Shown here piece by piece: positions 1 to 64,000 of a DNA stretch of 64,000 bases. The notes below the pieces were generated by a model that saw only the letters and a list, made by a program, of their open reading frames with translations, did not search any database and was not told the origin of the DNA. Origin of the DNA: Lachnospiraceae bacterium (GTDB lineage: Bacteria; Bacillota; Clostridia; Lachnospirales; Lachnospiraceae); assembly GCA_016287675.1 (NCBI GenBank), contig JAEFAR010000004.1, forward strand, positions 1 through 64,000, given 5' to 3'. Within the stretch, counting starts at the first letter, position 1, and each line of letters opens with the position of its first letter. Position numbers and translations under genes: made by a program.

Positions 1-56
1 CCTAACAGGCTGCACTATATCTCTTTTTTTGTTGATTTAGATCAGAAAACAAAAAA

Positions 57-123
57 AGCGAAGATAAAACAAAGAAAAATGGCTCCGAAAGCTATAAAAG
101 CTCGAAGCCATTTTGTCTTCGCT
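57..123. other. Long imperfect hairpin at window start
   Basis: An outer arm at 58-69 pairs with 111-122 (AGCGAAGA against TCTTCGCT plus an A/T stretch). An alternative inner arm AAAATGGCT (76-84) pairs with AGCCATTTT (106-114). It sits directly before a canonical terminator and probably belongs to the 3' end of a gene left of the window. No coding frame is supported in the first 270 bases. Confidence 0.45.
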
Positions 124-127
124 CTGA

Positions 128-154
128 AGCAGTTCCATTCGGAACTGCTTTTTT
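128..154 (+). terminator. Rho-independent terminator
   Basis: A perfect 9-bp stem AGCAGTTCC / GGAACTGCT with an ATTC loop is followed by a T run. It ends a transcript from left of the window and insulates the GH36 gene. Confidence 0.85.
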
Positions 155-184
155 CGTCTTTTTTATATATCTTGGTGATACAAC

Positions 185-213
185 TTGCTTTTCCTTTTCC
201 GTAAATATATACT
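185..213 (+). promoter_or_regulatory. Likely sigma-A promoter of the alpha-galactosidase gene
   Basis: TTGCTT (185-190) and TATACT (208-213) are 17 nt apart, upstream of an mRNA leader that contains a small CTTGGT / ACCAAG hairpin and the strong GGAG-type ribosome site before 271. The -35 is weak, which would fit activator dependence. Confidence 0.5.
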
Positions 214-270
214 GTACCTTAGCCTTGGTTACTTACCGGAAACTTACCAAGAAGGAGAAGGAGAATCTCT

Positions 271-2505
271 ATGAACATTAAATACATTGAATCCACCCGA
301 AGCTTTAAGATCGACACCGTTCACACATCCTACGTGATGGGAGTCGTCGATAAAGAAGGCTTTCTTGGACATGCCTACTACGGCAGGCTCATTCCCGATG
401 ATGACGTAAATTATCTTATGAGGGTCTTCGAGCCGCCTTTTACTCCCGAAAAAAATGAAAGGGACCGCCTGAGCTTCTATGACTGCTTCCCTTTTGAATA
501 CCCCACTCACGGCATCGGAGATTTCAGAGAATCTGCCCTTCGTATCGAAGACGAGGGTGGACACGCTGCCAACAAGCTCATTTACAAGTCTCACGAGATC
601 TTTAAGGGGAAGAAAAAGCTTCCCGGCCTTCCTGCAACCTTCGGAGATGAGAAGGACTCCATGACTCTTGAGATCACAATGGAAGATAAGGAAGCGGGGA
701 TCGAGGTCGTCCTTTCTTATTCGATATTTGAAGGCATCGATGCAGTGGCCAGATCTGCGAAAGTTGTCAACAGATCCGGCCGAAAGGTAAAGCTTACAAA
801 AGCAATGTCCACGTCCTTTGACATGGATGACCGCGATTTTGACAAGATCACGCTTTACGGTACATGGGCGAGAGAAAAAGCAATCGACCGTACCCCCGTT
901 GCTTACGGATCCCAGAGCATATGCTCCAAGCGCGGGATCTCAAGCGCACAGCACCATCCCTTTATCTGCCTTCTTGAGAAAAATGCGGATTACAACAAGG
1001 GTGAAGTGTACGGTCAGGATCTGGTCTACTCCGGTAACTTCAGGACATCTGTCGGGAGAAGCCAGTATGATTCCGTGCGTCTCATGACAGGTATCAATCC
1101 CGAAGACTTTTCATGGGCCCTTGGAGACGGAGAGGAGTTTTACACTCCGGAGGCAGTCCTTGTTTACTCTTCCGAAGGACTGGGCGGCATGAGCAGGACT
1201 TTCCACGACCTCTACAGACAGCATCTGATCCGCAGCCCCTACCGCAGCAAAAAGCGTCCCATCCTTATCAATAACTGGGAAGCGACCTATTTCAACTTTG
1301 ATGAAAAGAAACTGATCGCCATCGCCGATTGCGCTTCCAAAGCAGGCATAGAGATGCTGGTCATGGATGACGGCTGGTTCGGTAACCGCTTTGATGACAA
1401 CCGTGCGTTGGGAGACTGGGACGTAAACGAAGAAAAGCTTAAGGGCGGACTTAAGTATCTTGTGGATGAAGTGAACAAGAGAGGCATGAAATTCGGCATA
1501 TGGTTCGAACCCGAAATGGTCTGCCCCGATTCCGATCTCTACAGAGCTCATCCCGACTGGGCAATACAGATCCAAGGAAGAAAGCCCGGACTTGCCAGAA
1601 ATCAGATGGTCCTCGATTTTACAAGAGAAGAAGTAACGGATTACATTTATAATAAAGTGGCTTCCATTTTGAAGAGCGCCAACATAGAGTACGTTAAGTG
1701 GGACATGAACCGTCCTTTGTGCGATCTCGGAAGCGCTGAACTTCCCGCTGAAAGAATGGGCGAATTCTTCCACAGGTACACACTTGGAGTTTACAGATTG
1801 CAGGAGAGGCTGATCACCGATTTCCCGAACCTGCTTCTTGAAAACTGTTCCAGCGGCGGCGGAAGATATGATGCCGGTATGCTTTACTACAGCCCTCAGA
1901 TCTGGGCTTCCGACGATACGGATGCGATAGAGAGACTGAAGATCCAGGAAGGAAATGAACTGATCTTCCCTCTTTCTTCCATGGGAGCCCATGTTTCGGA
2001 CTGCCCGAATCATACAGTGGGGAGGACTACACCCTTCAGGACCCGCGGACATGTGGCACTGGCCGGAACCTTCGGTTACGAACTGGATGTTACAAAGATC
2101 CCCGAAGAGGACAGAGAGCTCATCCCCGAACAGGTTAAGATGTACCACAGGTTCAATGACATTGTCAGAGAAGGAGATTACTACAGACTGGCATCCTTCT
2201 CGGAGAACGGGGACTTTGATTCCTGGATGTGTGTATCCAAGGACAAGAACGAGGCACTGATCACGGCAGTAACAGTCATGAAGCGTCCCAATGTAAAGAG
2301 CAGAAACGTAAAGCTTTTCGGCCTTGATCCCGACAAAAAGTACTGCCTGTTTAAAGAAGACGGCTCCGATTACACCGACGGGATGACCGGATACGGTACA
2401 GACAGAAAGATCTCCGGCAGAACGCTGATGAATGCGGGCATACAGATCTGCGAAGGCTGGGGAGATTTCCAAAGTTTACTGATCCACGTGAAAGCAGCAA
2501 AATAA
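271..2505 (+). CDS. Alpha-galactosidase, GH36
   Basis: This enzyme removes alpha-1,6-linked galactose from galactomannan oligosaccharides and raffinose-type sugars. The 744 residues match the usual length of clan GH-D GH36 enzymes: an N-terminal beta-sandwich (about 1-330), a TIM barrel (about 330-660) and a C-terminal beta domain. The nucleophile is Asp478 in KWDMNR and the acid/base Asp548 in WASDDTD, which are the same numbers as in the characterised Geobacillus AgaA. NCSSGGGR and WFEPEM are also present. There is no signal peptide, so it acts in the cytoplasm on imported oligosaccharides. The start is set by GGAGAAGGAGAA just upstream. It opens the mannan locus, although a 127-nt gap separates it from the next gene. 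Confidence 0.96.
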   Translation: MNIKYIESTRSFKIDTVHTSYVMGVVDKEGFLGHAYYGRLIPDDDVNYLMRVFEPPFTPEKNERDRLSFYDCFPFEYPTHGIGDFRESALRIEDEGGHAANKLIYKSHEIFKGKKKLPGLPATFGDEKDSMTLEITMEDKEAGIEVVLSYSIFEGIDAVARSAKVVNRSGRKVKLTKAMSTSFDMDDRDFDKITLYGTWAREKAIDRTPVAYGSQSICSKRGISSAQHHPFICLLEKNADYNKGEVYGQDLVYSGNFRTSVGRSQYDSVRLMTGINPEDFSWALGDGEEFYTPEAVLVYSSEGLGGMSRTFHDLYRQHLIRSPYRSKKRPILINNWEATYFNFDEKKLIAIADCASKAGIEMLVMDDGWFGNRFDDNRALGDWDVNEEKLKGGLKYLVDEVNKRGMKFGIWFEPEMVCPDSDLYRAHPDWAIQIQGRKPGLARNQMVLDFTREEVTDYIYNKVASILKSANIEYVKWDMNRPLCDLGSAELPAERMGEFFHRYTLGVYRLQERLITDFPNLLLENCSSGGGRYDAGMLYYSPQIWASDDTDAIERLKIQEGNELIFPLSSMGAHVSDCPNHTVGRTTPFRTRGHVALAGTFGYELDVTKIPEEDRELIPEQVKMYHRFNDIVREGDYYRLASFSENGDFDSWMCVSKDKNEALITAVTVMKRPNVKSRNVKLFGLDPDKKYCLFKEDGSDYTDGMTGYGTDRKISGRTLMNAGIQICEGWGDFQSLLIHVKAAK

Positions 2506-2632
2506 TAATCCGGATTTATTTGTACAACTTTTGTAGGACATTGTGTCTTATACTTTGTCAAAAAAGTAAAGAAGTACAGATCCGGAAACAAAAACGACTG
2601 ACAGTTTTTTGCTTCCGAAAGGAGACGATGAA

Positions 2633-4666
2633 ATGTTTAGAAGTTTGAAGGTTAAGATGGTTGCAATCATAGCTGTATTGTGCACGCTGATGCTGATCAC
2701 CGAGAGCATCTTTGCGATACTCAAGGTTAAGGCAAGTGATGAGGAGATCCTGAATGACAGCTATGACACAAGGACCAAGTATTATGCAGGGACCATTGAG
2801 GGTTGGCTCATCGAAGCAACAGGCATAGTGGGTGCAGCAGAAGCAGCGGTCGTTTCTGCGCCTGCCGGCTCGGGAACTCAGATAAACGAGTCGAAAAAGA
2901 ACATTACTGCTGCACTGGAACAGATCACAAGTAGGGAACCTTCCCTTGCGATGGTTTACATTCAGATGTCCGACGGTGACTTTTTGAACGGTTCGGGATG
3001 GGTTCCCACTGCAAGTTTTAACGGTCTGACCAGGGCGTGGTACAAGGATGCAGTGACCAAAAAAGGTGAATACAACTACAGTGAGCCTTACGTGGATGCG
3101 AATACCGGCGATCTTGTCCTTGCCGTATCAAGGTACTTTAAAGGTAACGGCTGGGAAGGCGTGGCAGCTGTGGACATTTTTGTTTCAAATCTTCTTGCTG
3201 ATATTGACCAATTAACGGACGGAGATGGCGACAAGGGGGCATATGTCTTTGTGACCAACGAAGAAGACACCCTGATCTACCATCCCAATCCCAAGTTCCG
3301 CTCCACCACCGAAAAGATCATGAAGCTTAAGGATCTAGGGATAGATTACAACAAGGCGGCATATGAAGATGCGGACGGCGGTATTACGGACTACGACGGT
3401 ACAAATGTTTATGTTACCACTCAGGATATTGCTTCCGTCGGATGGCATGTGTACTATGTTTCTCCCGTAGAGAACTTTGACGGTATCATCATAGAGATCC
3501 AGAAACATATGCTTCTCATCGCAGCTGCCTGCCTGGCGGGAGCACTCGTAGTTGCGGTCATTGCGGGCATATTATTCACGAAGCCCATTACCGAAGCAAG
3601 TGCCAAGGTTAAAGCTCTGGGAGAGAGCGTAAAGAACGGAAATGCGGATCTGTCAAAGGACATTGAGACAAAGTCAAAGGACGAGATTGGCGAATTTGTA
3701 AGAGCGGTCAATGATCTTAAAAACTCCATGGGAAGCATTATAAGAGATGTGAACGAGGCATCTGCGGAGCTGGCGGAAAATGTGGTTTCATTAAAGAATG
3801 TCGCAGCCAAGAGTTCCGAAAATGTTACTTCCATCTCCTCTGCAATGGAGGAAATGAATGCAACATCCGAAGAAACATCCGCATCTACCGCAGAGGTTTC
3901 ACAGAAGGTTTCTGACATAGCTTCTCTTACGGGTGAGGTCAGCAAAAATGCCGCTGAAAAGACATCTGACATCAGTAACATCATGAAGTTCATAGATGAT
4001 CGTAAGAAGGAGATTGAAAATAACGATGCCGACATGTCAAGGCGTTTAAACAGTGCCATAGACACACTTCGCAGCAAGATCACGGATACAAAGAAGGTAG
4101 AAGAGATCAGAAATTTGACTCAGGGCATCGCAGGCGTGGCAACACAGACCAATCTTCTTTCGCTCAATGCCTCTATAGAAGCAGCCAGAGCAGGAGAAGC
4201 GGGAAGGGGCTTCGCCATAGTTGCCGATGAGATCGGAACCCTTGCAAGCAATTCCGCCAATATGGCAGGTAACATACAGGCAGTTTCGGATGAAGTGCTG
4301 GCCATTGTGGATCAGCTTGTTAAGGCAGCGGAGGAAGTCTCCGACATAATGCTGAAGATCTCCGAAGAGAACACGGCTGAAAAGAACCAGCTGATCGATG
4401 AGTTCGTGAGATCCTTGGGCGAATGCTACACCGCCATGTCTTCAATTTCGGAAGCAAACCGTGAGATCTCTTCCACCATCGGAAACATAAATGCTTCCAT
4501 AGCTTCCATAGATTCCGCAGTGGAAGACAACGCCCAGGGAACCGCAAGTGTGGTTGAGGGCGCACAGGATCTTGTGGCAGCATCGGAAGACGTGGAAAAG
4601 GGTGCAAACTCCATTGAAAAGATCTCTTCCAGACTGAACAGCCACATAAGCGGCTTTAAGTGCTGA
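2633..4666 (+). CDS. Methyl-accepting chemotaxis protein with Cache sensor
   Basis: This is a transmembrane chemoreceptor. Residues about 8-28 form TM1, about 35-285 an extracellular double-Cache-type sensor, and about 291-313 TM2, followed by HAMP and a cytoplasmic signalling domain whose hairpin tip reads TNLLSLNASIEAARAGEAG and then GRGFAIVADEIGTLAS. The tip departs mildly from the usual VRKLAE sequence. The chosen ATG has AAAGGAG at the right distance; an upstream TTG at 2609 would lie before that site and is rejected. Its place inside the mannan locus suggests chemotaxis towards mannan-derived sugars, but the ligand is not visible in the sequence. It ends 14 nt from a convergent regulator with no obvious terminator between them. 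Confidence 0.93.
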   Translation: MFRSLKVKMVAIIAVLCTLMLITESIFAILKVKASDEEILNDSYDTRTKYYAGTIEGWLIEATGIVGAAEAAVVSAPAGSGTQINESKKNITAALEQITSREPSLAMVYIQMSDGDFLNGSGWVPTASFNGLTRAWYKDAVTKKGEYNYSEPYVDANTGDLVLAVSRYFKGNGWEGVAAVDIFVSNLLADIDQLTDGDGDKGAYVFVTNEEDTLIYHPNPKFRSTTEKIMKLKDLGIDYNKAAYEDADGGITDYDGTNVYVTTQDIASVGWHVYYVSPVENFDGIIIEIQKHMLLIAAACLAGALVVAVIAGILFTKPITEASAKVKALGESVKNGNADLSKDIETKSKDEIGEFVRAVNDLKNSMGSIIRDVNEASAELAENVVSLKNVAAKSSENVTSISSAMEEMNATSEETSASTAEVSQKVSDIASLTGEVSKNAAEKTSDISNIMKFIDDRKKEIENNDADMSRRLNSAIDTLRSKITDTKKVEEIRNLTQGIAGVATQTNLLSLNASIEAARAGEAGRGFAIVADEIGTLASNSANMAGNIQAVSDEVLAIVDQLVKAAEEVSDIMLKISEENTAEKNQLIDEFVRSLGECYTAMSSISEANREISSTIGNINASIASIDSAVEDNAQGTASVVEGAQDLVAASEDVEKGANSIEKISSRLNSHISGFKC

Positions 4667-4680
4667 CAGTAAAAGAAGGA

Positions 4681-5574
4681 TCAGCCTCTGTAGGCAGCGG
4701 GAGTCTTTCCTGTGTGTTTTTTAAAATGATTGATGAACTGGGTAGTTGATTCGTACCCTACCTGGTAACCTATTTCATGAATCTTAAGCGTAGTTTCTTT
4801 TAAAAGAAGCTGCGCTTTTTTTATGCGCGTTCTGTGCAGATACCGGATGGGGGAGATGAAGTGATAGGTCGTAAAATCCTTGCAGATCTTAAATCTGTTC
4901 ACAAAAAACAGATTCTCCAGCTCGTCCAGAGTGATGTTCTTGTAGAAGTTGTTGTCGATGTATTCCTTTACTGCCCTCAGATATTCCGGGGCAGCGCCTT
5001 CGGAATCTTTCGGCACAGGAGAAGAGTAGTCTGCCACCTCTGTGAAAAAGTCCGTCATATATCTGTGAAAGGCAAGGGGGTTAAGCTCATGAGGCTGTCC
5101 GCCGGAGGGAAGGAGAGGCCTCAGAAAGGAGCTTAATCCGGTTGACGCTACGGGGGACAGGTGAAAAGCCTCTCCGTCTCCGAGGTTTTTGGCAATCAGA
5201 TCGAAGAACCATGTGCTCTGGGGCCCGGAATAGTAGATTATGTCGTACTCAAAGCCTTTGTCCGAGGCTATGGAAAAAGGAAGACTGCAATCAAATATAA
5301 GTAAAGAATCCTGAGGCATTTCATAGTTTTTTTCGCCTGAAGTTATCATTCCGAAGTTTTTTGTTACATAAAATATGCAGTAGGCCGGGAGTGAAGCAAA
5401 GGACAGTTTCATGCCTGCGGGCTGATTTATATGACCCATGGCCAGAGAGTAAAAAAGTGCTGTAAATGAAGCGGGATCCTGCTCTGTGCTTTTAGGTAAA
5501 AATTTGGTAATTACAGCTCCACCCTGTAATTTTGGCATCTCTGTTATGGCATGTAAAAGACTTCTTGAGAACAT
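4681..5574 (-). CDS. AraC-family transcriptional regulator of the mannan locus
   Basis: A 297-residue regulator. The N-terminal half is a cupin-like sensor (about 20-180), and the C-terminal 100 residues carry two helix-turn-helix motifs (LDELENLFFVNRFKICKDF, and IHEIGYQVGYESTTQFINHF followed by the family signature KKHTGKTPAAYR). The start at 5574 follows GAAAGGTGC; an in-frame ATG 45 codons upstream would add a low-complexity stretch without a ribosome site. It is transcribed divergently from the epimerase-phosphorylase-mannanase operon, the usual arrangement for an activator responding to an imported sugar. The inducer is unknown; a mannooligosaccharide is an inference from context. Confidence 0.9.
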   Translation of the reverse strand: MFSRSLLHAITEMPKLQGGAVITKFLPKSTEQDPASFTALFYSLAMGHINQPAGMKLSFASLPAYCIFYVTKNFGMITSGEKNYEMPQDSLLIFDCSLPFSIASDKGFEYDIIYYSGPQSTWFFDLIAKNLGDGEAFHLSPVASTGLSSFLRPLLPSGGQPHELNPLAFHRYMTDFFTEVADYSSPVPKDSEGAAPEYLRAVKEYIDNNFYKNITLDELENLFFVNRFKICKDFTTYHFISPIRYLHRTRIKKAQLLLKETTLKIHEIGYQVGYESTTQFINHFKKHTGKTPAAYRG

Positions 5575-5975
5575 ATTTTTTGCACCTTTCTGAAAAATTT
5601 TGAGTTTTTGGAAATTGAAACACGATTTTTTGTGCAAAATATCAAAACAAGAACATGATATATCTGCAAGAATCAAATATAGAATAACATAAAAGCTAAA
5701 TTTTAACAAGTATATTTAGGTAAAATTTTCGGATTTAGCGACTAATTTAATTTGATTAAGCGGGAAAAAAGAAGCATGATTTGAGCGGTATGCACAATTA
5801 TGATGAATAATTTTTGTGCAATAGTTACAAAATTGAATGATTAAACAAGAAAGCAATATGAGAATCAATAATATGTGATGATTAAATTTTTGATGCGGAT
5901 ATAATATTGGTATATTCAGAAATGGGCATAGGGTGTTTGGGTAAAAAACAGATTGTTGATTCGGGAGAGTAAAAA
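5575..5975. promoter_or_regulatory. Divergent regulatory region of the mannan operon
   Basis: This is 401 bases of A/T-rich sequence with no gene. A -10 box TATAAT (5900-5905) lacks a good -35, as expected for an activated promoter. The motif TTGTGCA occurs at 5630-5636 and 5814-5820, and its inverse TGCACAA at 5791-5797. The last two form a dyad (5791-5820, 7-bp arms, 16-nt spacer) about 80 bases upstream of the -10, a plausible regulator site. Confidence 0.6.
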
Positions 5976-7145
5976 ATGAGCCTTTATGATGAATTTAAAA
6001 ATCATCTTTGCCAAAAGCTGATCCCCTTTTGGGAAAAGCTTAAGGACGAAGAATACGGTGGATTTTACGGCTATATGGGGTCTGATCTTGTAACGGACAA
6101 AAAGGCTGAAAAAGGCTGCATTTTAAACAGCAGGATATTGTGGTTCTTTTCAAATGCCTATATGGCACTTAAGGATGAGAGCCTTAAGGAATACGCCGAT
6201 CATGCCTATGCTTTTCTGACGGAGCACTGTCTCGACAGGAAGAACGGTGGCGTTTTCTGGTCGCTGGACTACGAGGGGAATCCCCTGGACACCACAAAGC
6301 ACACCTACAATCAGGCCTTTGCCATATACGCTCTTTCTTCCTACTATGATGCCTTTGGAGTAAACGAAGCCCTTAAGACTGCATCGGATCTCTTCAGACT
6401 GGTAGAGATCAAGTGCAAAGACGAGGTGGGTTACAAGGAAGCTCAGAGCAGTGAATTCTTTGCCATCGAGAATGACAAGCTTTCCGAAAACGGCGTAATG
6501 GCTGACAGGACCATGAACACTCTTTTACATGTGTTTGAAGCCTACACCGAATTCTATCGTGTGAGTCACAGAACAGAGGTTGCGGAAAGACTTAAGTGGA
6601 TCATGGACACCATAGGGCTTAAGATCTTTAACCCCGCAAAACGCAGACAGGAAGTCTTTTTCGACAATGACATGAATTCTCTTATCGATCTGCATTCCTT
6701 CGGACATGACATCGAAACGGCCTGGCTCGTGGACAGAGGAACGGCGGTGCTTGGAGACGAGCATTATAAAAAGCTCCTCACGCCCATCACCAACACTTTG
6801 GAGGCGGAGATCTATAATGTAGCCTACTACAACCATTCGCTTGCAAATGAGAGCGAAAACGGCGTTGTGAACGAATGGAGGATCTGGTGGGTACAGGCTG
6901 AAGCTGTTCTGGGATTCTACAATGCATGGCAGAAGCATCCCGAGGAAAACAAATACAGGGAAGCTGCCCTGGACATCTGGGAGTTCATTAAGACAAAACT
7001 CACCGACAGAAGAGACGGCGGAGAGTGGTTCTGGAGAACGGACAAGGATGGGAAGCCCGACATGGAAAAGCCCATTGTTGAACCCTGGAAATGCCCTTAT
7101 CACAACGGCAGACTTTGCATAGAGATGATGAAGAGGACAAGATGA
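5976..7145 (+). CDS. Cellobiose 2-epimerase (AGE family)
   Basis: This enzyme epimerises the reducing-end sugar of beta-1,4-disaccharides; in mannan catabolism it converts Man-beta-1,4-Man to Man-beta-1,4-Glc. The 389 residues form a single (alpha/alpha)6 barrel. The three histidines expected for the family are present: His185 in NTLLHV, His244 in SFGHDIE and His376 in [10 protein letters not shown], almost the same positions as in the Ruminococcus albus enzyme. There is no signal peptide, so it is cytoplasmic. Its stop overlaps the start of the mannosylglucose phosphorylase gene, whose substrate it makes. This coupling makes cellobiose 2-epimerase more likely than N-acylglucosamine 2-epimerase. 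Confidence 0.93.
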
Positions 7146-8317
7146 TACACGAGAGATATTACATTGAAGAGAAGAAGGTTGAAGATCTGATCAACCGTAA
7201 GAATAAAGTTTCGGAAAAGTTTTACAACGGGATCTACGACAGATACGAAAATCCGGTGCTCACAAGAGAGATGGCACCTGTGATCTGGAGATACGACATT
7301 TCAAAGGAAACAAATCCCTTCTTTCAGGAGAGACTGGGGATCAATGCCACGTTCAATTCCGGCGCCATAAAGATCGGAAACAGGTACTGCCTTATGGCGA
7401 GAGTGGAGGGCTCCGACAGAAAATCCTTTTTTGCGGTGGCTGAAAGCGAAAGCCCCGTTGACGGTTTCAGATTCAGGGAAAAGCCCGTGATCCTTCCCGA
7501 CACCTGCAAGGAAGAAACAAATGTTTACGACATGAGACTGACCCAACATGAAGACGGCTGGATCTATGGAGTGTTCTGCTCCGAGAGCAAGGACACAAAG
7601 TCCGATGACCTGTCGGCGGCAGTTGCGGCAGCAGGTATAGTGAGAACGAAGGATCTTGAAAACTGGGAGAGATTACCGAATCTGGTAACACTTCATTCTC
7701 CTCAGCAGAGAAATGTGGTTCTTCACCCCGAGTTCGTAAACGGAAAATATGCATTTTATACAAGACCCATGGATGACTTCATCGAGACGGGAAGCGGCGG
7801 AGGCGTCGGCTTCGGACTCTGTGACGACATCACTCATGCGGTGATCGACGAAGAAAAAATGACTTCCTTGAGGAAGTATCACACCATAACGGAATCCAAG
7901 AACGGTGCAGGAGCTGTTCCCATTAAAACCGACAGGGGATGGATACACATCGCTCACGGCGTAAGAAACACGGCAGCGGGACTCAGATACGTGATCTACT
8001 GCTTTGCGACGGATCTTAAGGACCCTTCAAAGGTGATCGCAGAACCCGGCGGATTCCTCATCGGTCCCAGAGATTGGGAAAGAGTGGGAGATGTTTCCAA
8101 TGTTACTTTCACAAACGGGGCGATCCTTGATAACGACGGCAAGGTATGGATCTATTACGGAGCCAGCGACACGAGACTGCACGTTGCGGGAACGGACATT
8201 GAAAGACTTAAGGACTATGTGTTCAACACACCTTCGGATCCCGGACGTTCTGCGGACTGCGTGAAGCAGAGAGTGGAGCTTATTGAAAAGAATTTAAAGG
8301 AACTTAATAACGCTTAA
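7142..8317 (+). CDS. 4-O-beta-D-mannosyl-D-glucose phosphorylase, GH130
   Basis: It phosphorolyses Man-beta-1,4-Glc to alpha-mannose 1-phosphate and glucose, the final step of the intracellular mannan pathway. The 391 residues form a five-bladed propeller; Asp130 in NVYDMRL matches the proton-donor Asp131 of the Bacteroides fragilis enzyme, and [10 protein letters not shown] is a family motif. The ATG at 7142 overlaps the epimerase stop by 4 nt, so translation is probably coupled; a start 51 nt upstream lies inside the epimerase gene without a ribosome site. Its length and N-terminal helices fit subfamily 1, as opposed to the second GH130 gene at 25164. Confidence 0.94.
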
Positions 8318-8338
8318 CAGTTTTAAAGGAATTTGAAA

Positions 8339-9985
8339 ATGCGAAAAACGATCCTGAAAATCTCATTAACGGCTGCAGCTGTTGCGATGTTTGCGGCAGC
8401 GGGATGTCAGAGCACAAACTCGACACCGCCTGTTGTGACTGCAACGCCCACTCCCACTTCCATAAAGGAAGTTTCAACTGCTCCGACAGTGACTGTCACG
8501 CCTTCGAAGCAAATTAATCCAACTTTGAAGGTGACACCCACCCCCGCGAAGAAGGTCACATCAACTCCGCAAGTGACACCCACTCCGTTCGTCAGTGAGA
8601 AGGTGGGAAGATTCGAGGCGGAAAAGGGTGAGTTTTCCGGAAAGGTGCACAAAGTGACAGCCAAGGCAAATGCAGGATTTTCCGAAAATGCCTATGTGGA
8701 GGGATTTGAGGGAGACAACGACTCCTGTACATTTGTGGCGGAGATCCCGGAGGAAGGCTTTTACGACCTGACCTTTCGCTTACGGGGTATCGGAGGCGAA
8801 AAGATCAATTTTGTGAGCGTGGATGACGAATACGTTGGAGATATTGGGATAAAGGACACCAACCTGGGTGATGCCGTGATCTCAAGGATCTTTCTTTCAA
8901 AAGGAACCCACAGGATAAAAGTGTACAAATCATGGGGCTGGATCAGTCTTGATTATATGGATATCAGTACTTCAAAGCCCATTGGGAATGAATTTTATAT
9001 GGTCTCAAAAGAATTGTGTAACAAAAAAGCGTCGGAAAGCACAAAAAGACTGTTCAGCTTTCTGGTTGACATTTACGGCAATAAGATCCTTTCAGGACAG
9101 GTTTGTGATAAAGGTGAACTGGGCGGAGAGATCCAGGTTATCAAAAACACCACCGGGAAGCTTCCGGCAGTTCTTTCCATGGATCTTATGGAATACACGT
9201 CTTCCCGTCCGGACGGCGGCAAAAAAGGTATGACCATAACTTATGCCAAAAATTGGGCAAAAAACGGAGGCATACTTGAATTCCACTGGCATTGGACTTT
9301 AGGGAAGGATTATGTTAAAGGAAACTGGTATTCTTCCTTTTACACCGATTCCACTACCTTTGACCTGACAAAGGCTTTGAACGGTACAGACAAAAAAGGC
9401 TATGAGATGCTCATGACGGACATGAGAAACATGGCAGAGATCCTTAGGGAACTCAAACAGGCAGACATTCCGATCCTTTTCAGACCGTTGCATGAGGCGG
9501 CGGGAGGCTGGTTCTGGTGGGGAGCCTCAGGTGCGGAAAGCTACAAAAAACTGTACAGGATGATGTATGACATGTACACCGAAGAGTACGGTCTCGACAA
9601 TCTTATCTGGATCTGGAACGGTCAGGACCGGGATTGGTACCCCGGAGATGCCTATTGCGACATTCTGGGAATGGACATCTATCCCGGAGAAAGGGTTTAC
9701 ACATCACAGGCTTCAAAATTCTTTGAAACTGCCGGCTGGTCAGAGGCAAAAAAACCTGTTTACCTCTCGGAATGCGGTTGCATCTTCGACCCCGATCTGG
9801 CAGTCAGGGACGGAGCTGTGTGGGGTGAGTTCTGCGTCTGGCAGGGCGAATTTGTCAAAAAAGGAAATTACAACAGATTGTCCGAGCAATATACTGAAGA
9901 ATATATGATGAAGAAGGCATATGAAAGCGAGACTGTTCTCACTCTCGACGAACTGCCGGATCTCAAATCTTATCCAATGGAGTAG
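8339..9985 (+). CDS. Secreted endo-beta-1,4-mannanase lipoprotein, CBM35-like + GH26
   Basis: This is the extracellular enzyme that starts mannan breakdown. Counting from the ATG at 8339: a lipoprotein signal with lipobox AAGC (Cys23), a Thr/Pro-rich linker (about 30-85), a CBM35-like beta-sandwich (about 88-210, FEAEKGEFSG to GWISLDYMDI), then the GH26 catalytic barrel (about 218-530). The acid/base is Glu386 in RPLHEAAGGWFWWG and the nucleophile Glu478 in PVYLSECG. AAAGGA lies 8 nt before this ATG; a TTG two codons earlier is the alternative start. It should be anchored on the outer face of the membrane. It is the only recognisable endo-acting mannanase in the locus. Confidence 0.95.
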   Translation: MRKTILKISLTAAAVAMFAAAGCQSTNSTPPVVTATPTPTSIKEVSTAPTVTVTPSKQINPTLKVTPTPAKKVTSTPQVTPTPFVSEKVGRFEAEKGEFSGKVHKVTAKANAGFSENAYVEGFEGDNDSCTFVAEIPEEGFYDLTFRLRGIGGEKINFVSVDDEYVGDIGIKDTNLGDAVISRIFLSKGTHRIKVYKSWGWISLDYMDISTSKPIGNEFYMVSKELCNKKASESTKRLFSFLVDIYGNKILSGQVCDKGELGGEIQVIKNTTGKLPAVLSMDLMEYTSSRPDGGKKGMTITYAKNWAKNGGILEFHWHWTLGKDYVKGNWYSSFYTDSTTFDLTKALNGTDKKGYEMLMTDMRNMAEILRELKQADIPILFRPLHEAAGGWFWWGASGAESYKKLYRMMYDMYTEEYGLDNLIWIWNGQDRDWYPGDAYCDILGMDIYPGERVYTSQASKFFETAGWSEAKKPVYLSECGCIFDPDLAVRDGAVWGEFCVWQGEFVKKGNYNRLSEQYTEEYMMKKAYESETVLTLDELPDLKSYPME

Positions 9986-9988
9986 GAA

Positions 9989-12961
9989 ATGAAGAAAACA
10001 TTTGTAAAGAAGTGCATATCCCTGGCTCTCACGGGACTTCTCGTTCTGGGACTCGTCCCGGATGCCGCTGTATTTGCAAAAACCGATCTGACGAGAGAAG
10101 ATTACGACAGACAGGTGGCAACTTACAATATCGGTGACGGTGTCAAGAGCTATCAGGATTACATCGGGGGCTTTTCAAAAGCCTTGCGTCCGGAAAATGT
10201 TGTGACTGCCGGAGCGGATGAACTGGTACGCTACGAAGAAGGAAACGGGGCTGTTGAGCCACAGATACTTACGGATTTTGAAGGCCGAAAGGGAAAAGCT
10301 GTCCTTACTTCAGAGGACAGCCTGGCAGAATTTGAGATCAATATTCCCAAGGCAGGACTTTACAACATGTCTCTGATCTACTACCCGGTAAAGGGCAAGA
10401 GCTCGGACATTCAAAGAAGCATATTTATTGACGGTTCTCTTCCCTTTAAGGAATTCTCCATGGTAACTTTCCCCAGGATCTGGGAAAGCAGGGTGAAGGA
10501 AAGCTTTAAGGATGAAAACGGAGTCACAGTCAAAAAGTGGTCTGCGGACAATCAGGGAAATCAGGAAAAGCCCGAAAGCGCAGAGATTCCTGAGTGGCAG
10601 ACCAGATACACTTACGATTCGGACGGATACATTTCGGAACCGCTGAGTGTTTATCTCACTTCAGGAAAACACACGGTCACCATCGTTTCAGTGCGTGAAC
10701 CCATGCTGATCGGCGGACTTGTTTTTGATAACAGGGGTGAAGCGAGATCATATGCACAGGTTAAAGAAGAATGGGATAAAAAGGGATTTAAGGACACAAC
10801 GGGGCACAGGATCACAATTGAAGGAGAGTACGCAACGAAGACCTCCTCGCAGATGCTTTACCCCCAGCAGGACCAGTCATCCGCTGAAGTAAACCCCTCA
10901 AGTCCCAAAGAACTCCTTAACAATGTGATAGGAGGAAACTCCTGGAGACTGGTGGGACAGTGGATCGAATGGGAATTCGATGTTCCCGAGACAGGTTATT
11001 ACGAGATCTCCTTAAGAGACAAACAGAATTTTTCCAGAGGACTTGAAGTTTCGAGAAGGATCAGTGTGGACGGTGTCGTTCCCTTTGAAGAAATGAACGC
11101 TTACAGCTTCGGTTACTCCCAAAGCTGGCGTATCGACACCATATCGGACGAAAAGGGCGAGCCCTACAGGTTCCTGCTTGAAAAGGGCACCCATACTCTG
11201 CGGATGGAAGTGGTGCTCGGTGATTTTGCACACATTGTCGGACTGGTGCAGGAGGCATTGCAGCAGTTGAATGCCATCTACAGAGAGATAATCAAGATCA
11301 CGGGCGTTTCTCCCGACACCTACAGAGATTACGAGATCGAAGCCTCTCTTACGGATCTTACCGGAGAACTCATTGAAGCAAAGAGGCTTCTGGATGAAGC
11401 CCTTTTGGAACTTGAAAAGGTTGCGGGCAGCAATTCCGATAAGAAGACTGTACTCATCACCATGAGCGATCAGCTGGAAAAGCTGATCAGAGACAATGAT
11501 TATGTCGTAAGAGTACTTGGATCTTTTAAATCAAACATCAGAGCTCTGGGAACCTGGATAACAAATGTTATTTCTCAGCCTCTGGCGGTGGATGCCATTG
11601 TGGTCCATTCCCATGATACCGGTTCAGGCCTTAAGAAAACGGGCTTTTTCAAAAAATTGAGCCATGAAGTCAGAAGACTGTTTTACTCCTTTGTGATTGA
11701 TTACAATCAGATCGGAAATGTCTCGACGGACAAAGATGCAACGACCATCACGCTTTGGATAGGTTCGGGACGTGATCAGGCAAATGTCATAAAGCAGTTG
11801 ATCGACGAGAGTTTTACCCCCAAAAAGGGAGTTTCGGTAAATGTGCAGCTGGTTGACATGAATACGCTTCTTAAAGCTGCATTGGTGGGAGAAGGACCGG
11901 ATGTTGCCATTCAGGTGGCAAGCACCAACACTCCTGCAGGAGTAGTGCTCTACACCGGTAATGACACCCCCGTTAACTATGGTGTCAGAAATGCGGTGCT
12001 GGATCTCACAGCTTTCCCGGATTATAACGATGTGATAAAGAGCTTCCCCGAGGCGGTCACAACACAGTTCGGATACCGGGAGAGCGCATATGCACTGCCT
12101 GAGACCATCACTTTCCCTGTAATGTTCTACAGAAAGGACATCCTCGCGGAGATAGGACTTGATGTTCCTAAGACATGGGATGATGTGAAGGTGGCCATGA
12201 CCGTTCTTGCAAAGAACCAGATGGAATTCGGAATGATGCCCAATGAGCAGCTTTTCGCATCGCTTTTGTTCCAGAATGACGGAAAGTATTACAATGCGAC
12301 TGGTACGGCCTCCGACCTTGATTCGGATACGGCGGTGGAAGTGTTTAAGTTGTTCTGCAACTACTATACGGATTACAAACTGGATCGTGAGACCTCCGTT
12401 CAGGAGCGTTTCCGTACCGGTGAATGTCCCATTATCATCGATGATTACACCACTTACAACAATTTGGCGGTTTCAGCACCCGATATTGCCGGCCTCTGGA
12501 CCTTCACTCAGATACCCGGAACGGTAAAGAAGGACGGGACAGTGGACCACACGGTGGCCTGTACGGGACTTGCCTCCATGATAATGGCGGATACAGATCA
12601 TCCCGATGCCTCATGGGAATTTATAAAATGGTGGACTTCGGCGGAGATACAGACACTTTACGGAAGGGAGATGGAATCCCTCATGGGTTCTTCTGCAAGA
12701 GTTCCCACCGCAAACTATGAAGCCTTCACAAATATGTCCTGGCCTGTTTCGGATTTCAATGCCCTTAAAGCTTCCATGCAATGTGTAAGGGGCATCCCCC
12801 AGGTGCCGGGAGGTTACTATACATGGCGTAACGTAAACAATGCGTTCTATTCGGTGGTGACAAAGAATGACACCTCATCTCCCCGCGAGGAACTGATGGA
12901 TAAGGTCATATACATAAATGCGGAGATCAAATACAAGATGGACGAACTTGGCATAGAGTGA
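9989..12961 (+). CDS. Giant solute-binding protein with N-terminal CBM-like domains
   Basis: A 990-residue exported protein. After a signal peptide (about 1-30) come two jelly-roll modules with the grammar of CBM35/carbohydrate-binding domains (about 65-255 and 272-415, each with a stretch such as GYYEISLRDK and an ISVDG or IFIDG turn), a helical segment (about 416-570), and a family 1 ABC solute-binding domain (about 583-990: TITLWIGSG, YALPETITFPVMFYRKDIL, then WEFIKWWTS near the C-terminus). Usual binding proteins are about 400-550 residues. No lipobox is visible, so its anchor is unclear. It begins 3 nt after the mannanase stop and precedes a permease pair, so it probably delivers mannan fragments. 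The division into two CBMs is inferred from sequence pattern. Confidence 0.85.
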   Translation: MKKTFVKKCISLALTGLLVLGLVPDAAVFAKTDLTREDYDRQVATYNIGDGVKSYQDYIGGFSKALRPENVVTAGADELVRYEEGNGAVEPQILTDFEGRKGKAVLTSEDSLAEFEINIPKAGLYNMSLIYYPVKGKSSDIQRSIFIDGSLPFKEFSMVTFPRIWESRVKESFKDENGVTVKKWSADNQGNQEKPESAEIPEWQTRYTYDSDGYISEPLSVYLTSGKHTVTIVSVREPMLIGGLVFDNRGEARSYAQVKEEWDKKGFKDTTGHRITIEGEYATKTSSQMLYPQQDQSSAEVNPSSPKELLNNVIGGNSWRLVGQWIEWEFDVPETGYYEISLRDKQNFSRGLEVSRRISVDGVVPFEEMNAYSFGYSQSWRIDTISDEKGEPYRFLLEKGTHTLRMEVVLGDFAHIVGLVQEALQQLNAIYREIIKITGVSPDTYRDYEIEASLTDLTGELIEAKRLLDEALLELEKVAGSNSDKKTVLITMSDQLEKLIRDNDYVVRVLGSFKSNIRALGTWITNVISQPLAVDAIVVHSHDTGSGLKKTGFFKKLSHEVRRLFYSFVIDYNQIGNVSTDKDATTITLWIGSGRDQANVIKQLIDESFTPKKGVSVNVQLVDMNTLLKAALVGEGPDVAIQVASTNTPAGVVLYTGNDTPVNYGVRNAVLDLTAFPDYNDVIKSFPEAVTTQFGYRESAYALPETITFPVMFYRKDILAEIGLDVPKTWDDVKVAMTVLAKNQMEFGMMPNEQLFASLLFQNDGKYYNATGTASDLDSDTAVEVFKLFCNYYTDYKLDRETSVQERFRTGECPIIIDDYTTYNNLAVSAPDIAGLWTFTQIPGTVKKDGTVDHTVACTGLASMIMADTDHPDASWEFIKWWTSAEIQTLYGREMESLMGSSARVPTANYEAFTNMSWPVSDFNALKASMQCVRGIPQVPGGYYTWRNVNNAFYSVVTKNDTSSPREELMDKVIYINAEIKYKMDELGIE

Positions 12962-12975
12962 AAGGAGGAAAGCAG

Positions 12976-13929
12976 ATGCGCAATAAAACAACAGACATAA
13001 AAGAAATGACGAATGCGGAAAGCATTGCGGCACGGCAGAACAGGCTTTCCTACAGGATAAAAAAGGAAAGGGCGAGCTATGTCATGCTGGCACCTTATTT
13101 CATCCTTTTTACGTTCTTCACCATTATTCCCGTAGCGATGTCCATCGGACTCAGCTTTACCTACTACAATATGCTTGAAATGCCCCAGTTTGTGGGCTGG
13201 AAAAACTACATAAAACTTTTTCTTGAGGACGATATCTTTTTGATCTCCCTTAAGAACACACTGATCCTTGCGGTGATCACAGGCCCCGTATCCTACATGC
13301 TCTGCCTTCTCTTTGCATGGATCATCAATGAATTCACCGGTTGGCTCAGAGCCTTTCTGACTCTGGTGTTCTACGCACCTTCTATTTGCGGAAATGCCTA
13401 CGTTGTCTGGAATCTTATCCTTTCCGGCGACAGATACGGTTACCTTAACGGTATCCTTTTGAAACTGGGCATACTTGATGAGGCTGTCCAATGGATGAAG
13501 ACGGAAAACTATGTCCTTCCCACCCTTGTGGTCGTACAGCTGTGGCTGTCCCTCGGAACAGGTTTCCTTTCATTTATCGCCGGCCTTCAGACCGTGGATA
13601 AGACTCTGTACGAAGCAGCTGCCCTGGACGGAATAAAGAACCGCTGGCAGGAACTCTGGTATGTGACATTACCCAGCATGAAGCCGCAGCTTCTCTTTGG
13701 TGCCGTAATGCAGATCACATCCTCTTTTGCAATCTGTGATGTTTCGATAGCACTGGCAGGAAATCCTTCCGTGAATTATGCCGGTGCCACCGTTGTCACT
13801 CACCTCTTGGACTACGGTTCCGTGAGATTTGAAATGGGCTACGCTTCGGCGATAGCCACAGTGCTCTTCCTGCTCATGGTGGGCACCAATAAACTTGTTC
13901 AGAGGCTTCTGGGAAGGGTTGGTGCATGA
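12976..13929 (+). CDS. ABC sugar permease, MalF/UgpA type (pair 1)
   Basis: A 317-residue inner-membrane permease of carbohydrate uptake family 1 with six membrane segments (first about 35-58). The cytoplasmic EAA loop reads YEAAALDGIKNRWQELWYVTLP and contacts the ATPase. The start with AAAGGAGG 7 nt upstream is preferred to a GTG six codons earlier that would overlap the ribosome site. It sits 14 nt downstream of the large binding protein and overlaps the next permease gene by 4 nt. No ATPase is encoded nearby, so a shared MsmX/MsmK-like ATPase elsewhere is assumed. Confidence 0.92.
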   Translation: MRNKTTDIKEMTNAESIAARQNRLSYRIKKERASYVMLAPYFILFTFFTIIPVAMSIGLSFTYYNMLEMPQFVGWKNYIKLFLEDDIFLISLKNTLILAVITGPVSYMLCLLFAWIINEFTGWLRAFLTLVFYAPSICGNAYVVWNLILSGDRYGYLNGILLKLGILDEAVQWMKTENYVLPTLVVVQLWLSLGTGFLSFIAGLQTVDKTLYEAAALDGIKNRWQELWYVTLPSMKPQLLFGAVMQITSSFAICDVSIALAGNPSVNYAGATVVTHLLDYGSVRFEMGYASAIATVLFLLMVGTNKLVQRLLGRVGA

Positions 13930-14831
13930 TGGGTAAGAAAATGAGAAAGAAAAAAACGGGGAAGATCCTGGGGATCTTTAAACGCCGTGAAAAGAAATTA
14001 AACCGTTCGGCAGCGGGAAACACCATCCTGTTCATACTCATGACGATCTGCGGTCTGGCCATGATCCTTCCTCTGGTGATGATCGTGAACAACAGCCTGA
14101 AGCCTTTGGATGAGCTGTTCCAGTTCCCGCCGAAGATCTTTGTCAGAAATCCTACATTGGAGAACTTTTCGGACCTTTTTGTTCAGGTCAATGATTCCTG
14201 GGTGCCTTTTTCCAGGTACATCCTTAATACGGTGATCATTACCGGAGGCGGTATGGTGGGGCACGTAGTCATCGCATCCATGGCTGCCTACCCTCTTTCA
14301 AAACATGATTTTCCGGGAAAGAAGATACTCTTTGCATTTGTAGTCATGTCAATGATGTTTTCATGGCAGGTTACTCAGATACCTCAGTACATGATCATTT
14401 CATGGCTTAAGATCAACAACACTTACCTTGCATTGATCCTTCCCGCCTGCTCTTTCGGTATGGGACTTTACCTCATGAAGCAGTTCATGGAGCAGATCCC
14501 GGATTCACTGATCGAAAGTGCGAGACTGGACGGAGCCAGCGAATACAGGACCTTTTGGTCCATAGTGATGCCTAATGTAAAACCTGCATGGCTGACATTG
14601 GCAATCTTCCAGTTCCAGCAGATGTGGGGAAATACGGGAAGCACATTCTTGCGTGATGAGCAGCTTAAACCTCTGCAGTACAGTCTGAACCAGATTGCAG
14701 CCGGCGGAGCGGCAAGAGCCGGAGCCGGAGCGGCAGTGACCTTTATCGTGGCGGCCGTTCCCATCACCTTCTTCCTGATATGTCAGAGAAACGTTTTGGA
14801 AACGATGACAACATCCGGTATGAAAGATTAA
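13926..14831 (+). CDS. ABC sugar permease, MalG/UgpE type (pair 1)
   Basis: A 301-residue partner of the preceding permease. A basic N-terminus is followed by six membrane segments; the EAA loop is IESARLDGASEYRTFWSIVMPNVKP. It overlaps the upstream gene by 4 nt, so the two subunits are translationally coupled. The C-terminal loop contains an Ala/Gly-rich stretch (GGAARAGAGAAVTF) not usual for the family. With its partner it should form the transmembrane channel for a mannan-derived oligosaccharide; the substrate is inferred from neighbours. Confidence 0.92.
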   Translation: MMGKKMRKKKTGKILGIFKRREKKLNRSAAGNTILFILMTICGLAMILPLVMIVNNSLKPLDELFQFPPKIFVRNPTLENFSDLFVQVNDSWVPFSRYILNTVIITGGGMVGHVVIASMAAYPLSKHDFPGKKILFAFVVMSMMFSWQVTQIPQYMIISWLKINNTYLALILPACSFGMGLYLMKQFMEQIPDSLIESARLDGASEYRTFWSIVMPNVKPAWLTLAIFQFQQMWGNTGSTFLRDEQLKPLQYSLNQIAAGGAARAGAGAAVTFIVAAVPITFFLICQRNVLETMTTSGMKD

Positions 14832-14864
14832 AGAGATTGCAACGAAGAATCAAAGGAGAAACCT

Positions 14865-16352
14865 ATGAGAAAATTGAATAGACTGGCTCGACCTTTGGCT
14901 GTTCTGGTTGCGGTTCTGATCTTTGCAAACACGGAAACAGTGCATGTGAAAGCCGATGACGTTCCATATGACACTTACAATTATGATTACAGAGAATACA
15001 TTCATTACACTCCGGCGGCTTACGTTCCGGAATCCGTACGTTACGGAAGAGACCTCTTTTACGAAGGGGCTTCCATCGGAGATTTTAAAACACCTCAGGA
15101 CATGTGCAAGTCTCCCACGGGAGAGGTTCTTGTGGCAGACACGGGAAATGACCGCGTTGTCGTGCTGGATGCGAAAATGAAAAAGGTTCTGAGGATCCTC
15201 ACAACCTTTGATAACAACGGAAAACAGGATAAGCTGGGAAAACCCTACGGTGTCTGTGTTTCGGAAAAAGGAAATGTTTATATCGCGGATTCCAAAAACA
15301 AAAGGGTACTGGTCTTTGATCCGGATTACAATTTAAAGCAGATCGTGTCCGAACCCAGATCCAGATCCCTTGACGCAGGTTTCGTGTTTACACCCTACAA
15401 GGTCGCGGTAGACTATGCGGACAGGATCTACGTCATTGCCCAGAATATGTTTGAAGGTATAATGGTATTTGAGACCGACGGACAGTTTACCGGATTCTTC
15501 GGCACCATTTCCGTTGACATATCACTCTGGGAAAAATTCTGGAGAAGGATAGCGACAAAGGAGGAAAGAGCAAATCAGAAGCTTTTCATTCCTACGGAAT
15601 TTACGGGTATCGATGTTGATCCGGAGGGCTTTATATATGCCACCAACATCACCACTGACGGTATCCAGGGAGTCAGGAGGCTGAATCCCAGCGGACAGGA
15701 TGTTATCAAAAAGGGCGAGAACGGAAACCTCGGAGGAGATCTTCAGATCAGCGGAACCGGAAGCTATTACGGTCCTTCACAATTTACCGATGTTGTTTAC
15801 AGAAAGAACGGCATCTATTCCTGCCTTGACAGGAAAAGAGGCAGGATCTTTACCTACGATCATGAAGGAAACCTGCTTTACATCTTCGGAGGACTCGGAA
15901 CTCAGGTGGGAACCTTTCAGATGCCTGTAGCCATAGAAGAATTCGGAAATTCCTTAAGTGTACTTGACGCCACTCTGGGAACAATAATCACCTTCAACGT
16001 GACTGAGTACGGCAACTGCATAAATGAAGCAGTCGGACTCAGATTTGACGGAGATGAGACTCAGGCAGTACAGATCTGGCAAAGAGTGCTGGAGCTGGAT
16101 GAAAACAACGAGCTGGCCAATACCGGTATCGGTAAGGCCTACCTCTCTGCGGGAGAGTACAAAAAAGCAATGAAGTATCTTGAACTGGGGATGAATCGGG
16201 ACTATTACTCCATAGCCTACAAGAGATACAGAAACGAGGTACTGAAGCAGAATGCCAGCTGGTTCCTTTCGGGAGTTCTGGTGTTGATAGTTGCTGCAGT
16301 TGTCTATAAAAACAGAAGAAAAGAAAGGAGGGAGAAGATTAATGCTGACTAA
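14865..16352 (+). CDS. Membrane-anchored extracellular NHL-repeat/TPR protein
   Basis: A 495-residue protein with a signal peptide (about 1-30), an NHL-type beta-propeller (about 60-375; recurring GEVLVADTGNDRVVVLD and GNVYIADSKNKRVLVFD blades), a TPR-like helical stretch (about 395-465, LANTGIGKAYLSAGEYKKAMKYLE), and one C-terminal membrane helix (about 472-488) followed by a Lys/Arg-rich tail. The propeller should therefore face outward. Propellers of this class bind proteins or glycans and no catalytic motif is visible. It is located between permease pair 1 and the Yip1-like gene; its last 4 codons overlap the next start. Its role is unknown; a scaffold for the transporter is an inference. 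Confidence 0.8.
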   Translation: MRKLNRLARPLAVLVAVLIFANTETVHVKADDVPYDTYNYDYREYIHYTPAAYVPESVRYGRDLFYEGASIGDFKTPQDMCKSPTGEVLVADTGNDRVVVLDAKMKKVLRILTTFDNNGKQDKLGKPYGVCVSEKGNVYIADSKNKRVLVFDPDYNLKQIVSEPRSRSLDAGFVFTPYKVAVDYADRIYVIAQNMFEGIMVFETDGQFTGFFGTISVDISLWEKFWRRIATKEERANQKLFIPTEFTGIDVDPEGFIYATNITTDGIQGVRRLNPSGQDVIKKGENGNLGGDLQISGTGSYYGPSQFTDVVYRKNGIYSCLDRKRGRIFTYDHEGNLLYIFGGLGTQVGTFQMPVAIEEFGNSLSVLDATLGTIITFNVTEYGNCINEAVGLRFDGDETQAVQIWQRVLELDENNELANTGIGKAYLSAGEYKKAMKYLELGMNRDYYSIAYKRYRNEVLKQNASWFLSGVLVLIVAAVVYKNRRKERREKINAD

Positions 16353-16977
16353 AGCCTTTTCGAAAGAAAAATGGAAGTATCTTCTCTACACCCTTTCTCA
16401 TCCCGTTGACGGATTTTACTGGATACGTCACAGCGAAAAAGGAAGCCTTCCCATAGCTTTTATACTTGTGCTACTTTTCAGCGCTTCATTTTCTGCAAAC
16501 CGTCTTCTTGCGGGGTTTGTTGTAAATGACATAGATCCCCGGACTGTGGATTCGCTCTATGAATTCATCGGAGTCTTGGCATTTTACATACTCCTGTGTG
16601 TCAGCAACTGGTCAGTGACCTGTCTGACAGGCGGGGAAGGAAGGATGAAGGACATCCTGACTGCCGTTGGCTACGGAACTATGCCCATCACTATCGGGCT
16701 GGTGCTGTCAACTGTTGTGAGCCGTTTTGTTGCAGATGAGGAGCAGGCTTTCTATTCCATTATCCTTGGGGTGTGCGTTGCCTGGGGCATTATCATGATC
16801 ATCATAGGAATAATGCAGATACACAATTTCTCTGCAGGGAAAACCCTGGTGACATTGATCCTTACTTTTGCGGCCATGCTGATCATTGTTTTCATTCTGT
16901 TGCTTCTGTCAAATTTGATCGGTAAAGTTTACAACTTCTTCAGAAGCATATATACGGAAATAATTTTCAGAACATAA
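16342..16977 (+). CDS. Yip1-family integral membrane protein
   Basis: A 211-residue protein with about five hydrophobic helices and a short cytoplasmic N-terminus containing the family-like stretch HPVDGFYWIRHSEKGS, which matches the start of bacterial YIP1-domain proteins. The ATG at 16342 with GGAGGGAGAAG upstream is chosen; it overlaps the NHL gene by 11 nt. A TTG-initiated extension of 17 codons has no ribosome site. Bacterial Yip1-domain proteins lack an established biochemical role. Its tight coupling to the NHL and DUF5696-like genes suggests that the three products work as a membrane assembly. Confidence 0.78.
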   Translation: MLTKAFSKEKWKYLLYTLSHPVDGFYWIRHSEKGSLPIAFILVLLFSASFSANRLLAGFVVNDIDPRTVDSLYEFIGVLAFYILLCVSNWSVTCLTGGEGRMKDILTAVGYGTMPITIGLVLSTVVSRFVADEEQAFYSIILGVCVAWGIIMIIIGIMQIHNFSAGKTLVTLILTFAAMLIIVFILLLLSNLIGKVYNFFRSIYTEIIFRT

Positions 16978-16987
16978 GGAGAATGAC

Positions 16988-19348
16988 ATGGATAAGAAAA
17001 AAGAAAAAAGTGTCAGACTCCCTATGAGTCCGGCAAAAAAAATAATGCTGGGAGTTGTACTGATCGCTGCTGCCATTGCCCTGATCTACCTGGTTTATTA
17101 TCTGATCAGGTTCAAGGCATACAACGGAAACAGAAAATACATGACAACCTATGAGTATGAACAGGGTACTGAGCTTGAATTCCTTAAGGAAGCAAAGTCT
17201 GATGTGCCCGGGTTCAAACTGGTGGCGGAAAATGAGACACTCAAGCTTTACACCGACACCGCAACCTGTAATGTGGCAATTTTTGACAAGAGAAACGGTT
17301 CCGTGTCCTACACCAATCCTTTGAATGCGGATGCCGATACGGTTGCCAAGGCTGCCAACAAGAATCTTCTTAAATCCCAGTTTGTCCTGTCCTTTTACAA
17401 TACCGCGGTTGCTTCGGCAAACTACGATTCTTACAGTAAAAGCGTAATGTCCCATAACTATAAATGGGAAGGGATAAAGAACGGCATACGGTACGTCTAC
17501 TCCGTTGGAGAACCGCAGAACATCGGCAAGGATGGCATGACTTATTTTGTGGTTCCGCTGGAATACAGGCTTGACGGAGATTCGCTTGTGGTAAACATTC
17601 CCGCTAAGGGAATTGAAGAGCATGGACCGGGGTACATTTACAAGATACAGCTCTTACGTTACATGGGAGCATCAAGCTACGATGATAAGGGCTACATGGT
17701 GGTGCCCAACGGATCAGGTGCGGTCATCAATTTTAACAACGGAAAGAAATCCGCTGCTGCTTACTCTCAATATATTTATGGTATCGATCCAATGGTGGCA
17801 AACTACACCACCCTTGAAGAAAGTGATGATGCAAGACTTCCGATCTTTGCCCTTTGCTACGATGACAGGAGTGTGGCCGGAACGGTGGAAACAGGCGCAA
17901 CGGTTGCAAACATCGCGGCAAATGTGTCGGGAGCCTACAATGATTATAATTTTGTCTATCCCAGTTTTGTCATCCGCAACATTGACAATCTTATGATGTT
18001 CGGTAATGCAAAGACAGACACTTTTGTCATGGAAGAAAATCTGTATGACATCAACATGCAGGTCAGATACTCATTCCTTACTGAAGAATACAAAGGCTAC
18101 TCCGGACTTGCCAACTACTACAGGGAAAAACTGATAAAGGACGGAGTTTTAAGCCGCCTTGACAGATCCGGAAGCATCCCCTTTTACTACGATGTGATCG
18201 CGGGTGTCAAGGAGACGGGACACATTCTCGGAGTCGGATACCTCCATGTATTCAGTATGACGGATTTTGACGAAGCTGAGGAGATCGCCCGTACCCTGGC
18301 GGAAAACGGCGTGACAAATCAGGTCATGAATCTGCAGGGCTGGTTCAACAACGGTTACTATCACGACTCTGCGGACAAGATAAACGTTAACCTTAAACTT
18401 GGAGGCAGATCGGGGCTTAAGAGCCTTAAGGAAACACTTAACGGACTCGGCGGTAAGCTGTACGGAGACGTGTGCTTCCAGAAGGTTTCCTTTGTGGCAA
18501 AGAGATACAATTACAATGCGGAATCATCCCGTTACTACGGAGGCGGCTATGTTGCGGCTTTCGGACAGAACGATCCCACCACTCTCAGAAACACGGCCTC
18601 TCTGGGTTATATGGAGACGAGATACAATCTGATCTCCCCGCGTTTCCTTCCGAGGTACGTGAACAAGTTTGCTTCGAAGGTTACAAAGGTTGCCCTTGAC
18701 GGATTGTCCTTAAGAGACCTCGGAAACACATTGCAGTCCGATAAGAAGAGGACAAACGTGATAGACAGAGATCAGGCGCTGAACGTGGTCCTGGGACAGC
18801 TGGAAACCCTTAAAGATACGGGAAAGAAACTGCTTCTTGACAGCGCGAACGCCTATGCCTTCGGGTACACCGAAGACATAATAAATGTTCCGACTGACGG
18901 AAACGAGTTTTTTATCTGTGACGGTTCCATACCGCTTTATCAGATGATCATCCACGGGTGTATCGATTACTCATCCAAGCTTCTTAATTATGAGGACAGC
19001 AATCGTGAAAGAGAAAGACTTCTGGAACTCATCGAAACCGGAACTGCTCCTCATTACCAGTTTACAAAAGAGGAAGCCAGCAGGATGAAGAATACGGGAC
19101 TTAACCGCTTCTATGCCACCACCTTTGACAACTATATGCAGGAGGCACTGGATGCGTACGATTACGTTAACGGAGCTCTGAAGCAGGTGGAAGGAGCCAT
19201 GATGATCGGTCACAGAAGCGAAGGAAGCTTACGGGCTGTGAATTACGATAACGGAGTTACGATCTACATTAATTACGGAGAAGATGATACGGTAATGGAC
19301 GGCATCGTGATACCCGCAAAAGATTACAGAACGGAGGGAGACAGATGA
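16988..19348 (+). CDS. DUF5696-like membrane-anchored large extracellular protein
   Basis: A 786-residue protein with a single N-terminal membrane helix (about 15-37) after a basic segment, so most of it should lie outside the membrane. The beta-rich region about 60-350 contains NETLKLYTDTATCNVAIFD and a GYMVVPNGSGAVINF segment; about 390-680 alternates strand and helix like a TIM barrel; the end (VTIYINYGED) resembles a C-terminal beta domain of glycosidases. I recognise the family as DUF5696 from general resemblance and co-occurrence with Yip1 and SBP genes, not from a search. Whether it is an enzyme is unknown; no proven catalytic pair can be assigned. It overlaps the next permease gene by 4 nt. 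Confidence 0.7.
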   Translation: MDKKKEKSVRLPMSPAKKIMLGVVLIAAAIALIYLVYYLIRFKAYNGNRKYMTTYEYEQGTELEFLKEAKSDVPGFKLVAENETLKLYTDTATCNVAIFDKRNGSVSYTNPLNADADTVAKAANKNLLKSQFVLSFYNTAVASANYDSYSKSVMSHNYKWEGIKNGIRYVYSVGEPQNIGKDGMTYFVVPLEYRLDGDSLVVNIPAKGIEEHGPGYIYKIQLLRYMGASSYDDKGYMVVPNGSGAVINFNNGKKSAAAYSQYIYGIDPMVANYTTLEESDDARLPIFALCYDDRSVAGTVETGATVANIAANVSGAYNDYNFVYPSFVIRNIDNLMMFGNAKTDTFVMEENLYDINMQVRYSFLTEEYKGYSGLANYYREKLIKDGVLSRLDRSGSIPFYYDVIAGVKETGHILGVGYLHVFSMTDFDEAEEIARTLAENGVTNQVMNLQGWFNNGYYHDSADKINVNLKLGGRSGLKSLKETLNGLGGKLYGDVCFQKVSFVAKRYNYNAESSRYYGGGYVAAFGQNDPTTLRNTASLGYMETRYNLISPRFLPRYVNKFASKVTKVALDGLSLRDLGNTLQSDKKRTNVIDRDQALNVVLGQLETLKDTGKKLLLDSANAYAFGYTEDIINVPTDGNEFFICDGSIPLYQMIIHGCIDYSSKLLNYEDSNRERERLLELIETGTAPHYQFTKEEASRMKNTGLNRFYATTFDNYMQEALDAYDYVNGALKQVEGAMMIGHRSEGSLRAVNYDNGVTIYINYGEDDTVMDGIVIPAKDYRTEGDR

Positions 19349-20271
19349 ATAAGAAAAAAACAAGATTGTCCCTCTCTCAAAAACGAATGATCATGGGTTA
19401 CATCTTCATTTTGCCATGGTTCATCGGATTCCTTCTGTTTTATGTGAGATCCATCTTTATGACCGGACAGTTCAGCCTTGCAAAGCTTACTGTAAACGCA
19501 AATGTGGGAGGTTACACGCTGGAATTCCTTGGGTTTAAGAATTTTGTCTTTGCCTTCAGGGAACACGGTTCTTTCAAACAGGTGCTGACCACATCAGTGA
19601 TCAACATGCTGGTGGATGTCCCTCTTGTGACATTTTTCAGCCTTTTCATGGCCATTCTTTTAAACAAAAAGTTTCCGGGGAGAGCTTTTTTCAGAGCTGT
19701 GTTTTTCCTTCCGGTAATCCTTAATTCGGGAGCGATCTCAGCCATGATGGATCTTGCGGAAACCATGATGAACGGTGGTATTTCGGCCACTGCATCGGAA
19801 GTGGCGACCGGAGACACCTCCAATATAGCGTTTAACATTGATTATCTCGTGAACATGTTCATGAATCTTGGACTTCCCTCAAGCATACTGGGCTATCTGT
19901 CATCTGCAGTCGGAAGGATCAATGACATAATCAAGGCCTCCGGGGTTCAGATCATCATCTTCATTGCAGCGCTCCAATCCATACCATCCTCTATGTATGA
20001 GGTGGCAAAGATAGAAGGCGCAACTGCCTACGAAACATTCTGGAAAGTAACCTTCCCTATGGTGATGCCTCACATCATCACGAATGTTGTTTACACGATA
20101 GTAGACAGTTTTACAAACAGTGAAGTTGTTGACCTGGCCTACAAAACGGCCTTTACCGATCACAATTACGGCGTGAGTGCCGTCTTTTCCATCGTGAGCA
20201 CGGTAGTCACCTGCGCGATACTTGTCATTGTGGTCACTTTGATACAAAAACGTACATTCTATTATAATTAA
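19345..20271 (+). CDS. ABC sugar permease, MalF type (pair 2)
   Basis: A 308-residue membrane protein with six predicted helices and an EAA loop reading YEVAKIEGATAYETFWKVTFPMVMP. It is preceded by GGAGGG and overlaps the DUF5696-like gene by 4 nt, so both are probably translated together. A longer-than-usual loop after the third helix (MMNGGISATASEVATGDTSN) is Ala/Thr-rich. It forms a second heterodimeric permease with the following gene, in addition to the pair at 12976-14831, which is unusual for a single oligosaccharide locus. Confidence 0.9.
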   Translation: MNKKKTRLSLSQKRMIMGYIFILPWFIGFLLFYVRSIFMTGQFSLAKLTVNANVGGYTLEFLGFKNFVFAFREHGSFKQVLTTSVINMLVDVPLVTFFSLFMAILLNKKFPGRAFFRAVFFLPVILNSGAISAMMDLAETMMNGGISATASEVATGDTSNIAFNIDYLVNMFMNLGLPSSILGYLSSAVGRINDIIKASGVQIIIFIAALQSIPSSMYEVAKIEGATAYETFWKVTFPMVMPHIITNVVYTIVDSFTNSEVVDLAYKTAFTDHNYGVSAVFSIVSTVVTCAILVIVVTLIQKRTFYYN

Positions 20272-20282
20272 GGAGGGTTGAA

Positions 20283-21266
20283 ATGAAGAAAGAAGCCAAG
20301 ATTCTTCTGGATAAGACCAAAAGAACTCTGAACGACCCTCTTAAAATGAGGATTGCGGGAAATGAGATAAAAAATGTGCTTATGACCGTGTTCAAGTACG
20401 TGATACTGATCGGAGTAAGCTACGTTATCATAGCTCCGGTCATAGGCATGTTCGTCAATTCCATAAAGTCGGATGCGGATGCTTTTAACCCTATGGTTTT
20501 CGTACTTCCGCAACATCCCACTCTTGAAAAGTACAAGCTGGCGATCCTGAGGCTTGACTATTGGAAGACAGCTGCGAAAAGCATAGGTTACACTGCCGGT
20601 CTCACGGTGGTACAGCTTCTGGTATGTTCCATGGTGGGTTATGGATTTGCCAGGTTTGATTTTCCTTTTAAAAAGCTCCTTTTCGGATGCGTGGTCGTTA
20701 CGATCATAATACCGTCGCACACGGTCATGCTTCCGCTTTACATGACCTTCAGGTCCATAGATCCTTTCGGTATCGGTAAATTACTCACCGGAACGCCGGG
20801 ACTCAACGGAACTGTGATACCCATGTACATTATGACGCTACTGGGTTGTGGCCTGAGGTCGGGATTGTTTATCTACATCTTCAACCAGTTTTTCAGAGGT
20901 CTTCCCAAGGAGATCGAAGAAGCTGCGTTTGTGGATGGAGCCGGAATGTTTTACACATACATGCGTATCATGCTTGTGAATGCAATGCCGGCTGTCATTA
21001 CTGTCACTGTTTTCTCCATAGTATGGCAGTTTAATGATGTATTCTTTGCGAAGTTGTTTCTGATACCGGATAGTACGGCCATCAGTAAGAGAATAGCAAG
21101 CCTTCAGGGCATAATCGCCAACGAGGACCAGATCCTGTCGCTGACTCTCCAGGAACTCTACCGCGATGCCGGAGCCTTGCTTGTTATCACTCCTGTGGCA
21201 ATTATCTATCTGATCCTTCAGAAAAACTTTATAGAAGGTGTCGAGCGGAGCGGTATCGTAGGATGA
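20283..21266 (+). CDS. ABC sugar permease, MalG type (pair 2)
   Basis: A 327-residue permease with a basic N-terminal extension (about 1-30) and six membrane segments. The EAA loop is EEAAFVDGAGMFYTYMRIMLVNAMP, in which the usual terminal LP is replaced. It starts 11 nt after its partner with AGGAGGG as ribosome site. It probably pairs with 19345-20271 and the binding protein at 23644; the assignment of binding proteins to permease pairs is inferred from gene order only. Confidence 0.9.
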   Translation: MKKEAKILLDKTKRTLNDPLKMRIAGNEIKNVLMTVFKYVILIGVSYVIIAPVIGMFVNSIKSDADAFNPMVFVLPQHPTLEKYKLAILRLDYWKTAAKSIGYTAGLTVVQLLVCSMVGYGFARFDFPFKKLLFGCVVVTIIIPSHTVMLPLYMTFRSIDPFGIGKLLTGTPGLNGTVIPMYIMTLLGCGLRSGLFIYIFNQFFRGLPKEIEEAAFVDGAGMFYTYMRIMLVNAMPAVITVTVFSIVWQFNDVFFAKLFLIPDSTAISKRIASLQGIIANEDQILSLTLQELYRDAGALLVITPVAIIYLILQKNFIEGVERSGIVG

Positions 21267-21311
21267 TGCCCCGCCCTACACTCTAACTTACAATTAAGGA
21301 GGAAGAAAAAA

Positions 21312-23627
21312 GTGAAGAAATGTTTTTTGGCCCTTTTAATGTCCGCTGTAATGGTTCTTTCCGTTACGGCATGCGGCCAGGGGAATGAAGCCGAGAGTAC
21401 TCCCGTGCAGGTCACAGCGACACCTACACCCGTACCTGCTACTCCCACACCTACATCCAAACCCACGCCTGTACCGGCGATTGAGGGCGGAGCAGCCAGT
21501 GTGGATTTTGAAGACGGCAATCTGGGGTTTGTTACCATCACACAGCCTACCATCAATTCCGACAACAGCAAGCTTTCCGTTGAGGAGATCAATGGATCCA
21601 AAGTTCTTGTTGTAAAGAATAATCTCGGAAAGAAAGAGGCTTATCTCGGAATCGATCTTTCCGCTATGTTGGGAGATAAGATCGCGGATGTCGCAAAAGT
21701 AAAGTTTGATATCGCAGATCAGGGCGGAGAAAAGTTCAGCCCCATTTCCGGAAAATTATATGCATACACCGGAGAAGGCGCTGCTAATAAGGAAGATCTC
21801 GGTAAATGGTCGGTTTATCTTGAGAATAAGAGTCCTAAGACTGTGACCTTCGACATCTCGAATCCGTTTACTGCCGGAGAGAACAACTACATTATCATCA
21901 GTAAAGAGGATGAAGTTGATGCAAATCACGGTTTCTGGGTAGATAACATCAAGTTCCTCGATAAAAACGGAAACCTCATTAAAGCCGATACCACAGCACT
22001 CGTTGCCGAAAACTCACCTCTTAATGCGGTTACAGAAAAAAAGACATTTGTTCTCGGCAGAACAACAAAGGTTGAATCAACCTATGCGGGTGACTGGTCA
22101 AGCACCAAGGCAATCCCTGCTGCTTATTTTGCAGATGTCAAGGAAGGTGAAACAGTCAACGTTGTAGTAGACATCACTCTTCAGGACGGCCTTGATTATT
22201 ATCTTGCAAAGCCCATGACAGCATCCTGGGGAACATTTGAAAACGAAAGATACACAGATCTTGTTGCAGCATCGGCAGGAGATTATTTCCACCTTCAGTC
22301 CGACGGCTTCATCGTTATCGATGACAGAGCACTTGATCAGATCTGCTTCACACTTGATTCTACAGCAGCGGCAGCGGCTGCGGCAAACGGCGGTCTTGCA
22401 TTCCAGACCTACGGCGTAACTGCTCTTTCTGCTACAGTGAGCAAGAACGTTTTCAGGACAAAGGTTGAAGCAACCTATGCAGGCGACTGGTCAAGCACCA
22501 AAGCGATCCCCGCTGCTTACTTTGCAAATGTGGCTGACGGTGAGACTGTTAACGTAACAGTAGACATCACTCTTCAGGACGGCCTTGATTATTATCTTGC
22601 AAAGCCCATGACAGCATCCTGGGGAACATTTGAAAACGAAAGATATGCAGATCTTGTTGCAGCATCGGAAGGAGATTATTATCACCTTCAGTCCGATGGC
22701 TTCATCGTTATCGATGATAAGGCTCTGGACCGCATCAGTTTCACACTTGATTCTACAGCAGCCGCTGCGGTTGCAGCAAACGGCGGTCTTGCATTCCAGA
22801 CCTACGGCGTAACGGCTCTTGCCGCAACAGTAAGTAAGGATGTACGCCAGACAAAGGTTGAAGCAACCTATGCAGGCGACTGGTCAAGCACCAAAGCAAT
22901 CCCCGCTGCTTATTTCGCAAATGTTGCTGATGGTGAAACAGTAAACGTAACAGTTGATATCACTCTTCAGGACGGCCTTGATTATTATCTTGCAAAGCCT
23001 ATGACAGCATCCTGGGGAACATTTGAGAATGAAAGATACACAGATCTTGTTGCAGCATCGGAAGGAGATTATTTCCATCTTCAGTCCGACGGCTTCATCG
23101 TAATCGATGACAGAGCTCTTGATCGCATCAGCTTCACGCTTGATTCGACAGCTGCTGCGGCAGTTGCGGCAAACGGCGGTCTTGCATTCCAGACTTACGG
23201 TGTAACCGCTCTTTCAGCAACCGTAAGCAAGAGCCTTAAGCAGACAAAGGTTGAAGCAACCTATGCAGGCGACTGGTCAAGCACTAAGGCTATCCCCGCT
23301 GCTTACTTCGCAGATGTGGCTGACGGTGAAACAGTAAATGTTACGGTAGACATCACTCTTCAGGATGGCCTTGATTATTATCTTGCAAAGCCTATGACAG
23401 CATCCTGGGGAACATTTGAAAATGAAAGATATGCAGATCTTGTTGCGGCATCGGCAGGAGATTATTATCACCTTCAGTCCGACGGCTTCATCGTAATCGA
23501 TGACAAGGCTCTGGATCGTCTCAGCTTCACCCTTGACTCTGCAGCGGCAGCAGCCATTGCAGCAAACGGAGGCCTTGCATTCCAGACCTACGGCGTAACG
23601 GTTCTTTCCGTAGTAGTTTCCAAGTAG
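21312..23627 (+). CDS. Lipoprotein with four tandem 131-residue carbohydrate-binding-like modules
   Basis: A 771-residue exported lipoprotein starting at GTG with AAGGAGGAAG upstream. The lipobox is VTAC (Cys21), followed by a Thr/Pro linker (about 30-55), one beta-sandwich domain (about 58-235, VDFEDGNLGFVTITQ to HGFWVDNIKFLD), then four near-identical modules from residue about 252 to the end. Each module begins TKVEATYAGDWSSTKAIPAAYF and contains YYLAKPMTASWGTFENERY and LQSDGFIVIDD, with several Trp/Tyr residues suited to sugar stacking. I do not recognise the module as a named family. Its location between permease pair 2 and a binding protein points to glycan capture at the cell surface. 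The function is inferred. Confidence 0.85.
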   Translation: MKKCFLALLMSAVMVLSVTACGQGNEAESTPVQVTATPTPVPATPTPTSKPTPVPAIEGGAASVDFEDGNLGFVTITQPTINSDNSKLSVEEINGSKVLVVKNNLGKKEAYLGIDLSAMLGDKIADVAKVKFDIADQGGEKFSPISGKLYAYTGEGAANKEDLGKWSVYLENKSPKTVTFDISNPFTAGENNYIIISKEDEVDANHGFWVDNIKFLDKNGNLIKADTTALVAENSPLNAVTEKKTFVLGRTTKVESTYAGDWSSTKAIPAAYFADVKEGETVNVVVDITLQDGLDYYLAKPMTASWGTFENERYTDLVAASAGDYFHLQSDGFIVIDDRALDQICFTLDSTAAAAAAANGGLAFQTYGVTALSATVSKNVFRTKVEATYAGDWSSTKAIPAAYFANVADGETVNVTVDITLQDGLDYYLAKPMTASWGTFENERYADLVAASEGDYYHLQSDGFIVIDDKALDRISFTLDSTAAAAVAANGGLAFQTYGVTALAATVSKDVRQTKVEATYAGDWSSTKAIPAAYFANVADGETVNVTVDITLQDGLDYYLAKPMTASWGTFENERYTDLVAASEGDYFHLQSDGFIVIDDRALDRISFTLDSTAAAAVAANGGLAFQTYGVTALSATVSKSLKQTKVEATYAGDWSSTKAIPAAYFADVADGETVNVTVDITLQDGLDYYLAKPMTASWGTFENERYADLVAASAGDYYHLQSDGFIVIDDKALDRLSFTLDSAAAAAIAANGGLAFQTYGVTVLSVVVSK
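22065..23627 (+). repeat. Four tandem 393-bp coding repeats
   Basis: Units start at 22065, 22458, 22851 and 23244 (anchor ACAAAGGTTGAA), exactly 393 bases apart; the last is cut by the stop codon after 384 bases. Long internal stretches are identical between units, for example around 22183-22253 and its copies. This shows recent duplication or continuing gene conversion, and copy number is expected to vary between strains. Confidence 0.95.
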
Positions 23628-23643
23628 TTTGAGGAGGATCATA

Positions 23644-25143
23644 ATGAGATTAGTTAAGAAAATCATGGCCGCTGCACTTTCATGCACAATGGTGCTCGGC
23701 GTTGCGGCATGCGGAGCAAAGGAAACCGTAGAGCCTCAGACCGTTGTTGTAAGTAACGGTGACGCAGCTGCACAGGCTCCTGATACATACAAGAGAAGAA
23801 CAAATGATATCCACATCGGCACATGGTGGGTTCAGCACTATGACAGTGCGGATACAGACCTTTCCGACAGCGCCGACTGGGCAGTAAACCAGGATAAGGA
23901 AGGCGATGATGAGGCTACAAAGGCAGCAAATGCTGTTAACCGTCATCAGCTTGAAGAGAGATTCAAGAATGTAAAGACCATCGAGAACAAGTACGGTGTT
24001 AAATTCTTCTGGCAGAACCTGACCTATGCGGGCGTTCAGGAGTCCATCAACACCTCCATCCTTGCCGGAGCACCCGACTGCGACATCTATCTCACAGACG
24101 CAGGCATGGCTATTCCCGCTCAGAGCAACGGCTTTACCTTCGATTTAAAGACCATCCTTCCCGCAGATCACGATCTCTTCACAGATCAGGTCGTAATGAA
24201 GTACCTTGATCTCGGAGACGGAAAGGCAAGCATACTCATCCGTCAGGGTGGTATGCAGAACACACACCCTCTTGCATTCAACAAGCAGCTCCTTGAAGAA
24301 TACAACCTTGAGTCCCCTGCAGACCTTTGGGAAAAGGGCGAATGGACATGGGACAAGTTCAATGAGTATATGCAGGTTCTCACACAGGATACCGACGGCG
24401 ACGGACAGATCGATCAGTACGGCTATTGCGGATGGGATACAGACCTTCTTGAAGAACTCATGCTCTCCAACGGCGCAAACATTGCTTCAACAACGAAAGA
24501 GCAGCTTTCATCCTCCAAGATGACAGAAGTCCTTCAGCAGATCTACAACATGTACAATGTTGACAATGTATGCTTCCCTGTAACCAATGACATGGACTCC
24601 AATGATGTGCGCCTTAAGTACAGAAACGGTAACATCGCGTTCTGGATGGGCGATGTTTGGCTGAACCAGCAGAACGGTTCCGACTACGACTGGGAAGGAA
24701 CACTTGGTTACACACTTCCTTTCGACATCATCTACACACACTGGCCTGTAGGACCTTCAGGAAACCAGGAAACCGATCCCATGCTCAACAACGTTGGTGG
24801 AGAGCTTTACATCATTCCCGCAGGTGTTGAGGATCCTCTTACCGTGTTCAACGTTCTTTACGATCTTTGGAACTGGTATGACGGAGACACAGCTCAGCGT
24901 GATGATCCCGCAACCTTGAACTGGTGGATCAATGCTACGGGAAAGACAGATGAGATCCGTCAGTTCAACTTTAAGACACAGCAGGAGATCATGGCCAAAA
25001 CAACAGTTGACCTTTGGAATTCCATGGGCGTTAACTACGATCTTTGGTCTTTGATGAACGGTACGGTTACACCCGCACAGTTCCAGGAAATGCACAAGCA
25101 GGAAGTTCAGGACGCTCTTGACTCCACTCTTGGCACAAAATAA
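23644..25143 (+). CDS. ABC family 1 solute-binding lipoprotein
   Basis: A 499-residue binding protein for carbohydrate uptake. The start at 23644 has GAGGAGG 7 nt upstream. The lipobox is VAAC (Cys22). The mature domain begins around IHIGTWWVQHYDSAD and carries an EF-hand-like DTDGDGQIDQYG loop often seen in this family, and many aromatic residues (WEKGEWTWDKF) typical of oligosaccharide sites. It lies 16 nt after the repeat lipoprotein and 20 nt before the mannooligosaccharide phosphorylase, so it probably binds mannooligosaccharides. It is the second binding protein of the locus and much more conventional than the one at 9989. Confidence 0.92.
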   Translation: MRLVKKIMAAALSCTMVLGVAACGAKETVEPQTVVVSNGDAAAQAPDTYKRRTNDIHIGTWWVQHYDSADTDLSDSADWAVNQDKEGDDEATKAANAVNRHQLEERFKNVKTIENKYGVKFFWQNLTYAGVQESINTSILAGAPDCDIYLTDAGMAIPAQSNGFTFDLKTILPADHDLFTDQVVMKYLDLGDGKASILIRQGGMQNTHPLAFNKQLLEEYNLESPADLWEKGEWTWDKFNEYMQVLTQDTDGDGQIDQYGYCGWDTDLLEELMLSNGANIASTTKEQLSSSKMTEVLQQIYNMYNVDNVCFPVTNDMDSNDVRLKYRNGNIAFWMGDVWLNQQNGSDYDWEGTLGYTLPFDIIYTHWPVGPSGNQETDPMLNNVGGELYIIPAGVEDPLTVFNVLYDLWNWYDGDTAQRDDPATLNWWINATGKTDEIRQFNFKTQQEIMAKTTVDLWNSMGVNYDLWSLMNGTVTPAQFQEMHKQEVQDALDSTLGTK

Positions 25144-25163
25144 GTTTATTTCAGGAGAAATTT

Positions 25164-26189
25164 ATGAGTGACATTAAAATGATCGCTCCGGCGTTACCGA
25201 ACATCCCCTGGCAGGAAAAACCTGCCGGGGAGTTCAACCACGCACCTGTGTGGAGATACACGGAGAATCCCATTATCAATCGCTACCCTACGAAAGAGGT
25301 CGCAAGAATTTTTAACTCGGCCGTGATGCCTTATAACGGCGAGTTCATCGGAGTTTTCAGAGGGGAACAGACAAACGGGGTTTCCATGATCTACCTCGGA
25401 CATTCCAAGGATGCTATCCATTGGACCTTTGAAGAAGAGAAGATCCATTTCAAAGATGAAGACGGAAATGATTTCCAGCCCATCTATGCCTACGATCCCA
25501 GACTTGTAAAGATCGACGATGTTTACTACATCATGTGGTGCCAGGACATGTACGGTGCTGCCATCGGTCTTGCAAAGACAACGGATTTCAAGACATTCAC
25601 AAGGTTAGAGAATCCATTCCTTCCCTTCAACAGAAATGCAGTACTTTTCCCGAGAAAGATCAAAGGAAAATATATGATGCTTTCACGCCCTTCAGATTCC
25701 GGTCACACACCTTTCGGAGACATTTTCATTTCCGAAAGTCCCGACCTTGTCTACTGGGGCAGACATCGCCATGTTATGGGCAGATCTTCCGAGTGGTGGG
25801 AATCACTTAAGATCGGAGGAGGAGCAGCGCCCATCGAAACAAGCGAGGGCTGGCTTATGTTCTATCACGGGGTTTCCGGGACATGTAATGGCTATGTCTA
25901 CTCAATAGGCGGAGCGATCCTCGATCTTGAGGATCCTTCAAAGGTTCTTTATCGTTGTGAGAATTTCCTTCTCACTCCTACGGAGTGGTACGAGGAGAGA
26001 GGCTTCGTGCCCAACGTTTGCTTCCCTTGTGCAACTCTTCATGATCCCGAGAGCGGAAAGATCGCCATCTACTATGGCTGTGCAGACAGCTATGTAGGAC
26101 TTGCATTCTGCAAGTTTGACGAGATCGTGGCTTACATCAAAGAGCATTCCGTAACACGCTGGGATGATACAGACATCGGAAGAAGATAG
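25164..26189 (+). CDS. Beta-1,4-mannooligosaccharide phosphorylase, GH130 subfamily 2
   Basis: It phosphorolyses beta-1,4-mannooligosaccharides from the non-reducing end, releasing mannose 1-phosphate until mannobiose remains for the epimerase. The 341 residues form a five-bladed propeller; Asp111 in PIYAYDPRL is the expected general acid, and RNAVLFPRKI is the phosphate-site motif. It is shorter than the first GH130 and lacks that protein's N-terminal helices. There is no signal peptide, so it is cytoplasmic. It is the last gene before a strong terminator, ending the long operon that begins at 5976. Confidence 0.93.
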   Translation: MSDIKMIAPALPNIPWQEKPAGEFNHAPVWRYTENPIINRYPTKEVARIFNSAVMPYNGEFIGVFRGEQTNGVSMIYLGHSKDAIHWTFEEEKIHFKDEDGNDFQPIYAYDPRLVKIDDVYYIMWCQDMYGAAIGLAKTTDFKTFTRLENPFLPFNRNAVLFPRKIKGKYMMLSRPSDSGHTPFGDIFISESPDLVYWGRHRHVMGRSSEWWESLKIGGGAAPIETSEGWLMFYHGVSGTCNGYVYSIGGAILDLEDPSKVLYRCENFLLTPTEWYEERGFVPNVCFPCATLHDPESGKIAIYYGCADSYVGLAFCKFDEIVAYIKEHSVTRWDDTDIGRR

Positions 26190-26203
26190 TTTCTCCCGGT
26201 TTT

Positions 26204-26245
26204 CGAGTCGGGGGGACGTTTTACAGGTCCCTCCGGCTCGTTTTT
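26204..26245 (+). terminator. Terminator of the main mannan operon
   Basis: A 14-bp stem (CGAGTCGGGGGGAC / GTCCCTCCGGCTCG, with two mismatch or G-U positions) is followed by TTTTT. It lies between the phosphorylase and esterase genes, so the esterase is read from residual read-through or its own unseen promoter. Confidence 0.9.
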
Positions 26246-26292
26246 AATTAACCGTATCACATTTGAGACTTAAAAATGAGGAGACGAGAGAA

Positions 26293-27408
26293 ATGATCAA
26301 CAAAGACTCTGTTGCATATACCGGAGACATTAATCCCATAAAAGCTTTCCTTGACAGGGCAAAACACGGAGAAAGCCTTACCGTGGGCTTTATCGGAGGC
26401 TCCATTACCAACGGATCCCTGGCATCCGTTCATGAGAATTGTTATGCTGCAAAAACTGTAGCCGGACTCAGAAAAAGATATCCCAATGCGGATTTTAAAT
26501 ACATCAACGCAGGCATAGGGGGAACCACTTCCCATTTTGGTGTTGCCAGATGTGAGGATGACCTGCTGGCCCACGATCCCGATCTGGTGATCGCGGAATT
26601 TTCCGTAAATGATGAAAACACTCTCTTTTATCGTGAGACATTTGAGGGACTTATCAGAAGGATACTGCTTGCACCGTCACAGCCTGCAGTGATCATCCTT
26701 CACAATGTTTTTTACGATACGGGCACAAATGCCCAGGATCAGCATGAGCTTGTGGGTTGTAATTACGGCGTTCCCTGCCTTTCCGTTAAGACAGGCTTCT
26801 ACCGTGATGTTGTGAGAGGACTGATCCCGGTGAGATCCATCACCCCGGACGACTTGCATCCCAACGATAAGGGACATGATCTTGTAGCGGGACTTCTTCT
26901 GGATTTCATGGATGCCGTAAGAAACGCGGAAATCTGCAGTGTATGTGAAACGGAAAAAGGAAAGCTGCCTCATCCCATCACCGAAAACTGCTACGAAAAC
27001 GCAAAAAGGGTTACAGTACCTTATAATATGAAAACAAGCGGTGAGGCTTTTACACCCAAAGTTGCATCTGACACCGTGTCCAAGCCTTATGGTGTGGAGC
27101 CGGCCTTTGCGGGGATTAAAAAAGGCGATCATGCGGAGTTCAAAGTCAAGGGCTCAGAGATCGCAGCGCAGTTTGTCCGCTTTGTAAAGCATCCTGCCTG
27201 TGTGGCAAAGGCGGTTATCGATGGCGATGAAGAAAATGCGGTCATCCTTGACGGAAACTTTGATGAGAACTGGGGGGACAAACTTGACATCAGGATCCTG
27301 ACCTTCCATGGTAAAGCCGGAGAACACAATGTAAGGATCGAAGTGGTGGAGGGGGATGAAAACAGTGTACCTTTCGACCTTGTTTCTTTGATCGTTGCAG
27401 GTAAATGA
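26293..27408 (+). CDS. CE17-like mannan acetyl esterase (SGNH hydrolase)
   Basis: It probably removes 2-O-acetyl groups from imported mannooligosaccharides so that the GH130 enzymes can act. The 371 residues contain the SGNH blocks: Ser37 in GFIGGSITNGS, Gly in INAGIGGTTS, Asn106 in EFSVND, and Asp186/Asp187 with His189 in TPDDLHPND. Residues about 240-371 form a beta-sandwich like the accessory domain of the Roseburia intestinalis mannan esterase of family CE17, which is encoded in an equivalent locus. There is no signal peptide, so it is cytoplasmic. The start at 26293 has GAGGAGACGAG upstream. The family assignment rests on domain layout and context; another SGNH esterase is possible. Confidence 0.83.
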   Translation: MINKDSVAYTGDINPIKAFLDRAKHGESLTVGFIGGSITNGSLASVHENCYAAKTVAGLRKRYPNADFKYINAGIGGTTSHFGVARCEDDLLAHDPDLVIAEFSVNDENTLFYRETFEGLIRRILLAPSQPAVIILHNVFYDTGTNAQDQHELVGCNYGVPCLSVKTGFYRDVVRGLIPVRSITPDDLHPNDKGHDLVAGLLLDFMDAVRNAEICSVCETEKGKLPHPITENCYENAKRVTVPYNMKTSGEAFTPKVASDTVSKPYGVEPAFAGIKKGDHAEFKVKGSEIAAQFVRFVKHPACVAKAVIDGDEENAVILDGNFDENWGDKLDIRILTFHGKAGEHNVRIEVVEGDENSVPFDLVSLIVAGK

Positions 27409-27518
27409 CATTCTGAACAGCCTCCGGAGACAAAAAACTTTGGTTATTTGGCTTAGGGACTATAGTCTCACATCTTGAGATTAAACGCTTAATTTTAATT
27501 AAATTTCTATAAAAAAAC

Positions 27519-27559
27519 GCCGAAAAAGGCTATATTATGCCCCTTTTCGGCATTTTTTT
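27519..27559. terminator. Bidirectional terminator-like hairpin after the esterase gene
   Basis: GCCGAAAAAGGC (27519-27530) pairs with GCCCCTTTTCGGC (27539-27551), flanked by an A run on the left and a T run on the right. It separates the mannan locus from the housekeeping genes. Confidence 0.88.
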
Positions 27560-27560
27560 C

Positions 27561-27589
27561 TTGACAAAACGTGTAAACAAGGGTATAAA
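27561..27589 (+). promoter_or_regulatory. Sigma-A promoter of hup
   Basis: TTGACA (27561-27566) and TATAAA (27584-27589) are spaced by 17 nt. The leader of about 80 nt ends in TAGGAGGAAATTTAA before the hup start, one of the strongest ribosome sites in the window. Confidence 0.88.
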
Positions 27590-27677
27590 GGATATAAGCG
27601 TTGACCGCAAAAGCGGTACATCGTAGGCTTACAGGTATTATTGCCTGTGAAAAATTATCCTATAGGAGGAAATTTAA

Positions 27678-27956
27678 ATGAACAAGACAGAATTAGTTGC
27701 AGCAATCGCTGAAAACGCAGGACTTACCAAGAAGGATGCAGACAAGGCTTTAAAGGCATTCATCGATGTAACAACAGGCGCTCTCAAGAAGGGTGACAAG
27801 ATTGCTCTTGTTGGCTTCGGTACATTCGAAGTAGTTAAGAGACCTGCTCGTACAGGTAGAAATCCTCAGACAAAGAAGGCTATCCAGATTCCCGCTTCCA
27901 AGGCTCCTAAGTTCAGAGCAGGTAAGGGATTAAAGGACGCTGTCAACAACAAGTAA
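27678..27956 (+). CDS. hup: HU family DNA-binding protein
   Basis: A 92-residue histone-like protein that bends and compacts DNA as a homodimer. [21 protein letters not shown] is the dimerisation helix region; [20 protein letters not shown] carries the beta-arm with the conserved RxGRNP tip and its proline. It has its own strong promoter and terminator, consistent with high expression. Its place before rqcP and divIC matches clostridial synteny. Confidence 0.97.
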
Positions 27957-27990
27957 GTTGCGTTATTTAAAACCAAATATGATAGGATTA

Positions 27991-28017
27991 TAGAGAGGCG
28001 TAAGCCTCTCTATTTTT
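27991..28017 (+). terminator. Terminator of hup
   Basis: A perfect 9-bp stem TAGAGAGGC / GCCTCTCTA with a GTAA tetraloop is followed by TTTTT. Confidence 0.93.
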
Positions 28018-28096
28018 AAACTTTTATAAATCTATTGATTTAAAAGGATATAATGGATATAATCAAACTGATTTAAAGGCTTTGCGAGGTGTTTAC

Positions 28097-28336
28097 ATGC
28101 GTTTGGACAAGTATTTAAAGGTTTCCAGGATCATTAAGAGACGTACCGTGGCAAACGAGGCCTGCGATGCGGGAAGAGTCATGTTGAACGGTAAAGTGGC
28201 AAGGGCTTCCGCGGATGTTAAGGTCGGAGATATTATCGAGATCGGTTTCGGAAACAGTACCGTTAAGGCGGAAGTGCTGAGCGTCAGGGAAACAGTTGGA
28301 AAAGATGAGGCAAAGGATCTGTTCAGGTACCTCTGA
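28097..28336 (+). CDS. rqcP: S4-domain ribosome quality-control protein RqcP
   Basis: A 79-residue S4 RNA-binding protein (formerly YabO) that binds stalled 50S subunits and supports C-terminal alanine tailing with RqcH. MRLDKYLKVSRIIKRRTVANE is the typical S4 alpha-L start, with VMLNGKVARAS in the hairpin. The ATG at 28097 has GAGGTG at the right spacing; an upstream in-frame TTG would overlap that site. The stop overlaps the divIC start. The spore genes yabP and yabQ that usually follow it in Bacillus and Clostridium are missing here. Confidence 0.93.
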   Translation: MRLDKYLKVSRIIKRRTVANEACDAGRVMLNGKVARASADVKVGDIIEIGFGNSTVKAEVLSVRETVGKDEAKDLFRYL

Positions 28337-28638
28337 TGAAAAAGAATCGCAGAAAGAGACAAAGCGGAATACTGGTGATCATGCTGGCAGTGCTGGCATT
28401 GTTTTCCGTACTCTTTTACAGAAGCCTTTCTTTGGAAAAGAAAAAGGCCGGATTACAGGCAGTTGTAGCCGAGAAAGAAGCACAGCTGACGGAAGAACGT
28501 GAGAGGACTGAAGAACTTAAGGCTAAAAAGTCCTACATGTCTACCATCAATTATATAGAAGATCTGGCAAGAGAAAAGCTGGGCCTTGTTTTTAAGAATG
28601 AAGTGATTTTTAGGGAAAAGGATGACGATTCGGAATAA
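28336..28638 (+). CDS. divIC: Septum formation initiator DivIC/FtsB family
   Basis: A 100-residue bitopic membrane protein of the divisome. A basic N-terminus is followed by one membrane helix (about 9-28) and a coiled coil (about 30-65, KAGLQAVVAEKEAQLTEER). The end, YIEDLAREKLGLVFKNEVIF, is the conserved FtsB/DivIC C-terminal block. It overlaps rqcP by one base and tilS by 17 bases, so all three are co-transcribed. Confidence 0.92.
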   Translation: MKKNRRKRQSGILVIMLAVLALFSVLFYRSLSLEKKKAGLQAVVAEKEAQLTEERERTEELKAKKSYMSTINYIEDLAREKLGLVFKNEVIFREKDDDSE

Positions 28639-30049
28639 GATAATTGATTTCTGCAACGAAAAAAAGCTTTTGGACAGCGGAGACGGCGTTATCATCGGAC
28701 TTTCCGGCGGCGCGGACTCGGTCTGTCTTCTTTTTATGCTGTCATCAATGCAAACAGAAATGAACCTGAGGCTTTTCGCAGTTCATGTTAATCATGGCAT
28801 CAGAGGATCCGAAGCGGACAGGGACGAAGCTTTTTGCAAAGAGCTCTGCGAGAGATTTAAGATCCCGTTTGAAGCTGTTCATGCGGACATCCCCGCATTG
28901 GCAGAAAAAGAAGGAATAGGGCTGGAAGAAGCGGGAAGAGGATTCAGATACGAGGTTTTTGAAAAGAAAGCGGATGAGCTGGGATTTAACAGGATCGCTG
29001 TGGCTCATCACATGAATGACAGGGCGGAGACAGTGATCTTTCAGCTCGTTCGGGGAAGCAAACTGAGCGGTCTTTCAGGTATACGCGAAAAAAACGGGCG
29101 TATAATCCGTCCGCTGCTTTGCCTGACCAGAGAAGAGATTGAGAGCTGTTTAAAAATGAATGGCCTTGATTTTGTGACAGACAGTACCAATCTTTCTTCG
29201 GATTATACCAGAAATTATATAAGAAACGTGATCCTGCCGGGGCTGGAGAGGCTGAGACCTCATGCGGGAGAACACATTGCGGAAACCGCCGATTATCTCG
29301 GAAGGGTTTCGGATTTTATGGAAAGAGCGGTCCGGGAGGTTTACGATACCTGTGTTTCCGCGGATCCCGGAAGACCCGGAAGCCTGAGGCTTTCGGTAAG
29401 TGCACTTAAAGCTGCGGATCCATTGCTTTCGGAAACTGTGATCTACAACGCTATATGCACGGTGGCGGGCAGAAAAAAGGACATTACGGAAAAATTCGTA
29501 AAAATGGTGTGGGAGCTTTGTGACAAACAGTCCGGAAGATCTGTGGATCTGAAGTATGGGCTGGTGGCGAAAAAAATATACGACTCAGTCCTGATCTCGC
29601 GGGAAAGCACGGAAAATGCCGTTGACAGTGAAGACGTAAACTGCAATAATATTTTTTGCACGGTGATACCCGTGAATGAGGGAGAAAACGCTCTTGACTT
29701 AATAGAAAATTTAGGGGGTTTTCCGAAAGATAATTTGAAAAAATTCTTTGACTGTGATAAACTTCTTTCTCGTTTCAATATAGGATCGACGGAAGGAAAA
29801 ATAGTCGCGAGAAAAGCGGATGCGGCGGATTTCATGGCTGTCTATCCGGATGGAAGAAGCAAAAAGGTTTTTGACATTCTGAAGGATGAAAAGATCGAAG
29901 CGGATGAAAGGAAAAAATGTCTTGCAGCCGCTGTCGGGCATGAGGTGCTCCTGATCAGGGGAGTAAGGTCATGTGAGATCTGCAGAGTGGATGAAAAAAC
30001 TAAAAATATATTATCAGTATCCTTTGGGATACAGGACACGGAGGCATAG
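28622..30049 (+). CDS. tilS: tRNA(Ile)-lysidine synthase
   Basis: It converts C34 of the tRNA-Ile CAU anticodon to lysidine using ATP and lysine, and is essential for AUA decoding. The 475 residues contain the PP-loop SGGADSVCLL (about residues 29-38), the VNHGIRG..EADRDEAF motif, and HHMNDRAETV, with the C-terminal TilS domain around 380-470. It overlaps divIC and is followed within 3 nt by hpt, the same order as in Bacillus, but spoIIE between divIC and tilS is absent. Confidence 0.95.
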   Translation: MTIRNKIIDFCNEKKLLDSGDGVIIGLSGGADSVCLLFMLSSMQTEMNLRLFAVHVNHGIRGSEADRDEAFCKELCERFKIPFEAVHADIPALAEKEGIGLEEAGRGFRYEVFEKKADELGFNRIAVAHHMNDRAETVIFQLVRGSKLSGLSGIREKNGRIIRPLLCLTREEIESCLKMNGLDFVTDSTNLSSDYTRNYIRNVILPGLERLRPHAGEHIAETADYLGRVSDFMERAVREVYDTCVSADPGRPGSLRLSVSALKAADPLLSETVIYNAICTVAGRKKDITEKFVKMVWELCDKQSGRSVDLKYGLVAKKIYDSVLISRESTENAVDSEDVNCNNIFCTVIPVNEGENALDLIENLGGFPKDNLKKFFDCDKLLSRFNIGSTEGKIVARKADAADFMAVYPDGRSKKVFDILKDEKIEADERKKCLAAAVGHEVLLIRGVRSCEICRVDEKTKNILSVSFGIQDTEA

Positions 30050-30051
30050 AT

Positions 30052-30582
30052 ATGGCTGATAAGATATCGGTTTTGATCCCTGAAGAAGACGTGGAAAAAA
30101 GAGTACGCGAGCTTGCTGAACAGATCAGCAGGGATTATGAAGGAGAAGAGGTTCTCCTGATCTGCATTTTAAAGGGCAGTGTTTTTTACACATGTGAACT
30201 TGCCAAAAGGCTTACAGTTCCCGTCAAGCTTGATTTCATGTCGGTTTCCAGTTACGGAAACGACACCGTATCATCCGGAAGGGTTAAGATCATCAAGGAT
30301 CTGGATGATTCCATCGAAGGCAAGAATGTCATCGTAGTTGAGGATATTATCGACTCCGGAAGGACTCTGGCTCATCTTTTGGCGGTCTTAAAGGTAAGAG
30401 AGCCCAAGTCCATAAGGCTTTGCACATTACTTGACAAGCCCGACAGACGTGAAGTGGAAGTGAAGGTGGACTACGTAGGCTTCACTATTCCCGATGCATT
30501 TGTGGTGGGTTATGGTCTCGATTACAGACAGATGTACAGAAATCTGCCTTACGTAGGTGTTTTGGAACTCGGAAAGGAATAA
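30052..30582 (+). CDS. hpt: Hypoxanthine-guanine phosphoribosyltransferase
   Basis: A purine salvage enzyme joining PRPP with hypoxanthine or guanine. The 176 residues carry the PRPP-binding motif [18 protein letters not shown] (about 99-116), the [15 protein letters not shown] loop and the flexible-loop SVSSYGNDT. It is the normal length for bacterial HPRT and sits in the conserved tilS-hpt-ftsH order with 2-nt gaps. Confidence 0.95.
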
Positions 30583-30584
30583 AA

Positions 30585-32405
30585 GTGGAGAACAACGGTA
30601 GAAGATATTTCAGAAATTTAGGGCTCTATGTCATTATACTTGCTTTGGGTATCGGTATACTCTGGCTGGCGTTGTCACTGGGAAATTCCGATTCGGGCTA
30701 CGGCTTCGATGATTACATTGAAGACCTTGCAAAAAATGATATAAAAGAAGTTGTTATAATACAAAATGAACAGGTTCCCACAGGACAGGTCAGAGTGCTT
30801 TTAAAGGACGGAAGCGCTAGATCCTTCTATGTTGTGGACACTGCGCTGGCTTTTGATGCGGCACGGGGTTACAAGGTGGATCCGGAAGTCAGGGATGTTA
30901 AGACCCAGAGTGTATTTTTGACCACTGTTTTACCTTACATTCTGATCCTTGTGGTATTTTTCTTCTTAATGTCATCCATGACCATGCAGAGCGGCGGAAA
31001 CAATTCCAGAATGATGAATTTTGGTAGAAGCCGTGCGAGGCTTGCCACTCCCGATAACGGAAAGGCTGTGACATTCAAGGATGTTGCAGGCGTTGAAGAA
31101 GAAAAGGATCAGCTGGAAGAGATCGTGGATTTCCTTAAAAATCCCAAGAAATACATTGAAGTCGGCGCCAGGATCCCCAAGGGCGTTATCCTCGTGGGAC
31201 CTCCCGGAACAGGTAAAACGCTCCTTGCAAAGGCGGTTGCGGGAGAAGCGGGTGTTCCCTTCTTCTCGGTTTCCGGATCCGACTTTGTTGAAATGTTCGT
31301 AGGTGTCGGTGCTTCCCGTGTCAGAGACATGTTCATGGAAGCCAAGAAAAATGCCCCCTGCATAGTTTTCATCGACGAGATCGATGCTGTTGCCAGAAGA
31401 AGAGGCGCAGGTATGGGCGGCGGACATGATGAAAGAGAGCAGACTTTGAACCAGCTGCTGGTTGAGATGGATGGTTTCTCGGTTAATGAAGGCATAATCG
31501 TTATGGCAGCAACGAACCGTGTGGACATCCTGGATCCCGCCATCATGAGACCCGGTCGTTTTGACCGTAAAGTTTTTGTAAATCGTCCCGACATCAGGGG
31601 AAGAGAGGACATACTGAAGGTTCATGCAAAGAACAAGCCTCTTTCCGATGATGTTGATATCCACGAGATCGCTCAGGCCACATCAGGCTTTACAGGTGCG
31701 GATCTTGAAAATCTCCTCAATGAAGCTGCCATTCTTGCTGCCAAGAGCGAGATCAAGTTTGTACGTAAGGAAGATATTAAAAAAGCATTCATTAAACTGG
31801 GCATAGGCGTAGAGAAAAAGTCCAGGATCGTTTCGGAAAAGGAAAAGAGGATCACAGCTTTTCACGAAGCGGGACATGCGATACTTTTTCATCTCCTTCC
31901 CGATGTTGGCCCCGTTTACGCGGTTTCCATCATTCCCACAGGCTCTGCCGGCGGTTACACCATGCCGCTTCCCGAGCGTGATGAGATGTATCTGACCAAG
32001 GGCAAGCTCATCCAGGAGATCATTGTGAGCCTCGGGGGACGTGCTGCTGAGGAGCTGATCTTTGACGACATTACAACAGGTGCTTCCCAGGACATCAAGG
32101 AAGCTACCAGAACGGCCAGAAGTATGGTCATTAAGTATGGTTTTTCCGAAAGTGTCGGACTCATTTCCTACGATAACGATGACGATGAAGTCTTCATCGG
32201 CCGTGATTTTGGACATACAAAGGCCTACAGCGATCACACGGCAAACGTTATCGATGATGAGGTACGCCGTATCGTTGAAGACTGTTACGATAAGGCAAAG
32301 AACATCCTCAAAGAAAATGAGAAGGTCCTGAACAAGTGCGCACAGCTTCTTCTTGAAAAGGAAAGGATCAACAGAGAGGAGTTCGAAGCTCTCTTTGAGG
32401 TGTGA
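30585..32405 (+). CDS. ftsH: ATP-dependent zinc metalloprotease FtsH
   Basis: A membrane-anchored AAA+ protease that degrades misfolded membrane proteins and unstable regulators. Two membrane helices (about 11-30 and 109-127) flank a small extracytoplasmic domain. The AAA module has Walker [14 protein letters not shown] (about 205-217), Walker [10 protein letters not shown] and the second-region motif RPGRFDR. The zinc site is HEAGH (about 426-430) with a distal Asp in the [12 protein letters not shown] region. Translation starts at GTG (30585), 3 nt after hpt, with GGAAAGGAA upstream. At 606 residues it is of usual length. Confidence 0.96.
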
Positions 32406-32448
32406 CAGATCCGTAAACTTTTGAGAGGACAACCGCATTTGTAAAACT

Positions 32449-32487
32449 TGCACAAAAGATCGATCAAAAAAAATCGATGTTTGTGCA
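32449..32487. promoter_or_regulatory. Large near-perfect dyad downstream of ftsH
   Basis: TGCACAAAAGATCGAT (32449-32464) is repeated inverted as ATCGATGTTTGTGCA (32473-32487) around an A run, with a one-base offset. No T run follows, so an operator is more likely than a terminator. A -10-like TATAAT lies about 20 bases downstream. The outer half-site TGCACAAA also occurs in the mannan regulatory region. Confidence 0.55.
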
Positions 32488-32589
32488 CACTGATTTTGAA
32501 ATTCATGTATAATAACACACGTAAACCCCAATACATTATATATAGTTTTTGCTACACCCCATAAGTAACAAAAATACCTTCTCCAGAAG

Positions 32590-32617
32590 AGAGCGGCTTT
32601 CCCAGGCCGCTCTTTTC
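32590..32617 (+). terminator. Terminator between ftsH and the GH13 gene
   Basis: AGAGCGGC / GCCGCTCT stem with an 8-nt loop and a following T run. It ends the ftsH transcript or a short RNA started near 32515. The 327-base gap 32406-32732 otherwise holds the dyad at 32449 and the promoter at 32657. Confidence 0.85.
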
Positions 32618-32656
32618 ACGTTTTCTTATCTTTTCATTTCTTTGGGGCGTTAAATG

Positions 32657-32665
32657 TGCTATACT
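32657..32665 (+). promoter_or_regulatory. Extended -10 promoter of the GH13 gene
   Basis: TGC followed by TATACT (32660-32665) forms an extended -10 element; the -35 region (TTTCTT, 17 nt upstream) is poor. The leader to the GH13 start is about 60 nt. Confidence 0.5.
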
Positions 32666-32732
32666 AAAAAACAGACCGAAGAAAGAGCGATCTTTCGGAT
32701 CAGAACTTTTATCATATGGATGAGAACGTTAA

Positions 32733-34742
32733 ATGGATCCTTTAAAAGCATTTTACTCCGACGGTACGGAGGAATTCTGCCGGACATTCGGAGTCGACTC
32801 AAATGAAAATGTGGAGATCAGGCTAAGAACCCCGAAGAATATGCAGGTTAAGCCCTTGTTTATGTGCGATTTTACGGAAATAACAATGGAACTCTGCGAC
32901 TCGGGGCCTTTTTTTGACTACTATTCCTGCGAGATGATGATGCCCAATTACAATCTGAGCTATGCTTTTAAGGTGGTTTACGACGGCAGGATCTATTACT
33001 ATACAAAGAACGGTCTGAAAGACTACTACGAATGGCAGGACAGTCTGCGTCTCCTTCCCGGTTTCAGGATGCCCAAGTGGGCGGTGGGAGCCGTTATGTA
33101 TCAGATCTATCCCGATCGCTTCTGTAACGGCGACAAGCAAAATGATGTGGAAAACGGCGAGTACTATTACGCGGACCGGATGGTGGAAAGGGTCTATGAC
33201 TGGAATGCTCCCGTCGCCGATCTGGATGTTGCCAGGTTTTACGGCGGCGATCTCGGCGGTGTCCTTAAGAAGCTGGATTATCTCCAGAACCTGGGCATAG
33301 AGGTCATCTACCTGAATCCCATCTTTGTTTCCCCTTCAAATCACAAGTACGACTGTCAGGATTACGATCACATAGATCCCCATCTGACTGTTATAGTCAG
33401 GAATGTGGGTGACAAGGGGGTCTACGGAAACAATAAATACGTTGTCAAGACCACCAATAAGGAAAATCTTGAAGCAAGCAATGCCTGGTTTGCGGATTTT
33501 GTAAAGCAGGTTCACGCCCGGGGAATGAAAGTCATTCTTGATGGCGTCTTTAATCATTGCGGTTCCTTTAACAAATGGATGGACAGAGAAGGCTACTACT
33601 CGGCATGCGATGAAGAGGAAGTGGGAGCTTACAGGAGTAAGGACAGCAAATACAGAAAGTTTTTTAAATTCTCCGATCCCGACGATCCCAATTCCTACGA
33701 AGGATGGTGGGGCTTTGATACACTTCCGAAGCTTAATTACGAGGAGTCCGAGGAGCTTTGCGATTACATCTGCCGCATCGGAGCAAAGTGGGTGTCCGAA
33801 CCCTACAACTGCGACGGATGGAGACTGGATGTGGCTGCGGATCTTGGGCATTCCGAGGAATTCAATCACAAGTTCTGGAAACGTTTCAGAGCGGCAGTGA
33901 AAAAAGCAAATCCCGAAAGCATCATTCTTGCCGAGCATTACGGAAATGCCGAAAAATGGCTTAAGGGCGATGAATGGGATACACTCATGAATTACGACGC
34001 TTTTATGGAACCAATTACCTGGTTCCTGACCGGGATGGAAAAGCACAGCGACGAGTTCAGGGAATATATGCTTAACAACACGGATGCACTCATGGACGGA
34101 TTGTTCAACCGGAGCAAGGCATTTTCCACAGCCACCATGTATTCGGCCATGAACGAACTTTCCAACCATGACCATTCAAGATTTCTGACAAGAACCAATC
34201 ACTACGTGGGACGAGTGAATTTCCTTGGAGCTGATGCTGCATCCCGGGACATTCACCCCGAGATCTTTGCGGAGGCGGTTGTCTTTCAGATGACATGGCC
34301 GGGCTGTCCCACGATCTATTACGGCGATGAAGCGGGGCTTTGCGGTTTCACGGATCCCGACTGCAGGCGCACTTTCCCCTGGGGACATGAGGACAGGGAT
34401 CTGATCCATCTTCACAAGGAAATGATCGCCATACGAAAGAGACTGACAGTTCTTAAGTACGGGTCGGTGGCTCCTCTCTACGCGGAGCGTGGTGTCTTTG
34501 CTTTTGCCCGTTTTGACAGAGAGAACATTATAGTTACGATCCTGAACAACAACGATTGCGAAAAGGATCTCACAATTTCCCTGGAAGGCATAGACATAGA
34601 CATGGGAGCAATGGTCACGATCATGCTGACGGATGCGGACGGATACCGCAGGGAAGCCCATTTTCATCATGTTGAGGACAGACAGTTTTCCGTGCATATG
34701 AAACCTCATTCGTCCTGTGTGCTTAAGGACCTGGATCCTTGA
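32733..34742 (+). CDS. Intracellular GH13 alpha-amylase/neopullulanase-type enzyme
   Basis: It hydrolyses alpha-glucans such as maltodextrin, cyclodextrin or pullulan fragments in the cytoplasm (no signal peptide). The 669 residues comprise an N-terminal beta domain (about 1-115, CBM34-like position), a TIM barrel with nucleophile Asp366 in DGWRLDVAAD, acid/base Glu401 in ILAEHYG and stabiliser Asp480 in LSNHDHSRF, then a C-terminal beta domain. YQIYPDRFCNGD is typical of the neopullulanase/cyclomaltodextrinase group. The ribosome site is modest (GGATGAG). It stands alone with its own promoter, not in an obvious operon; the exact specificity cannot be read from the sequence. Confidence 0.92.
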   Translation: MDPLKAFYSDGTEEFCRTFGVDSNENVEIRLRTPKNMQVKPLFMCDFTEITMELCDSGPFFDYYSCEMMMPNYNLSYAFKVVYDGRIYYYTKNGLKDYYEWQDSLRLLPGFRMPKWAVGAVMYQIYPDRFCNGDKQNDVENGEYYYADRMVERVYDWNAPVADLDVARFYGGDLGGVLKKLDYLQNLGIEVIYLNPIFVSPSNHKYDCQDYDHIDPHLTVIVRNVGDKGVYGNNKYVVKTTNKENLEASNAWFADFVKQVHARGMKVILDGVFNHCGSFNKWMDREGYYSACDEEEVGAYRSKDSKYRKFFKFSDPDDPNSYEGWWGFDTLPKLNYEESEELCDYICRIGAKWVSEPYNCDGWRLDVAADLGHSEEFNHKFWKRFRAAVKKANPESIILAEHYGNAEKWLKGDEWDTLMNYDAFMEPITWFLTGMEKHSDEFREYMLNNTDALMDGLFNRSKAFSTATMYSAMNELSNHDHSRFLTRTNHYVGRVNFLGADAASRDIHPEIFAEAVVFQMTWPGCPTIYYGDEAGLCGFTDPDCRRTFPWGHEDRDLIHLHKEMIAIRKRLTVLKYGSVAPLYAERGVFAFARFDRENIIVTILNNNDCEKDLTISLEGIDIDMGAMVTIMLTDADGYRREAHFHHVEDRQFSVHMKPHSSCVLKDLDP

Positions 34743-34817
34743 AAACTTTTTGACTTTACTCCTGTGCAAAGAGGATTAGATTACTTTAGTTTTGATCATG
34801 TTTTTTTGACGTTTGTA

Positions 34818-34846
34818 TTGACACTTTAAACCGTTAAAGATATAAT
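34818..34846 (+). promoter_or_regulatory. Perfect consensus sigma-A promoter
   Basis: TTGACA (34818-34823) and TATAAT (34841-34846) with exactly 17 nt between them. It should start a strong, probably constitutive transcript near 34853, about 270 nt before the ABC transporter gene. Confidence 0.92.
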
Positions 34847-34852
34847 ATTATC

Positions 34853-35104
34853 CACGCATATAAAGAAAATGCGTATGTTTTAAGGGTTTATCTCGTAAGA
34901 GAGAACATCCGCTTTGGAAGTGGCGGATGAAAAGAATATACAGATATGAAGTTGGGAATAACTTTTTGGAACATATCTTATTGTTTATGATTTGCTCTTA
35001 CGATTATGAGGGGGCACAAGTTTCTTTAAAGGTGGAAACTTGCCTTGTTTTGATATGGTTTTTTTAACCGCTCTCATGGTTCGTATGAGGACGGTTTTTT
35101 TATT
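34853..35104 (+). ncRNA. Structured leader RNA, orphan riboswitch-like
   Basis: A leader of about 250 nt between the promoter and the metal-transporter operon, with several supported helices: ACGCAT/ATGCGT (34854-34874); a long-range helix TCGTAAGAG (34893-34901) with CTCTTACGA (34995-35003) enclosing two hairpins, CATCCGC/GCGGATG (34906-34929) and GATATGAAGTT/AACTT..CATATC (34943-34977); then CAAGTTTC/GAAACTTG (35017-35042); then a terminator. ATGAGGG (35006-35012), directly after the long-range helix, can pair with the terminator arm CTCTCAT (35071-35077). I do not recognise a known riboswitch class. It could also be a stand-alone abundant ncRNA. Confidence 0.65.
35066..35104 (+). terminator. 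Terminator in the leader of the metal-transporter operon
   Basis: AACCG (35066-35070) and CTCAT (35073-35077) pair with ATGAG (35085-35089) and CGGTT (35092-35096), followed by a long T run. It lies only about 20 nt before the first gene's start codon, so it must be bypassed for transporter expression. Confidence 0.9.
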
Positions 35105-35125
35105 TTGCTTAAACGGAGGGAAAAA

Positions 35126-35839
35126 ATGGCACTGATCACTGTACGGGATCTATCACTTGGATATGAAAACCGGATTATTATTGAAAAGCTGAACTTTACC
35201 GTCAATGCCGGGGACTATCTTTGCATTATGGGAGAAAACGGATCGGGGAAATCAACTCTGATCAAGACTTTACTTAATCTTAAGAGTCCTTTGGCAGGAG
35301 AGATCTTAATCGGGGAAGGATTAATGAAAAATGAGATAGGTTACCTACCTCAGCAGACTGTTGTACAAAGAGATTTTCCGGCATCGGTTAAAGAAATCGT
35401 AGTTTCGGGATGTCAGTCTCAATGCGGATTAAGGCCGTTTTATAACAAAAAGGAAAGGGAAATTGCTCAAAAAAACATGGAACGTATGGGGATCCTGAAA
35501 TTGCAAAACCGTTGCTATCGGGAACTTTCCGGTGGACAACAGCAAAGGGTGCTTCTGGCAAGAGCACTTTGTGCGACACGTAAAATCTTACTTTTGGATG
35601 AACCTGTTTCGGGATTGGATCCCAAAGTAACTGCCGAAATGTATTCGCTTATTGCGGGATTAAACGATGAAGGGATCACAGTGATCATGATATCTCACGA
35701 TCTGAGTGCGGCTTTACAGTACGCAGATCATATTTTGCACATTGGTGCATCTGTGTTTTTCGGAACCAGAAAAGAATACATTAAAAGCGAGGCAGGAAAG
35801 AGCTTCCTGTTACAGCAGAAAGCCGGTGGAAACATATGA
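35126..35839 (+). CDS. Metal ABC transporter ATPase (ZnuC/MntB type)
   Basis: The 237-residue ATPase of a metal uptake ABC transporter. Walker A is GENGSGKSTL (about 36-45), the signature LSGGQQQRVLLARAL (about 134-148), Walker B KILLLDEPVSGLD, and the H-loop ISHD. The length and the short GLRPFYNKKEREIA insertion fit the manganese/zinc/iron cluster 9 family. The start at 35126 has GGAGGG upstream; an in-frame start 7 codons earlier overlaps the leader's T run and is rejected. It overlaps the permease gene by 4 nt. The metal is not determinable from the sequence; zinc is suggested by the cysteine-rich genes downstream. Confidence 0.9.
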   Translation: MALITVRDLSLGYENRIIIEKLNFTVNAGDYLCIMGENGSGKSTLIKTLLNLKSPLAGEILIGEGLMKNEIGYLPQQTVVQRDFPASVKEIVVSGCQSQCGLRPFYNKKEREIAQKNMERMGILKLQNRCYRELSGGQQQRVLLARALCATRKILLLDEPVSGLDPKVTAEMYSLIAGLNDEGITVIMISHDLSAALQYADHILHIGASVFFGTRKEYIKSEAGKSFLLQQKAGGNI

Positions 35840-36681
35840 TTGAAAAATTAATAATGTACTTACAGTATCCTTTTGTAAGATATGCCTTGATCGTGGGAGT
35901 ATTGATAGCTCTGTGTTCATCGCTTCTGGGAGTTACCCTGGTTCTTAAGCGATTTTCATTTATAGGAGATGGTCTTTCTCATGTAGCTTTTGGAGCCATG
36001 GCTTTGGCAGCAGTGTTAAACATTACAAATGATATGCTTTTGATACTGCCTGTCACAATTGCGGGAGCGGTCATTCTTTTGAGAACTGGACAAAATGCAA
36101 AGATCAAGGGTGATGCTGCTGTAGCCATGGTTTCGGTCGCATCATTGGCATTTGGTTACTTGATAATGAATGTTTTTTCAACCTCATCGAATTTGTCGGG
36201 AGATGTGTGCAGTACACTGTTCGGATCAACGTCGATCCTTACTTTGACAAAAAAGGAAGTTTTGATCTGCATGATCTTGTCTGTACTCGTGGTAGTGTTT
36301 TTCGTCCTGTTTTACAACAAGATCTTTGCGGTAACCTTTGATGAAAACTTTTCAAAGGCAACGGGAGTAAGGACAGAGGCCTATAATTTAATGATAGCTG
36401 TTGTGATCGCGGTGATCATTGTTTTGGCAATGAACCTTGTGGGATCTCTTTTGATTTCTGCTTTGGTAATCTTCCCGGCTTTATCTGCCATGAGATTGTT
36501 CAAGAACTTTAAAAGTGTAACTATCTGCTCCGCGATCCTGTCCGTGGTTTGCGCTTTGGTTGGAATAGCGGTATCGATAGTCGCAGGAACACCCGTTGGG
36601 TCAACAATTGTCGGAATTGATACTTTGGCGTTTGGAATGTGCTGGCTTTTAGGAACTATAAGAGGAGGAATTGTAAAATGA
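35836..36681 (+). CDS. Metal ABC transporter permease (ZnuB/MntC type)
   Basis: A 281-residue integral membrane protein of the cluster 9 metal permease family with about eight to nine helices. Typical elements are the N-terminal YPFVRYALIVGVLIALCSSLLG, RFSFIGDGLSHVAFGAMALA and MNLVGSLLISALVIFPALSAMRL. It is translationally coupled to the ATPase and to the following lipoprotein (4-nt overlaps). The usual substrate-binding partner (ZnuA/TroA-like, about 300 residues) is not encoded next to it. Confidence 0.92.
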   Translation: MIEKLIMYLQYPFVRYALIVGVLIALCSSLLGVTLVLKRFSFIGDGLSHVAFGAMALAAVLNITNDMLLILPVTIAGAVILLRTGQNAKIKGDAAVAMVSVASLAFGYLIMNVFSTSSNLSGDVCSTLFGSTSILTLTKKEVLICMILSVLVVVFFVLFYNKIFAVTFDENFSKATGVRTEAYNLMIAVVIAVIIVLAMNLVGSLLISALVIFPALSAMRLFKNFKSVTICSAILSVVCALVGIAVSIVAGTPVGSTIVGIDTLAFGMCWLLGTIRGGIVK

Positions 36682-37313
36682 AAAGAATAATGAGTTTGGG
36701 CTTTTTGATCGCATTAATTTTGATGGTGGGAGTTGCCTGTGGTAAAGAAAGTACAAACCAAAGCGGCAGAACGATCAACATGACTTCGAGCGTGGACGAT
36801 GTTTTGGCAGCAGGAGTGGCAGCTCAACAGAATGAAGAGAACAAAGAAAGATCTGCAAGCATAGATGAGATCGAGGAAACGGAAACGAAAACTGTTGAGC
36901 AGCAACAGGCGGATCGCCCGAAAACAGCTGAGGGGGCAGAAGAGTCTAAAAAGGAAGTAAAAGAAAAGCCTCAAATTGATGTGGATATCACGGAATTATC
37001 AGCCACCATGGCCTATTCCGAAGTTTGTAACATGATCTATATGCCTGATGATTATATGGGCAAGACGGTAAAGGTGAGAGGTATTTTTGATACTTATTAT
37101 GATGCAGTGAATGATCTTTACTTTCACGCATGCATAGTAATGGATCCGACCGGATGCTGCGCTCAAGGTGTGGAGTTTGTTGCCACAAACGATTACAGTT
37201 ATCCGCAAGATTTTCCGACAGAGGGTGAGATGATCACTGTAGCAGGGGAGTTTGATACTTATGTTGACGGACCATACGTTTACAGCACGCTTCGTAACGC
37301 GATCATCTATTAA
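36678..37313 (+). CDS. Small lipoprotein with C-terminal OB-fold-like domain
   Basis: A 211-residue lipoprotein. The lipobox is GVAC (Cys20), then an acidic, Glu/Lys-rich disordered linker (about 45-100), then a compact domain (about 105-211) with YMGKTVKVRGIFDTYY and GEMITVAGEFDTYVDGPYVYS, strand patterns like an OB fold. A neighbouring Cys pair (DPTGCCAQG) might bind a metal and recalls the C-terminal region of YcgQ/TIGR03943 proteins. It is not a ZnuA-type binding protein. The start at 36678 overlaps the permease stop, with AGGAGG upstream. Function unknown; it is probably part of the metal uptake operon. Confidence 0.7.
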   Translation: MKRIMSLGFLIALILMVGVACGKESTNQSGRTINMTSSVDDVLAAGVAAQQNEENKERSASIDEIEETETKTVEQQQADRPKTAEGAEESKKEVKEKPQIDVDITELSATMAYSEVCNMIYMPDDYMGKTVKVRGIFDTYYDAVNDLYFHACIVMDPTGCCAQGVEFVATNDYSYPQDFPTEGEMITVAGEFDTYVDGPYVYSTLRNAIIY

Positions 37314-37327
37314 AAAAATCAAAAGAT

Positions 37328-37351
37328 CGTAATGTGATCACGAATGTTACG
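37328..37351. promoter_or_regulatory. Weak dyad before the cysteine-rich genes
   Basis: CGTAA (37328-37332) and TTACG (37347-37351) are inverted around TGATCA. The half-site resembles Zur boxes but the spacing is wrong for a canonical Zur operator. It is low-confidence but relevant because the neighbours look zinc-related. Confidence 0.25.
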
Positions 37352-37434
37352 GTTTGGGATAACGCTTTTCTAAGCACCTAAGATAAGCTGCGTCTCAGGC
37401 TGTTTCAGATAACAAAATCTATAAAGGAGGTTAT

Positions 37435-38130
37435 ATGAAAAGAACCGGTAAAAGCGTCATATCTGTTTTAATAAGTGCTTTGATCCTTGTATTGGCACTT
37501 GTGGGAAATACTGATGTGAAAACAGTTCATGCCGCACAACATGCAAAGGGCGTTAAAATGGGATTTCATAAAGAGATTGCCATAAATCGCTCTGAAAAGA
37601 TCTTAAAAGGTTTGTGCCTGTTCCATAAGTGGTCGCTGAGAAACACAAGCGGAGACGGATGCGAAAGCGATATTGTTGAGCATTACGTCTGCGTGAAGTG
37701 CGGAAAAACAAAGGAAAAAACGATCACTACCGCCGGCAATCATGATTTTACGGCTCCGACATGTACATCGTCTGCCGTATGCCGTAAATGCGGGGCGAGA
37801 GGAAGAGGACCGCTGGGCCATGATTGGACAGTAGCAACCTGCGATTCAAGTGCTACATGCAAAAGGTGCGGTGTAAAAGGAGAAGGACCGCTGGGACACA
37901 TGTGGACATCACCCACATGCACTGATCCGAGCAGGTGTATAAGGTGCGGAAAAAGCAAAGGACCTGTTCCCGGGCATTGCTTCACCCAAGCAACATGTAC
38001 CGTTCCTCAGTTGTGTATGAGATGCGGAATGAGCTACGGAGAACCGCTCGGACATGAATGGGAAGAAGGAACAGACACATCAACAGAAAAATGTAAAAGA
38101 TGTGGCGTGATCAGAGGAAGTACTAATTAG
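37435..38130 (+). CDS. Secreted cysteine-rich protein with CCCH zinc-site-like repeats
   Basis: A 231-residue protein with a signal peptide (about 1-33, cleavage after VHAA). Six CxxCG motifs follow. Four consecutive modules fit C-x5-C-x2-C-x9-H exactly, each ending in a [LP]GH[DMCE] turn; the first is a longer variant and the last is incomplete. The arrangement looks like repeated Cys3His metal sites exposed outside the cell. The N-terminal block around HKWSLRNTSGDGC and DIVEHYVCVKCG is shared with the next protein, so the two are paralogues. No anchor motif is visible. It has AAGGAGG as ribosome site and follows the metal transporter operon by 121 nt. Metal binding is inferred from spacing. 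Confidence 0.75.
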   Translation: MKRTGKSVISVLISALILVLALVGNTDVKTVHAAQHAKGVKMGFHKEIAINRSEKILKGLCLFHKWSLRNTSGDGCESDIVEHYVCVKCGKTKEKTITTAGNHDFTAPTCTSSAVCRKCGARGRGPLGHDWTVATCDSSATCKRCGVKGEGPLGHMWTSPTCTDPSRCIRCGKSKGPVPGHCFTQATCTVPQLCMRCGMSYGEPLGHEWEEGTDTSTEKCKRCGVIRGSTN

Positions 38131-38195
38131 AAGAATCCCTGTCAGACTGACTTTTTTACGTCGGTTTCGGAACAGGGGAATAAAACGGAGGTAAT

Positions 38196-41100
38196 ATGAA
38201 AAAAGCTATTAAAAGCGTGGTTTCTGCCTTATTAAGTGTTTTTATGCTCATAGGAACACTTTTAAGCGATACGGGAATCGAAAGAGCATATGCGGCAGAG
38301 AAAACAGAGATTGCAAAGGTGATCATGGTTGGATTTCATAACGGAAATACAACGAACATAACAAGTCCACTTGCAGCAAAGGGATGCCTGATCCACAAAT
38401 GGTCATTAAGTTATACCAGTGGAAACGGATGCACTACTGATATTGTAGAGCATTACACATGTACAAAATGCGGTAACACAAAAACGAAAACAGTTCAAAG
38501 GGCAAATGGATCCCACAGTTACAGTGCAGCAACCTGTACATCGGCCAAAAAATGTACAAGATGCGGAGCGACCAGCGGAAGTGCTCTTGGCCACAATTAC
38601 GGTTCAGCAACATGTACGTCAGCTAAGAAGTGTACAAGATGCGGTGCAACCAGCGGAAGTGCTCTCGGCCACAGCTGGGGTAGTTGGGTAATTGATGACA
38701 GACCGACATGTACAATTGACGGTGCAAAACACAGAACCTGCACACGATGCGGAGCTTTCGACCAGGGCAGAGAATCTGCTACGGGCCACAATTGGACGGC
38801 AGCAACCTGTACATCACCCAAGAAATGTACAAAGTGCGGAACAACAAGCGGAAGCGCGTTGGGACATCTTAAAAGTGGAAGCGCTTCATGCACATCTTCA
38901 TCAACCTGTTCAAGATGCGGAACTGTTCTTGAAGCAGCATGGGGTCATTCCTGGATGAGCGCAACATGTACCAGCCCCAAAACATGCGACAGATGCGGGG
39001 CGACCAGTGGAACTGCACCCGGTCACAGCTGGGGTGAATGGGTAATTGATGAGACGATGACATGTACCTCTGACGGAGCAAAACACAGAAACTGCAGGCG
39101 TTGCGGAGCATTTGATCAGGGAAGAGAAATTGCACCCGGCCACAACTGGAGTGCTTGGAGTATTACACAAACCGTAAATTGCGAACAGGACGGAATAGAA
39201 TCCAGATCATGTTCGAGATGCTCAGAAACAGAAAGCAGAGTGTATGCGAAAAAGAACACCGACCACGCATGGGGAGAGTGGGTGATAGATGAAATAGTAA
39301 CATGTGTATATGACGGATCAAGCCATAGAAACTGCAAGCGTTGCGGAGCATTTGATCAGGGAAGAGAAATTGCACCCGGCCACAATTGGAGTGCTTGGAC
39401 AATAACGCAAACCGTTAGTTGCAAGCAGGACGGAATAGAATCCAGATCATGTTCGAGATGCTCAGAAACAGAAAGCAGAGTGTATGAAAAGAAGTTCACC
39501 GATCATAAATGGGGAGCTTGGGAGATTGAAGAAGAGAGATCCTGTGTTTATGACGGATCGAGACATAGGACATGTTTGTCATGCGGTAAGTTTGAACAGG
39601 AAAAGATACCTTCATTTGGAGATCATGCATGGGGCGAATGGGTTGTAAATCCAAATCTTCCTTGTACCAGCCCTGATAAAAAATATCGTGATTGTACCCG
39701 CTGTAGCATCAGAGAAAAAGCAACACCGAAAGTAAGTCACAATCTTAAAACGACTATTGTTAAGGCGACAAGTACAAAAGATGGATCCAAAACGATAGAA
39801 TGTACAAATGAAGGCTGTAACTATAAAATAACAGAAACGCTTCATTATGTAGATATTGCATCGATCCGCGCTAAGAATAAAAGTGTTGCTTTAGATTGCT
39901 TAGATAATGAATATACTTTCCATAATACGATTTGTACTGCGTGTGGCAAGAAAATTGATGTTACCTTGTCAAAAAAAGAGCTGACCGACAATGGATTCAA
40001 TATTGAAATACAACATGTGGGAAAATTAACCGGGACTGATGCCGGAACATGCAGTCAAAAATCGGTTAAACATTATCTCTGCACTGCATGTGGTGAAAAA
40101 TATACGGTTGAAGGAAACTATAATGCCAACTATCATCAAAATGAGCTTAAGGATTATGTACTTACCAACGGTATAAAAAGAGCTGACGGAACCAGTTTAC
40201 AACAAAGCATATTGAAGACTGATCGTTGCTTTGAAGATGCGGTAGTGAACATCTACTGTGATTGCTGTGGTAAATATGTGCCGATAACGTTTACCTTTGA
40301 TGAGGTAATATATGATTTGGAATATGAACTAATAGAACCTCATAAAATGGTGCTGATTGAAACAGCTGATAAGGGACATAAATATTCATGTGCATGCGGA
40401 AGATTTTTTGAATGGAGAGATCATGATTGGATTTATGATAGGAGCACAAGGAATGATCCGATTGTTTGTACGGAAATAGGTGAAACATACAGGAAGTGTT
40501 CTTGCGGATATTCGGAAAAAATTACAGAGAAACTTGCAGAAGATTCAAATGGCAATATAAGGCATGCAACGGGTGAAAGGTATACCAAAACAAATTTGTA
40601 TATGTATACGGATTATCCTGTCGGCAGCGGTTATGAGCAAGCACCGCCGACTGTGGTAGTAGATAAAACCTTCCATGAAGTAGTCACATATTGCGCTGCT
40701 TGTGATAGAGTTGTATCGCCGACAAACCCTCTGGTTCCTGATTTGAAAAGACATACATACTCTTATGCGTATAGGAATGAATCTAAGCATACTTGTTCAT
40801 GTACAGAATGCGCGTGGGATTATACTGCAAATCATAGATTAGATACGGAATCAGGTAATTGTTTTACTCAAAAGATTTGGATAAAGAAATTAAAAAATGA
40901 TGACGCCGAGTATTGGTTGTTTAGAGTAACATGTGCTGATTGCGGTAAAACAGGCTATATAGTAACTGATTCTAATGGAAATTTAACTTCTGATGCGGGT
41001 GATATAGCAAAGGACTTTGGTTTGATCTTGTGGGATATCGTCCAGGTGGCTGCTGCTTTTTTTGCTCCGGAAGAGAAAGCGGTATCTGGTCTTGCGAAGG

Positions 41101-41342
41101 CTGCGCTTGCAATTGGTAAAGCCGGTAGCGCTTTGACTGCATTTGATGCAATAGTTAATTTTAAAAATCTGATAAATGATTGCAGTGAGTACAAAGAGGT
41201 AGAGGAACTTAATGAAAAGATTGATCAATATATTTCTTATGAACTTAGCGATCAAAGAGAACTTAGAAATTATTCCGAATCTCCAAATTATGCACCTGTG
41301 TTTAACCGGGAAGGTTTTGAGATTAAGGATATTGATTGGTAG
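38196..41342 (+). CDS. Giant secreted cysteine-rich repeat protein
   Basis: A 1048-residue paralogue of the preceding protein. A signal peptide (about 1-34) is followed by about 13 modules up to residue about 530: five of type C-x5-C-x2-C-x9-H, three of type C-x9-C-x2-C-x12-H, and variants with x11, x13 or x14 before His. Trp-rich GHNWSAW linkers separate them. Residues about 560-920 carry more irregular CxxC pairs (CTACG, CDCCG, CAACD, CADCG). The last 120 residues have no cysteine cluster but a hydrophobic helical stretch (about 945-985), then an acidic helical tail. It is probably a cell-surface or secreted metal-binding protein. The 3' half is A/T-rich and less repetitive. Confidence 0.72.
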   Translation: MKKAIKSVVSALLSVFMLIGTLLSDTGIERAYAAEKTEIAKVIMVGFHNGNTTNITSPLAAKGCLIHKWSLSYTSGNGCTTDIVEHYTCTKCGNTKTKTVQRANGSHSYSAATCTSAKKCTRCGATSGSALGHNYGSATCTSAKKCTRCGATSGSALGHSWGSWVIDDRPTCTIDGAKHRTCTRCGAFDQGRESATGHNWTAATCTSPKKCTKCGTTSGSALGHLKSGSASCTSSSTCSRCGTVLEAAWGHSWMSATCTSPKTCDRCGATSGTAPGHSWGEWVIDETMTCTSDGAKHRNCRRCGAFDQGREIAPGHNWSAWSITQTVNCEQDGIESRSCSRCSETESRVYAKKNTDHAWGEWVIDEIVTCVYDGSSHRNCKRCGAFDQGREIAPGHNWSAWTITQTVSCKQDGIESRSCSRCSETESRVYEKKFTDHKWGAWEIEEERSCVYDGSRHRTCLSCGKFEQEKIPSFGDHAWGEWVVNPNLPCTSPDKKYRDCTRCSIREKATPKVSHNLKTTIVKATSTKDGSKTIECTNEGCNYKITETLHYVDIASIRAKNKSVALDCLDNEYTFHNTICTACGKKIDVTLSKKELTDNGFNIEIQHVGKLTGTDAGTCSQKSVKHYLCTACGEKYTVEGNYNANYHQNELKDYVLTNGIKRADGTSLQQSILKTDRCFEDAVVNIYCDCCGKYVPITFTFDEVIYDLEYELIEPHKMVLIETADKGHKYSCACGRFFEWRDHDWIYDRSTRNDPIVCTEIGETYRKCSCGYSEKITEKLAEDSNGNIRHATGERYTKTNLYMYTDYPVGSGYEQAPPTVVVDKTFHEVVTYCAACDRVVSPTNPLVPDLKRHTYSYAYRNESKHTCSCTECAWDYTANHRLDTESGNCFTQKIWIKKLKNDDAEYWLFRVTCADCGKTGYIVTDSNGNLTSDAGDIAKDFGLILWDIVQVAAAFFAPEEKAVSGLAKAALAIGKAGSALTAFDAIVNFKNLINDCSEYKEVEELNEKIDQYISYELSDQRELRNYSESPNYAPVFNREGFEIKDIDW
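39030..39509 (+). repeat. Two tandem 240-bp coding repeats
   Basis: The stretch with TGCGGAGCATTTGATCAGGG at about 39101 recurs 240 bases later at about 39341, and the flanking segment ending in CAGAAACAGAAAGCAGAG recurs with the same period. Each 80-residue unit carries one C-x9-C-x2-C-x12-H module and one Ser-type variant. A shorter 78-bp duplication is present around 38530-38685. Confidence 0.85.
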
Positions 41343-41360
41343 TTGTTTGCTTTAATGAAA

Positions 41361-41396
41361 AACACCCCCTCGGAGTTTTCTCTGAGGGGGTGTTTT
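41361..41396. terminator. Bidirectional terminator between convergent genes
   Basis: AACACCCCCTC / GAGGGGGTGTT, with a further GAG/CTC step and a TTTT loop, flanked by A and T runs on both sides. It ends the cysteine-rich gene on + and the AraC gene on -. Confidence 0.92.
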
Positions 41397-41403
41397 ACGT
41401 CTT

Positions 41404-42246
41404 TTATTCAAAACTGTGATTTTTGGACTGTGTCCTGTAGGTTCTGGGAGAAACACCGAATCTTTTCTTGAAACAGTCCTTAAAGTAGTTACTGGAGTTG
41501 AAACCGCATTTCGTGGCGATCTCGGTAACGGAATCGTCCGTGGTGAGGAGCATTTGGGTTGCCTGACGGAGACGGATGTAATTCACGTACTCACTGAAGG
41601 TCTTTCCGGTAACATGACGGAACTTCTTGGACAGGTAGGTGGGACTTAAGTTTATCCTGGCAGCGGCGTCTTCCAGAGTGATGGTGTTTGCGTATTCTTC
41701 CGCCACAAGCCGCATCGTGGATTCGATGTCCTCATCAAAGCCTTTTCCCGTGTCCACCTGTTCGTATATAAAAATGCCGTAGCGCTGGATCCAGAGAAGG
41801 ATCTGCTTAAAAAGAAGGATCAGGTTTTCTGCGGAGTAATCGTCAGGGATGTTGTTTTCTGTGAGCATGGAATCTATCAGTGCATCGATCTGATCCATGC
41901 CTTTTTTGATCACAAGAACTTTACCCGATACCGATAATTTGTTGATCAGTTCACGGTGGGACTCCAGATACTCTTTTCCGAGGACCGGAAGATCGCAGTA
42001 GATAACTGTTCTTTCACAGAGAACGGTACCTTCGTACTTGGTGCAGTGACTTTCTCCGGGGGCTGCAATAAAGATGTCTCCGGGAGAAAGGTGAAACTCC
42101 TTGCCGTTAACAAAGTATGTGCAGTTACCTGTTTTAAGGCAGAAAAACTCCACATAGGAATGAAGATGTTCGTAGTTCATTCTGAAAGAAGGAACACGGA
42201 CCGCGCGTTCAACAAATATGCCTGCGTTGTTTTTTTCTGACGACAT
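41404..42246 (-). CDS. AraC-family regulator of the galacturonide locus
   Basis: A 280-residue regulator. An N-terminal cupin domain (about 10-140) contains FHLSPGDIFIAAPGESHCTK, typical of sugar-sensing AraC proteins; the C-terminal DNA-binding domain (about 180-277) contains ITLEDAAARINLSPTYLSKKF and VTEIATKCGFNSSNYFKDCFKKRFGVSPRTYR. It is transcribed away from the binding-protein and permease operon, so it most likely activates that operon in response to an imported oligosaccharide. The ribosome site (GAAAGAG) is moderate. The inducer is unknown; a galacturonate-containing sugar is inferred from the GH4 gene. Confidence 0.92.
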   Translation of the reverse strand: MSSEKNNAGIFVERAVRVPSFRMNYEHLHSYVEFFCLKTGNCTYFVNGKEFHLSPGDIFIAAPGESHCTKYEGTVLCERTVIYCDLPVLGKEYLESHRELINKLSVSGKVLVIKKGMDQIDALIDSMLTENNIPDDYSAENLILLFKQILLWIQRYGIFIYEQVDTGKGFDEDIESTMRLVAEEYANTITLEDAAARINLSPTYLSKKFRHVTGKTFSEYVNYIRLRQATQMLLTTDDSVTEIATKCGFNSSNYFKDCFKKRFGVSPRTYRTQSKNHSFE

Positions 42247-42595
42247 TATTTCTGACTCTTTCTTAATAAGATTCAGCGGATGCCTTAAATGAATAATTAT
42301 TCAAAAAGACCGCTCAAAGGTGATGATAACATAAAACAAACGGTTTGTCAAAATAATATGATTTTTTGTTCGATTTAACATATTTTTTGGACTTTATTCT
42401 TGCCAAACAAATAACAAAGGATAAGAAAAAAGTTATTTTGCACAGAAAGTACATATAAATTTGGTATTATTTTGGTGGTTTTGGATATAGAATGGGATTT
42501 ACAAGCTGAGAAGTGATCTCTTACGGCCGGGAGATCGCTGAGATGCTTACTAACTACCTACTAATACAGATAGTAAAGGAGAAAAGGGAAAACTT
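42247..42595. promoter_or_regulatory. Divergent regulatory region of the galacturonide locus
   Basis: 349 bases without a gene, strongly A/T-rich on the left. ACAAAC-G-GTTTGT (42336-42348) is a perfect 6-bp dyad suited to a regulator site. A leader hairpin GATCTC / GAGATC lies around 42516-42538, followed by the AAAGGAGAAAAGGG ribosome site of the binding-protein gene. No strong consensus promoter was found, consistent with activation. Confidence 0.55.
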
Positions 42596-43978
42596 ATGAA
42601 GAAAAAACTCGTAGCGCTCTTAATGGCTGCCACACTTGTTCTTTCTCTTGCGGCTTGCGGCGGCAAGGAAGATACAACTGCAAACACAGACACTAAGACA
42701 AACACCAGCAGCACAACCAAATCAAACGAAACCAAGAAAAACGATGAGAAGATCACCCTCAGAATGGCATGGTGGGGATCTCAGAACAGACATGACAAGA
42801 CAGTTGCTGTCATCGAAATGTATGAAAAGTCTCATCCCAATGTAGACATTGAGTACGAATTCTTCTCATTTGACGATTATTTTACAAAGCTCAAGACTCT
42901 CGTTGCTTCAGACAACGTATGGGATGTCTTCCAGCTCGGCGGTAACTTCCCCGACTATGTAAGCAAGATCGAGTACCTTGATGCTTATGTTAAGGACGGC
43001 ACCATCGATACTTCCAAGATCCCGGATGCTTACCTCAACATTACAAGAGACACCGACGGTAACCTCGTTGGACTTTCAAACGGTCTCAACACTTACGGTA
43101 TCGCATACGACGTTGATATGTTCAAGAAAGCCGGCGTAGCAGAGCCCACAGGCACATGGACATGGGACGATTACGCAGATGCCGCAAGAAAGATCCACAA
43201 GGCAACAGGACATTTCGGAACATCCAGCTTCACAAGCTCCGAATTTGCAGCAGGCTGCTCCACCTATGTCGGACAGCAGGGTAAGCTCGGTGAGTTCGGT
43301 TTCTTCAACATCGGACTTACAGGAATGGGCTTCAAGGATCCTCAGATGCTCACACCTTACATCCAGATGAGAGCAGACCTTATCAAGGAAGGCGCTTCAC
43401 CCGATGCAGGTGCTGAAATGGAAATCACAAACATCGAGAACGATTTCCTTGTAACAGGCGAAGCAGGCATGACATGGGTAGCTGTTAACCAGTTCCCCAC
43501 AATCTACAAGGTTTGCGCAGATCAGGGCAGAACACTTGCACTTGCAACACTTCCCAGAGTAACAAAGAACGGTAACGCAGGTTCCCACATCCAGTCTTCT
43601 CAGATGCTCTGCGTATCCAAGGATTCCAAGAACAAGAAGGCAGCAGCTGAATTCATCAGCTGGTTCCAGAATGACGTTGAATGCAATAAGATCCTCGACG
43701 GCGAGCGCGGTATCCCGATCAACGATGACTGCCGTGCGGCAGTTTCGGGCAACACAAAGAATGACGCTGAGGGAAATGGAAAGAAGATCATGTTCGACTA
43801 TGTAACACTTGTCGGAACATTCCCTACACCCGAAAAGGTTAACGTTACAAGCCCTGCAGGTCAGGATGAAGTTGTAGATCTTTACAGAGGTTACATCCAG
43901 AAGGTTGTAAGCGGAGAGATGACAGCATCCGAAGCTGCTAAGCTCACATACGAAGCAGCAGAAAAGCTCTTCAAATAA
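42596..43978 (+). CDS. ABC family 1 solute-binding lipoprotein
   Basis: A 460-residue sugar-binding protein. The lipobox is LAAC (Cys21), then a Thr/Asn/Lys linker (about 24-50), then the binding domain from ITLRMAWWGSQNRHDKT. SHPNVDIEYEFFSFDDYFTKL, WTWDDYADAARKI and the C-terminal GEMTASEAAKLTYEAAEKLF are family hallmarks. It belongs to the operon with two permeases and three glycosidases and is separated from them by a strong hairpin, so it is probably made in excess over the permeases. A galacturonate-containing oligosaccharide is the inferred ligand. Confidence 0.93.
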   Translation: MKKKLVALLMAATLVLSLAACGGKEDTTANTDTKTNTSSTTKSNETKKNDEKITLRMAWWGSQNRHDKTVAVIEMYEKSHPNVDIEYEFFSFDDYFTKLKTLVASDNVWDVFQLGGNFPDYVSKIEYLDAYVKDGTIDTSKIPDAYLNITRDTDGNLVGLSNGLNTYGIAYDVDMFKKAGVAEPTGTWTWDDYADAARKIHKATGHFGTSSFTSSEFAAGCSTYVGQQGKLGEFGFFNIGLTGMGFKDPQMLTPYIQMRADLIKEGASPDAGAEMEITNIENDFLVTGEAGMTWVAVNQFPTIYKVCADQGRTLALATLPRVTKNGNAGSHIQSSQMLCVSKDSKNKKAAAEFISWFQNDVECNKILDGERGIPINDDCRAAVSGNTKNDAEGNGKKIMFDYVTLVGTFPTPEKVNVTSPAGQDEVVDLYRGYIQKVVSGEMTASEAAKLTYEAAEKLFK

Positions 43979-44002
43979 AAACATTTGATATTTTAAACGA
44001 CG

Positions 44003-44032
44003 GGGCACGTCCACGGGAACGTGGACGTGCCC
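44003..44032 (+). other. Strong intra-operon hairpin
   Basis: A perfect 13-bp stem GGGCACGTCCACG / CGTGGACGTGCCC with a GGAA tetraloop is followed by TTGTCGG rather than a clean T run. Hairpins at this position commonly protect the binding-protein mRNA 3' end or cause partial termination, giving more binding protein than permease. Confidence 0.8.
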
Positions 44033-44055
44033 TTGTCGGTAAAAAGGATAAAACC

Positions 44056-45033
44056 ATGACTGACGCTAAGAAAAATAGTAAAGTAAATAAACTGAAATAC
44101 CCGGACGGGAAGACAACGGTTAAGCGACCTTTCGGCGAAAGACTCCGCCGTTTTATCAACAATGACAATACGGTCGGATACGTTTTTGCTATGCCCTTTA
44201 TTCTGGGGTTCCTCGGCTTCTCGCTTATTCCGATGATAACATCTCTTGTTTATTCGTTTACGGATATGACTTTTGGAGCGAAAGAGATTCATTTTGCCGG
44301 ACTTAGAAATTTTATTGCACTGAGCCGTGACGATATTTTTGCAAAATCCGTATGGGTCACCTTTAAGTACGTGATCCTTTCGGTACCTTTGAAGCTTACG
44401 TTTGCTCTTCTGGTAGCTTTTTTGCTCACAAGAAAAAGCCGTATGGTTACTTTATATCGTTCGCTTTACTATATCCCTTCTCTTGTGGGAGGAAGCGTGG
44501 CTGTTGCTCTTGTATGGAAGCAGATCTTTGCGAGAAAGGGGCTTTTTAACACTGTTTGGATGGATCTTTTCGACAAAACCGTCAACTGGTTCGGAGGAAA
44601 CGGCAAACTGGCTATCTTCCCTCTGATACTCATGAGTGTATGGCAGTTCGGATCTTCGATGATCATTTTTGCCGCAGGACTTAAGGAGATTCCGGAAAGC
44701 TACTATGAGGCTGCCATGATCGACGGAGCCAACGGCTTCCAGAGATTTTTCAAGATCACATTGCCCTGCCTTTCCCCTATCATTCTCTACAACCTGATCA
44801 TGCAGACGATCTCTGCATTCATGGTCTTCACTCAGGCGCAGATCATTACTCAGGGTGGTCCGCAGAATGAAACAATGATGTACGCGCTGTATGTTTACAA
44901 TACCGCGATCAAGTACTCCAAGATGGCATATGCCTGCGCCATGAGCTGGGTAATGCTCGTCATCATGGTAATAATTACATTGATCATCTTCAAGACATCC
45001 AAAAAATGGGTGTTCTCGGAAGCTGATTCCTAA
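44056..45033 (+). CDS. ABC sugar permease, MalF/UgpA type
   Basis: A 325-residue permease. A basic N-terminus of about 35 residues precedes six membrane helices, the first around VFAMPFILGFLGFSLIPMITS. The EAA loop is YEAAMIDGANGFQRFFKITLPCLSP. It follows the binding-protein gene and precedes its partner by 12 nt. No ATPase gene is present in this locus either, as is common for Firmicutes sugar importers that share an MsmX-like ATPase. Confidence 0.93.
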   Translation: MTDAKKNSKVNKLKYPDGKTTVKRPFGERLRRFINNDNTVGYVFAMPFILGFLGFSLIPMITSLVYSFTDMTFGAKEIHFAGLRNFIALSRDDIFAKSVWVTFKYVILSVPLKLTFALLVAFLLTRKSRMVTLYRSLYYIPSLVGGSVAVALVWKQIFARKGLFNTVWMDLFDKTVNWFGGNGKLAIFPLILMSVWQFGSSMIIFAAGLKEIPESYYEAAMIDGANGFQRFFKITLPCLSPIILYNLIMQTISAFMVFTQAQIITQGGPQNETMMYALYVYNTAIKYSKMAYACAMSWVMLVIMVIITLIIFKTSKKWVFSEADS

Positions 45034-45045
45034 GGGGGCAGAAAT

Positions 45046-45888
45046 ATGAGAACTAAAAACATTATCTACAAGATCATATATCATGTTTTTGTCCTTGCCT
45101 TTGGCTTTTGTATGGTGTATCCTGTGCTGTGGATGATAAGCGGCGCTTTTAAGGACAATCAGCAGATACTTAACGGCGGACTGTCATTGATACCTTCCAC
45201 TGTGATCAAGACGAATTTTACGACCGGCTGGAAGGGATTCGGAGGAATCACATTCACCACCTTCTTCAAGAACTCCGCGATACTTACCACAATTGCTACT
45301 GCGGGCACTTTGATCAGTTCCGCATTTGTATCCTATGCTCTTTCAAGAATACAGTTCAAAGGAAGAGGCTTCTGGTTCTCCTGCATGCTGGCGACCATGA
45401 TGCTTCCCGGACAGGTTATCATGATCCCTTCATTCCTTATCTGGCATAAGCTGAAGCTGGTGGGAACCTACGTTCCTCTCGTTCTTCCTTATTTCTTCGG
45501 ACAGGCATTTTTCATCTATCAGATGATGCAGTTCATGAAGGGCATTCCGAGAGAGCTGGACGAAGCTGCGAAGATCGACGGATGCAGCAAGTATCGTCTT
45601 TTCTTTAAGATCATTTTACCGCTCTTAAAGCCTTCGATCATCACAACGATCATTATTCAGTTCTATTGGAAATGGGACGATTACATGGGACCTCTGCTTT
45701 ACCTGAGTTCTCCCAAGACTATGCCCGTTTCGCTGGCCATAAAGCAATTTGCGGATGCGACGTCCACTACAGACTACGGTGCTATGTTTGCGATGTCTTC
45801 ACTTTCGCTGATACCGGTGTTTTTAATCTTCCTTTTCTTTAACCGTTATCTGGTTCAGGGAATCGGAACAAGCGGACTTAAAGGATGA
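45046..45888 (+). CDS. ABC sugar permease, MalG/UgpE type
   Basis: A 280-residue permease with six membrane segments and the EAA loop LDEAAKIDGCSKYRLFFKIILPLLKP. MIPSFLIWHKLKLVGTYVPLVLPYFFG is typical of the family. It completes the importer with the preceding gene. Its stop overlaps the start of the following glycosidase gene by 4 nt, coupling import with intracellular degradation. Confidence 0.93.
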   Translation: MRTKNIIYKIIYHVFVLAFGFCMVYPVLWMISGAFKDNQQILNGGLSLIPSTVIKTNFTTGWKGFGGITFTTFFKNSAILTTIATAGTLISSAFVSYALSRIQFKGRGFWFSCMLATMMLPGQVIMIPSFLIWHKLKLVGTYVPLVLPYFFGQAFFIYQMMQFMKGIPRELDEAAKIDGCSKYRLFFKIILPLLKPSIITTIIIQFYWKWDDYMGPLLYLSSPKTMPVSLAIKQFADATSTTDYGAMFAMSSLSLIPVFLIFLFFNRYLVQGIGTSGLKG

Positions 45889-47282
45889 ATAAAGTAACAT
45901 TTAAAACAGAAGATGAATCTTTGCAAAAGCTCTTTGATGAGGCTGAGGCAAAACTGCAGGGAAATCTGAGGGATTTTGCGGGGCGTCCGGTGCTCGTCGA
46001 AGGAGCAGGCTACGAAAAGATCTGGCTCGAAACCCAGCCCATGGGCGGAGAGATGTTCTATAAACGAGACAACTCGGGAGCGGCCCTCAACAATCAGCTG
46101 CTCTTCATGGAGGGACAAAGAAGTGACGGTCGTCTTCCGGGAAGCATAAAGCTGGAGGGAGGCAAGGTAATTCCCGAATTCAACAAATTACAGGGCTTTT
46201 GTTTCCCTGAACCCGCATTTAACATGTACTGGCTTGCAGGTGAAGACAAAGAGTACCTGAATCTTCTGGGAGCCACACTTGAGAAATTTGATGCCTGGCT
46301 TTGGGGTGAAAGGGACAGTGACAAAGACGGATGTCTTGAAAGTTTCTGTGTCTACGATACAGGAGAGGACGGAGCGGTCCGTTACGGAGATGCGCCGAAT
46401 TACTGGACGGAAAGCACTCCTCCCACAGAGTTTCAGTCTGTCCCGATGGCTTCTTCGGACATCATGAGCTGGTCGTTTTCCGCAAGAGAAACGCTTTCCG
46501 AGATCTGCTCGATCGAAGGAAAAACAGCAGAAAGCGAAAAATGGCAAAAAAAAGCCTTGGAAGTAAGGAACAAGCTTGAAACCTATCTTTGGAACGAAGA
46601 AAGATCGGCCCTTTTTGACAGGACAAAGGACCACAGGATGCAGAACACTCTGACCCATGCCACATTGAAGGCAATGTACTGGGGGAGCATCTCAAAAGAA
46701 AAGGCCGATCGTTTTGTAAAGGAGCACTTGCTCAACACGAAAGAGTTTTGGACTGCTATGCCCATTCCTTCCGTTGCTGCGAACGATCCGGATTTCAGAA
46801 ATATTCCGGAAAACAACTGGAGCGGTCAATGCGAATCGCTCATCTATCAAAGAGCTATCAAAGCACTTGAGAATTACGGGTGGGATCATTTGATCCCGCA
46901 GATCGGAGAAAAACTCTTTTCTTCGATAGGAAACGGGATGCACTTTGTGCAACAGTTCGATCCGTTTACGGGGAAACCTTCCCTGAATGAAGTGAGCGGC
47001 GGGCAACCCACTTACGGACCCGCGATCCTTTCTGTGCTTGAGTATATATCGAGGATGTACGGCTTACATCGTGAGGGTGACAAACTGTATTGGGGCCTGC
47101 AACAGGGCACCCGATACGAATACGTTCAGGTTTTGAACGACGTTGAGTATAAGATATGCTGCAACGGAAGGATATTTGAATGTTTTTTGGACGGCAGACT
47201 TGTATTTACCAGTGCAGGTAACGGTAAGGTCATCAGTGACCTGCGGGGTGAAAACACAAAATCAGTTATTTGGCATAGATAA
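45885..47282 (+). CDS. (alpha/alpha)6-barrel glycosidase, GH63/MGH1-like
   Basis: A 465-residue cytoplasmic enzyme without signal peptide. The pattern of long helices with motifs such as ERDSDKDGCLESFCVYDTGEDG and NIPENNWSGQCESLIYQRAIKAL resembles the mannosylglycerate-hydrolase-like clan (GH63 and relatives) and amylo-1,6-glucosidase-type catalytic domains. An acidic residue in DKDGCLESF and another near GEDG are candidate catalytic residues, but I cannot assign them. It is coupled by a 4-nt overlap to the permease and is followed by GH4 and GH43 genes, so it should act on a side chain or end of the imported oligosaccharide. Confidence 0.7.
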   Translation: MNKVTFKTEDESLQKLFDEAEAKLQGNLRDFAGRPVLVEGAGYEKIWLETQPMGGEMFYKRDNSGAALNNQLLFMEGQRSDGRLPGSIKLEGGKVIPEFNKLQGFCFPEPAFNMYWLAGEDKEYLNLLGATLEKFDAWLWGERDSDKDGCLESFCVYDTGEDGAVRYGDAPNYWTESTPPTEFQSVPMASSDIMSWSFSARETLSEICSIEGKTAESEKWQKKALEVRNKLETYLWNEERSALFDRTKDHRMQNTLTHATLKAMYWGSISKEKADRFVKEHLLNTKEFWTAMPIPSVAANDPDFRNIPENNWSGQCESLIYQRAIKALENYGWDHLIPQIGEKLFSSIGNGMHFVQQFDPFTGKPSLNEVSGGQPTYGPAILSVLEYISRMYGLHREGDKLYWGLQQGTRYEYVQVLNDVEYKICCNGRIFECFLDGRLVFTSAGNGKVISDLRGENTKSVIWHR

Positions 47283-47296
47283 GGAGATTAACAAAG

Positions 47297-48673
47297 ATGA
47301 AGACAGTTGATGCAAAAAACCTTAAGATCGCCTACATCGGCGGCGGTTCGAGAGGATGGGCGTGGACACTCATGACCGACCTCGCGAGAGAAAGCGAAAT
47401 CGCAGGTACGATCAGACTTTACGACATCGATGTTCCCGCGGCTAAGAAGAACGAGATCATCGGAAATCGTCTCAGTGCGAGAGAAGATGTTGTCGGAAAA
47501 TGGAAATACGAAGTAAAGGAAACCATCGGAGAAGCTTTGACAGATGTTGACTTTGTTATCATTTCCATCCTTCCCAAAACCTTTGACGAAATGGAAGTAG
47601 ACGTGCATATGCCCGAAAGACTGGGAATCTATCAGTCCGTAGGAGACACTGCGGGCCCCGGCGGAATGATGAGAGCATTAAGAACCCTTCCCATGTTCAT
47701 AGGCTTTGCGGAAGCGATCAAAGAGTATTGCCCCGATGCATGGGTCATCAATTACACCAATCCCATGTCCCTCTGTGTAAAGGCTCTTTACACAGCATTC
47801 CCCAAGATCAAGGCTTTCGGATGCTGCCATGAGGTTTTCGGCACACAGAAGGTACTTGCTGAGATCGTAAAGCGTGAGCTCGGAGAAAAGAATGTAACAA
47901 AAGACGACATCAACATCAACGTACAGGGTATCAACCACTTCACATGGTTCGATTATGCGACTTACAAGTCGATCGATCTTTTGCCTGTTTATAAGAAATA
48001 TATCGATGAACATTACGAAGAGGGAATTGAATTCGGTGATGACAACTGGATGAATTCTACATTTGCCTGTGCACACAGAGTAAAGTTCGATCTTTTCAGA
48101 CGTTTCGGTCTCATTGCTGCTGCTGGTGACAGACATTTGGCAGAGTTCATGCCCGGAGATGACTATTTAAAGAACCCCGAGCAGGTCAAAGCATGGAAGT
48201 TCGGACTTACTACGGTTGCATGGCGTAAGGAAGACCTTAAGCACAGACTCGAGAGAAGTGAGAGACTTGCAAAGGGTGAGGAAGAGATCAACATCCATGA
48301 AGAGACCGGAGAAGAGGGAGTCAGCATGATCAAGGCTCTCTGTGGCCTCGGAAGAAAGGTTACAAATGTAAACATCCCCAACTTCGGCCATCAGATCCCC
48401 AATCTTCCCGAAGAAGCGGTTGTTGAGACAAATGCTCTCTTTGAGAGAGATGAGGTCCGTCCTCTCTATGCAGGGCCTTTGAACGAGAAGGTTAAAGAAC
48501 TGGTAATGCCTCACATTAACAACCACGAGAGGATCATGAAAGTCGTTCTCGGCGGAAACAAGGATGTGGATCTTGTTTGTGAAGCGTTTAAGAACGATCC
48601 GCTGATGAAGGGTAAAGGTACGGATGCCGAGATCAGACAGCTTGTTACGGATATGATGAGGGCAACATTATAA
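47297..48673 (+). CDS. GH4 alpha-galacturonidase-type enzyme
   Basis: This family hydrolyses glycosides by an NAD- and Mn-dependent oxidation-elimination mechanism. The 458 residues have the dinucleotide fold at the N-terminus (IAYIGGGSRGWAW, about 11-23), the TNPM substrate loop and the metal motif Cys177-His178-Glu179-Val180. The CHEV form of this motif is described for alpha-galacturonidases such as Bacillus LplD, as opposed to other motif variants in glucosidases and galactosidases. It is therefore expected to release galacturonate from alpha-linked oligogalacturonides in the cytoplasm. It lies 14 nt after the GH63-like gene and overlaps the GH43 gene by one base. Confidence 0.88.
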   Translation: MKTVDAKNLKIAYIGGGSRGWAWTLMTDLARESEIAGTIRLYDIDVPAAKKNEIIGNRLSAREDVVGKWKYEVKETIGEALTDVDFVIISILPKTFDEMEVDVHMPERLGIYQSVGDTAGPGGMMRALRTLPMFIGFAEAIKEYCPDAWVINYTNPMSLCVKALYTAFPKIKAFGCCHEVFGTQKVLAEIVKRELGEKNVTKDDININVQGINHFTWFDYATYKSIDLLPVYKKYIDEHYEEGIEFGDDNWMNSTFACAHRVKFDLFRRFGLIAAAGDRHLAEFMPGDDYLKNPEQVKAWKFGLTTVAWRKEDLKHRLERSERLAKGEEEINIHEETGEEGVSMIKALCGLGRKVTNVNIPNFGHQIPNLPEEAVVETNALFERDEVRPLYAGPLNEKVKELVMPHINNHERIMKVVLGGNKDVDLVCEAFKNDPLMKGKGTDAEIRQLVTDMMRATL

Positions 48674-49536
48674 TGATTAAAACAGCGGATATTGTGATCA
48701 GAGATCCCTTTGTGCTGAACGAGGGAGGAAAATACTATCTTTACGGAACCAGAAGCCTCACCTGCTGGGGGGAGGCTGACGGTTTTGATGCATATGTAAG
48801 CAGTGATCTGGAAAACTGGGAAGGACCCATCGAGATCTTCCATAAGACTGAGGATTTCCCCTATGACAAGAACTATTGGGCACCGGAGGTGCACAAGTTC
48901 AACGGCAGCTTTTATATGTTCGCCACCTTTAATACCGTGGCGGAGGACAAAAAGGGAACCATGATCTTAAGAGCTGACAGCCCTCTCGGACCCTTCAAAC
49001 TTCACAGCGAGGGAAAGATCACCCCTGAGGACTGGAACTGCCTGGACGGTACCTTCTATCTGAGCCCCAAGGGTGTTCCCTACATGATATTCAGCCATGA
49101 GTGGGTGGACGTTTTTGACGGACAGATCTGTGCGGTGGAGCTCACGAAGGACCTTAAGAGGCCTGTGGGAGAACCCTTCACACTTTTCAGCGCTTCCGAA
49201 GCAAGGACCTGGGTCCGTTCCATCACTCACAGAAGATATCCCGGAAAATCCATCTATGTTACGGACGGACCTTTTGCCTGGAGAAATGAGGACGGCAGCC
49301 TGGCTCTCATGTGGTCAAGCTTTGGAGACAAGGGCTACGTTGAAGCTGTTGCCTACTCCGACAACGGAGATGTTACCGGCAAATGGACCCAGAGGGAAAA
49401 GCCACTTTATGAAGATAACGGCGGACATGGCATGCTGTTCAGAAAAAATGACGGCAGCCTCATGCTGACACTTCATTATCCGAATGAAAACTATCATGAG
49501 CATCCTGTGTTCATTCCCATGCCGCAAAGCATATGA
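48673..49536 (+). CDS. GH43-like five-bladed propeller glycosidase
   Basis: A 287-residue enzyme without signal peptide. The GH43 signature acids appear at VIRDPFVL (Asp11, general base), NCLDGTFYLS (Asp at about 123, pKa modulator) and SEARTW (Glu at about 176, general acid). YWAPEVHKFNGSFYMFATF is the typical second-blade motif. It probably hydrolyses an alpha-L-arabinofuranoside or beta-xyloside (or beta-galactoside) of a pectic fragment; the subfamily cannot be told from sequence alone. It is the last gene of the operon. Confidence 0.85.
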   Translation: MIKTADIVIRDPFVLNEGGKYYLYGTRSLTCWGEADGFDAYVSSDLENWEGPIEIFHKTEDFPYDKNYWAPEVHKFNGSFYMFATFNTVAEDKKGTMILRADSPLGPFKLHSEGKITPEDWNCLDGTFYLSPKGVPYMIFSHEWVDVFDGQICAVELTKDLKRPVGEPFTLFSASEARTWVRSITHRRYPGKSIYVTDGPFAWRNEDGSLALMWSSFGDKGYVEAVAYSDNGDVTGKWTQREKPLYEDNGGHGMLFRKNDGSLMLTLHYPNENYHEHPVFIPMPQSI

Positions 49537-49769
49537 TGCCGGGACAACCTGAAATCGGAAAGATCATAAAGTTGACAAAAATTTAGAAAACTTGTTAACT
49601 TTGAGATGAGTTTGACAAAATTTTGTCGCAATATGAATTTTTAAACTAATAAATCTGTTATAATCCACATTATGTGCAAAAAAGTTGAAGATTCTTGGCA
49701 GATGTGTTAAAATAGGGTTAGCTATGCGCGCTGACCCGTTTTTTTGTGCGGGTATACCATGGAGGGAAA
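49537..49769 (+). promoter_or_regulatory. Intergenic region with promoter of the c-di-GMP gene
   Basis: 233 bases without a gene. TTGAAG (49685-49690) and TAAAAT (49708-49713) are 17 nt apart and form the best promoter. A perfect 14-bp palindrome GACAAAATTTTGTC (49614-49627) lies upstream, next to two TTGACA hexamers (49572, 49612) that lack matching -10 boxes. ACCCG..CGGGT in the leader (about 49735-49753) can form a small hairpin before GGAGGG. Confidence 0.6.
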
Positions 49770-51980
49770 ATGAAGACAAAACTTGATAATCGGTACAGAA
49801 TATTGCTCTGGTGGATCCTGCTGTTTGTGGCTCTTGTCTTTGGACTGATAGTCACCAACAGGCTTCGGGCAAGGATCGAAAAAACAAGTTATTCCGATAT
49901 TTCAAAGGCATCGGAGAACAGACTGGCAGATTTTGAAAAGGATATCGATTACACTGTGTCTCTTCTTAAATTGCTGGGAACGGAAGAGATGGGGAGCGAG
50001 GAGTTTTTCAGCGGAAGCGAAAAGAAACTGGCTTTTGTCCAAAAACAGCTTGATGCAAAAACCGTCGGAGTTTTTGAATGCGCCACATCAGAGATCGTCC
50101 TTTCGGGAAATACGCTGATCAGCTCTGAACGGATCGGAGAATTCTTCAGAGACGATCTGGAAAAAGTTCATGATACGGATGCCGTAAAGCTTGTGAGAGA
50201 ACAAACAGGTTCTGAAGAACGTCTGATAGCTGTTATGGTTCCGTTGACGGAAAAACAAAAAACCGTGGGTATCGCCTTTGCGGTTTTTGACATTGACGGT
50301 TACGTAGACATCATTTCGGAAAACGTTTATAACGGTGCGGGTTATTGCCTTCTTTCCGATAACACCGGGAATGTCCTTATTCCTTCAAATTCTTTTAAGG
50401 AATATGATGGAAAAGACAAGGATCTGTCAAATGATGAATTTGAAAAACTTTTTACGGGTCTTAATGAAACGGGAACTTCATTTCTGAAACTGCAAAGGAA
50501 CGGCACAGGCTTTTATGTTTATGCCCGACTGTTCTCTTCCTACCCGGACTACGCTATGGTTACGGTCATTGACGAGAATTCCGTGTACCGGAACATTTCT
50601 CCTGCCACAAAGGGTATCGTGGCTGTGATCGCAATGGTACTGGTGGTGACACTGGTACAGAGTGTTTACTATGTTACCACATACAGGAAGACCAAGCATG
50701 AGTTTGATGACGTCCTGAATTTTGATGAGCTTACGGGACTGCCTACAAAAACCCATCACAAGAACATTGCACTTAATATCTTAAAGAAATCCAGAGGCAA
50801 TTATGCCTATGCAGCCTGCGATGTTTCCGAATTCAAGTATTTTAACAGTACCTTCAGTTACGAATACGGAAATACGGCACTCAAATATATAGCAAATGTA
50901 ATGAGCGATGCCATGCTGAAGGATGAAACAGTCAGCAGAACAAGCGGAGATCATTTCGCCATGCTCCTTCATTACAATGACCCGGATGAATTGACCGCAA
51001 GGCTCATGAGGATCCTGGACACTGCAAGTGCCCTGCCTCCTGCGGATGACGGGCGACAGCCCAGAGCTGTTTTTACCTGCGGTGTTTACCTTGTGGGTAA
51101 CGAGAATGACATCAACAGGATCCGGGCCCGGGCCAATGTTGCACGAAAGGGACTGAAAAAGTCAATTTCCAATCAGATAGCTTTTTACAACGAAGCAGAT
51201 TTTAATAATGAACTGGAAACTCATGAATTACAGGAAGATCTGATCCACGCCGTTGAAAATGACGAACTTGTGGTCTTCCTCCAGCCTAAGTACGGTATCA
51301 GCAATGAGGAAGTTATCGGAGCGGAGGCGCTGGTGCGCTGGAACCACAAAGACAGAGGATTGCTTTCACCCAATGTCTTCATTCCCCTGGCAGAGAAGAC
51401 CGGTCTGGTGAAGGAGATCGACTTCTGCGTTTTTGACAAGGTCTGCGAGCAGCTGAACCGCTGGAAAAAGGAAGGCAGGAACATAGTACCTGTTTCCGTC
51501 AATTTTTCACGTATTCATCTGTCTGATGACGATTTTGTTTCAAAGCTCATCAGAGTTGCCAAAGAAAATGATATCGAGCCAAAGTATCTGGAGATCGAGC
51601 TTACGGAAAGTGCGGTATACGATGAGATGGAGAGACTACTTGATATCATGTACCTGATCAAGGAAGCCGGCTTCGGCCTTTCCATGGATGACTTCGGATC
51701 CGGTTACTCATCCCTTCATCTTCTCAGAGAGATGCCGGTTGATGTGTTAAAGCTTGATAAGGGCTTTTTGGATGACTGCAGTGACGACAATCAGAGGGAA
51801 AAGAAGGTTATTTCCCATGTCATTTCCCTGGCAAAGGATCTTCAGATCTCTGTCCTCGCCGAAGGCGTAGAGACCGAGTCGCAAAAGAATTTCCTGCAGG
51901 AGGCAAATTGCGACATGATACAGGGATATTACTACGCAAAGCCTATGCCTATGGGAGAATTTGAAAAGTACATTTCGTAA
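49770..51980 (+). CDS. Cache-GGDEF-EAL cyclic-di-GMP phosphodiesterase
   Basis: A 736-residue membrane signalling protein. TM1 lies at about 12-30, a Cache-type extracellular sensor at about 40-275, TM2 at about 280-304, a GGDEF domain at about 315-480 and an EAL domain at about 490-735. The GGDEF signature is degenerate (SGDHF, residues 392-396), so cyclase activity is unlikely. The EAL side is intact: EALVRW (519-524), ELTESAVYDE, DDFGSGYSSL, LKLDKGFL and LAEGVET. It should therefore break down c-di-GMP in response to an external signal, favouring motility. The start with GGAGGG is preferred to one 8 codons upstream. Confidence 0.9.
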   Translation: MKTKLDNRYRILLWWILLFVALVFGLIVTNRLRARIEKTSYSDISKASENRLADFEKDIDYTVSLLKLLGTEEMGSEEFFSGSEKKLAFVQKQLDAKTVGVFECATSEIVLSGNTLISSERIGEFFRDDLEKVHDTDAVKLVREQTGSEERLIAVMVPLTEKQKTVGIAFAVFDIDGYVDIISENVYNGAGYCLLSDNTGNVLIPSNSFKEYDGKDKDLSNDEFEKLFTGLNETGTSFLKLQRNGTGFYVYARLFSSYPDYAMVTVIDENSVYRNISPATKGIVAVIAMVLVVTLVQSVYYVTTYRKTKHEFDDVLNFDELTGLPTKTHHKNIALNILKKSRGNYAYAACDVSEFKYFNSTFSYEYGNTALKYIANVMSDAMLKDETVSRTSGDHFAMLLHYNDPDELTARLMRILDTASALPPADDGRQPRAVFTCGVYLVGNENDINRIRARANVARKGLKKSISNQIAFYNEADFNNELETHELQEDLIHAVENDELVVFLQPKYGISNEEVIGAEALVRWNHKDRGLLSPNVFIPLAEKTGLVKEIDFCVFDKVCEQLNRWKKEGRNIVPVSVNFSRIHLSDDDFVSKLIRVAKENDIEPKYLEIELTESAVYDEMERLLDIMYLIKEAGFGLSMDDFGSGYSSLHLLREMPVDVLKLDKGFLDDCSDDNQREKKVISHVISLAKDLQISVLAEGVETESQKNFLQEANCDMIQGYYYAKPMPMGEFEKYIS

Positions 51981-51992
51981 ATACAAAACATG

Positions 51993-52066
51993 AGCTCCCG
52001 CCGTGTAAGGGACCCCAAAAGCCTGACCTTCGGGGACACCTCACACAGAGGGAGCTAAAATTTTTT
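51993..52066. terminator. Long terminator hairpin between convergent genes
   Basis: Nested complementary blocks AGCTCCC, GTGT, GG and CCCC pair with GGGG, CC, ACAC and GGGAGCT (51993-52056), followed by TTTTTT. It ends the c-di-GMP gene and also faces the minus-strand gene that stops at 52074. Confidence 0.85.
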
Positions 52067-52073
52067 CAGAGTG

Positions 52074-52544
52074 CTATTTCATCAGTTTTGAAGGGAAAAA
52101 CTTAAAGATCAGAAGATAGACGAACCAGACCATCACCCTCACGGAAACATAGGCAAGCAAAACAGCGGAGGGGATGCTTCGTATCGGTGAAACGTCATAT
52201 TTTGAAAAATTGTAATGCCATGCGATGATGAGGACAACGTTCAGCAAAAATCCGTAGGACAGGGCTTTGCATCTTTTAAAGGAAAAACTGTACTTTTTCC
52301 TGAGAAGAGGCAGCGGCAGGTCCTCTTTTTTTTCATTATCGGGATCGTTGCTTAAAAATCCTTCCAGTATCATGGGAAAGAGAAGATCGGTTACGATGAT
52401 GTATAGAGGACTGAAGATCCTTTGGCCGATCACGATCAGGTAGATCTGACTTATTGCGCACAGGATGGCCAGAAGCCTGTTGGAGATAAGGAGTCCTCTT
52501 AAGTTTGATATGGAATTTGTAATGCCTGTCATTTCGTTCTTCAT
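52074..52544 (-). CDS. Small integral membrane protein of unknown function
   Basis: A 156-residue protein with four hydrophobic segments (about 21-40, 45-65, 92-112 and 125-147) and a charged loop (DPDNEKKEDLPLPLLRKKYSF). I do not recognise the family. GGAG is placed correctly before the start. It is a single gene between the convergent c-di-GMP gene and the divergent mbl gene, with no functional link visible from context. Confidence 0.65.
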   Translation of the reverse strand: MKNEMTGITNSISNLRGLLISNRLLAILCAISQIYLIVIGQRIFSPLYIIVTDLLFPMILEGFLSNDPDNEKKEDLPLPLLRKKYSFSFKRCKALSYGFLLNVVLIIAWHYNFSKYDVSPIRSIPSAVLLAYVSVRVMVWFVYLLIFKFFPSKLMK

Positions 52545-52670
52545 ATGCCTGCTCCTTCTTTATTTATTTTAAATGAAAAAAGATTTAATTACAAGGGAGG
52601 GGTTATTTTTGGAGACAAAAATGCCGAAAAAACCAATAGGGATTTTTATAAGTGAAGAAGAGAAAAACAT

Positions 52671-52699
52671 TTGAAAAATGATGGGAATATGTATATAAT
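52671..52699 (+). promoter_or_regulatory. Sigma-A promoter of mbl
   Basis: TTGAAA (52671-52676) and TATAAT (52694-52699) with 17-nt spacing, about 80 nt before the start. The rest of the 235-base gap 52545-52779 is A/T-rich with no gene. Confidence 0.85.
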
Positions 52700-52779
52700 C
52701 TTTTTCATACGGGAGAGTGTTTTTTTGTGGCTCGGGACCGTTTATTATTGGGTTTTATCGAAAGGAGTTTTCTTAAGAT

Positions 52780-53769
52780 ATGTTTGGTTATGACATTGGT
52801 ATCGATCTGGGAACAGCAACTGTTCTCGTTTATATAAAGGGCAAGGGCGTAGTGCTTACAGAGCCCTCGGTAGTTGCATTTGACAGAGACACTAACAAGA
52901 TCCGCGCCATCGGCGAAGACGCGCGTCTTATGATCGGACGTACACCCGGTAACATAGTTGCCGTTCGTCCTCTTCGTCACGGAGTTATCTCCGACTACAC
53001 CGTGACTGAAAAAATGCTCAAGCATTTTGTGGGAAAAGCCATCGGAAAGCACACCTTTGGTCGTCAGCTCAGGGTTTCCATCTGTGTTCCCTCCGGCGTT
53101 ACGGAAGTTGAGAAGCGTGCGGTTGAGGATGCTGCCTATACCATAGGCGCCAAGACCGTTGCCATCATCGAAGAGCCCATTGCGGCAGCCATCGGAGCAG
53201 GCATAGACATCACGAAGCCCTGCGGAAACATGGTTGTGGACATCGGCGGCGGAACAACGGATATTGCGGTAATCTCCCTGGGAGGAACCGTAGTAAGCGC
53301 ATCCATCAAGGTGGCAGGTGATGACTTCGATGAGGCCATCAGCAGATACTTAAGAAAAAACAAGAACATCGTCATCGGTGAAAGAACCGCCGAGGACATC
53401 AAATTAAAGATCGGATCGGCCTACAGAAGACCGGAATCCATCTCCCTCAATGTTAAGGGAAGAGGCGCAGCCAGCGGACTTCCCAAGACCATCGCCGTTA
53501 CTTCCGAAGAGACGGAAGAAGCTCTCAGAGAGCCTACATCACAGATCGTAGATGCCATTCAGAGAGTCTTTGAGAAGACACCTCCGGAACTTGCGGCAGA
53601 CATCGCAAACAGCGGTATCGTTCTCACAGGCGGCGGATGCCAGTTGTGGGGACTTGAGGAACTCATTGAAGAGAAGACCGGCATCAGGACACTTACGGCG
53701 GACAATCCGAGAGTGTGCGTAGCCATCGGAACCGGTCAGTACGTTGAAGTTATTGAAAGAATGAGATAG
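52780..53769 (+). CDS. mbl: MreB-like actin homologue Mbl
   Basis: A bacterial actin that guides cylindrical wall synthesis. The 329 residues have the actin-fold nucleotide motifs: phosphate 1 GIDLGTATVLVYIKGKG (about 7-23), phosphate 2 VVDIGGGTTDIAVISLGG, and the adenosine motif GIVLTGGGCQLWGLEEL. It is followed after 19 nt by flagellar rod genes, the same mbl-flhO-flhP order as in Bacillus subtilis, which supports naming it Mbl rather than MreB. The ribosome site (AAAGGAG) lies rather far (12 nt) from the ATG. Confidence 0.93.
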   Translation: MFGYDIGIDLGTATVLVYIKGKGVVLTEPSVVAFDRDTNKIRAIGEDARLMIGRTPGNIVAVRPLRHGVISDYTVTEKMLKHFVGKAIGKHTFGRQLRVSICVPSGVTEVEKRAVEDAAYTIGAKTVAIIEEPIAAAIGAGIDITKPCGNMVVDIGGGTTDIAVISLGGTVVSASIKVAGDDFDEAISRYLRKNKNIVIGERTAEDIKLKIGSAYRRPESISLNVKGRGAASGLPKTIAVTSEETEEALREPTSQIVDAIQRVFEKTPPELAADIANSGIVLTGGGCQLWGLEELIEEKTGIRTLTADNPRVCVAIGTGQYVEVIERMR

Positions 53770-53788
53770 TTTTTGAAAGAGGTATGGA

Positions 53789-54571
53789 ATGGTCAGAGGA
53801 CTCTATACAGCCTGGACGGGTATGAGAAATGAACAGAAGCGGCTGGATGTTATTGCGAACAACGTTGCAAATGCCGCCACCACAGGCTATAAAACAGAAT
53901 ATGTTACTTCCCAGTCCTTTGATGATATGCTTAAGATCAAGGTAAGAGACAGATCAGAAAACTATGACAGAGACGAAAAACTGGGAAAGGTTACACTGGG
54001 CGTTAAGATCGGAGAAGAGTACACCGATCATGCACAGGGATCTCTCAGACAGACCGGAAACACCTATGATCTTGCAATAGACGGCAGCGGCTTTTTCAGA
54101 GTCAGAGTTGTGGACATTACGGGAGCCGAACACATCAGATACACCAGAGCCGGTAATTTCACCATCAATTCCGAGGGCATCATTATGGATGCGGACGGTA
54201 ACAGACTTCAGGGCGAGGGCGGAGATGTCATCGTTCCCACCGATTCCGCGGTCATCGCCATAGACACCCGCGGTGCGGTCTACGCTGACGGTGAATTTGT
54301 GGATAACATCGTACTTACGGACTTTGAAGACTATAAGTACCTGAAAAAATTTGCGGATACAATGTACGAACCCGTGGACGGAGCCACTGAGGTCGAGAAT
54401 GCTACCGGACTCATCAGGCAGGGATACCTTGAACAGTCCAATGTAAACGTTGTCAGACAGATGACCAATCTGATAGTTATCACCCGTGCTTACGAGGCAA
54501 ATCAGAAGGTCGTTCAGACAATGGATTCCACACTGGATCAGGCGGTTAATTCCGTTGGTCGTGTAAGCTAA
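53789..54571 (+). CDS. Flagellar rod/hook protein, FlgF/FlhO type
   Basis: A 260-residue protein of the flagellar basal-body rod family. The N-terminal motif IANNVANAATTGYKTE and the C-terminal motif TNLIVITRAYEANQKVVQTMD are the conserved axial-protein helices; the middle contains the FlgE/F/G-like SGFFRVRV. It probably forms the proximal or distal rod or hook junction. It pairs with flgG downstream (39-nt gap). The FlgF/FlhO designation is by order and length; which rod segment it builds is not certain. Confidence 0.88.
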   Translation: MVRGLYTAWTGMRNEQKRLDVIANNVANAATTGYKTEYVTSQSFDDMLKIKVRDRSENYDRDEKLGKVTLGVKIGEEYTDHAQGSLRQTGNTYDLAIDGSGFFRVRVVDITGAEHIRYTRAGNFTINSEGIIMDADGNRLQGEGGDVIVPTDSAVIAIDTRGAVYADGEFVDNIVLTDFEDYKYLKKFADTMYEPVDGATEVENATGLIRQGYLEQSNVNVVRQMTNLIVITRAYEANQKVVQTMDSTLDQAVNSVGRVS

Positions 54572-54610
54572 AGCAGACATTTCTTTGGCACATGAAAGAG
54601 AGGCAGTTTT

Positions 54611-55429
54611 ATGTTACGTTCACTTTGGACAGGCGCATCGGGCATGATCGCTCAGCAGAATGCCGTTGACACCATTTCAAACAACCTTGCAAATGTTAAC
54701 ACTACAGGCTACAAAAAAGAGACAGTCGAGTTTAAGAGCCTGCTTTATACAAAACTTCAGACAAAGACAGAAGACAACGAAGGAAATCCCAAGCCCGTTA
54801 TCGGTCAGGTGGGACTGGGCGTTAGAACCGCATCGGTCACATCCCGTTACACTCAGGGAAACATGCTTGCTACGGGAAACACGCTGGACTTCTGTATCGA
54901 AGGTGACGGTTTCTTCATGGTCAGGACGGGAGAAGACAGCATTTCTTACACCCGCGCGGGAAATTTTAACATTTCTCTCGCAGCGGACGGAAACCTGGGG
55001 CTTGCGGATCAGGACGGAAATCCCATACTCTCCACAACGGGAGAGCCCATTGAGTTCGATCCCACCATCAGCACAGGAAACATCTTCATTGACGATTACG
55101 GGAAATTCTTCTACAGAGAAGTGGATGAGACCATCAGGGATCTTGAAATGCAGGTAGGTCTTGTTCAGTTCAACAATCCCACAGGACTTGAAAAGCTTTC
55201 CGGTTCCCTGCTGGCACAGAGTGCCGCTTCCGGAGAGGCGAGACTTGAAGCCGAAGACGAGGCATTAAAGACTTCCAAGGTCCATTCAGGGTACCTTGAG
55301 GGCTCCAATGTTCAGACAGTGGATGAAATGGTAAACCTCATTGTCGCACAGCGTGCGTACGAAATGAATTCCAAGATAATCAATGCGTCCGACGAAATGC
55401 TTCAGCAGGCAAACAACCTTCGCAGATAA
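54611..55429 (+). CDS. flgG: Flagellar distal rod protein FlgG (FlhP type)
   Basis: A 272-residue axial protein forming the distal rod. MLRSLWTGASGMIAQQNAVDTI, SNNLANVNTTGYKKE, EGDGFFMVRTG and the C-terminal MVNLIVAQRAYEMNSKIINASDEMLQQANNL are diagnostic for FlgG. It corresponds to Bacillus FlhP. It is exported by the flagellar type III apparatus and has no signal peptide. It lies in the operon with the preceding rod protein and the rod-binding protein. Confidence 0.93.
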   Translation: MLRSLWTGASGMIAQQNAVDTISNNLANVNTTGYKKETVEFKSLLYTKLQTKTEDNEGNPKPVIGQVGLGVRTASVTSRYTQGNMLATGNTLDFCIEGDGFFMVRTGEDSISYTRAGNFNISLAADGNLGLADQDGNPILSTTGEPIEFDPTISTGNIFIDDYGKFFYREVDETIRDLEMQVGLVQFNNPTGLEKLSGSLLAQSAASGEARLEAEDEALKTSKVHSGYLEGSNVQTVDEMVNLIVAQRAYEMNSKIINASDEMLQQANNLRR

Positions 55430-55457
55430 TATGATACGAAGGGAAAGGAGTAGGTAA

Positions 55458-55802
55458 ATGGCGATTTCCATCGGTTCCGATTACTTATATACACAAAAAT
55501 ATCAGAATACGGCTTCAAAGACTTCTGCTGACAAGCTTTCCTCTACGATCTCCAATCTTTCTTCGGATAGCACGGATGAGGAACTCATGGCTGCCTGCAA
55601 GAGCTTTGAGGAGTATCTGATCGAGCAGGTCGTAAAGAGTACCAAAGAAACTCTTCTTGACAATTCAGAAGAAAAGAACAGCGATTATCTCAGCATGTTC
55701 AGTGACAAGCTTAACGCGCAATATGCAAAGCTGATCTCCGAAAACAGTCATCTGGGCATAGCCGAAATGCTTTACGAATCCATTAAGAACAACGGACAAT
55801 GA
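55458..55802 (+). CDS. Rod-binding protein (FlgJ N-terminal type)
   Basis: A 114-residue protein. The C-terminal 70 residues (DEELMAACKSFEEYLIEQV to HLGIAEMLYESIK) match the rod-binding domain found in the N-terminal half of FlgJ; the muramidase half is absent, as in many Firmicutes. It should act as a rod cap or scaffold. It ends in a 4-nt overlap with recD2, which is unexpected functionally and implies co-transcription. Confidence 0.85.
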   Translation: MAISIGSDYLYTQKYQNTASKTSADKLSSTISNLSSDSTDEELMAACKSFEEYLIEQVVKSTKETLLDNSEEKNSDYLSMFSDKLNAQYAKLISENSHLGIAEMLYESIKNNGQ

Positions 55803-58018
55803 CAACTAAGGGCTATATTTCAAAAATCATATACAGAAACGACGAAACAGGTTATACAGTCATGACGGTCGAAACAGAAAACGATGAGGTTTGCTGCGTA
55901 GGCGTCATGGCTGTTTTTGATGAGGGAGAATACGTGGAAGTGGAGGGAGAAAGCGTTTTTCACCCTCAATACGGTGACCAGATCCGTGTTTCGTCAATTA
56001 CAGCCGTTGAACCCACGGATGCCCAGGACATGGAGCGTTATCTGGCAAGCGGTGCCATTGTGGGTATAGGAGCCGGTCTTGCAAAAAGGATCGTGAAGAA
56101 GTTCGGAGACGACACCTTCCGCATCATGGACGAAGAGCCGGAAAGGCTCGCCGAGGTAAAAGGCATCAGCGAAGCCGGAGCACTCAGGATAGCTGAGCAG
56201 TTTGCAAAAAAACACGAGCTCAGAAATGCAATGGTCTATCTGCAGAAATTCGGTATCTCAAATGCATTGGCAGTGAAGATCTACTCCTATTACGGAGAAA
56301 AGATGTATTCCGTGATACGGGACAATCCCTACAGGCTTGCGGAAGACATTACCGGAGTGGGCTTCAAGTCTGCGGACGAGATCGCTATGCGTGCGGGGCT
56401 TTCTCCCGACGACGATTTCAGGGTGCGTGCCGCCCTGTTCTACACCCTTTCTCAAAGTACAGGTTCGGGACATGTGTATTTGCCCGAGTCGGAGCTCTGC
56501 GAAAAAACCGCGGAAATGATCCCTGCGGAAGAAGAACAGATGAAGAGACAGCTGACACAGCTGTTTTTGGATCACAAGATAGTGATAAAAGAAGAGGAGA
56601 CGAGAAACGTTTACATCTCATCTCTTTATTATATGGAACTTAACACAGCCAGAATGCTGTGTGATCTGAACTGTAAGTTCAATGTTGAAGAGAAGCTGAT
56701 AAACGATCGCATACAGGGAGTTACGAAGGATCTTGACATTGAACTGGACGAGCTTCAGAGGACAGCTGTTACGGAAGCCGTAAAGAACGGCGTGTTCATT
56801 CTTACCGGTGGTCCCGGAACAGGAAAGACCACTACCATAAATGCCATCATCCGTTTCTTTGAACGTGAAGGAATGGATGTTCTTCTTGCCGCTCCCACCG
56901 GACGTGCCGCAAAACGTATGTCTGAAACCACAGGGAAGGAAGCCAAGACCATACACAGACTGCTGGAACTTCAGAAGAAGCCTGATGACAGCGTGACTTC
57001 GGGAGTTCTGGATTTTGCAAGAAATGAGACCAACCCTCTGGAAACGGATGTGATGATCGTGGATGAGGTGTCCATGGTGGACATTTCCCTGATCCACGCT
57101 CTTCTTAAGGCGATTACTGTGGGAACAAGAGTGATCTTTGTGGGAGATGTGAACCAGCTTCCCAGTGTAGGACCCGGTAATGTCCTCAAGGATATGATCG
57201 CTTCTGAGAGGTTCAACACCGTAAAGCTGGAAAAGATCTTCCGTCAGGCCGCCGAAAGTTCCATCATCGTAAATGCCCACAAGATCAACAAGGGAGAGAG
57301 CATTTCTCTTGACAATAAGGAAAACAACGATTTCTTCTTCCTGGAAAGAAGAGACGTAAATGCCATAGTGGAAGGCGTTATCTACCTGGTTCAGACCAAG
57401 ATCTCGAAGTTTGCGGGGGTCTCGCCCTTTGAAGTACAGGTGCTGACACCCATGAAAGCCGGGGAACTGGGCTGTGAGAGGCTGAATCTCACTCTGCAGA
57501 ACACTTTGAACCCCGGAGAGAGAGGAAAGGCGGAAAAAGTCTTTGACAACGGGAAGGTCTTCCGTGAAGGCGACAAGGTAATGCAGATCAAAAACGATTA
57601 CCAGCTTGAATGGACGATAAAAAGCCGGAGAGGCATAGTTGTGGATTCCGGAACCGGAGTCTTTAACGGAGACTGCGGTATCATAAGAAGCATAGATCTT
57701 CCGGCCGAAAAGATAACCGTGGAATTTGAAGAAGGAAGGCTTGTGGACTACTCATTTTCACAGCACGATGAACTGACGCTGGCCTATGCGGTTACGATAC
57801 ACAAATCCCAGGGAAGCGAATACCCTGCTGTAGTCATGCCGCTTCTCTCCGGACCGCCTATGCTTTTTAACCGTAATGTTTTGTATACGGCGGTGACAAG
57901 GGCAAAAAAGTGTGTTACAATTATCGGAAGTTCCGACACAGTGAAAATGATGATCAGAAACACTATGGAACAAAAAAGATACTCCGGGCTCGAAAGAGCG
58001 ATCCGGGAAGTACAATAA
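55799..58018 (+). CDS. recD2: ATP-dependent RecD-like DNA helicase RecD2
   Basis: A superfamily 1B 5'-3' helicase involved in mismatch repair and replication-fork maintenance. The 739 residues have the RecD2 N-terminal OB and helix-hairpin-helix region (about 1-190), Walker A GGPGTGKTTTINAI (about 338-351), motif II VDEVSM (about 420), the GDVNQLPSVGPG motif III, and the C-terminal AVTIHKSQGSEYPAVV and YTAVTRAKKCV. It is of normal family length and lacks RecBC partners nearby. It is translationally coupled to the rod-binding gene. Confidence 0.95.
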   Translation: MTTKGYISKIIYRNDETGYTVMTVETENDEVCCVGVMAVFDEGEYVEVEGESVFHPQYGDQIRVSSITAVEPTDAQDMERYLASGAIVGIGAGLAKRIVKKFGDDTFRIMDEEPERLAEVKGISEAGALRIAEQFAKKHELRNAMVYLQKFGISNALAVKIYSYYGEKMYSVIRDNPYRLAEDITGVGFKSADEIAMRAGLSPDDDFRVRAALFYTLSQSTGSGHVYLPESELCEKTAEMIPAEEEQMKRQLTQLFLDHKIVIKEEETRNVYISSLYYMELNTARMLCDLNCKFNVEEKLINDRIQGVTKDLDIELDELQRTAVTEAVKNGVFILTGGPGTGKTTTINAIIRFFEREGMDVLLAAPTGRAAKRMSETTGKEAKTIHRLLELQKKPDDSVTSGVLDFARNETNPLETDVMIVDEVSMVDISLIHALLKAITVGTRVIFVGDVNQLPSVGPGNVLKDMIASERFNTVKLEKIFRQAAESSIIVNAHKINKGESISLDNKENNDFFFLERRDVNAIVEGVIYLVQTKISKFAGVSPFEVQVLTPMKAGELGCERLNLTLQNTLNPGERGKAEKVFDNGKVFREGDKVMQIKNDYQLEWTIKSRRGIVVDSGTGVFNGDCGIIRSIDLPAEKITVEFEEGRLVDYSFSQHDELTLAYAVTIHKSQGSEYPAVVMPLLSGPPMLFNRNVLYTAVTRAKKCVTIIGSSDTVKMMIRNTMEQKRYSGLERAIREVQ

Positions 58019-58035
58019 AAAGGAGAGGTAGTTAC

Positions 58036-58953
58036 ATGAACAAGACAGCATTGGTGATCATGGCGGCAGGAATGGGAAGCCGTTACGGCGGAGGGATCAA
58101 ACAGCTTGAACACGTGGGAACGTCGGGAGAGATCATTATGGAGTATTCCATCTATGACGCTCTTAAGGCGGGCTTTGACAAGATCGTGTTCATTACAAGA
58201 AGAGATCTTTATGATGAGTTTAAGAAGATAATCAAGCCTGTGATAGCAGAAAAGGCAGAGGTTGAGTACGTTTTTCAGGAACTTGACAATGTGCCGGAAG
58301 GGTTTAAGATCCCTGACGGAAGAACAAAACCCTGGGGTACCGGACACGCGGTTCTTTCCTGCCTGGGCAAGGTAAATGAGCCCTTTGCGGTGATCAATGC
58401 CGATGACTATTACGGAAGCGAAGCCTTCAAAGTAATGCATGACTATCTTGCAAAGGTGGATGTAAATGCCAGACCCATGACATTCTCCATGGTCGGTTTC
58501 GTTCTCGGAAACACCCTGAGCGATAACGGTAAGGTCACCAGAGGGGCATGTAAAGTGGGGGCAGACGGAAAGCTTCTTTCGGTACATGAAAGATTTGAGA
58601 TCTATAAAGACGGTGATGTTGCAAGGGCTAAGGACAGGGACGGAAATCCCATTGAGATCCCCCTTGATGCGCCCGTGTCCATGAACATGTGGGGCTGCAC
58701 TCCCGCTTTTCTTGAGGAATTAAATAAAGGCTTTGGCGATTTCCTTAAAGGCATAGGAGGAAATGAGCTCAAGGCAGAATATCTCCTCCCCGAGATCATA
58801 GGAAAGATGGTTACGGATGGCATCGCTACGGTTGACGTTTTGAAGAGCAGCGACAAGTGGTTCGGAGTGACCTATAAAGAAGACAAGCCCTTTGTGGTGG
58901 AGTCCTTCAGAAAACTCTGTGATATGGGAGTTTATCCCGAGGCTCTTTTCTGA
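58036..58953 (+). CDS. Sugar nucleotidyltransferase (NTP-transferase fold)
   Basis: A 306-residue Rossmann-type nucleotidyltransferase. ALVIMAAGMGSRYGGGIKQ is the nucleotide and pyrophosphate loop; TKPWGTGHAVLSC and AVINADDYYG carry base-binding and metal-binding residues. It probably activates a sugar 1-phosphate with UTP or a related nucleotide, for cell-envelope or storage use. The substrate cannot be told. The ATG at 58036 has AGGAGAGG upstream; a longer frame reaching back into recD2 is a shadow. It is 17 nt after recD2. Confidence 0.85.
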   Translation: MNKTALVIMAAGMGSRYGGGIKQLEHVGTSGEIIMEYSIYDALKAGFDKIVFITRRDLYDEFKKIIKPVIAEKAEVEYVFQELDNVPEGFKIPDGRTKPWGTGHAVLSCLGKVNEPFAVINADDYYGSEAFKVMHDYLAKVDVNARPMTFSMVGFVLGNTLSDNGKVTRGACKVGADGKLLSVHERFEIYKDGDVARAKDRDGNPIEIPLDAPVSMNMWGCTPAFLEELNKGFGDFLKGIGGNELKAEYLLPEIIGKMVTDGIATVDVLKSSDKWFGVTYKEDKPFVVESFRKLCDMGVYPEALF

Positions 58954-58985
58954 CAGGCATAGAGTGTTAAGTTTTTATTATTTCC

Positions 58986-59014
58986 TTGAAGAAATCGCCT
59001 TTATGTAGTAAAAT
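58986..59014 (+). promoter_or_regulatory. Promoter of comFC, very close to the start codon
   Basis: TTGAAG (58986-58991) and TAAAAT (59009-59014) with 17-nt spacing. The expected transcription start (about 59020-59022) nearly coincides with the ATG at 59023. Confidence 0.65.
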
Positions 59015-59022
59015 ATCAGCAG

Positions 59023-59727
59023 ATGTATATGCTTGATTATTTATTTCCCGTATGTTGTCCGATTTGTCAGAAACCTGTCGTTCCGAAAGGCGGATTTCTG
59101 CATGAGGAGTGCAAAAGGAAGATCAGATTAATAGAGACACCTTTTTGCCTGAAGTGCGGGAGAAAAATAAAGGATGAGGGCGATGAGCTCTGTTCATCCT
59201 GCAGATCCGAGGCTTTTGCCTTTGATGCGGGCAGATGCACCTTTGTTTATCATTCCGGAATCGGAGAGGCGATCAAGTGGGTGAAAGAAGAAGGAACCCG
59301 CGAATTTGTCGATTTTTTCGGAAGAACAGCTGCGGAAAGACACAGCAGTTTCATTGAGGCCGTAAGGCCGGAAGTCATTGTTCCCGTTCCCATGGACAGT
59401 AAGAAGGAAAGGATCAGAGGCTTCAATCAATCGGAACTGATCGCTGAAAGCCTTTCCGAGCATATAAATGTTCCTGTGAAAGGGCTTTTAAGTAAGGTCG
59501 GAAAAACAAAAGATCAGAAAAGACTTAACAGGCAGCAGCGGGCTCAGAATCTCGCTAAGGTCTTTAATGTGGCGGATGGCTGCGACAGAATGCCCGAGAG
59601 GGTACTGATCGTGGACGACATCTTTACCACCGGTAGTACGGTAAATGCCTGTGCAATGGCTTTGAAAAAAGCCGGAGTCAAAAAAGTCTGTTTTATATGC
59701 ATTGCAGCGGGGACTGCAGATGATTGA
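59023..59727 (+). CDS. comFC: ComF-family phosphoribosyltransferase-like protein
   Basis: A 234-residue protein needed for DNA uptake in competent relatives and widespread elsewhere. It has a double Cys zinc ribbon at the N-terminus (CCPICQKP, CLKCGRKI, CSSCRSE) and a C-terminal PRTase fold with the PRPP loop VLIVDDIFTTGSTVNACAMA. No Shine-Dalgarno sequence precedes the ATG at 59023; a second in-frame ATG two codons on (59029) is possible. It is followed by a YvyF-like flagellar gene, the same neighbour as in Bacillus subtilis. Confidence 0.92.
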   Translation: MYMLDYLFPVCCPICQKPVVPKGGFLHEECKRKIRLIETPFCLKCGRKIKDEGDELCSSCRSEAFAFDAGRCTFVYHSGIGEAIKWVKEEGTREFVDFFGRTAAERHSSFIEAVRPEVIVPVPMDSKKERIRGFNQSELIAESLSEHINVPVKGLLSKVGKTKDQKRLNRQQRAQNLAKVFNVADGCDRMPERVLIVDDIFTTGSTVNACAMALKKAGVKKVCFICIAAGTADD

Positions 59728-59770
59728 TCTTTTGAAGTCACAGAAAAAACATACGAAAGGGTGATGACTT

Positions 59771-60178
59771 ATGGAGATGAAGAATTGTGCACATTGCGGT
59801 AAGATGTTTACTTACATCGGCGGACCGCCGCTCTGCCAGGCGTGCATGAAGAAACTGGATGAAAAGTTCGAGGAAGTAAAGAAGTACGTTTACGATAATC
59901 CGGGCTGCGGAATCCAGGAGGTTTGTGACGCAATGGACGTTACTTCCGCCCAGATCAGAAAATGGATCAGAGAAGAGCGCCTTGCTTTTGCGGAAAGCTC
60001 CGATGTTGCGATCAACTGTGAAAAGTGCGGAAAGAGGATCCTTACAGGTCGTTTCTGCGATAACTGTAAGCGAGAGATGATGAATCAGCTCGGAAATGCA
60101 AGCAGGAAACCTGAGGTTAAGAAGCCGGAACCCAAGAAACAGTCCGACGGAAACAAGATGAGATTCCTGGACACATGA
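59771..60178 (+). CDS. YvyF-like flagellar operon protein
   Basis: A 135-residue protein with an N-terminal zinc-ribbon pair (CAHCGKMF, CQACMKKL), a MerR/winged-helix-like middle (VYDNPGCGIQEVCDAMDVTSAQIRKWI), a second Cys pair (CEKCGKRI, CDNCKREM) and a Lys/Pro tail. This layout and the position after comFC match the YvyF/TIGR03826 family of flagellar operon proteins that control late flagellar gene expression. Its exact role is not established. GAAAGGG before the start. Confidence 0.85.
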   Translation: MEMKNCAHCGKMFTYIGGPPLCQACMKKLDEKFEEVKKYVYDNPGCGIQEVCDAMDVTSAQIRKWIREERLAFAESSDVAINCEKCGKRILTGRFCDNCKREMMNQLGNASRKPEVKKPEPKKQSDGNKMRFLDT

Positions 60179-60185
60179 TGATCAC

Positions 60186-60212
60186 AGAGCCACGTTTATA
60201 CGTGGCTCTTTT
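60186..60212 (+). terminator. Terminator after the YvyF-like gene
   Basis: A perfect 9-bp stem AGAGCCACG / CGTGGCTCT with TTTATA loop and a T run. Confidence 0.9.
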
Positions 60213-60239
60213 AAAAATTCAGGGCATTAGGGGACAAAC

Positions 60240-60794
60240 ATGGAACACAAGATGAGGATCGTCAGGTCCAAAAGAAAGACTGTAGTCATACAGATCACCG
60301 CAGATGGGGAGATTGTTGCCAGAGCGCCCCGTTTCATGTCGGAAAAGGAAATAATCAGATTTGCGGAAAAGCATGGAGAGTGGATCGAAAAGAATCTGGC
60401 AAAGATCCTGGCAGACAGGGAAAATGCAGAGCCCGCTTTTTCGGATGATGAGCTCAGAAGTCTGATAAAGAAAGCAAGACTGGTGATCCCGGAAAAGGTC
60501 GCCTATTACTCCGAATGTATGGGTGTCAGCTGGGGAAAGATCAGTATCAGACATCAGTCCACCATATGGGGGAGCTGCAGCATTAAGGGAAATCTCAGTT
60601 TCAACTGCCTTCTGATGCTGATGCCGGAGTCCGTACTGGATTACGTGATAGTGCATGAGCTTGCTCACAGGATACAGATGAATCATTCAAAGGTCTTTTG
60701 GGCAGAAGTGGAGAAAGTGATCCCCGATTACAGAAAGAGAAGGGACTGGCTGAAAAGAGAAGGCGGAAAGTACCTGAACAGAATAAGAAAATAA
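60240..60794 (+). CDS. YgjP/SprT-like metal-dependent hydrolase (DUF45)
   Basis: A 184-residue cytoplasmic protein. The zinc motif HELAH with a third His at the NHSKVFW position (about 139-152) is that of the YgjP-type, M48-related metallohydrolase family; RHQSTIWGSCSIKGNLSFNCLLMLMP is the conserved block just before it. The substrate is unknown. It stands alone between two terminators, with a weak ribosome site (GGGGACA). Confidence 0.88.
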   Translation: MEHKMRIVRSKRKTVVIQITADGEIVARAPRFMSEKEIIRFAEKHGEWIEKNLAKILADRENAEPAFSDDELRSLIKKARLVIPEKVAYYSECMGVSWGKISIRHQSTIWGSCSIKGNLSFNCLLMLMPESVLDYVIVHELAHRIQMNHSKVFWAEVEKVIPDYRKRRDWLKREGGKYLNRIRK

Positions 60795-60822
60795 AAGAAG
60801 CGGCCTCAAGCCGCTTCTTTTT
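60795..60822. terminator. Bidirectional terminator between convergent genes
   Basis: GAAGCGGC / GCCGCTTC stem, CTCAA loop, with A and T runs on the flanks. It ends the YgjP-like gene on + and cvfB on -. Confidence 0.92.
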
Positions 60823-60827
60823 GTCTG

Positions 60828-61706
60828 TCAGATCTCAACTCTTGTGATTCCCTCATCGGATATCACGATCCTGCCTTCCTTTTGAAGGTGTCCGATGGCA
60901 CGCTTGAAGGCGTTTTTGCTGAGGCCGAACTTTGCAAGGATCAGCTCGGGAGAAGTCTTGTCGTGATAGGGAAGGAAGCCTCCTGCCGCGCACAGAAGAT
61001 CGTAGATCTTTTCACCGTCCGTGCCGAGTTCAATGTAGGCTTTTTCACGGAGAGCCAGCTCGAGACGTCCGTCTTCAAGCACCTTTGCCACATGGGCGGA
61101 AACAGTCATTCCGGGAAGTACCTTTTCAAAGAGACGATGCTTAGGGATCATCGCTGAGTACCTGTCGTCGATGGCGATGTAAGCACCGAAGTTTTCAATG
61201 AGCTCGTAGCAAAGGCCGTTTACGATGTCGTCCTTTTTATAGGGTGATGCTGATTGCAGCATCTTGTAGACCCTCATGGTGCCGCAGAGTCTCCCTGATT
61301 TGTCCGTATAAAGAGAAACCAGGACTTCGTCTCCTTTTTTTACACGATAGGTCTGTTCTTTAAAGGGCAGGAAAAGATCCTTTACAAGTCCCCAGTCAAG
61401 AAAAGCTCCGATCTGTGTCACGTCCTTTACCGTAAGGCGTTTCACTTCTCCCATCAAAAGCTTGGGAGTGGTGACGGTGGCAATGGGTCTGTCGGATGAA
61501 TCTTTGTAGACAAAGACCTTTACAATGTCATTCTGTTTTAATCCCGCTGCTTCTTTTCTCGGAAGCAGGATGTTTTTTGAATCAATGGTTTCGTTTTCGG
61601 GAAGTTCTCCGAAAGAAGGGTTTTCAACACCCTCGAATGTGAGATAAGCTCCGTGTTCGGCAAGTTTTGCCACACGCAGGTTCTGAATGCGTCCTAAATA
61701 AAACAT
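60828..61706 (-). CDS. cvfB: S1-domain RNA-binding protein CvfB
   Basis: A 292-residue protein with three S1-like beta-barrel domains (about 1-65, 68-140, 145-215) and a C-terminal winged helix (about 225-290, KTSPELILAKFGLSKNAFKRAI). VTQIGAFLDWGLVKDLFLPF is the diagnostic S1 motif of the CvfB/YitL family. In staphylococci CvfB affects virulence and RNA stability; here a general RNA-binding role is inferred. Its start is preceded by GGACG-type sequence on the minus strand. Confidence 0.92.
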   Translation of the reverse strand: MFYLGRIQNLRVAKLAEHGAYLTFEGVENPSFGELPENETIDSKNILLPRKEAAGLKQNDIVKVFVYKDSSDRPIATVTTPKLLMGEVKRLTVKDVTQIGAFLDWGLVKDLFLPFKEQTYRVKKGDEVLVSLYTDKSGRLCGTMRVYKMLQSASPYKKDDIVNGLCYELIENFGAYIAIDDRYSAMIPKHRLFEKVLPGMTVSAHVAKVLEDGRLELALREKAYIELGTDGEKIYDLLCAAGGFLPYHDKTSPELILAKFGLSKNAFKRAIGHLQKEGRIVISDEGITRVEI

Positions 61707-61831
61707 AGTTTGTCCGTCCTCTTTTGTATTTTTGTCAGTGAGTTATAACATGTCTCTTTCTGTTTGTCAAGCGGGAGTTTTGAATCGGTCTCTTGATGCA
61801 GGATTTTAGAATGAGTTTACATTTATTTTTG

Positions 61832-61860
61832 TTGAAAAAGGAGAATGCCTGTCTTACAAT
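61832..61860 (+). promoter_or_regulatory. Promoter of the CPBP protease gene
   Basis: TTGAAA (61832-61837) and TACAAT (61855-61860) with 17-nt spacing; the leader is about 20-35 nt depending on which start codon is used. Confidence 0.7.
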
Positions 61861-61884
61861 TATAATGTTTTATCGATAAATACA

Positions 61885-63036
61885 ATGAGGTGGTTTGCGT
61901 TGAATACGGTTACGGATCAGAAAAAAATCGATTACATTAACATTGCTCTTCTTGTCACATTTATTCTGATGACCGCGGTACAGCTGATCGCAAGTTTTGT
62001 GCCCGGGGCGTCAAAGCTTTTTGAGAATTTTGCCGTTAACATCATTCTGAGCCAGGGGATCACGATCCTGCCGGTGATCATTATTTTCAGATATCTGGGT
62101 CTTCGGGTAACGAAGGAGATCCGAATAAAAAAGATCAAAGGATCCAACATTGCCCTTTCGATCTTATTGGCTTTTCTGCTGCAGCCTGTTTTGAATTTCG
62201 TAAATGCACTTTCTCTTTGCTTCACCAACAATGAAACAAGTGAGATGATCCTGAATGTTTCCGAGCAGCTCCCTTTCTTTGCGGCTGTTCTCCTGGTGGC
62301 TGTTCTTCCTGCCATAGTTGAGGAAACACTTTTTCGGGGTGTTGTGTATCAGAATTACAAAAAAGCAGGCATAGGAAAAGCGGTCCTTTTGTCAGCTTTG
62401 ATCTTTGGCCTGTTTCACGGAAACCTGAACCAGTTTACCTATGCCTTTGTAATGGGGATGATCATGATCTACCTTATAGAGGCTTCCGGATCCATCGTAT
62501 CCTCAATGATAGTGCATTTTATCACAAATGTGATCCCGGTCTGTTCCATCTATGCCCTGCCTGTTCTGTATGAGGCGCTGAAGAGCAGCGTCAAGATCTA
62601 TGAAGAGCTGGGCATGACATCCATGAAAGAGACCATCGAGTACAATATCGGAGACCTGTCTCTCACGGGGCAGGAATGGATGAGACAGCTGCTGGAAGAA
62701 TCCGAAAAGATCGATCTTAATCCGGGCATAGTCATAATGAACTACCTGCCTTCCGCTTTGATCTTCGGCACTCTGGCATGGCTGGTCATCAAGGTTATTG
62801 CACGAAACAGCGGAAACTGGGATCGGTTCAGGGTTGTTTTCCTCGGAGAGGATTCCGTTCCGGTGGAAAAAGAGTCCAAGGGACCTTACACTACCGAGAG
62901 CACCACGGATCTGGACGAAATGGAAGGAGACAGTTCCTTAAGCCTTCTGACTATTCCGCTGATGGTTACTCTGGCAATGGGAGTGGTCATGATATTTGTT
63001 TATGAAACTTTGAAAATGTTACCCAGGTTGAAGTGA
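61885..63036 (+). CDS. CPBP-family (CAAX-like) intramembrane metalloprotease
   Basis: An integral membrane protein of about 380 residues with around eight helices. The family motifs EETLFR (about 149-154), FGLFHGNLNQF (about 173-183) and HFITN (about 211-215) supply the Glu and His residues of the active site. A C-terminal extension (about 290-360) is cytoplasmic and acidic before a last helix. The ATG at 61885 has no ribosome site, whereas a TTG at 61900 is preceded by GAGGTGG, so the true start may be the TTG. It may process peptides or lipoproteins; the substrate is unknown. It is 24 nt before trxB. Confidence 0.87.
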   Translation: MRWFALNTVTDQKKIDYINIALLVTFILMTAVQLIASFVPGASKLFENFAVNIILSQGITILPVIIIFRYLGLRVTKEIRIKKIKGSNIALSILLAFLLQPVLNFVNALSLCFTNNETSEMILNVSEQLPFFAAVLLVAVLPAIVEETLFRGVVYQNYKKAGIGKAVLLSALIFGLFHGNLNQFTYAFVMGMIMIYLIEASGSIVSSMIVHFITNVIPVCSIYALPVLYEALKSSVKIYEELGMTSMKETIEYNIGDLSLTGQEWMRQLLEESEKIDLNPGIVIMNYLPSALIFGTLAWLVIKVIARNSGNWDRFRVVFLGEDSVPVEKESKGPYTTESTTDLDEMEGDSSLSLLTIPLMVTLAMGVVMIFVYETLKMLPRLK

Positions 63037-63060
63037 TTACATGATTGAAAGGAGAATTAC

Positions 63061-63975
63061 ATGAGAGACTTGATCATTATCGGAAGCGGTCCTGCGGGAC
63101 TCACTGCTGCCATATACGCAAAAAGAGCCGAGCTTGATTGCATAGTTATTGAAAAGGAAGCGATCAGCGGCGGTCAGATCATCAATACAACGGAGATCGA
63201 CAATTATCCCGGACTTTATCATATGGGAGGCTTTGACCTCGGAATGAAGTTCAGAGAGCACGCAGATGCTCTGGGAGCAGAGTTTGTGGAAGGGAATGTG
63301 GTTGAATTCTCGAGAACAGACGAAAAGGTTACCGTAAAGCTTGAAAACGGGGAGGTTTACGAAGCAAAGACAGCGATAATCGCCGGCGGTGCAAAGCACA
63401 GACCTTTGGGCGTTCCGGGGGAGGATCGTCTGAGAGGCGCGGGAGTGTCCTATTGTGCAACCTGTGACGGTGCTTTCTTTAAGAAGAAGATCACAGCTGT
63501 TAACGGCGGCGGAGATGTGGCTGTAGAGGATGCTCTTTTCTTAAGCAGACTTTGCGAAAAGGTCTACCTGATCCACAGAAGAGACGAATTCAGAGCAGCA
63601 AAGACCATTGTTACCGCAGCCAAGGCTGCGGCTAACATTGAGTTCGTGCTTGATTCCGTGATCACGGAGATCAAGGGGGAAAACAAGACCGAAGCCATCA
63701 GCGTAAAGAATGTTAAGACGGGTGAGACGAAGGATCTGGCTGTGGACGGTGTCTTCATAGCTGTCGGAATGCTTCCGGAGTCCGAAGTTTACAAGGATGC
63801 GGTTAAGCTGGATGAAAAAGGCTACATCATCGCAGATGAAACGGGAAAGACTTCCGCACCCAATGTTTTTGCGGCAGGTGACATCCGTACAAAGGCTCTG
63901 AGACAGGTGGTTACAGCCGCTGCAGACGGAGCCAATGCTGTAACAAGTGTTGAGAATTATCTTCATTCATTATAA
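63061..63975 (+). CDS. trxB: Thioredoxin reductase
   Basis: A 304-residue flavoenzyme that reduces thioredoxin with NADPH. The FAD-binding motif GSGPAGLTAAIYAKRAE is at the N-terminus, the redox-active CATC (about 136-139) follows GVSYCATCDGAFF, the NAD(P) motif VNGGGDVAVEDALFLS comes next with the HRRDEFRAA phosphate-binding segment, and the FAD ribose motif GVFIAVGMLPESE and VFAAGDIR lie near the end. GGAGAATTAC before the ATG. It is full-length and ends 25 bases before the window edge. Confidence 0.96.
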   Translation: MRDLIIIGSGPAGLTAAIYAKRAELDCIVIEKEAISGGQIINTTEIDNYPGLYHMGGFDLGMKFREHADALGAEFVEGNVVEFSRTDEKVTVKLENGEVYEAKTAIIAGGAKHRPLGVPGEDRLRGAGVSYCATCDGAFFKKKITAVNGGGDVAVEDALFLSRLCEKVYLIHRRDEFRAAKTIVTAAKAAANIEFVLDSVITEIKGENKTEAISVKNVKTGETKDLAVDGVFIAVGMLPESEVYKDAVKLDEKGYIIADETGKTSAPNVFAAGDIRTKALRQVVTAAADGANAVTSVENYLHSL

Positions 63976-64000
63976 AATGTAAAAAATTAAGTCACGGGTA

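Follow-up and report, generated by a model that had tools for sequence, protein, structure and literature searches.

Among the described systems that come closest to the locus reported here is the MULL importer RiMnBP-RiMPP1-RiMPP2 of Roseburia intestinalis, which uses one binding protein and two permeases (PMC6385246), in agreement with the earlier note on this DNA, which had contrasted such importers with the present gene set. It resembles our locus in being a CUT1 importer with GH26 outside the cell and GH130 and epimerase inside, but neither a Yip1 nor an NHL protein is mentioned in that paper, whereas the cassette described here has both. In YknWXYZ of Bacillus, a Yip1-family membrane subunit is likewise encoded with an ABC transporter, and published reports describe YknW as modulating assembly of YknXYZ (PMC4887032, PMC4338810). 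In bacteria we found no other precedent for an ABC transporter with a Yip1 subunit. YknWXYZ, however, is an exporter with its own ATPase and a membrane fusion protein, and is without NHL, DUF5696 or binding proteins; conversely, neither a YknX-type membrane fusion protein nor a MacB-like permease with ATPase was found among the cassette proteins. The GH129-like enzymes NagBb (5wzr) and DagB (5opq) share a three-part fold and a profile match with the DUF5696 protein, which differs from both in being membrane-anchored, linked to permeases and below Pfam detection of GH129. Finally, the binding domain of the solute-binding protein named SBP* here has its nearest solved sequence in MBP1/CpMnBP1 of Caldanaerobius (4r9f, 4r9g), but MBP1 is an ordinary 447-aa chain, whereas SBP* adds about 570 residues as N-terminal modules and a helical bundle. 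No mention of DUF5696, PF18952 or the gene set was found in a literature search that had subscription papers and preprints outside its range, and within that range the word "undescribed" in the earlier note was appropriate.

The window, that is, the whole stretch of 64,000 nt that was analysed, comes from a genome of 2.66 Mb in 90 contigs. Between positions 9989 and 25143, ORF calling and Pfam searches placed ten consecutive ORFs, all on the + strand, and the ten same-strand genes first described there were all recovered with their domains. They encode, in order, the secreted SBP* (9989..12961; Pfam SBP_bac_8 at aa 642-890), the UgpA/MalF-type permease A1 (12958..13929; BPD_transp_1, UgpA-type matches), the UgpE/MalG-type permease B1 (13926..14831; BPD_transp_1, UgpE/GlcU-type), an NHL beta-propeller and TPR protein (14865..16352; NHL, TPR_19), a YIP1 membrane protein with 4-5 TM segments (16342..16977; Yip1, E 1e-16), the DUF5696 protein (16988..19348; PF18952, E 9e-182), permease A2 directly 3' of it (19345..20271; BPD_transp_1), permease B2 (20283..21266; BPD_transp_1), a repeat lipoprotein with a lipobox, an N-terminal module and four 131-aa repeats (21312..23627), and the lipoprotein solute-binding protein SBP2 (23629..25143; PDB sequence match to AbnE, 6rjy). 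The YIP1 gene most likely starts at ATG 16342 rather than at TTG 16291, and for SBP2 the start ATG 23644 is more likely, because a normal lipobox signal peptide results. From SBP* to SBP2 the junctions measure -4, -4, +33, -11, +10, -4, +11, +45 and +1 nt, so that four pairs of neighbours overlap (by 4, 4, 11 and 4 nt) and the others stand 1-45 nt apart; the spacing of 4 to 14 nt once given for them is roughly right for the tight junctions only.

The genes on either side, also on the + strand, mark the locus as a Firmicutes mannan-utilisation locus, which by Pfam comprises a GH26 mannanase, GH130 phosphorylases, an epimerase and an importer. Upstream lie an AGE-type epimerase of the cellobiose/mannobiose 2-epimerase type (5976..7145; GlcNAc_2-epim), whose EpiA-like score of 279 bits is under the cut-off, a GH130 mannoside phosphorylase (7091..8317, start probably 7142; Glyco_hydro_130) and a CBM35-GH26 surface mannanase (8333..9985; Glyco_hydro_26, E 1.5e-60, and CBM_35). 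Downstream are a second GH130 mannoside phosphorylase (25164..26189; Glyco_hydro_130, E 3e-74) and a GDSL/SGNH esterase (26263..27408; Lipase_GDSL_2), which from its genomic place is a probable deacetylase of mannan.

In order to compare this arrangement with other genomes, DUF5696 genes were located by the PF18952 profile, the neighbourhoods of 41 further DUF5696 genes and of 80 loci from named genome records were taken, and every ORF in them was scored against the proteins of the window. The resulting 122 loci consist of 42 diverse ones, picked by DUF5696 alone, and the 80 from named records, picked by similarity to the window; the 42 are the fairer test of co-occurrence because of the way in which they were chosen. 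Restricted to named genomes and seeded with 12 DUF5696 sequences nearer to the window, a further search returned at least 580 stretches with relatives of the DUF5696 gene. These stretches come from gut, rumen and elsewhere, and their hosts include Lachnospiraceae, Oscillospiraceae and Thermoanaerobacterium; the cassette is carried by Firmicutes of gut and soil. The nearest relatives of the gene belong mostly to assembled genomes of Lachnospiraceae, many from gut or rumen, so that the window itself, which lies in a Firmicute genome, most likely belongs to a Lachnospiraceae as well.

The order NHL-YIP1-DUF5696-permA2-permB2 was preserved in the 122 loci wherever the contig permits. A YIP1 domain stood directly 5' of DUF5696 throughout, bar two loci truncated by contig ends: as a separate gene in 95 of the 122, as the C-terminal part of an NHL-YIP1 fusion in 22, while in three the automatic DUF5696 ORF was called over-long and overlapped YIP1. 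Permease A2 followed DUF5696 directly in 117/122; four further loci stop at a contig edge, and in the last (L061), where B2 is in place, an ORF that was called too long runs into A2. The three genes YIP1, NHL and DUF5696 always adjoined sugar ABC genes in the loci examined. At the level of whole genomes, 39 of 398 from the phylum had DUF5696 over the family cut-off, near full-length in 37, and the full-length NHL partner (>370 bits) and full-length DUF5696 occupied the identical 37 genomes. All remaining NHL proteins in the 398 scored 89 bits or less, except one contig-end fragment of 209 bits (genome G243), and none of these genomes had one of the two partners complete and the other absent. 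If the two were independent, identical sets would arise with a chance of about 1e-52, but the genomes themselves are not independent, so this figure should be read as "not chance". The arrangement is far beyond chance, because it recurs in 122 loci. Yip1, DUF5696 and NHL genes do co-occur with sugar ABC genes in other genomes, so that the lack of such co-occurrence, which the earlier note had named as a refutation of the assembly, was not observed.

The invariant core is NHL-YIP1-DUF5696-permA2-permB2, with a single permease pair. A second module, SBP*-permA1-permB1, usually lies 5' of the core, sometimes 3' (L054, L057, L059, L067) and sometimes elsewhere, and some loci have only one adjacent permease pair. 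The two permease pairs emphasised by the earlier note are thus usually side by side, but only one pair belongs to the invariant core. We also compared gene-tree distances. Across the 27 loci holding all eight genes, r was 0.64-0.91 for all eight, and in the full set most gene pairs gave a correlation above every one of 999 permutations. The correlation of permA1 and permB1 with the other genes was at first weak, because other permeases had been picked up in loci without SBP*; the weakness vanished on restriction to loci with all eight genes. Permease B2 co-diverges with DUF5696. Pairs of cassettes within one genome (29 pairs, seven genomes), a paralogous comparison which removes species history, gave r 0.88-0.95, so that each cassette duplicates and diverges, or is exchanged, in its entirety. 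These results showed that NHL, YIP1 and DUF5696 with A2-B2, usually together with SBP*-A1-B1, are one evolutionary unit.

Since this fixed set always stands with sugar-uptake genes near diverse polysaccharide enzymes, it is probably one import machine. On balance we lean towards reading the region as one copy of a conserved glycan-import cassette with an NHL-YIP1 assembly subunit and an outside-facing DUF5696 protein. So strong a co-occurrence would also agree with a single regulated pathway that forms no complex, in which two separate CUT1 importers, a surface glycosidase acting on its own (DUF5696) and an envelope pair of NHL and YIP1 unrelated to them would share a co-regulated operon. Neighbours in carbohydrate-locus operons are often independent, DUF5696 has a predicted glycosidase fold, and SBP*-A1-B1 shifts relative to the core in the four loci named above; but the order is nearly invariant over diverse genomes and glycan contexts while the enzymes vary, NHL and YIP1 occur as a fusion, and no sampled genome had one partner complete and the other missing. 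We therefore regard such an operon of independent parts as rather unlikely.

The NHL protein has a signal peptide, the propeller and TPR, and a single C-terminal TM segment at 463-481, and the fused NHL-YIP1 forms retain this segment, after which come a charged linker and then the YIP1 bundle. From this layout, based on hydropathy, the NHL propeller and TPR should be extracellular and YIP1 embedded in the membrane. The YIP1 alignment showed invariant G98, G100, P115, H161 and E206 and a conserved N-W-x-x-T-T-L-x-D-G-E-G region. By analogy, YIP1 may do the same job here as YknW does in Bacillus. That YknW belongs to an exporter could be taken to mean that the cassette serves envelope glycan turnover or export and is close to polysaccharide enzymes only incidentally; against this, the cassette has two binding proteins, its permeases are of the importer type and carry EAA-like motifs, and many loci adjoin genes for degradative enzymes and for regulators of the sugar type, so that we consider a role in turnover or export highly improbable.

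The DUF5696 protein matched PF18952 over its full length (606 bits over profile positions 10-612), and its AF2 model (pLDDT 87.9, pTM 0.87) predicts a TM anchor at 15-50, a beta-sandwich, a (beta/alpha)8 barrel and a C-terminal beta domain, with an ectodomain of about aa 55-786. Foldseek with this model gave DagB (5opq, E 1e-31) and NagBb (E 1.5e-27), and structural alignment (VIA) gave Z 31 and rmsd 4.4 over 577 aligned residues; GH101 (Z about 20) and then GH36 were further neighbours. By AF2, Foldseek and VIA, the model has the three-part fold of NagBb and DagB. The sequence profile of DUF5696 also matches DagB (E 1e-13) and NagBb (E 2e-8), so that the relation to GH129-like enzymes is one of homology and goes beyond a shared barrel. 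The membrane-anchored, glycosidase-like layout proposed in the earlier note is thus borne out by prediction (AF2, Foldseek), as a GH129-like fold behind an N-terminal TM segment. The relationship is distant: there was no match of Pfam Glyco_hydro_129 (PF11308) to DUF5696 at E 0.1, and none among 249 genomes of the phylum, a search in which no positive control matched either. No DagB homologues were found among the plasmids searched. DagB is itself a GH129-like 3,6-anhydro-D-galactosidase that its authors kept out of GH129 because only Asp435/Asp486 is in common (PMC5698469), and DUF5696 is more distant from GH129 than DagB is.

The profile alignment stops before the catalytic Asp435 (Asp486 in DagB) and the general acid. 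At the positions of NagBb His320 and Asp322, which are altered in the quadruple mutant of that enzyme and which we take to be metal ligands, the aligned DUF5696 consensus is not His/Asp, and none of the NagBb quadruple-mutant residues within the profile alignment is kept in DUF5696. Conserved barrel residues in 121 DUF5696 sequences are W452, D585, R594, N621, Y623, D645, N667 and E683, yet none of the acids in the barrel is wholly invariant; D585 is present in 116/121 and D645 in 113/121, and both are intact in the DUF5696 protein of the window. They are candidate catalytic acids only. Because the NagBb mutant residues are absent and there is no invariant barrel acid, catalysis by DUF5696 is only putative. 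We picture the protein as a membrane-tethered, predicted GH129-like glycosidase fold facing outside, which could be either a hydrolase with its own chemistry or a binding-only barrel.

Were the barrel only to bind, DUF5696 and NHL might be non-catalytic glycan receptors, and NHL-YIP1 might sense or gate transport, keeping the permeases inactive unless polymer is bound. The replacement of the NagBb quadruple-mutant residues would agree with this, as would a barrel that has no fully invariant acid yet conserves W452, R594, N621 and N667, and a TM-linked propeller would be suitable for signal transfer. However, D585 and D645 are kept in more than 93% of the sequences as well as in the window, and the nearest folds are active glycosidases. 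A sensor or gate of this kind therefore seems improbable to us.

In SBP*, two beta-sandwich modules at the N-terminus are combined with a helical bundle and, at the C-terminus, an MBP-like domain (AF2 pLDDT 75; the C-terminal half has an MBP fold), and the best PDB sequence match of SBP* is the mannan-oligosaccharide binding protein MBP1 (4r9f, E 1e-8). Full-length relatives of SBP* were found in 11/11 searched genomes with DUF5696 and in 0/3 without it, with six copies in its own genome. For SBP2 the nearest PDB sequence is the arabino-oligosaccharide binding AbnE (6rjy, E 7e-8); no Pfam match above the cut-off was found for it, and an SBP2-type protein was present in 97/122 loci. The conservation map shows that permease A2 has an insert after TM3, variable and about 60-70 aa long. 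With UgpA/UgpE-type binding-protein-dependent permeases and a sugar-binding protein, the set has the composition of a CUT1 importer. We did not adopt a reading of the two pairs as one mixed channel, since an EAA-like motif occurs in every one of the permeases and a separate binding protein is likely for each pair. No ATPase gene was found within the cassette; another contig of the genome encodes three UgpC/MsmK-type ATPases over the equivalog cut-off. An ATPase encoded away from the importer genes is usual for Firmicute CUT1 importers.

In the import cassette that we favour, both permease pairs would be CUT1-type importers, to judge from domains and topology, sharing a UgpC/MsmK-type ATPase encoded elsewhere. 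NHL-YIP1 would be an assembly subunit which keeps DUF5696, like the binding proteins, next to the permeases, much as YknW acts with the YknXYZ exporter. Mannan would be cut at the surface by GH26, its fragments captured by SBP* and SBP2 with the repeat lipoprotein, trimmed or positioned by the tethered DUF5696, imported through A1-B1 and A2-B2, and degraded in the cytosol by the GH130 enzymes and the epimerase. In this scheme it is all contacts, catalysis by DUF5696, the scaffold role, the direction of transport and the division of labour that we infer. Ordinary CUT1 permeases almost surely carry out the translocation itself. What is new is apparently a set of accessory subunits of a carbohydrate ABC importer, in a unit not previously described. 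More tentatively, and with some doubt, we suggest that NHL-YIP1, DUF5696, SBP*, SBP2 and the two permease pairs may be joined in a single stable envelope complex, a Gram-positive importer that also processes polysaccharide and whose tethered glycosidase hands fragments directly to the translocators; the principle would be that of SusCD-type capture and import in Bacteroidota, here built from ABC parts. If the proposed machine is real, the textbook Gram-positive sugar importer of binding protein, two permeases and ATPase does not give the full picture for a large class of glycan loci, DUF5696 gains a role and bacterial Yip1 and NHL proteins a function, and the gene set would be a genomic marker of complex-glycan uptake loci.

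The neighbouring glycan enzymes vary from one cassette to the next. The genome of the window has six DUF5696 cassettes, which adjoin GH26/GH130, GH31, a PL11-type rhamnogalacturonan lyase, or GH35 with GH30; four of the five other than the present one stand beside the last three kinds of enzyme or with AraC/LacI regulators. The neighbouring enzymes are directed at mannan, galactan and rhamnogalacturonan, among other glycans. In diverse genomes the neighbours include GH3, GH26, GH42, GH95, GH10 and GH43 as well as alginate lyase, pectate lyase and chondroitinase-B-type genes; in Thermoanaerobacterium butyriciformans DSM 101588 (locus L147) a cassette lies by a GH26 gene. A mannan-specific machine is ruled out by this variety; the cassette is a general-purpose platform, adapted to various glycans. 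In the repeat lipoprotein the four repeat copies, spaced by 393 nt, are 87-90% identical, and no Pfam match was found for the 131-aa units. Among loci with mannan enzymes the lipoprotein occurred in 38 of 54, as against 2 of 33 among those without them (Fisher p 1.5e-9, a value inflated by relatedness). This link to mannan-enzyme loci rules it out as part of the core, although the earlier note had listed it with the other nine genes, and the repeat lipoprotein is a mannan-linked add-on.

The genome from which the window derives (G000, 2.66 Mb) was found to carry six divergent copies of the cassette, the conserved import gene set, located on contigs C66, C69, C35, C56, C79 and C89. Within this same organism, NHL and YIP1 are fused in two of the six and split in the other four. 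In the window, permease A2 (19345-20271), encoded directly downstream of DUF5696, has a weakly conserved insert at aa ~136-195, some 60-70 residues that follow TM3 and are a candidate loop for the docking of a partner.

The repeat lipoprotein (21312-23627) contains four tandem repeats of 131 aa (393 nt each, 87-90% identity), for which no Pfam match was found. Similar proteins occur with mannan-type cassettes in dozens of Lachnospiraceae, and the repeats possibly constitute a new family of mannan-binding modules. Adjoining the mannan locus is an SGNH/GDSL esterase gene (26263-27408), whose product has a C-terminal extension of ~150 residues, also without a Pfam match. On the other side, the gene at 2609-4666, between a GH36 alpha-galactosidase gene (271-2505) and the mannan locus, encodes a methyl-accepting chemotaxis protein whose dCache domain marks it as a sensor; the protein may sense manno-oligosaccharides. 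An AraC-family protein, encoded divergently on the minus strand (4681-5709) immediately upstream of the epimerase gene, is likely the regulator of this locus.

Among the neighbours of cassettes in varied genomes, one protein matched LptF/LptG and one matched Omp85; these matches hint at an outer membrane in some carriers.
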